Virus record (IMG/VR): IMGVR_UViG_3300035666_002076
Coordinates: 1-28,518 of that record
Length of the DNA stretch: 28,518 nucleotides
Strand: one strand, 5' to 3'
Source: a virus
Shown piece by piece: positions 1 through 28,518 of this stretch; the stretch's first letter is position 1, and every line of letters starts with the position of its first letter. The position numbers and the translations under genes were made by a program. Under the pieces are notes generated by a model. The model saw only the letters and a program-made list of their open reading frames with translations. It did not search any database and was not told the origin of the DNA.

Positions 1-1077
1 AATTCTTCTTCGTTGTCCAATTCCTTTACCAGAAACAATTCTCAACTGATAATTTGTATAACGGTCGTATGCATAAGTTGCTCCGCTTTGAACCAATGTT
101 TTTGCAGCAGCAGAAGAAGCAGTCACACCGCTAATAAATGCTCCACTTGGTTCACCTGTTCTGTCAATTGCAAAATCCGTACCTAAGGCAGCAGTATGAT
201 GCATTGGACCGGAAGGGGTTTTTGTGAACCAAGAGTCCAAAAGAATATCATAATATTGAAACGCAGCAAATGGTGTGGATGAAGCTGCTGTCATCAGCCA
301 AATTCCACCCGTCATTATTTGGTATATTGAACTTTCATCGGGAGTAACCGTCCAAGATGAATCTACAGTCAAGACACTGGATTCAATCACAAAGTTAGTT
401 GCCGGTGCGGAGGCAGATGGTGCTGCAAAGGGGCTTCCAGAAACGGAAGAAAAAGTAGTATTATTAAAAGAATCTACTGCTTGATGATTGGTATCTGCAA
501 ATGTCAGAGTGGTTGTATCATTGTAAAGAATTCTTCTTACTTGAGACTGACCATTGTTGAATATCAAACGACAGTTATAACCGTCCCATTGATTAACTCT
601 CCATTTTTTGGTAGAGTCACCGATTTGAAATGGGCTGGAAGTTGTTGCCGATGTTGCCAAACCATTGTCGTGAATCACTCCATCCGAGCAAGCAGTAATT
701 GTTCTTTCTTGTCCTGCGCCAGTACCATAAAGAATTCTAATTTTACTTCCTACACAAATATTTCCCAGTCTACCAAGTCCACCAATTGTTATGGTAGTGG
801 AAGTTGCGCTGATTGTATGTCCTCTGCTTCCAATGTATGAAGCATATTTTCCGGCAACGGCGGTGGCAGGAGCAATATTTGGTGGAGCACATTCTTGCCA
901 TGAATCACTATAGGTATCATATCGCCACATTGTCTGACCGACAATGTAGTACATATATCGCGCACTGGCATCAGAGGCCATCAAAGTAGCGGTGCTGCTT
1001 GTTGCTGTAGGAGCAAAACGCATCCATTCGAATACGGGTTGATCAACTTGTGATTTTAAAAGATTTGTTACTGGCAT
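1..1077 (-). CDS. Virion/tail structural protein, N-terminal 359 codons (3' end outside window)
   Basis: The reading frame is open from an ATG at 1077 to the window edge, so the C-terminus is missing. AGGA lies 7 nt before the ATG, and the gene follows the next upstream gene by 12 nt. The protein is rich in Ser, Thr, Ala and Gly with beta-type sequence. A short motif, roughly G-x-GQ-x-R-x-I, occurs three times: near residues 118-127 (GTGAGQERTI), 175-184 and 350-359. A related stretch near 236-254 (TVDSSWTVTPDESSIYQI) resembles the strand-turn units often seen in phage tail spikes and other structural proteins. No catalytic motif was seen. Its place after fibre genes suggests a virion or adhesin role. 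Function beyond structural protein is inference. Confidence 0.7.
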   Translation of the reverse strand, partial: MPVTNLLKSQVDQPVFEWMRFAPTATSSTATLMASDASARYMYYIVGQTMWRYDTYSDSWQECAPPNIAPATAVAGKYASYIGSRGHTISATSTTITIGGLGRLGNICVGSKIRILYGTGAGQERTITACSDGVIHDNGLATSATTSSPFQIGDSTKKWRVNQWDGYNCRLIFNNGQSQVRRILYNDTTTLTFADTNHQAVDSFNNTTFSSVSGSPFAAPSASAPATNFVIESSVLTVDSSWTVTPDESSIYQIMTGGIWLMTAASSTPFAAFQYYDILLDSWFTKTPSGPMHHTAALGTDFAIDRTGEPSGAFISGVTASSAAAKTLVQSGATYAYDRYTNYQLRIVSGKGIGQRRRI

Positions 1078-1089
1078 AATATTTTCCTA

Positions 1090-1713
1090 TTAACTGAATG
1101 ATAATTTAGAACGAATTGCTTGAGCATAACAAGCTTGAGCATCATTGGCTACACGCCACAATTGATGAAGTGGACCTTCTGAAACCAATCCTACTACCTG
1201 TGATGTCGATAGAGTATATGGATTTCCTGCTGAGTTGTTGAATGTTGTAGCGGTTACAGCATTGTTCACATTTGCGGTAACTGTTCCCGAAACAGGAATA
1301 GTGCCGTTAACTTCAGTGGAGATGGCTGTATTATTTGTTCCAATGGCTTCAATCGTAACTCTTTGTCGAAGTTTGCTATCTACAACAGCATTGCTTTCAA
1401 GCAATTTATTCATGCGGCGAAGAAGTGTTGCTAGACTTTCTTCATAACTCTCAACATCAATGTAAATTTGCAATGCATCAGTTGCATTCATAGATGCTGT
1501 ATTATAATCTAAAGTCAACACATTGTTGGCAAAACTTACTGCACCATTGGTTGAATCAGCAAAATTATAAATTATTGTGTTTGCTGTGGTGTTTGTGATG
1601 AGAAGAATATTTGCAAGTGTAATAGTATATTGAAGACCCGTAAAAGTTACCGTATTGGCTGCTGGATTAAAGATGTATCCACCTACTATATCTGTTCCGA
1701 CTAATCTTTTCAT
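1090..1713 (-). CDS. Hypothetical virion-associated protein (207 aa)
   Basis: This is a complete frame from ATG 1713 with AAAGGA about 7 nt upstream. An exact TATAAATA octamer lies 13 nt before the ATG. The N-terminal part (to about residue 90) is beta-rich with many Asn, Thr and Ala. A middle stretch near 90-120 (EESLATLLRRMNKLLESN) looks helical and could form a short coiled coil for trimerisation. Then comes a Thr/Asn/Val-rich segment, and the protein ends with a short helical-looking tail (WRVANDAQACYAQAIRSKLS). This layout fits a fibre accessory or neck/whisker-type structural protein. I do not recognise the family securely. It sits in the block of adhesin genes and would be made late. 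Confidence 0.6.
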   Translation of the reverse strand: MKRLVGTDIVGGYIFNPAANTVTFTGLQYTITLANILLITNTTANTIIYNFADSTNGAVSFANNVLTLDYNTASMNATDALQIYIDVESYEESLATLLRRMNKLLESNAVVDSKLRQRVTIEAIGTNNTAISTEVNGTIPVSGTVTANVNNAVTATTFNNSAGNPYTLSTSQVVGLVSEGPLHQLWRVANDAQACYAQAIRSKLSFS

Positions 1714-1726
1714 TTGTGTTCCTTTA

Positions 1727-1734
1727 TATTTATA
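1727..1734 (-). promoter_or_regulatory. T4-type late promoter, exact TATAAATA
   Basis: The minus strand reads TATAAATA, the T4 late consensus recognised by gp55. The spacer to the ATG at 1713 is 13 nt and contains AAAGGA. The TAA inside the octamer is the stop codon of the upstream 174-residue fibre gene. The mRNA leader would be only about 7 nt if initiation follows T4 spacing. Confidence 0.65.
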
Positions 1735-2254
1735 ACACCGTTGCCATTGCTATTACAAACGCAGCATCTACCCCACCGGCACCAGTAGCACCAGTGTTTC
1801 CTTGAATACCTTGAGAACCAGTAGCACCAGTGGCACCAGTATTTCCTGCATTTCCTTGTGGACCAGCGCCACCAAATTCTACCCAAATATTAGAGGCACC
1901 ATCTGTTACAGCTGTTAGTAGTTTTCCGGTTCCAGTATCATACCAACGATCACCTGCGGTAGGACCCGTTGTTGCTGTAGTACCTTGAATAAAATCATAA
2001 TAAGTTCCACCACCACCACCACCACCGCCTCCACCAGTGTAGGCAATTGTTAGAGTATTACCTGTTGGTGTGACAGATATAGAAGTTCCTCCAGCAACAT
2101 TTACACCACCAGAAAGACCATTTAAAGTAGCAACATATGTACTAATTGATCCCGATGTGGTTTTATCCCATGCAACACCATTATATGTCCAAAGAATACC
2201 ACCATATGAATATGTTACGCCAGCAGAAGGGGATGGGGGGAAATCAATAGGCAT
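1730..2254 (-). CDS. Short tail-fibre/adhesin protein with polyglycine hinge and collagen-like tail (174 aa)
   Basis: ATG at 2254 gives MPIDFPPSPSAGVTYSYGG, followed by WTYNGVAWD, a common opening in marine phage fibre proteins. Residues about 43-73 hold a beta module (NGLSGG, TSISVTPTGNTLTI) related to modules in the two neighbouring fibre genes. Residues 74-83 are ten consecutive glycines. Residues about 97-130 include GDRWYDTGTGKLLTAV, shared in modified form with the C-terminus of the collagen-like protein upstream. The end carries about ten Gly-X-Y triplets (GNTGATGATGSQGIQ) and a short hydrophobic tail. It is probably a trimeric virion appendage. No Shine-Dalgarno is visible; a CATAAATA octamer lies 9 nt upstream. 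Confidence 0.75.
   Translation of the reverse strand: MPIDFPPSPSAGVTYSYGGILWTYNGVAWDKTTSGSISTYVATLNGLSGGVNVAGGTSISVTPTGNTLTIAYTGGGGGGGGGGTYYDFIQGTTATTGPTAGDRWYDTGTGKLLTAVTDGASNIWVEFGGAGPQGNAGNTGATGATGSQGIQGNTGATGAGGVDAAFVIAMATVL
2006..2035 (-). repeat. GGN triplet run coding ten glycines, six consecutive GGT
   Basis: On the minus strand this is GGT GGA GGC, six GGT, then GGA. It codes the hinge (residues 74-83) of the short fibre protein. A trinucleotide run can change length by replication slippage without breaking the frame. Confidence 0.8.
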
Positions 2255-2263
2255 TGTTCTTAA

Positions 2264-2271
2264 TATTTATG
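2264..2271 (-). promoter_or_regulatory. Late-promoter-like octamer CATAAATA, 9 nt from start codon
   Basis: CATAAATA on the minus strand directly follows the TAA stop of the collagen-like gene and lies 9 nt before ATG 2254. It differs from the T4 consensus only in the first base. With T4 spacing, transcription would start about 3 nt before the ATG, and no Shine-Dalgarno is present. Confidence 0.5.
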
Positions 2272-3966
2272 TTAGAGTTGAACCCAAATAAAGCCTGATG
2301 CGCCTGTTATGGCTGTATATAAAATTCCAGTATTTGTATTAAACCAACGGTCTCCGGGTATATGGATAGATGGAGCTGAAATGGCTTCTGTAAATTTTGG
2401 AGATGCCGTACCTTGTGTGCTACCATCGACAAATTGAATATAAGATGGGCTACCGCCTGCTCCTGTTAATTCTACTACAGAAGGAATTTGTAAAGCAGAA
2501 GTTGCAATATCATACTTAAATGATGGAATTGCTTGCAGATCACCACTAACATCATTTGAAGTAAACTGAATGGATCCGGGGGTAGATTTTACAGTTATTA
2601 AATTGGTTACAGTAACTTCACCAAGACCAGTAGAAGGGCTTAATGTAATTCCGGCCCCAGCAACTAATTTTGTTACTGCGCCTTCCCCACCACCACCCGA
2701 AATATTAACAGTAAGATTCTGACCACTGGAAGTAACATTTACTCCAGCACCAGTAAAATTAATATTTCCAACATACTTGGAAATTCTCTGACCATTGAAT
2801 AGTGCTGCAAGCCCACCACCACCGGGAACAGAAAGTTTTCCAATATAATCTATGATCTTTTGTGTATCTGCACCTTTAAACTTACCAAGAATTTTATCAA
2901 TGTGTTTGGCATCTAAAGAAATTTTATTATCTTTAAGTACTAAAGGATATTCAACATCTACTACTGTAGACTGTCCATCTTGTCCTGCAGGACCTACTGG
3001 GCCTGCTTCTCCTCTTGGTCCAGCAGGACCTTGAGGGCCCACAGGTCCTCTATTACCTTGATCTCCTTTTTCTCCACGCGGACCTTGCGGTCCCACGGAG
3101 CCTTGAGGTCCAATCTTACCTTCAATTCCATCTTTACCGGGTATTCCTTGGTCACCTTTTGGGCCTTGAATGCCTTGTAGACCTTGTGGACCAACCAATC
3201 CTTGATCGCCCTTATCGCCTTTCTCACCCTTCTCTCCTTGTTTTCCTTTTGGACCTTGGATTCCTTGGAAACCAGGTTCACCCTGATCTCCCTTTTCTCC
3301 TTGATCGCCTTGAATACCTTGAACACCATCTTTACCTTGTTCACCTCTTGGACCCTGTGGGCCCATTGGTCCGGGTTCACCTTGTGGACCTTGCAGACCA
3401 ATTTCTCCTCGTAGACCCTGTTGTCCAATTACTGGAGTAGTTTGCTTTATAATAGTTCTTTCAACTATTTCAATCTTTGGTGGAACAGGTGGCTTTGAAG
3501 CAATGACTGGCTTTGGCTGAACAGGAACAACTTCCTCCAACAAATTTTTAATTTGATTGGAGTTACCATAAAGTTTTATAACTTTATCATTATTGTTCTG
3601 TATAAAATAGTGTTCAGAAACACCATGCCCAAGTTGGAACTTTTCATCATACTGGCATGCTGTTATTTCTTTTAACAGAACATTCTGGAATAATGGCCCG
3701 AAAGGACGTTTTACCTTAAATATTTTTCCACTAGAGGCAGAATAAGTTTTGGTTGGTTCAAAGTATTCTTTTATCTTTACTGAATTTCCTTCAATAAGAT
3801 ACTCTTCACCATCAGTGCTACGAAGAAGCAATTTAGTAATTCCAGAACCAATCTTTACTTTAGTTGGGTTAATTGTCGATTCTACAATTATAAATTCACA
3901 ACCTTGTGGCAGTTCTGGGTGCCATTTGGTTAATTTTAATGATGTTTTGTTCTTTCCAAAGAACAT
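2272..3966 (-). CDS. Collagen-like tail fibre/adhesin (564 aa)
   Basis: ATG at 3966. Residues 1-180 form a non-repetitive N-terminal domain that may anchor the protein to the virion; residues about 147-180 are a Pro/Lys/Val linker. Residues 181-331 are 50 unbroken Gly-X-Y triplets. They are rich in charged KGE/KGD-type pairs (GEKGEKGDKGDQG), which stabilise triple helices in bacterial collagens that lack hydroxyproline. After this come glycine hinges (PGGGG, SGGGGEG), beta modules such as NINFTGAGVNVTSSGQNLTV, and a C-terminal GDRWFNTNTGILYTAITG unit shared with the next gene. The layout is that of a trimeric phage fibre. Receptor specificity cannot be read from the sequence. No Shine-Dalgarno precedes the start; TCTAAATA lies 6 nt upstream. 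Confidence 0.85.
   Translation of the reverse strand: MFFGKNKTSLKLTKWHPELPQGCEFIIVESTINPTKVKIGSGITKLLLRSTDGEEYLIEGNSVKIKEYFEPTKTYSASSGKIFKVKRPFGPLFQNVLLKEITACQYDEKFQLGHGVSEHYFIQNNNDKVIKLYGNSNQIKNLLEEVVPVQPKPVIASKPPVPPKIEIVERTIIKQTTPVIGQQGLRGEIGLQGPQGEPGPMGPQGPRGEQGKDGVQGIQGDQGEKGDQGEPGFQGIQGPKGKQGEKGEKGDKGDQGLVGPQGLQGIQGPKGDQGIPGKDGIEGKIGPQGSVGPQGPRGEKGDQGNRGPVGPQGPAGPRGEAGPVGPAGQDGQSTVVDVEYPLVLKDNKISLDAKHIDKILGKFKGADTQKIIDYIGKLSVPGGGGLAALFNGQRISKYVGNINFTGAGVNVTSSGQNLTVNISGGGGEGAVTKLVAGAGITLSPSTGLGEVTVTNLITVKSTPGSIQFTSNDVSGDLQAIPSFKYDIATSALQIPSVVELTGAGGSPSYIQFVDGSTQGTASPKFTEAISAPSIHIPGDRWFNTNTGILYTAITGASGFIWVQL
2974..3426 (-). repeat. Collagen Gly-X-Y coding repeat, 50 triplets
   Basis: Codes residues 181-331 of the collagen-like fibre with a glycine at every third position and no interruption. 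The 9-base periodicity also keeps other frames open on both strands; I treat those as shadows. Confidence 0.9.
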
Positions 3967-3972
3967 CTATTG

Positions 3973-3980
3973 TATTTAGA
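3973..3980 (-). promoter_or_regulatory. Weak late-promoter-like octamer TCTAAATA, 6 nt from start codon
   Basis: TCTAAATA on the minus strand differs from TATAAATA in the second base. Its TAA is the stop codon of the 461-residue fibre gene. Six nt (CAATAG) separate it from ATG 3966, and no Shine-Dalgarno is visible. Confidence 0.35.
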
Positions 3981-5361
3981 CGTATCCTGAAAGAGGTGCT
4001 CTTCTCCAAGAATTTCCTACAGCACAAACATATAGGAAATCATTGTCCCAAGCAATGGATCCAGTAACTCCAGCTGAAGTGCTTGTAGCTGGTGCAGATG
4101 CAGGATTTAATACTATTCTATTTCGAACATGTAGTTCACCAAGAGGAGTAGTTACGCCACCAATACCAACATATCCAGCACAACTTCCGGTAATCCATGC
4201 CGTTTTACCAGATCCTATTAATAATTGAGTGTGTCCCAGTGCTTGATTTTCTGCAATAGCAACATTATCTAATTCACTATTAGAAGGTTCATATGCAGAA
4301 GCGATTATAACTGAATTATTCAATCCCAGTTGGGTATTATTATTAAATGCATTTAAAAATTTTAATGGTTGATATCCTATAATTATATTATTTGATGTTG
4401 AGGCACATGTGCTACCTTCACCACTATTATTGCTCAGTGCCTCAGAACCAATTATAACGTTATTTATTGCAGTTACACCAGAACCAGCTAACGCTCGATA
4501 ACCAAAAATTGCTGAATTATCAATCCTGTTAGTTCCAACATTTCCTATATTTGTTCCAAATGCTGTTAAGTTATCAGCAGAAGATACACCCATACATATA
4601 TTTTTTCCTACTAGTGTTATATTAGCATCTGGAGCACTAATAGCATTTAAATTATCCATACCAAATACGGTGATGTTATTTGTTTGAATTAATTTTTGTA
4701 AATTTCTATTACCAACAACTACACTTCCAGTAGTAGGTAAACCACTAGTTAAAAGAACTGTATTTAAATTAGATCCACCTACATTAATACAATCATCTGT
4801 ACTCTTTATATACCAAGTATTTCCAAGTAATATTCTTCCTCCAGCTGCCGTAGCTGTATTTACACTTAATACTGAATTAAACGTTGGATTATAGTTGTCT
4901 GGTTGTCCAGCGGCATTAAAAAGATTATTAAGTACAAGAGAACCGGTTAGGAATGAACCAGTAAGACCGAATTCGGGTATAAATGCTCCACTAGAAGAAA
5001 TGCCGTTGGTAAAAGTTTGTAAAGGACCAAAAATATTTGCTACACCAGTAGTTACACCAGTTACATTTCCAGTCAATCCATTCCATGTACAAACACCTTG
5101 AACATTACCTGTATTGCCGTTATATGACGATACACCTCCAATTGAAGATACTGTAACTGTATTTCCTATTGTACCTAATGTAATGTTAGAGCCAGCCGAT
5201 AAAATAATACTTCCGGTTAAACCATTCCACGTACAGACACCTTGCAAAGCACCTGTTTTACCATTGATAGAAATGGTCCCATCTGCATTAGAACCCGCAG
5301 GTCCAGGTGTTCCGGCTACTCCAAATGGTTGTGTATATACTGTTACGTTAAATTCTGCCAT
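3976..5361 (-). CDS. Tail fibre/adhesin protein with duplicated module and beta-rich body (461 aa)
   Basis: ATG at 5361 has GAGGA 6 nt upstream and follows the 131-residue gene by 3 nt. The N-terminus (EFNVTVYTQPFGVAG) leads into a brief Gly-rich stretch. A module around NGKTGALQGVCTWNGLTG (33-50) recurs as NGNTGNVQGVCTWNGLTG (81-98). The long middle is Asn/Ile/Gly-rich with repeated short hydrophobic strands (for example NNVIIGSEALSNNSGEG and NNIIIGYQPL), as in a beta-helix or hemagglutinin-like head. The C-terminus has VGIGGVTTPLGELHVRN and SIAWDNDFLYVCAVGNSWRR, units common at the ends of marine phage fibre proteins and sometimes next to chaperone or trimer tips. It is most likely a receptor-binding or fibre protein. 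No enzymatic motif was found. Confidence 0.8.
   Translation of the reverse strand: MAEFNVTVYTQPFGVAGTPGPAGSNADGTISINGKTGALQGVCTWNGLTGSIILSAGSNITLGTIGNTVTVSSIGGVSSYNGNTGNVQGVCTWNGLTGNVTGVTTGVANIFGPLQTFTNGISSSGAFIPEFGLTGSFLTGSLVLNNLFNAAGQPDNYNPTFNSVLSVNTATAAGGRILLGNTWYIKSTDDCINVGGSNLNTVLLTSGLPTTGSVVVGNRNLQKLIQTNNITVFGMDNLNAISAPDANITLVGKNICMGVSSADNLTAFGTNIGNVGTNRIDNSAIFGYRALAGSGVTAINNVIIGSEALSNNSGEGSTCASTSNNIIIGYQPLKFLNAFNNNTQLGLNNSVIIASAYEPSNSELDNVAIAENQALGHTQLLIGSGKTAWITGSCAGYVGIGGVTTPLGELHVRNRIVLNPASAPATSTSAGVTGSIAWDNDFLYVCAVGNSWRRAPLSGYV
5068..5265 (-). repeat. Two-copy direct repeat within the fibre gene, 144-nt period
   Basis: Copies at 5212-5265 and 5068-5121 encode residues 33-50 and 81-98 with the shared core QGVCTWNGLTG. 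The DNA copies differ at several third positions, so the duplication is not recent. Confidence 0.75.
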
Positions 5362-5364
5362 GTG

Positions 5365-5760
5365 TTATCCTCGTGTTACGTCTGGTACTACGTCTATCTT
5401 TCCCCGTAAAATTGTTTCTACACCTATTGGGTTTATGGTTTGTGCCTGCACATCGTAAAATACTGGTGTATATGGAGGAAAAGAAGTGGTATAGGTAGAA
5501 CCAACCGTTATTGCCACAAATCCACCAGTTCCCGTTGCAGATATACCACCTACAATTCCTTCTGGTTGATAAAAAGTATTGCCAGAATTAATATATGTAC
5601 TATAACTTGCAAAAACTTTTGCAGAATAATAACCTTTACGAACTTGCATTGATAGAGTACAACCAGTAAAATTATATGTGCCACCAGTTACTCCGGTGAC
5701 AGAAAATACCCATCTCAGACTATCTCCAACAACAACTGTTTGGTCGTAAATGTTAGACAT
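5365..5760 (-). CDS. Hypothetical baseplate/fibre-associated protein, BppU-N-like (131 aa)
   Basis: ATG at 5760 has GGAG 6 nt upstream. The N-terminus (YDQTVVVGDSLRWVFSVTG) followed by TGCTLSMQVRKG resembles the small Ig-like domain found in many phage baseplate upper or fibre-base proteins, where a sentence-like pattern of polar strand, GxT, and MQVR recurs. The C-terminus (VETILRGKIDVVPDVTRG) fits the same family ending. It is the first gene of the fibre block and precedes the 461-residue fibre by 3 nt. It may connect fibre to baseplate; that role is inferred from family pattern and position only. Confidence 0.6.
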   Translation of the reverse strand: MSNIYDQTVVVGDSLRWVFSVTGVTGGTYNFTGCTLSMQVRKGYYSAKVFASYSTYINSGNTFYQPEGIVGGISATGTGGFVAITVGSTYTTSFPPYTPVFYDVQAQTINPIGVETILRGKIDVVPDVTRG

Positions 5761-5772
5761 GTAGGCTCCAAA

Positions 5773-5801
5773 AAATAATAACCTATTAAAGGTTATTATT
5801 T
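5773..5801 (-). terminator. Hairpin with U-tract; terminator and possible 5' stem-loop of late mRNA
   Basis: Perfect 11-bp stem (5773-5783 with 5791-5801) and 7-nt loop; one further T-A pair could extend it. On the minus strand the stem runs into a tract of six T, giving an intrinsic terminator shape behind the glycosyltransferase gene. The stem is almost all A-U with two G-C pairs, so it would be weak. A CATAAATA octamer lies 5 nt upstream of the stem, so late RNA might begin at the base of this hairpin. Confidence 0.6.
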
Positions 5802-5806
5802 ACAAA

Positions 5807-5814
5807 TATTTATG
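5807..5814 (-). promoter_or_regulatory. Late-promoter-like octamer CATAAATA
   Basis: CATAAATA on the minus strand lies 11 nt after the stop of the glycosyltransferase gene and 46 nt before ATG 5760. T4-like spacing puts the start site near 5800, at the foot of the hairpin. It would drive the fibre block late. Confidence 0.55.
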
Positions 5815-5825
5815 ATTTGCGGCAA

Positions 5826-7052
5826 TTAGAGTTTTACAGCTAAATTTTCTGGACTAATCTTTAAAGTTGTTTTTGGTTCAGGAATTTTTACTGTTTGCAT
5901 ATTGGCTAAAGTCTGTGCCTGTTGGGCATTTATTTGACCTTGAATCTGGGCAATTGCATTGATATAAGCATTTTTATTATTTTCTACTCTTGGACGGTGT
6001 TCTTCTGGAAGATATGGTTCCGAAAGAAGTTTTTCACAAGCAGCCAATCCCATGTGATACTTTCCAACATAGAATGCAGTTGTAGCGACTTCATCTAATA
6101 GACCCCATCTATAGTTTGCCATATCTACGAATAGAATGTCATTTTGTGGGGGTGGGATTGTTAGTCCCATGGATGCAACTAGGAATGCATTTCTTGGACG
6201 CCCATATTTTCTATAAATGCAGGACAAATGATACAAAGATTCTGCTCGATCTGGCTTTGTTTCATATGCGCGCATCATGGCATCTGTAATCATTTCAATT
6301 GGCTTTTCAAGGATTGTACGACACATACCTACTCTAAGCCAAGAAAAATAAACTTCTTCTGCCCAAGATTCTAGTTCTGTTCTTTTGATATACTCTTGTT
6401 CAGCAATATCAAACATTCTGGAATCAAATGCAGATTGTGCTGCATAAAATTGTTTTCTTGGTTGTTTTGGATCTTCTGCAAGATACTTCTTTAGAATTTC
6501 ATAGTCATTCTTATATTTTTCAATATCATTGCCAAATTGTCGAGAACGGCAACCTTCAGTACGAACATCCCAAGCATAGTCGCCTTCTAATTTTTGAACA
6601 TTCATTGGTTGACGACAGATGGCATATTCATGGAGAGGTTCTTCATACCACCACTTTGTCTTTCCAATATTAAACAATTGTGCGCGATACCATACGAACT
6701 CACCGCGTTGAATCTTTACAACGTAACCATCCAATTCGTCATTGAACTTTTCAACAGGAAGAGTTCCAGAGATCATATCATCGGCATCGATCATCAGTGC
6801 CCATTGTGCTTTGCCTTCACACGCTTCGATAGCCAAAGAACGGTTATGACCAAAGTCTTTCCATTCATGGTCTAGAATCTCTCCGGGAATTCCCTTGGAA
6901 TCAAAGAAACTCTTTATAATTTCCTTGGTATTATCTGTCGATCCTGTATCACAGATTACATAATAGTTAATGAATGGGGCAACAGATTCAAGACAACGCT
7001 GAATATTTGGAGCCTCGTTTTTGACGATCATCGATAAAGCTAACTTGTGCAT
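5826..7052 (-). CDS. GT2-family glycosyltransferase with TPR-like C-terminal region (408 aa)
   Basis: The N-terminal domain is GT-A type: LALSMIVKNEAPNIQRCLES (residues 4-23), VICDTGSTDNT (32-42) and the metal/sugar-binding MIDADD (87-92). Residues about 180-330 contain helical repeats of TPR style (AAQSAFDSRMFDIAEQEYI; ESLYHLSCIYRKYGRPRNAF). This combination occurs in GT2 proteins of bacteria and phages. I place the start at ATG 7052 because AAGGA lies 5 nt upstream; ATG 7058 overlaps that site. It follows regA by 8 nt, where T4 has polymerase gene 43. The acceptor is unknown: host polysaccharide, virion protein or modified DNA are all possible. The C-terminus is a Gln/Ala-rich tail. Its codon use and base composition match the core genes more than the AT-rich sugar island. 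Confidence 0.8.
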   Translation of the reverse strand: MHKLALSMIVKNEAPNIQRCLESVAPFINYYVICDTGSTDNTKEIIKSFFDSKGIPGEILDHEWKDFGHNRSLAIEACEGKAQWALMIDADDMISGTLPVEKFNDELDGYVVKIQRGEFVWYRAQLFNIGKTKWWYEEPLHEYAICRQPMNVQKLEGDYAWDVRTEGCRSRQFGNDIEKYKNDYEILKKYLAEDPKQPRKQFYAAQSAFDSRMFDIAEQEYIKRTELESWAEEVYFSWLRVGMCRTILEKPIEMITDAMMRAYETKPDRAESLYHLSCIYRKYGRPRNAFLVASMGLTIPPPQNDILFVDMANYRWGLLDEVATTAFYVGKYHMGLAACEKLLSEPYLPEEHRPRVENNKNAYINAIAQIQGQINAQQAQTLANMQTVKIPEPKTTLKISPENLAVKL

Positions 7053-7060
7053 TTTCATCC

Positions 7061-7486
7061 TTATGAATTAAAAAATCTACGTAATGATCCGGGATTAAAC
7101 TTTGGAATAAGTTCCCAGTCATCTCTTTCACCATATTTAATTATCTTCAAACCATTGATAGGCATTTTGTCTGCTGTTTTTTCTTTATCAATGATTTCAA
7201 GCAGTTCCCATTCTTCAAGCAATTGAATAATGGCATTTCTTCGTTTAATGTCTTCTTCAGATACATTTGACGGCAAACCATCAAGTGCAAATAATTCTTT
7301 AAAGTGTGCAACTATATACACTCCATTTTTATGAATTAAATGACATGATTGATATAATACTTTTTTACCTTTTGGTGATACCCCTATACGAGATAAAGTT
7401 TCACGGACAACCATGAAATCTTCTTCATCAAATAGTTTTATATGTACACCAACATTATTAAAAATTTTATCCGAAGCTTCTGACAT
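7061..7486 (-). CDS. regA: RegA translational repressor
   Basis: RegA in T4 is an RNA-binding protein that blocks translation initiation on many early mRNAs, including its own and those of clamp and clamp-loader genes. Clear similarity to T4 RegA is visible: VRETLSRIGVSPKGKKVLYQ (about 28-47), SCHLIHKNGVYIVAHFKELF (48-67), and the LEEWELLEII region near 90-100. The protein is 141 residues against 122 in T4; the excess is at the N-terminus and in the C-terminal part (WELIPKFNPGSLRRFFNS). ATG 7486 has AAGGGTG about 5 nt upstream, and gene 62 ends 12 nt before it. The order 45-44-62-regA is as in T4. The start sites of the clamp genes in this window are plausible targets, but no defined RegA box can be claimed. 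Confidence 0.93.
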   Translation of the reverse strand: MSEASDKIFNNVGVHIKLFDEEDFMVVRETLSRIGVSPKGKKVLYQSCHLIHKNGVYIVAHFKELFALDGLPSNVSEEDIKRRNAIIQLLEEWELLEIIDKEKTADKMPINGLKIIKYGERDDWELIPKFNPGSLRRFFNS

Positions 7487-7498
7487 ATCACACCCTTA

Positions 7499-7897
7499 TT
7501 AAGATTTTGGACCACCTGTATCTAAGGATTTTTTTATTTTATCCAGATCCTCGGGTCCAAGAATATTTAGGACTTCCCTAGCCTTGGATTCTGTGTATCC
7601 ATATGCTTCTCGAATAAGAGATATATCGTCTTCTGGTTCTTTCTTTGTCCAAGGAGAAAAACGCTTCTTTTTACGAATGCCAAGTCTATGAAAGTCAAAC
7701 TGGCTCTTGTTGTCGAGCCATGGTACACAATTCATTTCATTGGCATGAAAGATCGTATCAGGGAAATACGATAAACATCGATTTACAACAAATGGTTTAT
7801 AAAGTCGAACATCAGCCTCGTCCTTGTCAAGTAGAGCTTTTTTTTCGTGATTGATGCTTGCAAGAAAGTCTTTAAGTTTTAGCTCTTCGGGCTTCAT
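7499..7897 (-). CDS. 62: Clamp loader small subunit gp62
   Basis: gp62 joins four gp44 subunits to load the gp45 clamp onto DNA. This protein is 132 residues, shorter than the 187 of T4, as is usual in distant T4-like phages. Recognisable parts are YKPFVVNRCLSYFPDTIFHA (about 35-54; T4 has a matching MVENALSQFPE), AMN-type residues after it, and a basic RLGIRKKKRFSPWTKKE stretch (73-89) that parallels T4 RGKRYGKWAK. I choose ATG 7897, which overlaps the gp44 stop by one base (TGATG), pointing to translational coupling; a TTG three bases upstream is less likely. Identification depends on both the motifs and the position between 44 and regA. Confidence 0.9.
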   Translation of the reverse strand: MKPEELKLKDFLASINHEKKALLDKDEADVRLYKPFVVNRCLSYFPDTIFHANEMNCVPWLDNKSQFDFHRLGIRKKKRFSPWTKKEPEDDISLIREAYGYTESKAREVLNILGPEDLDKIKKSLDTGGPKS

Positions 7898-8841
7898 CAA
7901 TTAAACTCACAGTCCATCATAAGTTGCACGATAAGAGCCATTGTATTTATTTCCTGATCTGCTGCAAAGCCAGACTTATATTGATATTCAGCAATAATAA
8001 GAATGGCCTGTGGAATAGAATTGGGCTTCAATGCTGTGTATAGTTCTGTATACAGACGCTTATAGAAGTCTGCTGTATTCAGATCCAAGTTTTGAATCAC
8101 CCACTTACGGCAAGATGTGAAGTCCTTTGCTTTCATGAAGCCAAGAAGTTCCTTATAGGACTCACTGCTTCCCTGAGCCAAAATACCAACATCAATCTTT
8201 CCAGAAGATGCATATTTCTGCAACTCATTGAGGATTCTACGAATGTCTGGAAAATGCTTCTTTACCAGATTAGAAAGAACTTGAGTGTCATAGGGAATCT
8301 TTTCGTTATTGAGAATGTATTCAATACGCTTGAGGATTCCTACTGCAACCTGAGCCTTCTCAGCACTTGGAACGGTAAAGTCAATTCCAGTGCACCGAGA
8401 ATGCAGAGCATCAATGATCCGATTTTTATAGTTGCAAGTCATGACGAATCTGCAGTTATTTGCAAATTCCTCTATGGCTCCACGCAATGCTGGCTGAATA
8501 GACTGTGCATTAGAATAGTCAAACTCGTCCAGAATTACAATCTTAAGTCCACCGTTAAGTGAAACTGTAGAACAATAATTACGAATCTTTGTCCGAAGAG
8601 TATCAATACCATTCTCTTCAGAGCAGTTGATTATAATGCTGTCGGCACCCAAATCATTCGCCAAGGCACGGGCAACCGTAGTTTTGCCCGTGCCTGCCTT
8701 GCCGTATAGCATCATGTTTGGAATCGTACCTTCCTTGATCATGCCGTTGAACACAGTGGCAAGATCGATAGGAAGAATGCAATCGGACAGTGTTTTGGGG
8801 CGATACTTTTCGACCCAAAGTAGATTAGTCACATCAGACAC
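7897..8841 (-). CDS. 44: Clamp loader AAA+ ATPase subunit gp44
   Basis: This is the ATPase subunit of the clamp loader that opens gp45 rings at primer ends. Sequence shows LLWVEKYRPKTLSDCILP (7-24), Walker A GKAGTGKTT (47-55), Walker B VILDEFD (102-108) and the SRC arginine-finger motif (148-150). Length is 314 residues against 319 in T4. The start is GTG at 8841, with a GGGG run 6 nt upstream inside the end of gp45; the gap to gp45 is 2 nt. An in-frame ATG does not exist nearby. The gene ends in a TGATG overlap with 62. Low start-codon strength may help set the 44:62 and 45:44 ratios, which is inference. Confidence 0.96.
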   Translation of the reverse strand: MSDVTNLLWVEKYRPKTLSDCILPIDLATVFNGMIKEGTIPNMMLYGKAGTGKTTVARALANDLGADSIIINCSEENGIDTLRTKIRNYCSTVSLNGGLKIVILDEFDYSNAQSIQPALRGAIEEFANNCRFVMTCNYKNRIIDALHSRCTGIDFTVPSAEKAQVAVGILKRIEYILNNEKIPYDTQVLSNLVKKHFPDIRRILNELQKYASSGKIDVGILAQGSSESYKELLGFMKAKDFTSCRKWVIQNLDLNTADFYKRLYTELYTALKPNSIPQAILIIAEYQYKSGFAADQEINTMALIVQLMMDCEFN

Positions 8842-8843
8842 GA

Positions 8844-9515
8844 TTAACCCCGCTTGATGGCGATGTAGTAAGAAAGATCCAAACTCTTGTGCGTAAACTT
8901 AGAAATAATAGTGTCAGTCAATTCAACACTATATGAACCGGGAATGAACTTCATTTCGGAAACATTGATTGTGCCCTCAAAGTCCTTACCAGTATAGTTT
9001 TCATCAATAACAATTTCAAAACTATTGCTTGTGCTCTGGCCTGAGTCATCAACACTAATGATAAACTTACCATCTGCACCAACCATACGAAGATCACTTA
9101 CCTGAAGCACACTAGAAGCCTTAAGAATCTCATTGAGATCCTTTTCATCCAGATCAAACCTAGTAACAGTAGCAGGCATCTTGATCTCTCGGGTAGGAAC
9201 CGTGAGAAGACTTGGTTCAGAATAGTAATAGGTAACGCTAGACCGACCATTGGTAATCACGACATGTGTATCATGAAACTCAAGATCGGGATTATTAAAC
9301 ATGCTAATAATACCAAGAAACTTATTGAGATCCCAGATGGGAACATCAACATCAAAGTCCTCGGTTACCTTTGCCTCAACATAAATGTTCTTACCAGCCG
9401 AAACGGTCTTTAGAAGATTTCCGGGCTGAATAAGAATATTAGAGTTGATGGCTGCAAAATTCTTTAGAATGTTATAGGTTTCTTTGCTCAAACGCATTTT
9501 GGTCACAGTACTCAT
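8844..9515 (-). CDS. 45: Sliding clamp gp45 (DNA polymerase processivity factor)
   Basis: gp45 forms the trimeric ring that tethers the replicative polymerase; in T4 it also activates late transcription together with gp55 and gp33. The N-terminal region MRLSKETYNILKNFAAINSN (7-26) matches T4 MKLSKDTTALLKNFATINSG closely, and VDVPIWDLNKFLGIISMFNN (about 55-74) matches T4 IYDLNGFLGILSLV. Length is 223 residues (T4 228). The first ATG at 9515 has an AGAAAG-type weak Shine-Dalgarno; the start used in T4 would correspond to residue 7 (9497), which has none visible. The 50-residue gene ends 17 nt upstream. The expected C-terminal partner surface for gp55 cannot be judged by eye. Confidence 0.95.
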   Translation of the reverse strand: MSTVTKMRLSKETYNILKNFAAINSNILIQPGNLLKTVSAGKNIYVEAKVTEDFDVDVPIWDLNKFLGIISMFNNPDLEFHDTHVVITNGRSSVTYYYSEPSLLTVPTREIKMPATVTRFDLDEKDLNEILKASSVLQVSDLRMVGADGKFIISVDDSGQSTSNSFEIVIDENYTGKDFEGTINVSEMKFIPGSYSVELTDTIISKFTHKSLDLSYYIAIKRG

Positions 9516-9532
9516 ATAAATCTTTCTGTAAA

Positions 9533-9685
9533 TTAATCAAAGTCTTTACGATAAACGCTATCGTTAAGTTGCTGCTTTTGCTCGTGTCTGTTGCCGCGAA
9601 CATTTCTCTTCTGTTGCTTCTTGCTTAGGCCAGTAGGCTTGTTCTTGCGGCGATTCTTAAACTTTTCAAAACTCTCTTCATTCAT
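9533..9685 (-). CDS. Small basic protein of unknown function (50 aa)
   Basis: ATG 9685 opens a 50-residue frame beginning MNEESFEKFKNRRKNKPTG and very rich in Lys, Arg, Gln and Asn; the middle has LSKKQQKRNVRGNRHEQKQQ. A longer in-frame version exists but would run into the end of gene 46 and past the TATAAATA promoter, so I reject it. It lies between 46 and 45, where T4 has rpbA and small genes 45.1 and 45.2, but I see no firm similarity to RpbA. The charge suggests nucleic-acid or ribosome binding. A GGAG lies 13 nt before the start, a long spacing. Confidence 0.6.
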   Translation of the reverse strand: MNEESFEKFKNRRKNKPTGLSKKQQKRNVRGNRHEQKQQLNDSVYRKDFD

Positions 9686-9722
9686 AGTTCTATTATAACT
9701 CCAAAATAGGATAATACAAATA

Positions 9723-9730
9723 TATTTATA
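9723..9730 (-). promoter_or_regulatory. T4-type late promoter, exact TATAAATA, upstream of the clamp genes
   Basis: Exact TATAAATA on the minus strand. Its TAA is the stop codon of gene 46. The spacer to the 50-residue gene is 37 nt, the normal sort of distance. It could keep gp45, needed for late transcription, expressed late. A TATAAT at 9690-9695 with TTGTAT 16 nt upstream is a weaker sigma70-like alternative. Confidence 0.6.
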
Positions 9731-11447
9731 CCTGAACCTTGATTTTTGAAAAATTATTCTTTTTTTCAAATTGCAAAGTTTGGTCAAATTTATCAACCAG
9801 TGCATCGGCCTTGTGGCTAATGATGTAAATTGAACATTTGTTCTTCATCTTATTCAATACTTTCATAAATGCTTCCGTACCTGCTGCATCCAAGGATGAA
9901 TCTAGAATTTCGTCAAAGATCAACAAATTGCAGTTGAGGCTGTTTTTCATCTTGGCAACTTCACGCCAAGTCAGCAGGATCGCCAAGTCGATGCGTTGTT
10001 TTTCTCCCTCAGAGAAAGAGGAATATGAGAATGCATCTCTATATCGTGATTTGATGGTTTCCTTGAACTCCTCATCGATTGTGAAGTCAACATAGAGATT
10101 AAGTTTTCCGAGGAACTTGTTGACGAGTCCATTGATGATGGGAACATAATGTTTGATAATGCGGCTCTTAAGCCCCCCATCCTTGAGGATATCATAAACA
10201 ACATCATAGTGAATTTGTTGAGAGATAAAAGATTCAAGTTTTTTGGCGATATCATTTTTTTTATTTTCCGATTCATTCAGGCTATTTTCCAGTATAGAAA
10301 TATTGCTTGAGGCTTCTTTGTCTTTCTTATCTTTTTCAATTACTTTGATGTTTGACTCCGCATTTCCAATTCGGTAGTTTAGGCTGTTGATCTCTTGCAC
10401 TTTTGCTCTGGATAAAATGGTGAGTTTTTCATATTCTTTCTTAAATGTCTCTAATTCAACATTTTTCTTTTCCGCAAATTTGAGTGCCTCAGAACAATCT
10501 TTGGCTTTTTTGCGCTTTTCTTCCAGATGCTTTTCTTTTTGATATTTGGGAAGAACTTGTAAGCAACACTTGCAGGTTGCGTTTTCTTCTAGTGCCTTAA
10601 TGTCATCTAACAGGGTGACGTGAAGCGTTTCTGTCTTTACTAACATAGATGGAACATCTTTGAGTGATTCAATCTTTTTATTAATCTTTGTTATTTGTTC
10701 TCCAAGCTTTTTATGATTATCAAGTTCAGTCTTAACTAGGATTCTATCTTTATCTATTTGATCTTGATATTCTTTAATACGATTAATAAGAACATTGATA
10801 TCATCTGCATTGCTGGTTTTTACTTGATCAATAAATTCTTTTTGAGATTTTATCTTTTCTTGAGCAATCTTGACCAAACTTTCATGCTCTCCAATAGACA
10901 CCTTTAATGAACTTAGTTGGCCCTTTACGTGCTGGTTCATATCTGCCAAGATATCAAGATCCAAAAGACCTTCAATAATCTTGCGGCGTTCAGAAGGAGT
11001 CAACTGCATGAATGGTATGAAGTTTGACTTACCAAGAATAACAACCTGTTTAAAGGCTGCATAGTCAAAGCCGAGAATATGTTCTTCGAACATTTCTTGG
11101 TAATCTTTTGACTTGGCATTCTGGTCAATCATATCCTCATCTTTGATAATTTCAAAGATCTTTGGAGACAGACCACGGCGAACCAAATAATGAGATCCTG
11201 CCTTGTTGAACTCTATCTCAACTAGGCAATTCTTGCCATTAACGGTGTTTACAAGCTGTGGTATATTAATGGGCCGGAAGGGCTTTCCAAACAATCCAAA
11301 GCACAGGGAGTCCAATAGCGCAAAAGACTTGCCATGTCCGTTGGTACCCGTGACTAGCGTAGTCTTATGGTTATCTAGTTTAATCTCTGAAAAATTTGTG
11401 CCAAACGATCCAAAATTTTTAAACCGAACTTTTAAAAATTCAATCAC
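9726..11447 (-). CDS. 46: Recombination nuclease ATPase subunit gp46 (SbcC/Rad50-like)
   Basis: gp46 partners gp47 in the Mre11/Rad50-type complex that resects DNA ends for recombination-dependent replication and host DNA breakdown. Walker A is GTNGHGKS (34-41). Long coiled-coil arms follow, with a zinc hook CKCC (Cys292, Cys295) at the turn. The ABC signature SEGEKQR starts at residue 479, and Walker B ends in DE (512-513). Length is 573 residues (T4 560). The start is GTG 11447, overlapping the gp47 stop as GTGA, consistent with translational coupling. The stop codon is built into a late promoter. All parts of the fold needed for activity are present. Confidence 0.96.
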   Translation of the reverse strand: MIEFLKVRFKNFGSFGTNFSEIKLDNHKTTLVTGTNGHGKSFALLDSLCFGLFGKPFRPINIPQLVNTVNGKNCLVEIEFNKAGSHYLVRRGLSPKIFEIIKDEDMIDQNAKSKDYQEMFEEHILGFDYAAFKQVVILGKSNFIPFMQLTPSERRKIIEGLLDLDILADMNQHVKGQLSSLKVSIGEHESLVKIAQEKIKSQKEFIDQVKTSNADDINVLINRIKEYQDQIDKDRILVKTELDNHKKLGEQITKINKKIESLKDVPSMLVKTETLHVTLLDDIKALEENATCKCCLQVLPKYQKEKHLEEKRKKAKDCSEALKFAEKKNVELETFKKEYEKLTILSRAKVQEINSLNYRIGNAESNIKVIEKDKKDKEASSNISILENSLNESENKKNDIAKKLESFISQQIHYDVVYDILKDGGLKSRIIKHYVPIINGLVNKFLGKLNLYVDFTIDEEFKETIKSRYRDAFSYSSFSEGEKQRIDLAILLTWREVAKMKNSLNCNLLIFDEILDSSLDAAGTEAFMKVLNKMKNKCSIYIISHKADALVDKFDQTLQFEKKNNFSKIKVQV

Positions 11448-12490
11448 TCTTCATCCTTTGATAGTGCACTATTATACGCTTCATCTATGATCCTTGCAAG
11501 AAACTTCTTGTCAATAGACTTTTCCTGAATAGTCTCAAGTTCTTCGTGAAGAAGTTGGAGAGTATCTTTATGGACATCTACCGCCACTAGTTCAGGGTTT
11601 GCAGATACCTCTTCGGTCACTGCCAGTTCTGCCACGCCTGCTTCATAGAACTTATCCATGTATTTTTCAAAACTCGCAGCCTTAGTGCGCTTTTTGATAA
11701 AAATCTTGACATAGCAGTCCTTGAATTTTGAATAGTCAAGTTTTTCTGGTTCGTCTTCATTATAATCAAGCGTATAGAATAGCTTTTTGTTATTTTCGAC
11801 AAATACCAGTTCTCTAGCCAAAAAGTCAAATACGTGGAATCCTTTTGGTTCCCAAACATCTGAGAAAGCCATTTGGTATTGCGTACCCAGATAATAAATA
11901 TTGTCACGAGTGGACTTAATATGATAATGCCCAGTAAGAACGTATTCAAACTTGTCGAAGTGTTTGGGGTCATATCCTTGCTCTATAAAGATACCACGAA
12001 TACTCTGAAAGCCAAATAATTCCAGATGTCCCATAAGAAGGGAGCATGTGGTATTGGTAATAAATTTTGCTGCCTGTCCTTCGTTTTCTGGATTGATCCA
12101 AGGCAAAAGAGCCACACAACCCGCAGAGGTTTGAATCTCGGTAGGTTCAGAATAGATTTCCCAGTTTTGGTATGGTGCAACTAACTCATGTAATGAGTTT
12201 ACATTATTATTATTACGGTAATATGTATCATGGTTACCACAAATAGCAATGCACTTGACTCCCATATCTCTAAGGGGTTCAAAGAAACGGGTTCTTACTT
12301 GGTGAAGCGTTTTGAAATTTATATACTTTCTACGATCAAAAACATCTCCCAGATGGAAGATGGTCTTGATGTTGTTTTCCTTGAGATAAGGAAACAACTG
12401 TTCTTCAAAGAACGATAGAAAGTATTCAAGTACGATAGGTGAGTCTGCTTTATAGCCGAAGTGAGTATCGTTAAGAATTACTGCTTTCAT
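11444..12490 (-). CDS. 47: Recombination nuclease subunit gp47 (SbcD/Mre11-like)
   Basis: gp47 is the Mn-dependent phosphoesterase partner of gp46. Motifs are NDTHFG (7-12), HLGDVFDRR (46-54), CGNHDTYYR (84-92), GHLELFG near residue 155 and TGHYH near 185, which cover the metal ligands of the calcineurin-like fold. I place the start at ATG 12490 ([12 protein letters not shown]) because AGGA lies 5 nt upstream and T4 gp47 also starts just before this motif; a frame 13 codons longer is open but unlikely. The first 20 bases overlap the end of gmd, so gmd is wedged between gene 55 and gene 47 without leaving spare DNA. Length is 348 residues (T4 339). Confidence 0.96.
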
Positions 12491-13511
12491 ATATTCCTGT
12501 TTGTTGTAGAACAAATTCTTTTTTTGCAAGTTTCATATCTTCTTCAATCATCATTTCTGCTAATTGAAATACAGATATCTTTGGTTGCCAATTTAATTTT
12601 TGTCTTGCTTTTGAAGCATCTCCCAAAAGTTCATCCACCTCAGTTGGACGGAAATACTTTGGGTCCACATTGACATATTTTTTATAATCTAATCCAACCA
12701 ATCCAAATGAATAGTCACAAAAATCTCTAACTGAAATCATTTTTCCAGTTGCAATTACATAATCATCTGGAGTATCTTGCTGCAGCATTAACCACATAGC
12801 CTCAACATAATCCCCAGCATAGCCCCAATCTCGTAGTGAGTCTAAATTTCCAAGAGTTAAAGTTGATTGAAGACCACAAGCAATTCTAGTAACTGCTCTT
12901 GTAATTTTACGAGTTACAAAGGTTTCACCACGGCGGGGACTTTCATGATTAAAAAGAATGCCGCAGGAAGCATGCATATCATAACTTTCTCTATAATTTC
13001 TAGTCAAGTAATGTCCGTATACTTTGGCACATCCATATGGAGAACGTGGATAGAATGGGGTAGTTTCTTTTTGGGGAACTTCCATAACTTTTCCAAACAT
13101 TTCACTACTTGATGCTTGATAATACTTTATTTTGTTTCCAGTTATATCTTGGTATTGTCTAATGGCTTCCAATACATTCAATGTACCAACAGCATCGGTA
13201 TTAGTTGTAAAAATTGGCATATCAAATGACAATTGAACGTGACTCTGTGCGCCCAAATTATACACTTCAGTTGGATTATGCTTTATTAAAATATTTGATA
13301 TACTAGTATAATCTGTCAAATCCCCATAATGCAAAAATAACTGTTTATTATGTATTTTTGCATCATTGATTAGATGGTCTATTCTGTCCGTATTAATTGA
13401 AGATGACCTACGAATCAAACCATGTACTTCATATCCTTTTGAAATCAATAAGTCAGCAAGATAGCTGCCATCTTGACCAGAAATTCCTGTAATGAGTGCT
13501 ACTTTTTTCAT
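12471..13511 (-). CDS. gmd: GDP-mannose 4,6-dehydratase
   Basis: The enzyme converts GDP-mannose to GDP-4-keto-6-deoxymannose, the branch point for GDP-fucose, GDP-rhamnose and GDP-perosamine. It is an extended SDR with GISGQDG (9-15), [12 protein letters not shown] (85-96), catalytic SSSE (134-137) and YGCAK (159-163), and the [12 protein letters not shown] segment near 193-204. Length is 346 residues, normal for the family. ATG 13511 overlaps the gp55 stop (ATGA), and the 3' end overlaps gene 47 by 20 bases. A GDP-fucose synthase is not found in the window, although GT10- and GT11-type transferases are. The gene appears less AT-rich than the sugar island and may have a separate history. Phage-borne gmd genes are known from marine myoviruses. 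Confidence 0.94.
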
Positions 13512-14071
13512 ATATCCAATGAATCCTTTTTGACTTTCTTTTTTCTTTTTGTCTTCTTTGGAGTCAACATTTCATCAAATCGTTCCATATCAAGGTCAGT
13601 CAAGCCAAAGAAATCTCTTCTACCAATATCGATTCCTGCATAGGTTTCATTGAACCAGTTATGGAAATCTTTATCATTCTGCTGTTCTGCAAATTTATAC
13701 TGAGTATACTTCTCTCGTTTTTCTTTGTTTATTATACGAACAAAAGAAAACCAGCAAATCTGTGTCAAGTACCCGAATGGGCTTGTAGACTTGCTGGGAT
13801 CAAAGTTGTCAATATATGTGACACAGTTTAAGACTGCATCTGATACCATCTCTTCTCTGTATGGATAATTTGCAAAATTAGGACGATAAGAAAGGCGAGA
13901 TGCAATTTTAAGAATGCATTCGCCTATAAAATCTGGTAACTTTGGTTTTTTACGTCCAGCATTGTCTGCATCGGCAGACTTCTTACGATATTCTACTAAA
14001 GCATCATATAACTCTTGATTACTCACGTAATCGGCATCTGATGCTTTCTTTTTCTTTTTAGGTTGTTTCAC
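13508..14071 (-). CDS. 55: Late-transcription sigma factor gp55
   Basis: gp55 replaces host sigma on RNA polymerase and recognises TATAAATA late promoters, helped in T4 by gp33 and the gp45 clamp. Similarity to T4 gp55 is visible in [17 protein letters not shown] (15-31; T4 YVNNKELLQAIIDW), [20 protein letters not shown] (about 71-90) and [20 protein letters not shown] (about 96-115), which form a reduced sigma region 2. The C-terminus is very basic ([17 protein letters not shown]). The start is GTG 14071, as an in-frame stop lies five codons upstream; no Shine-Dalgarno is clear. It is 187 residues (T4 185). The promoters found in this window are its expected targets. Confidence 0.93.
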
Positions 14072-14101
14072 AAATATAATATATACTCAAACAAATAAAA
14101 A

Positions 14102-14341
14102 TCAATAATTAATTTTTATTTTAATTGTCCCACCATTCGAATGTATTAAATCTGCATTATTAAAATTTTGATACATATTTAATGATTTTAAATATCGTTG
14201 TATAAACAAATTACCAGCAATAAATGGTCTATTTTCAATATCAATAAATGTCATTTTAGATATTATTTTTTTATTTTTATAAAAATCTTCACCGTTACCA
14301 TCACACATTATTAAAGTTGTATTGTTAAAATTAAGAGTCAT
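14102..14341 (-). CDS. Small hypothetical protein (79 aa) at the end of the sugar island
   Basis: ATG 14341 overlaps the last 11 bases of the upstream glycosyltransferase gene in another frame; no Shine-Dalgarno is visible. The protein is Asn/Ile/Lys-rich (MTLNFNNTTLIMCDGNGEDF at the start; NRPFIAGNLFIQRYL in the middle). I do not recognise it. It could be a small independent gene, or the remnant of a longer sugar gene cut down before gene 55. Between its stop and the gp55 start are 30 AT-rich bases, the only non-overlapping junction of notable size in the minus operon. Confidence 0.4.
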   Translation of the reverse strand: MTLNFNNTTLIMCDGNGEDFYKNKKIISKMTFIDIENRPFIAGNLFIQRYLKSLNMYQNFNNADLIHSNGGTIKIKINY

Positions 14342-15068
14342 TTAAAATAAATGTAGAAGATCTATTACCCATTTGATCTGCAAATGCGGCTTTATATTGG
14401 GTATATACATATGAAGGCCAGCATGGGCCAGAAACTCTATATATTTGGCCCAAAATAGACGAGTCTAAATTCATTGTTTGTGGATATGGGTATCTTACCA
14501 AGTTATTTTTAAATAAACTATTTTTATAAATTACCTGGGATCCATCGACTCTGTTTTGTGGATTAATTGGTTCAAAATAATTATTTAAATCATAAAAAGA
14601 TTTATAATTATTTTGTTGTACTTCGGTTCTTGAATTTGAATTTAAATAAAATTCTTTTGATGGGTCATAAAAATAAACTCTATTGTAAAACCATTCTAAA
14701 GATTTATTCTGTTTTATAAAAAAATCTAATTGCAAAAACGAGTCTTTGACCAAAGCATCATCATCACATAATATTGTTGTAAAATCTGCCTCAGAGTTTT
14801 TTATTGCCTCGTTTATATAATGACCATGCGATGATCCACCTTTTTTAATTTTTGTCTCATCTGACTCGTAAATAGCGCTATATTTTACTTTTTTATTGTC
14901 AAAACCATAAGAAAATAAAATATCTTTAAAAGAATCATCTCCTGAATCATCTATAAAATGCAATTCCCAGTTGTCATAGTTTAAATTTTTAATACTGTGT
15001 AGCGCATTTAAAACAATTTTTGGTCTTTTATAGTAAGCCAAAACAATTAAAAATTTTGTATTGCTCAT
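14331..15068 (-). CDS. GT2-like (GT-A fold) glycosyltransferase (245 aa)
   Basis: The N-terminus FLIVLAYYKRPKIVLNALHS (6-25) and LHFIDDSGDD (36-45) are typical of GT-A nucleotide-sugar transferases. The metal-binding motif is CDDD near residue 100, preceded by SSHGHYINEAIKNSEADF. It is a lone catalytic domain without membrane segments, so it would act in the cytoplasm or at the inner membrane face. It starts inside the stop of the SDR gene (ATGA). Donor and acceptor are unknown. The DNA is very AT-rich, like the rest of the island. Confidence 0.75.
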   Translation of the reverse strand: MSNTKFLIVLAYYKRPKIVLNALHSIKNLNYDNWELHFIDDSGDDSFKDILFSYGFDNKKVKYSAIYESDETKIKKGGSSHGHYINEAIKNSEADFTTILCDDDALVKDSFLQLDFFIKQNKSLEWFYNRVYFYDPSKEFYLNSNSRTEVQQNNYKSFYDLNNYFEPINPQNRVDGSQVIYKNSLFKNNLVRYPYPQTMNLDSSILGQIYRVSGPCWPSYVYTQYKAAFADQMGNRSSTFILNDS

Positions 15069-15700
15069 AAACCACCTGATACTTTTATTATACTACCATT
15101 GATGTAAGGCGTTTCAATAATTAAATTAATTATTTTTCCTAAATCTTCACAGTCACCAAAACATTTATTTGGTATTGTATTTTTAACATTTTCTAAAATT
15201 TTTTCTGGAACTTTATATGTTAGACCCCCATCAAAATATCCAAGTTGAATCGTGTTTGCTGTGACATTATATTTTGCATTTTCCATTGCAAAAATTTTTG
15301 TCGCCGTTTCACAAAAAGATTTACAAGAGGTATAGACACACGTACCTTTTATTGGATTTGAAGTCAAAATAGAAGACATGTATATTACTCTTCCACCTGT
15401 ATTTTTCCAATTACTTGCACAAGATTTTAAAACATTTAAATATCCTTTAATGTTTACATTTAAAGAATGTTCCAATTCTTCATCGTTTATATTTGTTATT
15501 AAATTATCATAATTTACTACAGAAAAATATAAAACAATATTTGAATTTTTAATATGTTTATCAACTTCTGAATAATTTCTTACATCACAATCCTTTGAAG
15601 ATAGTGGACTTATTGTATTGGATTTTATATAAGGTATTGTTTTTGATGCAAGACCACTTGAGCCACCAAATATTACAATATTATTATTTTTCAAGTTCAT
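15065..15700 (-). CDS. Short-chain dehydrogenase/reductase (SDR), probable sugar or lipid-sugar reductase (211 aa)
   Basis: The nucleotide-binding motif is GGSSGLA (12-18), the NNxG-type segment NVNIKGYLN lies at 81-89, a catalytic Ser is in MSS (108-110), and YTSCK (123-127) gives Tyr/Lys. This is the classical SDR set, though the family is short here (211 against about 250). I place the start at ATG 15700 since the frame before it lies within the PhyH gene; overlap is then 17 bases. It might reduce a keto-sugar made by one of the dehydratases, but typical fucose and rhamnose synthases are extended SDRs of another type, so the substrate is open. Confidence 0.75.
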   Translation of the reverse strand: MNLKNNNIVIFGGSSGLASKTIPYIKSNTISPLSSKDCDVRNYSEVDKHIKNSNIVLYFSVVNYDNLITNINDEELEHSLNVNIKGYLNVLKSCASNWKNTGGRVIYMSSILTSNPIKGTCVYTSCKSFCETATKIFAMENAKYNVTANTIQLGYFDGGLTYKVPEKILENVKNTIPNKCFGDCEDLGKIINLIIETPYINGSIIKVSGGL

Positions 15701-16559
15701 AAAAATTTTTCGAAGATAGATCTTTTTCTGCAAATTTTCCATACCAAGCTTCGGAGAACATTGGACTAAAATATTTGTCGCATCCCTCAAAATAATAGTG
15801 AGTTACCTGACTATATCTCGATCTATTTGGATCTCTTATAACATCACCACCGTGGATCAAGTTTGCTGCCCAAACCAAAACTTGGCCTTTTTTGCAAACA
15901 AATGTTTTTTGCTCCATTTTTTTAGTTTCAACCAATTGTCTTACAAATTCTTCATACTCAGCGTAGCTGTCAAATTGTTTTCCATATTCTGGAGCTTTTA
16001 TTTTTAAATCATAAAAATCAAATATTGGCAATTTATGACTCTTAGGAACAAAAATTAGAGACCCATTGTTTTCATCCATGTCTTCCAAAGCAACCCAAGC
16101 AGCAGCCAACCATCTATGTGGCATGGAGTGAAAATGTAAAACATCACTATGAAGTGGCTGGTTGCTTCCATAATTAAATGTTATTGTTTGGAAAGGAAGT
16201 GGTTTTTTTTGATAAAGAGTTGTTAAAAAATTAAGTATTTTTTTATTTAAAGACAGCGATCTTAATAATTTACTTTGTTTCCAGCCTTCAAATATTCTTT
16301 TTCCCTTCGAATAATGATAACCAGATTCTTGTGTCTTAGTTTCATCTTTATTGTTTATTTCATCAATTTCATTTTTAAATTGTTCTAATTCTTCATCGGA
16401 TAAATTTAAATCTAAAACCACATACCCATCTTCGTGAAATTGAACAGCCAAATCTTGTTCTTCTTTTGATAAATTTTGTGTTTTTAATAGGTCATAAAAA
16501 AACGGCGATTCACACCAAGGCCAATTTGTTGATTCAATTTGCGTTTGATACTTTTTCAT
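15684..16559 (-). CDS. PhyH-family Fe(II)/2-oxoglutarate oxygenase (291 aa)
   Basis: The iron-binding HxD is HSD (137-139) and the distal His is in LIHGGDV (His236), with Arg246 or Arg248 placed to hold 2-oxoglutarate. Flanking segments (FHEDGYVVLD at 41-50; WVALEDMDENNGSLIFVPKS at 155-174) are characteristic of the phytanoyl-CoA dioxygenase superfamily. Members hydroxylate lipids, amino acids and sugars. In a sugar cluster it may hydroxylate a lipid or sugar building block, though the substrate cannot be predicted. AGGA sits before ATG 16559, which directly follows the stop of the acyltransferase gene. All three iron ligands are intact, so the enzyme is likely active. Confidence 0.87.
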   Translation of the reverse strand: MKKYQTQIESTNWPWCESPFFYDLLKTQNLSKEEQDLAVQFHEDGYVVLDLNLSDEELEQFKNEIDEINNKDETKTQESGYHYSKGKRIFEGWKQSKLLRSLSLNKKILNFLTTLYQKKPLPFQTITFNYGSNQPLHSDVLHFHSMPHRWLAAAWVALEDMDENNGSLIFVPKSHKLPIFDFYDLKIKAPEYGKQFDSYAEYEEFVRQLVETKKMEQKTFVCKKGQVLVWAANLIHGGDVIRDPNRSRYSQVTHYYFEGCDKYFSPMFSEAWYGKFAEKDLSSKNFYELEK

Positions 16560-17126
16560 TTATTTTTTCCTCAAAAATGCTGGATCTACTGATTTATTTA
16601 GAACAGTGTTACGATTTCTTTCTTTGTGTTTTTTTAAAGGATTTCCTAACCATATACTCCATGGTGATAAATTGTTTTTGGTGTAAACAAAGCTTTTTGC
16701 TCCTATCAAACAACCTTCTGGTATTTTTACATCCGGCATTACAATTACGTCTGATGCAACTCCAGAAAAATCATTAAAAACAATGTCTCCTCTAAAAATT
16801 TTATTTTGTCCCCAATAATCATTAACGGGCCCATAGTCACCGCTATAATCTTCAGATGCACAAAATAACTTGGAGCCATAACCAACAAAACACCAACTTC
16901 CGAGAGTTATTGTATGTTCTTTCCCCCCACTCAAAACGGAGTGGGAACATATTTGAATATTATTTCCAGTTTTTAATCCTGTAGTTATCCAAGTAAAAGG
17001 ATCTATTCTAACATTATCCCCCAGATAAACTAGTTTAGGGTTTGCAAATAAAACGTTTTGTCCTATAAAAACATTTTGACCACAATAACCTAAATGTTTT
17101 TTTATTTCTTCATTCCATCCCAGCAT
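16560..17126 (-). CDS. Left-handed beta-helix (hexapeptide-repeat) acyltransferase (188 aa)
   Basis: The protein shows hexapeptide-type repeats (NVFIGQNVLF, LVYLGDNVRI, NNIQICSHSVLSGG, VKIPEGCLIGAKSFV) and ends its helix with the LGNPLKKHKERN segment usual in these O- or N-acetyltransferases. HSVLSGGKEHTI contains the likely catalytic His region. I choose ATG 17126 (MLGWNEEIKKHLGYCGQ), overlapping the methyltransferase end by 17 bases, instead of an upstream in-frame start that would lie wholly inside that gene. Such enzymes act as trimers on nucleotide-sugars, for example N-acetylating the amino group placed by a DegT-type aminotransferase, which is encoded three genes upstream. Confidence 0.85.
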   Translation of the reverse strand: MLGWNEEIKKHLGYCGQNVFIGQNVLFANPKLVYLGDNVRIDPFTWITTGLKTGNNIQICSHSVLSGGKEHTITLGSWCFVGYGSKLFCASEDYSGDYGPVNDYWGQNKIFRGDIVFNDFSGVASDVIVMPDVKIPEGCLIGAKSFVYTKNNLSPWSIWLGNPLKKHKERNRNTVLNKSVDPAFLRKK

Positions 17127-17802
17127 AAGTAATCTCGTATATATGGTGTTCGTGATTGTTTGCAGCAACAAATATTGAATGTTTTTTTAAATTTAAATTA
17201 TTTTGTTTACAATAGTCAATTAAATGTTTTTCTTTTATAAAACTAATTCCATAAAAATTATCCCATATATCGGGTAAATAATCTATTAATTTGTCTTCGT
17301 CTGATATAAAACAAGAAAAAATTATGCTTGCATTTTTATTTTTTTTAAAAACATTTTTTAAATTATTTAAAATTTTATGTATTTCATTCACAGGTAAGTG
17401 TGTAAAAACAGATATCAAAACAATTATATCAATTTTTTTATTTAAAACTTCTTTTAAATTTTCATCTATAGTACCAAAATAAAGTCTTTCATCATTTAAA
17501 TATTCTTTAGCTAAGTTTAAACGTTTATTTCCGTGACTTGAATTTGTATCTAAACCGTAATAAAAAAAATTTTTTAATCTTTCACTAATAAAATTTCCTA
17601 AAATTCCAGCACCGCATCCGTAATCCAACACACAAATTCCGTCAATAAATTTATTTTTTATTGGTTCTAAAAAATAACTCATACCTATAGAAGCCAGCGG
17701 TTCTTCATTTGTTCCACCATATAATATTTTAGGAGGAACTTCTATTATTGGTTTTTGAGTTTTATTTTTCCAAAAATTATTCCATATTTTATCTTGAATC
17801 AT
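17110..17802 (-). CDS. Class I SAM-dependent methyltransferase (230 aa)
   Basis: The SAM-binding motif I is VLDYGCGAGILG (58-69), followed by YGLDTNS (acidic residue of motif II) and a VFTHLP-type segment near 132-137. The fold is Rossmann type without membrane segments. The start ATG 17802 overlaps the preceding stop as ATGA. In this context it may methylate a sugar hydroxyl, amine or carboxyl, as FkbM- or O-antigen-type enzymes do. The C-terminus (HHIYEITYAGME) is unremarkable. Substrate is unknown. Confidence 0.83.
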   Translation of the reverse strand: MIQDKIWNNFWKNKTQKPIIEVPPKILYGGTNEEPLASIGMSYFLEPIKNKFIDGICVLDYGCGAGILGNFISERLKNFFYYGLDTNSSHGNKRLNLAKEYLNDERLYFGTIDENLKEVLNKKIDIIVLISVFTHLPVNEIHKILNNLKNVFKKNKNASIIFSCFISDEDKLIDYLPDIWDNFYGISFIKEKHLIDYCKQNNLNLKKHSIFVAANNHEHHIYEITYAGME

Positions 17803-18536
17803 ATTCCAACTCTATATAAAAAAGGTTTGCTTAAATTTTCTTCTGTAACATACTGAGGTACATTTTGGCACTGATGTTTTTTATAATTTTGTGCCAAAGG
17901 AGAAAAAGACGGATGATTTACAATTTTAAATCCAGCTCTCTTTATACAATTAGTGAATTCTACTTCTGATCCTTCGTAAGCCGCATAATCTGTACTATGA
18001 AAATATCTTAACTTATTTGTGGACGGATCTTTTACAACATTTTTTAAAATATAATTTGTTGCTACACCAAACCCGCCTCCAGCGTGTGGTATTGATGAAA
18101 AAGATATTGGTGAAAAAGAAATAAATCCCAAATTATTATCAATTTTAAATAAAAAATCAACCTCTTCCATATAATTTGGATGAAAAATTGTTATATCATC
18201 TTCATTAAAAATGTAATAATTATACCTGTCTTCGGTTAAGCTATATCCACGAGAAAAAGCTCCAAATGAACCTCCGACATTTTCTCTGTGAGTAACGTAA
18301 ATTTTTCCATTTTTTATTTTTTTATTGTTAAAAGAATTTATAAAATTTTTTGATTCTTCTCTCCCATCATCATTATTAACAATCAAAACATCCATTTTTA
18401 TTCCTGGATCTATATTTGATTCTATTTCATTTAATGAATAATTTAAATATTCTTTTGTTTGTTCGTAAGAAGAAAAATTATTATTATTTTGTCTTCGTGG
18501 ACCCAAATAAGTTGCTATAATTTTTAAACAGCTCAT
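17799..18536 (-). CDS. Glycosyltransferase, GT2-like (245 aa)
   Basis: ATG 18536 overlaps the aminotransferase stop by one base (TAATG) with AGGG upstream; a TTG two codons earlier is less likely. KIIATYLGPRRQNN opens the protein, MDVLIVNNDDGREESKNF (about 48-65) resembles GT-A strand 2, THRENVGGSFGAFSRGY (about 82-98) matches the loop of GT2-type proteins, and FNEDD (about 109-113) is the DxD-like metal site. PHAGGGFGV follows near residue 150. This pattern is found in phage and bacterial surface glycosyltransferases. Donor sugar is unknown. Confidence 0.75.
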   Translation of the reverse strand: MSCLKIIATYLGPRRQNNNNFSSYEQTKEYLNYSLNEIESNIDPGIKMDVLIVNNDDGREESKNFINSFNNKKIKNGKIYVTHRENVGGSFGAFSRGYSLTEDRYNYYIFNEDDITIFHPNYMEEVDFLFKIDNNLGFISFSPISFSSIPHAGGGFGVATNYILKNVVKDPSTNKLRYFHSTDYAAYEGSEVEFTNCIKRAGFKIVNHPSFSPLAQNYKKHQCQNVPQYVTEENLSKPFLYRVGI

Positions 18537-19699
18537 TACCAACCCTTTTTAATGCAGTCTACAATATATTCTCTCTGTTCTTGGGTTACCCACCATCCAA
18601 CTGGGATAGAAATTACTTTACCTATAGTTTTATCCAATTGCGGTAAAAAACTTTTGTATTCTTTAACACAAGTGTGTTTGTCATTTCTTTCGTGTACTTG
18701 AGAAACAATTATTCCACAATTTTTCATGTGTTGTATAAATCCATCTCTATTTTCTACAAGCATGCTGTAGATCCAAAATGCCGATTCTCTTTCTGCATGT
18801 CTTGTTAAAAGACTTACGCCGGAAATATTTTGGAGATGTTCGTCGTAAAATTTGGCATTGTTTTTATGGGCTGACAATATTTGATCTGCGTGTTTTAAAT
18901 TTTCAATACCAACTGTAGCGCAGACATCATTCATGTGAAACTTAAATCCCCATTCTTTAATATCTGCTTCGCATCTAAAATCTTTTCTATTATCGTTTCT
19001 ATCTATTCCATACCATCTAAGCAATTTAGCCCTTTCTTCGGATTGCTTTGATGGCACAACTAAAAGACCACCATCTACCGTTGTTATATGTTTTATTGCT
19101 TGAAAACTATACATAACCATGTTTCCATGGTTTCCTAAAAATTTTCCTTCGTACTTAGAGCCAAATGCATGTGCACCATCTTCAATTATTGCGGGTGCGT
19201 AACCGTATAATTTTTTACAATTTTCTTGTATTTTTTTTAATCTATTTAAATCATTGGGATACCCACCCCAGTGTACAACAATAATTGCTTTTGTTTTTGG
19301 GGATATTTTTCTTTCTAAATCATCCAAATCCATGTTTAATGTACTTGGGTCAATATCAACCCATTTTAATTTAATATTATTTGCTAAAATAGGAAAATTA
19401 GAAGCAGTACAAGTTAAAGACGTTGTTAATATTTCATCATTTTCTTGTATTCCAGGCCAATAATCGGTATCTTGAAAAACTGCAGGATTTTTTAGCATGT
19501 GTATAGCTAAATGTAGTGCGGAAGTGCCTGTATTTGTTGTAACCACATTTGAACAATTTAAATAATTTTTTAAATTTGATTCAAATTCTTCTACTTTTTG
19601 TCCTTGTCCGATAAATCCGCAGTTTAATACTTTTCCAACTTCTTCAGCAGCAGTTGGTGCCATAAAAACTTTAAAAAGTGGTATATTTTGTGTATCCAT
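18536..19699 (-). CDS. DegT/DnrJ/EryC1/StrS-family PLP aminotransferase (387 aa)
   Basis: These enzymes put an amino group on keto-deoxy sugars bound to a nucleotide. The sequence shows TTNTGTSALHLAI (54-66), the PLP-ring acid in IIEDGAHAFGSKYEGK (171-186, Asp174) and the Schiff-base lysine in SFQAIKHITTVDGG (Lys203). Length is typical. ATG 19699 has AGGA 7 nt upstream and follows the dTDP-glucose dehydratase gene by one base. That neighbour suggests a dTDP-4-keto-6-deoxyglucose-derived substrate; GDP-4-keto-6-deoxymannose from gmd (giving perosamine) is a second option. Sequence alone cannot tell them apart. Confidence 0.92.
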   Translation of the reverse strand: MDTQNIPLFKVFMAPTAAEEVGKVLNCGFIGQGQKVEEFESNLKNYLNCSNVVTTNTGTSALHLAIHMLKNPAVFQDTDYWPGIQENDEILTTSLTCTASNFPILANNIKLKWVDIDPSTLNMDLDDLERKISPKTKAIIVVHWGGYPNDLNRLKKIQENCKKLYGYAPAIIEDGAHAFGSKYEGKFLGNHGNMVMYSFQAIKHITTVDGGLLVVPSKQSEERAKLLRWYGIDRNDNRKDFRCEADIKEWGFKFHMNDVCATVGIENLKHADQILSAHKNNAKFYDEHLQNISGVSLLTRHAERESAFWIYSMLVENRDGFIQHMKNCGIIVSQVHERNDKHTCVKEYKSFLPQLDKTIGKVISIPVGWWVTQEQREYIVDCIKKGW

Positions 19700-19700
19700 A

Positions 19701-20699
19701 TTATAATCCTATCCATTTTTTATTATCAAGAGACCATTTAACTAATTGATCTATAGACTGTTCCAAATTATTTTTTGGAACCCAACCCATTTTAGCCATT
19801 TTTTCTCCATCTAAACCATATCTAAGATCGTGGCCCGGTCGGCTAGTATGAAAATCAACTAGTTCATATACAAGTTCTTTGCCTACGCAATTGGCTATCA
19901 TTTTTGCTAAAGTTAAATTATCTACTTCTTTTTCTCCAACAATATTGTATTTTTCTGCAGTTTTTCCATTTTTAAGCAAAAAATCTACGGCATTGCAAAC
20001 ATTTTTTGCATGAATATAAAATCTGCTTCCTGCTTTTGTTAAATTTTTATTTGAATGAATATAAAGTTTATTTCCCAAATAAGAATTTTTAATACAAAGT
20101 GGAATATATTTTTCTGGATGTTGTCTTTCTCCAAAGACATTCATGCAATGTGTTATCATAATTGGCATTTTGTATGTATTTTCAAATGCTACACAAAGCT
20201 CTTCGCCTCCAGCTTTAGAAGCAGAATAAGGGTTGCCGGAATTATACCTGTCATTTTCTTTGTAATTTACGCCTTCTGGCGCAGGTCCAAATACCTCATC
20301 AGTTGAAAAATAAATAAAGTTTTTTAAATTTTGTTGTTTTCTTGCAAAATTTAAAATATTACACGTACCAACAACATTATCCATAACAAAAAGCATTGGA
20401 TCTTCAATTGATCTGTCTACGTGAGAAGATGCGCCCAAATGCAGTACGGTGTCAATATTACCTATTGTATTTTTTAAAATTTCATTATTATGAAATTCTG
20501 ATTTCATATCATGCCAAACAAAAGTAATTCTATTTTTGTTTTTTTCCCAATTTGGTAATTCTGTTAGCCGATTTAAATTTCCAGAAACATCTAAACGATC
20601 TAAAATTACAACATCGCAGTCATCATTTTCTAGCAAATATTCGACCATATGATGGCCAATAAATCCACACCCACCAGTTACAAGAATTCTATTACGCAT
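19701..20699 (-). CDS. rfbB: dTDP-glucose 4,6-dehydratase-like nucleotide-sugar dehydratase
   Basis: An extended SDR with GGCGFIG (9-15), the TDE triad typical of dTDP-glucose dehydratases (STDEVFG, 132-138), YSASK (158-162) and the RfbB-like PEKYIPLCI (195-203). It would form a 4-keto-6-deoxy sugar for the aminotransferase next to it. Length is 332 residues, normal for RfbB. ATG 20699 has AAAGGA upstream and overlaps the previous stop by 8 bases. No nucleotidyltransferase (RmlA) is in the window, so the dTDP-sugar would come from the host or elsewhere in the phage. A UDP-sugar epimerase or dehydratase is a possible alternative. Confidence 0.87.
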   Translation of the reverse strand: MRNRILVTGGCGFIGHHMVEYLLENDDCDVVILDRLDVSGNLNRLTELPNWEKNKNRITFVWHDMKSEFHNNEILKNTIGNIDTVLHLGASSHVDRSIEDPMLFVMDNVVGTCNILNFARKQQNLKNFIYFSTDEVFGPAPEGVNYKENDRYNSGNPYSASKAGGEELCVAFENTYKMPIMITHCMNVFGERQHPEKYIPLCIKNSYLGNKLYIHSNKNLTKAGSRFYIHAKNVCNAVDFLLKNGKTAEKYNIVGEKEVDNLTLAKMIANCVGKELVYELVDFHTSRPGHDLRYGLDGEKMAKMGWVPKNNLEQSIDQLVKWSLDNKKWIGL

Positions 20700-21387
20700 T
20701 TATATTTTCCTTTGAGTATTTTAATATACAGTATTCTGTTTCAAATGCAAGTTTATTTTGATGAGTATTTTGCATCTGCGTATCATGCAAACGATTGCAG
20801 ATAAGCTGATCTTCTATAATGTAAGGATCACCAAATTTTTCATATAATTGTTTGTAAATATCACAGTCCATGAGCATGATTAATTTTTCATCAAAATAAT
20901 GTTTTCCTTTAAAAGTCAACACACTAGGAGAACTAATAGTATTTATACCCAAATGCATGTTTTTGTTATAATAAGGTATAAATGGTCTAAACATCATATG
21001 TATGTTTTTACAGTGCATGGAGCCGTTTACCAACCAGTTACATGATTTATTTTTAAATTCTTCGTAAATTTTTTTTATAGAATTTTCATCTACAAAAAAA
21101 TCGTCACCAAACATTATTTTTATAATTTCAGAAGAACAATTTTTTATTGCAATATTTGCATTTACTGAATTACTTCTTTCTGTTCCTTTTGAATTTATAT
21201 ATTTTAAATTCAAAAAACTAGAATAATAATTACACAATTCCTTTATGTTATCATCCGTGCTTTGATCGCTGACTACTACTTCTATATTTTTTTCTGTTTG
21301 TTTTATTATGCTGTTAAGCAACTCTGATAAATAAAGCCAACCATTTCCGTGGGATTCGTAAGTTGGTATTGCTATTGATATTTTCAT
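20692..21387 (-). CDS. GT2-family glycosyltransferase (231 aa)
   Basis: ISIAIPTYESHGNGWLYLSE (3-22), IKQTEKNIEVVVSDQSTDDN (28-47) and the FGDDFF metal site (about 93-98) are standard GT2 features. A single catalytic domain, no membrane segments. ATG 21387 overlaps the stop of the GT10-type gene by one base (TGATG). It contains an internal TATAAATA, which I treat as chance. Acceptor unknown. Confidence 0.88.
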   Translation of the reverse strand: MKISIAIPTYESHGNGWLYLSELLNSIIKQTEKNIEVVVSDQSTDDNIKELCNYYSSFLNLKYINSKGTERSNSVNANIAIKNCSSEIIKIMFGDDFFVDENSIKKIYEEFKNKSCNWLVNGSMHCKNIHMMFRPFIPYYNKNMHLGINTISSPSVLTFKGKHYFDEKLIMLMDCDIYKQLYEKFGDPYIIEDQLICNRLHDTQMQNTHQNKLAFETEYCILKYSKENINA

Positions 21388-22160
21388 CAGTTTTCTTCCA
21401 ATATTTTTATTAATGAATACATTGGTGAAATATTTTGCTCCAATGCTTTATAATAATTTTCTTTAACTGCTTCTATTTTGTTATTATAATCCAAATAACT
21501 CAAAGAACAAATATCATTCAAGTCTTTTATTCTTAAAATACCGGCTTCATTAAAGATATTATCAACCGTTGATGCACCCCAATATATTGGTATTGTACAA
21601 GTTAAAAAACAGTCTAAAAGTTTTTCAGTAAACCAAGAATTGGTATCATCATTTTCAATAGCAATTGAAAAACAATAATCTTTCAATCCTTCAATCTTAT
21701 TTTCTATTTCTTTAAACCCACGACCATATAAATCTACACATGGTGGAAGATTATTTATTATATTACGTCTAATTTGATGGCCCAATGTAAAATTTTTATT
21801 TGATGAAATCATACTAATTAGTTTACTTTTAATAGGCATAAAAGTTGGCGTCTGTATCCAAGATGACATGGATGGATGCATGTATTTCACAAAAGCAAGA
21901 GTTTGTAATTCATCTATGCATGTGTATACAATAATATTATTATTAATATAATAAGTAATATTATTTTTAATTTCTTCTATTGTATTTTTTATAATTGCTG
22001 GAGATTCATGTAACCAAATTATATTTTTTTTATTTGGTATAATATTTTGGCAATTTATAGAAAGTGCAATGTCTTTATTGCATAATTGTGGGTGTGTTTG
22101 TTTTAACTGTTTGTATAAAACCTCCCAACAAGGATCTGTTCCAAATATAGTGAGACTCAT
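21387..22160 (-). CDS. GT10-type (alpha-1,3/1,4-fucosyltransferase-like) glycosyltransferase (257 aa)
   Basis: The signature of GT10 enzymes is clear: a CFSIAIENDD-type stretch (about 163-172), FTEKLLDCFLTCTIPIYWGA (177-196), and VDLYGRGF upstream (about 142-149). GT10 members move fucose from GDP-fucose; some bacterial relatives use other GDP- or nucleotide-deoxy sugars. ATG 22160 overlaps the GT11 stop as ATGA; a TTG four codons upstream is less likely. Together with the GT11-type gene and gmd it points to fucose-like sugars. No membrane segment. Confidence 0.87.
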   Translation of the reverse strand: MSLTIFGTDPCWEVLYKQLKQTHPQLCNKDIALSINCQNIIPNKKNIIWLHESPAIIKNTIEEIKNNITYYINNNIIVYTCIDELQTLAFVKYMHPSMSSWIQTPTFMPIKSKLISMISSNKNFTLGHQIRRNIINNLPPCVDLYGRGFKEIENKIEGLKDYCFSIAIENDDTNSWFTEKLLDCFLTCTIPIYWGASTVDNIFNEAGILRIKDLNDICSLSYLDYNNKIEAVKENYYKALEQNISPMYSLIKILEEN

Positions 22161-22945
22161 ATTATAATCCAATTTTTACAATAAATATCTGACCAATTTT
22201 TTGGCATTCCTGGAGCAGAACCAAACCAGCTTGATGGAGCAATAACTTTTTTTGAATTGCTTAGCCAAGCACCCCACCAACTAAAGCTGCTATTGGCTAA
22301 TATATGATAATTGCACATAGTCATAACACACATATCAATATATTTGTTTCTGGTATCTGGATATACTATAGGACGTTTTAAATCTTTTAAAAGACTTTCT
22401 GTTTTTTCTATATCATCACTAAAAACAAAAATTAATCCATTTTCTGGCAAGATTGACAATGCTTCGTTATAATAATCAATGGTGCAAGGTGGATAATTTT
22501 GTGGCTGGGAAACATAATCACCAAATCTCATATGCAACGAAATTGCAGGACATTTGGCCACAGCTCGTATATAATCTGCTTGCTGTTTAATTTCCGATTT
22601 AAATTCAAATTCTCTTAATAACTGTTCACGATAATCTATAAAATATTTTTCACTTTGAAAATATCCACATATATCTGTATTATCTGGTATTCCAAAGATG
22701 CCTGCATTATATGTAAAATTACGTTCCATTGCAGAGTGCACTGAAACTACATTTGATGAATCTTTGGCAGAAAGATTATTAAAACAATTTGGTAAAAAAA
22801 AGTTTTGAAATTCTATATTTCCCGTATTTGAATACGGAACACCAAATTCATATCCTCTTGTTTTGGCAATGGAATATAATGTTGCATATTGAAACAATTG
22901 ATTGCCAAATAAACCATAAGTCCCCAGTCTATTAAAAGTAATCAT
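22157..22945 (-). CDS. GT11-type (alpha-1,2-fucosyltransferase-like) glycosyltransferase (262 aa)
   Basis: N-terminal RLGTYGLFGNQLFQYATLYS (6-25) is the usual GT11 opening (GNQLFQYA). The donor-binding motif HMRFGDY (138-144) matches HxRxGDY of fucosyltransferases using GDP-fucose. NSSFSWWGAWLSN (218-230) is the second family motif. Length is near the family average. ATG 22945 overlaps the GT25-type stop as ATGA. With GT10 it implies a double-fucosylated or Lewis/H-like structure, but a GDP-fucose synthase was not found here. Confidence 0.93.
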   Translation of the reverse strand: MITFNRLGTYGLFGNQLFQYATLYSIAKTRGYEFGVPYSNTGNIEFQNFFLPNCFNNLSAKDSSNVVSVHSAMERNFTYNAGIFGIPDNTDICGYFQSEKYFIDYREQLLREFEFKSEIKQQADYIRAVAKCPAISLHMRFGDYVSQPQNYPPCTIDYYNEALSILPENGLIFVFSDDIEKTESLLKDLKRPIVYPDTRNKYIDMCVMTMCNYHILANSSFSWWGAWLSNSKKVIAPSSWFGSAPGMPKNWSDIYCKNWIII

Positions 22946-23577
22946 AGATAGGAAGAATCCTTATCTTCTAAACAGCTATCTGTAAAAAATTGCCATTTAT
23001 TGGCAGATTCTCTGTTATCTGATTGATAGAAATATGGTTTGTTTGGTGTATAAACTTTTTTATAAAATTGTACTGATGCTGCTCCAATATCCCATGGTTG
23101 TTTTAAATCCTCAATACAGTGAATTGCTGCTTGCACCATTTCTTTTCTGTAATCTGGTGTAATATACAAAATAGCATGAGTTGCCAAGATTCCACCAACT
23201 CTCATATAGTCTGGTGTGTATCTTTTAGTTTGGTAACCCCGGTTACCACTTGATACACCAAGATATATGCCGTCTGAGTCATCAGGAATATCAATAATTG
23301 GATTAAACACTTCAGAAAATTCTGCATCATCTTCTAAAATTAGAAGTGGAGTAGAATACTGATCGTCAGCCAAAATATCAATATGAGATTGAGCACAACC
23401 AACATAATGTGCATTACTTGGAATAGTTCCTTCTGGGGCTGGAATTATTCTTGCTGACTTTCTGTAGGTTTTTTTGAAACCGTGTTTGTTTAACCGTTCT
23501 TGCATAACTTCTGCATTTTTTGTTGCAGAATCTAAATTTATCCATACGACTGGTATTTCACGTAAATCAATAATCAT
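22942..23577 (-). CDS. GT25-like glycosyltransferase (LOS/LPS type, 211 aa)
   Basis: PVVWINLDSATKNAEVMQER (9-28), GCAQSHIDILADD (60-72) and LLILEDDAEF (78-87) follow the pattern of GT25 galactosyltransferases that build lipooligosaccharide (INLD-x-R; GC-x-x-SH; LEDD). It is the first gene of the minus operon. GAGG lies 4 nt before ATG 23577, and the sigma70-like promoter at 23592-23619 is directly upstream. It probably adds a core or O-chain hexose. The C-terminus (SCLEDKDSSYL) overlaps the GT11 gene by four bases. It lacks the full length of animal GT25 relatives, as expected for bacterial forms. Confidence 0.8.
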   Translation of the reverse strand: MIIDLREIPVVWINLDSATKNAEVMQERLNKHGFKKTYRKSARIIPAPEGTIPSNAHYVGCAQSHIDILADDQYSTPLLILEDDAEFSEVFNPIIDIPDDSDGIYLGVSSGNRGYQTKRYTPDYMRVGGILATHAILYITPDYRKEMVQAAIHCIEDLKQPWDIGAASVQFYKKVYTPNKPYFYQSDNRESANKWQFFTDSCLEDKDSSYL

Positions 23578-23591
23578 AAGACCTCACAATA

Positions 23592-23619
23592 AATATAATA
23601 CATCATATAAAGATGTCAA
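23592..23619 (-). promoter_or_regulatory. Sigma70-like promoter driving the sugar island
   Basis: On the minus strand: -35 TTGACA (23614-23619, perfect), 16-nt spacer, -10 TATATT (23592-23597). The likely start near 23585 lies 8 nt before ATG 23577, with GAGG between. No obvious MotA box was seen. Confidence 0.65.
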
Positions 23620-23628
23620 GTTATTTAG

Positions 23629-23656
23629 TTGACTTTTTCCTAAGGTACTTTATACT
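23629..23656 (+). promoter_or_regulatory. Sigma70-like promoter driving uvsY
   Basis: -35 TTGACT (23629-23634), 16-nt spacer, -10 TATACT (23651-23656). The expected start is about 3 nt before ATG 23666, and no Shine-Dalgarno is in range. Its -35 lies 9 bp from that of the divergent promoter. Confidence 0.6.
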
Positions 23657-23665
23657 ACAACCCAA

Positions 23666-24103
23666 ATGAATCTAGAAGACCTCAAGAATAATATTACTAA
23701 AGATTCCCAAATAGACTCTACAGAATTAGGTGTAGAGGCTCTTAAGATACCTCAAGTACACGCCAAGTATCTTAATATGCTTACAGACTTTAAATTGCTT
23801 TTGACCAAACACCAGAATGAATATGCAATTCAACGATTGCGTAAGTGGAAAATTTTGACTGGTAAAGCATCCAAAGAAGAATTGGAAGCATGGGGAGAAG
23901 AACCGTTTGATTTGGATCTACTCAAAACTGATGTAGAAAAATTTATTGATGGTGATCCTAAGATTGTTGAATTGAAGTCTAAAGTGGCTGTCAACGAAAT
24001 TAAAGTAAAGATGGTTGAGGAATTTTTAAAGGCTATCAATAACCGAAACTTCAATATCAAGTCTGCCATTGACTGGCAAAAAATGATGAACGGCATAGTA
24101 TAA
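23666..24103 (+). CDS. uvsY: Recombination mediator UvsY
   Basis: UvsY loads the UvsX recombinase on gp32-coated single-stranded DNA in T4. The N-terminus MNLEDLKNNITKDSQIDSTE parallels T4 MRLEDLQEELKKDVFIDSTK, which also fixes the start at ATG 23666. The C-terminus (FLKAINNRNFNIKSAIDWQK) parallels T4 ALDAIKSRGFAIKHIQDM. Length is 145 residues (T4 137). It is the first gene of a plus-strand pair with uvsW, separated by 7 nt, and is divergent from the sugar island. uvsX itself is not in the window. Confidence 0.94.
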   Translation: MNLEDLKNNITKDSQIDSTELGVEALKIPQVHAKYLNMLTDFKLLLTKHQNEYAIQRLRKWKILTGKASKEELEAWGEEPFDLDLLKTDVEKFIDGDPKIVELKSKVAVNEIKVKMVEEFLKAINNRNFNIKSAIDWQKMMNGIV

Positions 24104-24106
24104 ATA
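24099..24106 (+). promoter_or_regulatory. Exact TATAAATA 4 nt before the uvsW GTG
   Basis: Exact late consensus whose TAA is the uvsY stop codon. With T4 geometry the start site would fall at or just inside the uvsW start codon. It may be a leaderless late promoter, matching the late expression of uvsW in T4, or chance. Confidence 0.35.
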
Positions 24107-24110
24107 TTAT

Positions 24111-25619
24111 GTGGATATTGAAGTTGAATCTGTAGATGAAGTTCGTTACTACATCAAAGCAGAAAAAGGAATCAAGCAAGAATTACGAGATTATTTCTCG
24201 TTTATGGTACCCGGTGCCCAATATATGCCCATGTTCAAACGGCGTATATGGGATGGAAAGATCCGGTTATATGATATCCTCACATCCACTCTTCCACGCG
24301 GATTAAAAACTTATCTTGATAAGTTTTCTCAAGATCGTAAATACTCATTAAATATTAAAGAGAATAGGAATCCTTTATGTATAAAGGAAACACAGCTTGC
24401 TCAATTCTACGATACCCTAGCGGTGTCGGTGAAAAAGAAGCCCGTGCAGATGCATGCCCATCAGCAGCAAGCAATTATTCATGCTTTGAACCATCACAGA
24501 TGCGTATTGATTTCTCCTACTGGTTCGGGCAAAAGTTTGATAATCTACGTCTTGGTCCGGTTTCTTCAATCCGTCTTATCGCCAAATCGAAAGATTTTGA
24601 TTCTCGTACCAACCGTTGGTCTCGTGAATCAGATGGATTCTGATTTTTTTGATTATTCTTCCCGAGATCCATCTTGGTCTTGCAAAAAATATATTCATAA
24701 AATTTCAGCCGGCGTGAATAAAGATACTAATAAGCAGATAGTAGTCTCTACATGGCAGTCAATATACAAACTACCAAGAGAGTGGTTTGACCAGTTTGAT
24801 GCTATCTTCTTTGACGAGTGCCATCAGGCCAAAGCCGAATCTATTAACATGATTGGCCAAAAACTTGCCAAGGCTTGGTTTCGTATTGGTACAACAGGAA
24901 CACTAGACCAAGCACAGGCACATCGACTGAGTATCGAAGGTATCCTTGGTCCCGCTATTCAGTTCATTCAAACAAAGAACTTAATGAACAAAGGATTGCT
25001 TGCCACTATTGGAATCGACTGTATTCTGTTACAGTATACAGACGAAGAAAAGCAGTTGCTCAAGAAGCAAAAATACCCTGACGAATTAAAGTGGATTATA
25101 ACTAATAATAAGAGGAACGAATTTGTCAAAGAACTTGCCCTCAAAACCAAAGGCAACACGCTCGTCCTCTTCAATTACGTCGAAGATCACGGAAAGCCTC
25201 TCGCCGCTCTCTTGGAGTCAGCAAAAAGCGGTAGACCAATATATTTCATCTCTGGAAAAACAGAAGCAGACACAAGAGAATATATTAGAAAAGTCGTTGA
25301 TACGGAAAGAGATGCTATACTGGTTGCGAGTTATGGCACTACTAGCGCTGGTATCAACATTGTTAATATCGACAATATTATTTTTGCCTCGCCTACTAAA
25401 TCTATAATTAGATTGTTACAGAGCATTGGTCGTGGTCTAAGAGTATCTGCAAAAAAGAAGACTCTCAAAGTTTTTGACATTGTAGATGATCTATGCTGGC
25501 TGAAACACAAGAACCATATCTTTCGTCACTTTGAAGAACGTATAAAAATATACAAAAAAGAAAAGTTTGACCATAAGATCTTTTCTATGTCTTTAAAAGA
25601 CAGCATAAAAGATAAATAA
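24111..25619 (+). CDS. uvsW: UvsW recombination DNA/RNA helicase
   Basis: UvsW unwinds branched DNA and R-loops, shifting T4 from origin-dependent to recombination-dependent replication. Sequence shows the N-terminal DNA-binding domain (LRDYFSFMVPGAQYMPMFKR, 25-44; WDGKIRLYD, 47-55), Walker A PTGSGKS (136-142), DECH (235-238) and motif VI QSIGRGLR (437-444). Length is 502 residues (T4 587 after correction of the old annotation, here shorter at the end). The start is GTG 24111, fixed by similarity to T4 MDIKVHF. There is no Shine-Dalgarno; a TATAAATA sits 4 nt upstream, too close for a normal leader. T4 uvsW is expressed late. Confidence 0.95.
   Translation: MDIEVESVDEVRYYIKAEKGIKQELRDYFSFMVPGAQYMPMFKRRIWDGKIRLYDILTSTLPRGLKTYLDKFSQDRKYSLNIKENRNPLCIKETQLAQFYDTLAVSVKKKPVQMHAHQQQAIIHALNHHRCVLISPTGSGKSLIIYVLVRFLQSVLSPNRKILILVPTVGLVNQMDSDFFDYSSRDPSWSCKKYIHKISAGVNKDTNKQIVVSTWQSIYKLPREWFDQFDAIFFDECHQAKAESINMIGQKLAKAWFRIGTTGTLDQAQAHRLSIEGILGPAIQFIQTKNLMNKGLLATIGIDCILLQYTDEEKQLLKKQKYPDELKWIITNNKRNEFVKELALKTKGNTLVLFNYVEDHGKPLAALLESAKSGRPIYFISGKTEADTREYIRKVVDTERDAILVASYGTTSAGINIVNIDNIIFASPTKSIIRLLQSIGRGLRVSAKKKTLKVFDIVDDLCWLKHKNHIFRHFEERIKIYKKEKFDHKIFSMSLKDSIKDK
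25611..25618 (+). promoter_or_regulatory. Late-promoter-like octamer GATAAATA
   Basis: GATAAATA overlaps the uvsW stop and lies 22 nt before ATG 25641. The spacer holds a strong AGGGAGGA ribosome site, so this geometry is conventional. Confidence 0.4.
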
Positions 25620-25640
25620 TAGTGAAGGGAGGACATATAC

Positions 25641-26312
25641 ATGTCCGAATCACTTCCCGAGAATTCTTTTGGCGGTGTATTGCGAGTTGTTAAACTTACT
25701 TCAGGTGAAGAAATAATTGGTATGGTTAATGAGGCTTACACCGATAGAATTTCAATTAAACTGCCTGCTCGGCTTGAAGCCTATGTTGTTCGTGATGAAC
25801 AAGGAGAATTGGTAGAATACGTTAAACTAACAAATTATCTTTCCAATATTCGCGGTCATGAAATTTCTCTGACACGCAATGTCATAGTTTATATTGGAGC
25901 ACCTACTCTAGAACTAGAGAAAATGTATGAGATCTATTTCATGACAATGCAGACAGATCCCAAAACTGTAGTTTCATCTCTTCCTGATGATATGAAGTTT
26001 GCACACGAATCTGGTCTTCAAATGTTGAATGATTTATTCACAAATGAAGATTTTGTAAATTTTGTCAATGATCTGATAGATAACTTTGAAGAAGCTGAAA
26101 TTTTACTAGATGAGGGTGACGAAGAAGATATATTGTCAAACGAAGACCAAGAATCCCCTATAAACGAACCACCTCCAGAAGAGCCTGCACCCCAACCCAA
26201 GCGCAAGAAGCGCCGTAAAGTCAAGCCTGAGCAAAACAAATTGCCATTTGACCCAAATCTGCCACCAGAAAACCCTGAGAGCTGGTCTGACAACCCCACC
26301 GACTATCTTTAA
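25641..26312 (+). CDS. Hypothetical protein with Sm-like N-terminal region and charged low-complexity tail (223 aa)
   Basis: ATG 25641 has AGGGAGGA upstream. Residues about 12-35 (VLRVVKLTSGEEIIGMVNEA) have the pattern of the first strands of an Sm/LSm barrel (L-x-x-G-x-x-x-x-G-x-V); the next strands reach about residue 90 (LTRNVIVYIGAP). The resemblance is by eye only. Residues about 130-165 are acidic (DEGDEEDILSNEDQ), then a proline-rich basic run (PQPKRKKRRKVKP) and a further Pro/Asn segment. The tail is likely disordered. A gene of this style is often seen near uvsW in marine T4-like phages, to my memory. Function is unknown; RNA binding is a guess. Its stop overlaps the stop of the convergent tail gene. 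Confidence 0.7.
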   Translation: MSESLPENSFGGVLRVVKLTSGEEIIGMVNEAYTDRISIKLPARLEAYVVRDEQGELVEYVKLTNYLSNIRGHEISLTRNVIVYIGAPTLELEKMYEIYFMTMQTDPKTVVSSLPDDMKFAHESGLQMLNDLFTNEDFVNFVNDLIDNFEEAEILLDEGDEEDILSNEDQESPINEPPPEEPAPQPKRKKRRKVKPEQNKLPFDPNLPPENPESWSDNPTDYL

Positions 26313-26836
26313 GTAAGTATGGCGGGGGGATTGGGTGATATTGTATAATATGAATATTTAAATTTGCAATTGGCTTTTTGAACAATTGCATCACTATTGT
26401 CAGATTGAAAATTTAATCCACTCAAATATATTGGAACAATATTTGTAAAAGTTATTGTTATAGGGCTATTGTTAGCAAGTCCAAATGGACCTGTATAGAT
26501 GCTTAGGGTTCCTGTAATATGCCAGGTTTGATAATCAATATTATATTCAGTATCATTTTCAATATTTGTAATATTTCGAATCCATGAGTATATGGAATTC
26601 CAATTTGTCATATTTTCATCAACAATGAATTCCACTGCCAGAGGTTCAAATCCAGCAACCATACTTGGAACTGGAATTGTAGTACCCAAAGTAGTTGGTT
26701 GAACTAGATCTGGAACAGAAATACCGGGAAGGTTTGCTCTCTGGCACATAAGTTCCAGTTGGCTAGTACCTCTATTAAATTTAAGAGTAAAGTAATTATT
26801 GTAAAGTGGATTGGTATTACTTGAGCAGGTTGCCAT
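26309..26836 (-). CDS. gp19-like tail tube/baseplate protein (175 aa)
   Basis: The opening NNYFTLKFNR, then LELMCQRANLPGISV (about 28-42), PTTLGTTIPVPS, FEPLAVEFIVDENMTNW (about 64-80) and a C-terminal KANCKFKYSYYTI follow the gp19-type tail tube pattern (CQ-x-A-x-LPG, then L-x-V-x-F-x-DE). T4 gp19 is 163 residues. Many T4-like phages carry several paralogues of this fold, including tube-cap and baseplate proteins, so the exact role is not fixed. It lies downstream of gp23 behind a strong terminator. Start ATG 26836 has no Shine-Dalgarno, but CATAAATA is 5 nt upstream. The stop shares TTAA with the convergent gene. Confidence 0.68.
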   Translation of the reverse strand: MATCSSNTNPLYNNYFTLKFNRGTSQLELMCQRANLPGISVPDLVQPTTLGTTIPVPSMVAGFEPLAVEFIVDENMTNWNSIYSWIRNITNIENDTEYNIDYQTWHITGTLSIYTGPFGLANNSPITITFTNIVPIYLSGLNFQSDNSDAIVQKANCKFKYSYYTISPNPPAILT

Positions 26837-26841
26837 AGAAA

Positions 26842-26849
26842 TATTTATG
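26842..26849 (-). promoter_or_regulatory. Late-promoter-like octamer CATAAATA, 5 nt from start codon
   Basis: CATAAATA on the minus strand is separated by TTTCT from ATG 26836. The gp23 terminator ends 9 nt upstream, so this gene needs its own promoter. T4-like initiation would start RNA at the ATG. Confidence 0.5.
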
Positions 26850-26857
26850 GATAAAAG

Positions 26858-26887
26858 AAAACCCTCCCGATTTCTCGGGAGGGTTTT
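26858..26887 (-). terminator. Strong intrinsic terminator after gp23
   Basis: A perfect 13-bp stem (26858-26870 with 26875-26887). In minus-strand RNA the loop is GAAA (a GNRA tetraloop) and the stem is followed by UUUUCUUUU. It lies 29 nt after the gp23 stop. On the plus strand the T-run is short, so that direction is less effective. Confidence 0.9.
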
Positions 26888-26915
26888 TGAACTTACGCTA
26901 TCAACTAACTTCTAA

Positions 26916-28370
26916 TCAGCCGTTACCGTGGAGGTTGGCAACTTGAGATAGACGATAGTATTGGTTACGACCTTGCGATAGTGTCTCGCCATCTGGAGCA
27001 TTGCTGCTGTTAAGAACGAAGGGGTTTGCAACAACTCCGTAACGGGTCTTGAACGCAACACGTGGTTGGAAAGTGTTGGGGTCAACTGCACGGACCATTT
27101 GGAGAGGAACGTATGGGCAGTAGAAGATACCTGCGTCATATGGACTTTCACCCTTATAGCCAGCAACGAAGAAGTTGGCACCAAGTGGGGCATATGGATC
27201 GATATAAACACGGATCTTACCACTTAGAATACCAGCAAAGGTTGCTTGTGTGTCATCAACATTGAGTTGAGGAGCAATGGCTGGGCTGAGGCTCATGAAA
27301 CCAGACATAGCGAGGGCAGCTGCGGTATCGCTATCGCAGATGATGAAGTTACCCTTACCACGGCGGGTTTCCTTGGCGATTGCATTGCATTCGCGCTCGA
27401 TTTGGAAGCTGAGACCACGGAAGCGTTCAGCAGACCAACGACCGTCCGAGTCACCAGCGAGGTTATAAACACCCTTGGTGGTTAGATCGGGTTGTTGTGA
27501 ACCAGACTTCGCAACAAAGTAAATGGTTCTGACGATCTCGCGGTTAATTTCAGCAAGAATTTCTGTGCTGAGAAGATTAGCGAGTTCGGCTTCAGCATCA
27601 AGACCGTGAACAGCCTTAAGGTCTTGTGCCAATTCGACTGAGTAGTTGCTGCTTAGAGCACGTGTACGGGCTTGTACAGCAACGCGGTCGATGGAGAAAG
27701 ACATTTGATTCAATGTCTTATATGGATCTTGAGCTGCTGCTCCACCACCAAGACCTTCACCAAAGTTGGTCAACATACCACGGAGAGCATTGAATGAGTT
27801 GATACCAGATGTAGCGTATGAAGTATAGTTTATACCACCACAGAATCCGGGGGAATAGTTCCATCCAGCAGATAGACCGTAACCACCGCATACACCTGCA
27901 AAGCTGAGACCAGTAAAGGTATATCCTGAACCACCGTATACTGGTTGTGGTTCTTGGAACATAGCTTCGGTGTAATTGTTATTACCATAGCTAAGGCCGG
28001 GTAGACCAGCGCCATATTGCGAACGCATAGCAAAGATTAGGCCGGTTGGGGCAGTCATGGGTTGAACGCCGCAGATGTCGTATGCCATAAGATTTGGCAT
28101 GGAACGACGAACGAGGCTGATTAGAACGGGATCATAACCAGAGACGGCACCAGTGTTGTAACCAGTGGAGGTGGCGGGGCCACCGAGGTTACCGGAGCTC
28201 ATATCCTCAGCGAGGTGTTGGCTACGAATGGCTTGCTCTTGGTTCTCAAGAAGGACGGCAGTGACCTTCTTACGGTAATCATCACCGATTGGAGACAGAG
28301 CTTCGTGATTGAGCACTGGATTCCATTTCTCGGTTAGAATGTCATATGGGGTATTGTCTTGAAATTGCAT
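26916..28370 (-). CDS. 23: Major capsid protein gp23
   Basis: gp23 forms the hexamers of the T4-type head. Features are the N-terminal region cut in maturation, VSGYDPVLISLVRRSMPNLM (about 76-95), AYDICGVQPMTAPTGLIFAM (96-115), and LRGLSFQIE-type and KIRVYIDPYAPLGANFFVAG segments in the C-terminal half, all typical of gp23. Length is 484 residues against 521 in T4, common in marine relatives. A likely gp21 protease site of LxE type is LAE (53-55), before DMSSGNLGG; this is a prediction. ATG 28370 has AGGAG 10 nt upstream. The DNA is richer in G+C than the sugar island, as for a highly expressed structural gene. Confidence 0.97.
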   Translation of the reverse strand: MQFQDNTPYDILTEKWNPVLNHEALSPIGDDYRKKVTAVLLENQEQAIRSQHLAEDMSSGNLGGPATSTGYNTGAVSGYDPVLISLVRRSMPNLMAYDICGVQPMTAPTGLIFAMRSQYGAGLPGLSYGNNNYTEAMFQEPQPVYGGSGYTFTGLSFAGVCGGYGLSAGWNYSPGFCGGINYTSYATSGINSFNALRGMLTNFGEGLGGGAAAQDPYKTLNQMSFSIDRVAVQARTRALSSNYSVELAQDLKAVHGLDAEAELANLLSTEILAEINREIVRTIYFVAKSGSQQPDLTTKGVYNLAGDSDGRWSAERFRGLSFQIERECNAIAKETRRGKGNFIICDSDTAAALAMSGFMSLSPAIAPQLNVDDTQATFAGILSGKIRVYIDPYAPLGANFFVAGYKGESPYDAGIFYCPYVPLQMVRAVDPNTFQPRVAFKTRYGVVANPFVLNSSNAPDGETLSQGRNQYYRLSQVANLHGNG

Positions 28371-28398
28371 TTTAGTAAATTCTCCTGTGAGTTAAAAT

Positions 28399-28406
28399 TA
28401 TTTAGT
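28399..28406 (-). promoter_or_regulatory. Possible late promoter ACTAAATA upstream of gp23
   Basis: ACTAAATA on the minus strand lies 28 nt before ATG 28370, with AGGAG between. It differs from TATAAATA at two positions. It is the best candidate near this gene, though read-through from outside the window is possible. Confidence 0.3.
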
Positions 28407-28417
28407 AATTAGTAAAG

Positions 28418-28518
28418 TTATAGTTTCTTATTTAATCTACCCATTACATTCGCATAGTTTTCTACGAGTGTTGTTGGAGCAGAAACAGTCTTTGAGAAGG
28501 TCATATCCTCATCAACTG
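28418..28518 (-). CDS. C-terminal end of an upstream head gene, probably prohead scaffold gp22 (partial)
   Basis: An open minus-strand frame enters from the right edge and stops at 28418-28420, giving 32 residues with the end VENYANVMGRLNKKL. Gene 22 precedes gene 23 in T4-like phages, and its C-terminus is a short helical tail of this kind, so gp22 is the best guess from position. The other two frames meet stops within 15 bases. There are 47 nt between this stop and the gp23 start. Confidence 0.5.
   Translation of the reverse strand, partial: VDEDMTFSKTVSAPTTLVENYANVMGRLNKKL

Follow-up and report, generated by a model that had tools for sequence, protein, structure and literature searches.

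Sugar-gene clusters in phages are usually interpreted as tools for altering host lipopolysaccharide (LPS), without proof. A cluster of this kind in a 28,518-nucleotide stretch of viral DNA (IMG/VR record IMGVR_UViG_3300035666_002076; hereafter, the window) raises the question of which surface such genes change, that of the host or that of the virion.

A sugar-gene cassette between gp55 and uvsY

The window comes from a T4-like phage (exo-T4/Kyanoviridae-like), with gp23, uvsY, uvsW, gp55, gp44/62/45/46/47 and regA as its core genes. Megablast against phage isolates gave no match, and protein searches were therefore used instead; the nearest isolates are Kyanoviridae, at 42-53% amino acid identity. 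Positions 14102-23577, in a slot between gp55 and uvsY with uvsW and gp23 also nearby, hold 12 enzyme ORFs and one short ORF on the minus strand, nearly all touching or overlapping:

22942-23577, minus: GT25-family glycosyltransferase (Pfam GT25 E 5e-4, weak by sequence; fold strong, AF2 pLDDT 92.7)
22157-22945, minus: GT11, alpha-1,2-fucosyltransferase-like (Pfam E 1.7e-21; phrog_2644 E 6e-73; PDB search without match)
21387-22172, minus: GT10, fucosyltransferase-like (Pfam E 1.8e-8)
20692-21387, minus: GT2 glycosyltransferase (Pfam E 7.5e-14)
19701-20699, minus: dTDP-glucose 4,6-dehydratase, RmlB-like (Pfam E 3e-55; top PDB matches dTDP-glucose 4,6-dehydratases, E 2e-59)
18536-19699, minus: DegT/DnrJ/EryC1 aminotransferase of the TDP-4-keto-6-deoxyglucose 4-aminotransferase (viosamine-forming) type (Pfam E 4.5e-72)
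17799-18542, minus: probable GT-A glycosyltransferase (no Pfam match; NEDD motif by eye; 79% identical copy in locus L057; predicted structure at pLDDT 31, no reliable fold)
17110-17802, minus: SAM methyltransferase (Pfam E 4e-10)
16560-17171, minus: hexapeptide N-acyltransferase (nearest solved relative 3vbi-3vbp, E 2.6e-17, residues 20-190)
15684-16559, minus: PhyH-type 2-oxoglutarate dioxygenase (Pfam E 2.5e-21; PDB phytanoyl-CoA dioxygenase E 3e-8)
15065-15700, minus: SDR, FabG-like 3-oxoacyl reductase type, VioR-like (Pfam E 2e-18; phrog_3142 FabG-like); an ATG at about 15700 is probably its start, rather than the listed ORF start at 15790
14331-15068, minus: GT2 glycosyltransferase (Pfam E 1e-8)
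14102-14341, minus: 79-aa ORF at the gp55 end (no family match; a single weak relative in locus L088)

The Pfam families represented are GT25, GT11, GT10, two GT2, a GDP_Man_Dehyd/Epimerase-type dehydratase, DegT, methyltransferase, hexapeptide acyltransferase, PhyH and SDR. Together with the minus-strand layout, they bear out an earlier note on this DNA, which had described a twelve-gene sugar island in the T4 core, divergent from uvsY. Its count holds for the enzyme genes, with the 79-aa ORF, possibly a remnant, in addition; its gene list stands once extended by Gmd beyond gp55, also sugar-type and relevant, and by a conserved GT2 gene (5826-7058). The surroundings are as follows:

12471-13511, minus: Gmd, GDP-mannose 4,6-dehydratase, between gp55 and gp47 (Pfam E 6e-140; PDB Gmd E 1e-130; GC3 21%)
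13508-14071, minus: gp55 late sigma factor, one slot edge (phrog_234 E 3.5e-50)
23578-23665, no strand: putative divergent promoter region of uvsY and the cassette
23666-24103, plus: uvsY, the opposite slot edge (Pfam UvsY E 7e-25)
26309-26836: gp3 homologue

The cassette is AT-rich (GC 25-33%, GC3 11-24%, against a GC3 of 31-43% in flanking core genes). Its location is unusual among the isolates inspected. In the five T4-like isolates inspected (P-SSM2, P-SSM4, S-CAM7, HTVC008M and Melnitz), uvsY-uvsW-T4GC139-gp55 are contiguous and co-directional, and none has a sugar slot between gp55 and uvsY; in the window, by contrast, the uvsY-side block is inverted and cut off from gp55 by the cassette. 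A limited literature search found no paper describing this slot. The class of phage glycan cluster was already known, as the note had said: the sugar ("LPS") clusters of the T4-like cyanophages P-SSM2, S-CAM7 and DSL-LC02 likewise hold Gmd, epimerases, GT2, GT11 and PhyH, the two that were checked are nearly free of hydrophobic stretches, and P-SSM2 and S-CAM7 carry a GT25 relative 31-34% identical to that of the window. These clusters lie elsewhere, near hli genes (P-SSM2, DSL-LC02) or after the primase/MazG region (S-CAM7).

The region between uvsY and the cassette contains two TTGAC boxes placed back to back (GTCAA-CTAAATA-TTGAC), their -10 boxes pointing outward, and a late-promoter-like (C/A)TAAATA motif toward the cassette; CTAAATA also occurs upstream of gp23, at 28405. 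The promoter-region columns are invariant in a 20-locus alignment, though the genes behind them differ, and the motif is retained in every locus. The sequence directly upstream of gp55 carries a sigma70-like promoter of its own, and the slot is thus flanked on both sides by conserved promoter-like sequences. A sigma70-type promoter is predicted to face the cassette, which suggests that the cassette is expressed early in infection in addition to late. A pure virion role would not need such early expression, which counts against it.

Exchange of cassettes among related phages

Variability of the slot was judged from contigs, using 80 related IMG/VR loci, all metagenomic. Among 19 loci whose uvsY is at least 96.5% identical, 14 different cassettes were present, and uvsY identity did not correlate with cassette sharing (Spearman 0.012, p 0.69, 1176 pairs). 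Matches at the DNA level stop at gene edges, with breakpoints at about 14071 and 23572. Conversely, a cassette stretch of more than 6.6 kb is 100% identical between L034 and L047, whose uvsY/uvsW DNA is 70-78% (~76%) identical. Most inner cassette genes of the window are 79-93% identical to those of L057 against 72% for uvsY, and the DNA match skips the methyltransferase gene, which is missing from the otherwise matching L057 cassette. The slot is thus a swap site at which cassettes are exchanged by recombination at gene edges, decoupled from core relatedness. The "specific gene set" suggested earlier did not survive this comparison, as the slot is hypervariable and has no fixed set. Its most constant gene is GT25, first or second in 63 of 74 loci.

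Chimeric contigs could mimic such swapping, given that the relatives are all metagenomic and conserved uvsY ends could seed misjoins. However, individual cassettes turn up repeatedly, in separate records and with different backbones (L034/L047; L021/L023/L024; L007/L008), every locus has the promoter motif, and annotated slot contents are almost all sugar-type genes; we regard an assembly artefact as barely credible. A bacterial donor of GT25 was also sought: the sole close match (60%) belongs to L113, a phage contig that had been binned with Chitinophagaceae and has uvsW-uvsY beside its GT25. As this match is itself phage and the others are at 27-35%, neither donor nor host can be named.

Cassette products look soluble

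The earlier note favored rebuilding of host O-antigen or capsule. A hydropathy test found no polytopic protein among 654 ORFs from 81 slots, while E. coli wzx and wzy scored 9 and 6 in the same test. Flippase PF01943 and priming transferase PF02397 were absent from 24 related records, no polymerase was found in the slots, and the hydropathy test, used by itself for PF00953 and ABC exporters, revealed none. By sequence, then, the slot products look soluble. These results speak against O-antigen or capsule rebuilding, and the note's alternative, decoration of virions, fits better.

The same features set the slot apart from its bacterial and temperate-phage counterparts. It resembles bacterial O-antigen/capsule serotype loci (galF-gnd in E. 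coli) in its fixed flanks, exchangeable AT-rich sugar genes and decoupling from core phylogeny, but is viral, lacks Wzx/Wzy, exporter and priming transferase, and encodes soluble-looking enzymes only. The Gtr serotype-conversion operon of temperate phages comprises the membrane flippase GtrA, the bactoprenol glucosyltransferase GtrB and a polytopic Gtr, whereas the phage slots hold no polytopic protein.

Sequential transferases of the lipooligosaccharide (LOS) outer core are soluble or peripheral and rely on the host's own exporter, and the absence of Wzx/Wzy is therefore still compatible with remodeling of the host surface. The main rival reading is that soluble transferases act on the LOS outer core or another lipid-linked glycan that the host exports, for example excluding competitor phages or keeping progeny off debris. 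GT25, GT11, GT10 and Gmd are family names typical of LOS/O-antigen work, a sigma70-type promoter would permit early expression, and hypervariability also suits phage-phage competition. Host remodeling is also the published interpretation for related pelagimyophage clusters (PMC7029224). The hypervariable host-recognition cluster of these T4-like phages likewise contains glycosyltransferases (PMC7029224). It is a metaviromic island, a kind of locus that under-recruits reads while its flanks recruit at about 99%. That region is a tail-fibre cluster, whereas the slot is a separate gp55-uvsY site of mainly sugar genes. Given that polytopic proteins, flippases and priming transferases were missing from the slots and from the 24 records, we consider host remodeling rather unlikely.

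GT25, a conserved GT2 and collagen-like fibres

Two further observations argue against host remodeling: the constant GT25 is, in its predicted structure, closest to collagen transferases, and the same phages have collagen fibres adjoining a conserved GT2. The GT25 model has the GT25 fold with an acidic LEDD motif, and its best Foldseek matches are mimivirus R655 and the human collagen galactosyltransferase COLGALT1, at TM-scores of only about 0.6, which favor a fold family, not a substrate. GT25 enzymes also build bacterial LOS/LPS, which counts against a fibre role. The fibre region of the window contains:

5826-7058, minus: conserved GT2 (phrog_13126, beta-1,4-glycosyltransferase) beside fibre genes, 66-99% identical in 14 of 24 related records
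2272-3966, minus: collagen-like tail-fibre protein with 51 Gly-X-Y triplets (Pfam Collagen E 8e-26; phrog_5073)
1730-2254, minus: small protein with a brief Gly-X-Thr segment resembling collagen (GNTGATGATG run; Pfam Collagen E 8e-4)

The latter two products are candidate glycan acceptors. Collagen fibres come after the conserved GT2 in 13 of the 14 records holding it. In relatives they are often Thr-rich at position Y, as in two phages that also have a duplicated conserved GT2 (597/657 and 294/323 triplets); the main fibre of the window is instead Gln/Lys-rich at Y, and the giant fibre of L112 is Gln-rich (483/709). Collagen glycosyltransferases attach sugar to hydroxylysine or Thr within Gly-X-Y repeats. 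Hydroxylysine-type modification of Lys, as in animals, is not supported, since no PF13640 hydroxylase was detected in the 24 records.

The conserved GT2 might modify fibres while an unrelated gp55-uvsY cassette acts on the host. Some 7 kb lie between the two blocks, one conserved and the other variable, yet both look like soluble glycosyltransferase systems, on the same strand, and no direct evidence sets them apart. Two separate systems seem to us quite improbable.

Predicted sugar chemistry

The window enzymes resemble those of the viosamine/anthrose route, with GDP-fucose supply. A 4,6-dehydratase, a 4-aminotransferase and an N-acyltransferase, as this pathway requires, occur together at the sequence level in one cluster. 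The top PDB matches of the aminotransferase are 4xau/4zwv (E 6e-115) and CalS13 4zas (E 4e-105), with ArnB, QdtB and perosamine synthase far weaker; 3vbi-3vbp, nearest to the acyltransferase, we take to be the anthrose-pathway enzyme AntD from B. cereus. From their families, the dehydratase, 4-aminotransferase, AntD-like acyltransferase, FabG-like SDR, PhyH and methyltransferase may produce a viosamine (anthrose-like) cap that is N-acylated and perhaps also methylated. Gmd would make GDP-4-keto-6-deoxymannose toward GDP-fucose, for use by GT11 and GT10; the window contains no fucose synthase, and no VioS/ACP partner was seen in it.

Pathways for deoxyaminosugars and fucosyl groups with N-acylation have little in common with known DNA modifications. 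Glycosylation of phage DNA against restriction, as by the T4 alpha/beta-glucosyltransferases, is known from T4-like phages, and PhyH and methyltransferases could in principle modify bases. However, dCMP/dUMP hydroxymethylases of the thymidylate synthase family (PF00303) were absent from the 24 records, which reach 136 kb and may all be fragments, and this explanation is very unlikely.

The viosamine/anthrose islands for Pseudomonas syringae flagellin, which carries viosamine (PMC3927599), and the Bacillus collagen-like protein BclA share with the window the dehydratase, a VioA/CalS13-type aminotransferase, an AntD/VioB-type acyltransferase, a VioR-like reductase, a methyltransferase and glycosyltransferases. 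The window cassette differs in being phage-borne, in lacking VioS or an acyl-carrier protein, and in its extra PhyH and added fucosyltransferases. Mimivirus, with its 12-gene glycan cluster and the collagen-modifying enzymes L230, R655 and R699, likewise combines a virus-encoded viosamine pathway, GT25-type collagen transferases and collagen-like surface proteins (PMC9614988, PMC9546862), the viosamine cluster, collagens and L230 being described in PMC9614988. Mimivirus is a eukaryotic giant virus, and the phage records differ from it in the missing PF13640 hydroxylase; the likeness is probably convergent and implies no recent common cluster.

A putative virion-glycosylation system

On our best reading, which we judge an even call, the slot of these T4-like phages holds an exchangeable cassette that glycosylates virions and is comparable to a serotype locus. 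Virion proteins would receive their sugars in the cytoplasm; the downstream collagen-like fibres beside the conserved GT2 may be the likeliest acceptors, a weaker step. The constant GT25 would start or extend a shared core, with the outer sugars set by whichever genes are swapped in, and the particle surface would vary accordingly. More tentative is a true phage serotype system, in which a lineage-exchanged locus under a common promoter changes the fibre glycan, here a fucosylated chain with an N-acyl-viosamine cap, which would resemble, by convergence, the fibrils of mimivirus and collagen glycans of the anthrose type.

Wholesale swapping in near-identical phages, soluble-looking enzymes and the co-occurrence of fibres with the conserved GT2 make the target directly testable. 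If virions are decorated, phages would vary their surfaces much as bacteria do through serotypes, and one would have to ask what selects for such a system. It would also offer an extensive natural collection of glycosyltransferases and of enzymes for rare sugars.

A sugar-gene cassette between gp55 and an inverted uvsY-uvsW block

Judged from its gene content (regA, gp62, gp44, gp45, gp46, gp47, gp55, uvsY, uvsW, a gp3-like gene and gp23), the source of the 28.5-kb record is a T4-like phage. The features considered here are as follows.

5826-7058, conserved GT2 transferase
12471-13511, Gmd
14102-23577, minus strand, sugar-gene island (cassette)
23666-26312, uvsY-uvsW-25641 block

The gp55-uvsY gap ("slot") is taken up by minus-strand ORFs, 12 for enzymes and one of 79 aa, most of which run a few bases into their neighbors. 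Our family assignments agree with the enzyme list of an earlier note. The island has a GC content of 25-33% and a GC3 of 11-24%, against a GC3 of 31-43% in the flanking core genes. Gmd, on the far side of gp55, has an island-like GC3 (21%) and is also part of the sugar gene set. Its ORF shares 59 bases with the listed gp47 ORF and 4 with gp55, and some relatives (e.g., L006 and L021) have no Gmd at this position; the site therefore appears to be another, small site of exchange.

In the five T4-like isolates inspected (P-SSM2, P-SSM4, S-CAM7, HTVC008M, and Melnitz), gp23-gp3-uvsY-uvsW-(T4GC139)-gp55-gp47-gp46 is essentially contiguous on one strand, with small genes at most in between. None has a sugar-gene slot between uvsY and gp55, which fits the earlier note's suggestion that this place may be new, and cyanophage clusters with related genes are sited elsewhere in the genome. 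Unlike in these cyanophage, pelagiphage and Methylophilales phage isolates, the uvsY-uvsW-25641 block of the window and of the relatives fetched lies in reverse orientation to gp23 and gp55, with the cassette in the gap between gp55 and this block. Two relatives (L025 and L071) have the gp3-like gene on the opposite strand, and L026 and L071 carry a uvsY-uvsW insertion of about 600-760 bp.

Cassettes are exchanged wholesale

Scanning IMG/VR with uvsY yielded 114 relatives, and the analysis covers the 80 best; all are metagenomic fragments, with a small chance of chimeric contigs among them. The slot is hypervariable. It measures 6.4-9.9 kb in all relatives where gp55 is reached and exceeds 10 kb in others, and the 654 ORFs of 81 slots clustered into 133 families. 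Among 19 loci with a slot of at least 5 kb and a uvsY at least 96.5% identical to that of the window, we found 14 distinct cassettes. Across 1176 pairs, uvsY identity did not predict the share of cassette genes with at least 70% identity (Spearman 0.012, p 0.69), a descriptive figure because the pairs are non-independent.

The alignments indicate that cassettes are exchanged by recombination, with breakpoints at the edges of genes. The DNA of the relatives ceases to match the window at gp55 (about 14071-14124); in L005, L006, L011, and L017 the match begins again where the first cassette gene starts (23572-23577), and in other relatives at GT11/GT25. Two loci from different metagenomes, L034 and L047, have cassettes 100% identical over more than 6.6 kb (one 200-base bin at 99%), with identity dropping to 70-78% in uvsY/uvsW. 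The uvsY of L057 is just 72% identical to that of the window, yet this locus has a near-complete window cassette, with inner genes 79-93% identical, GT10, GT11, and GT25 lower, and the methyltransferase absent. The same uvsW-uvsY-GT25-GT11 arrangement occurs on a phage contig in a Chitinophagaceae MAG (L113, JAFMEV010000049.1), which was probably mis-binned or came from an infecting phage and hints only weakly at a host.

Putative promoters and a leading GT25 are largely constant

The uvsY/cassette intergenic region is 88 bp long. Two back-to-back -35-like boxes, GTCAA-(C/A)TAAAT-...-TTGAC, are kept at every locus inspected, and both boxes and a TATANT box facing the cassette are invariant in 20 aligned representatives. 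The cassette-facing sequence, TTGACA-16-TATATT, is a putative sigma70-type promoter. Overlapping it is a (C/A)TAAATA motif, similar to one upstream of gp23, that by analogy with T4-like phages may be a late promoter. Since gp55 has its own sigma70-like promoter directly upstream, cassettes could be replaced without disturbing it. In 63 of 74 loci a GT25 gene occupies the first or second position, usually with GT11 after it; the remaining loci start with family 6, a Gly_transf_sug-type transferase, or family 18, which has no Pfam match.

Predicted chemistry

The protein encoded at 19701-20699 matches dTDP-glucose 4,6-dehydratases (E 2e-59). The closest matches of the DegT protein (18536-19699) are 4xau/4zwv (E 6e-115) and CalS13 (E 4e-105), which we take to be sugar 4-aminotransferases; ArnB, perosamine, and QdtB enzymes score much worse. 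For the acyltransferase the match is 3vbi-3vbp (E 3e-17), labeled galactoside O-acetyltransferase in the PDB and presumably AntD of the anthrose pathway. With its FabG-like SDR and methyltransferase, the cassette resembles in enzyme types the vioA-vioM-vioB-vioR viosamine island of P. syringae (PMC3927599), whose vioS and acp it lacks. Gmd (E 1e-130) would fit GDP-fucose supply to GT10/GT11; the window has no fucose synthase. Together these enzymes are predicted to make a fucosylated glycan that carries an N-acylated viosamine-like sugar.

Other cassettes encode NeuB, UDP-GlcNAc 2-epimerase, UDP-glucose/GDP-mannose dehydrogenase, and FkbM methyltransferases, and the sugars therefore probably differ from phage to phage. 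A NeuB-family synthase with a cupin domain inside one cassette (L020:1296-2804) suggests a nonulosonic (sialic-like) acid. Another cassette includes a RuBisCO-like protein (L054:3206-4402; Pfam RuBisCO_large, E 2e-36).

Host surface or virion fibers as possible acceptor

With a 19-residue hydropathy window, 5 of the 654 slot ORFs had one hydrophobic stretch and none had two, compared with nine in E. coli rfbX (wzx) and six in wbbH (wzy); each of the 15 P-SSM2 cluster genes scored zero. In 24 related records, neither Polysacc_synt (Wzx) nor Bac_transf (priming) had a match, whereas the controls did. The lack of multi-stretch ORFs and of such matches argues against a self-contained O-antigen/capsule system. 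In its operation the slot is comparable to a serotype locus, with exchangeable cassettes at a fixed site; it is not a bacterial-type O-antigen locus, because export and priming functions were searched for and not found. Rebuilding of host O-antigen or capsule, as proposed in the earlier note, is not the leading reading. Alternatively, soluble transferases may act on host LOS.

Other observations bear on the virion, the earlier note's second proposal. In fold comparison, the GT25 model (pLDDT 92.7) comes closest to the putative collagen transferase R655 of mimivirus (E 2e-8; PMC9546862) and to human COLGALT1 (E 2e-6), both with a TM of about 0.6; bacterial transferases rank behind. The window phage encodes collagen-like fiber proteins downstream. 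The conserved GT2 is present in 14 of 24 related records, and 13 of these 14 have Collagen matches; in the remaining one, the contig ends 3.5 kb from GT2. At the eight loci read out, collagen-like ORFs start within about 0.5-3 kb downstream of GT2. Glycosylated Thr in Gly-X-Y repeats occurs in Bacillus BclA and vent-worm collagen. In the giant fibers of two phages, Y is Thr in about 91% of triplets (597 of 657 and 294 of 323); each of these phages (L105:7850-14981 and L106:8488-19462) carries a second, tandem GT2 copy about 60% identical to that of the window. Counting against fibers as the acceptor, the window's main fiber and the L112 giant fiber (L112:4765-14802; 3345 aa, Gln at Y in 483 of 709 Gly-X-Y triplets) are Gln-rich at Y. 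Virion fibers are the leading candidate acceptor, with chances that we consider about even.

The island is real and of a broad class, phage sugar clusters, already known. Within reach of the searches made, three things are new: a fixed slot at gp55-uvsY, cassettes that are swapped as whole units in near-identical phages with a shared promoter, and a link to collagen-like fibers.
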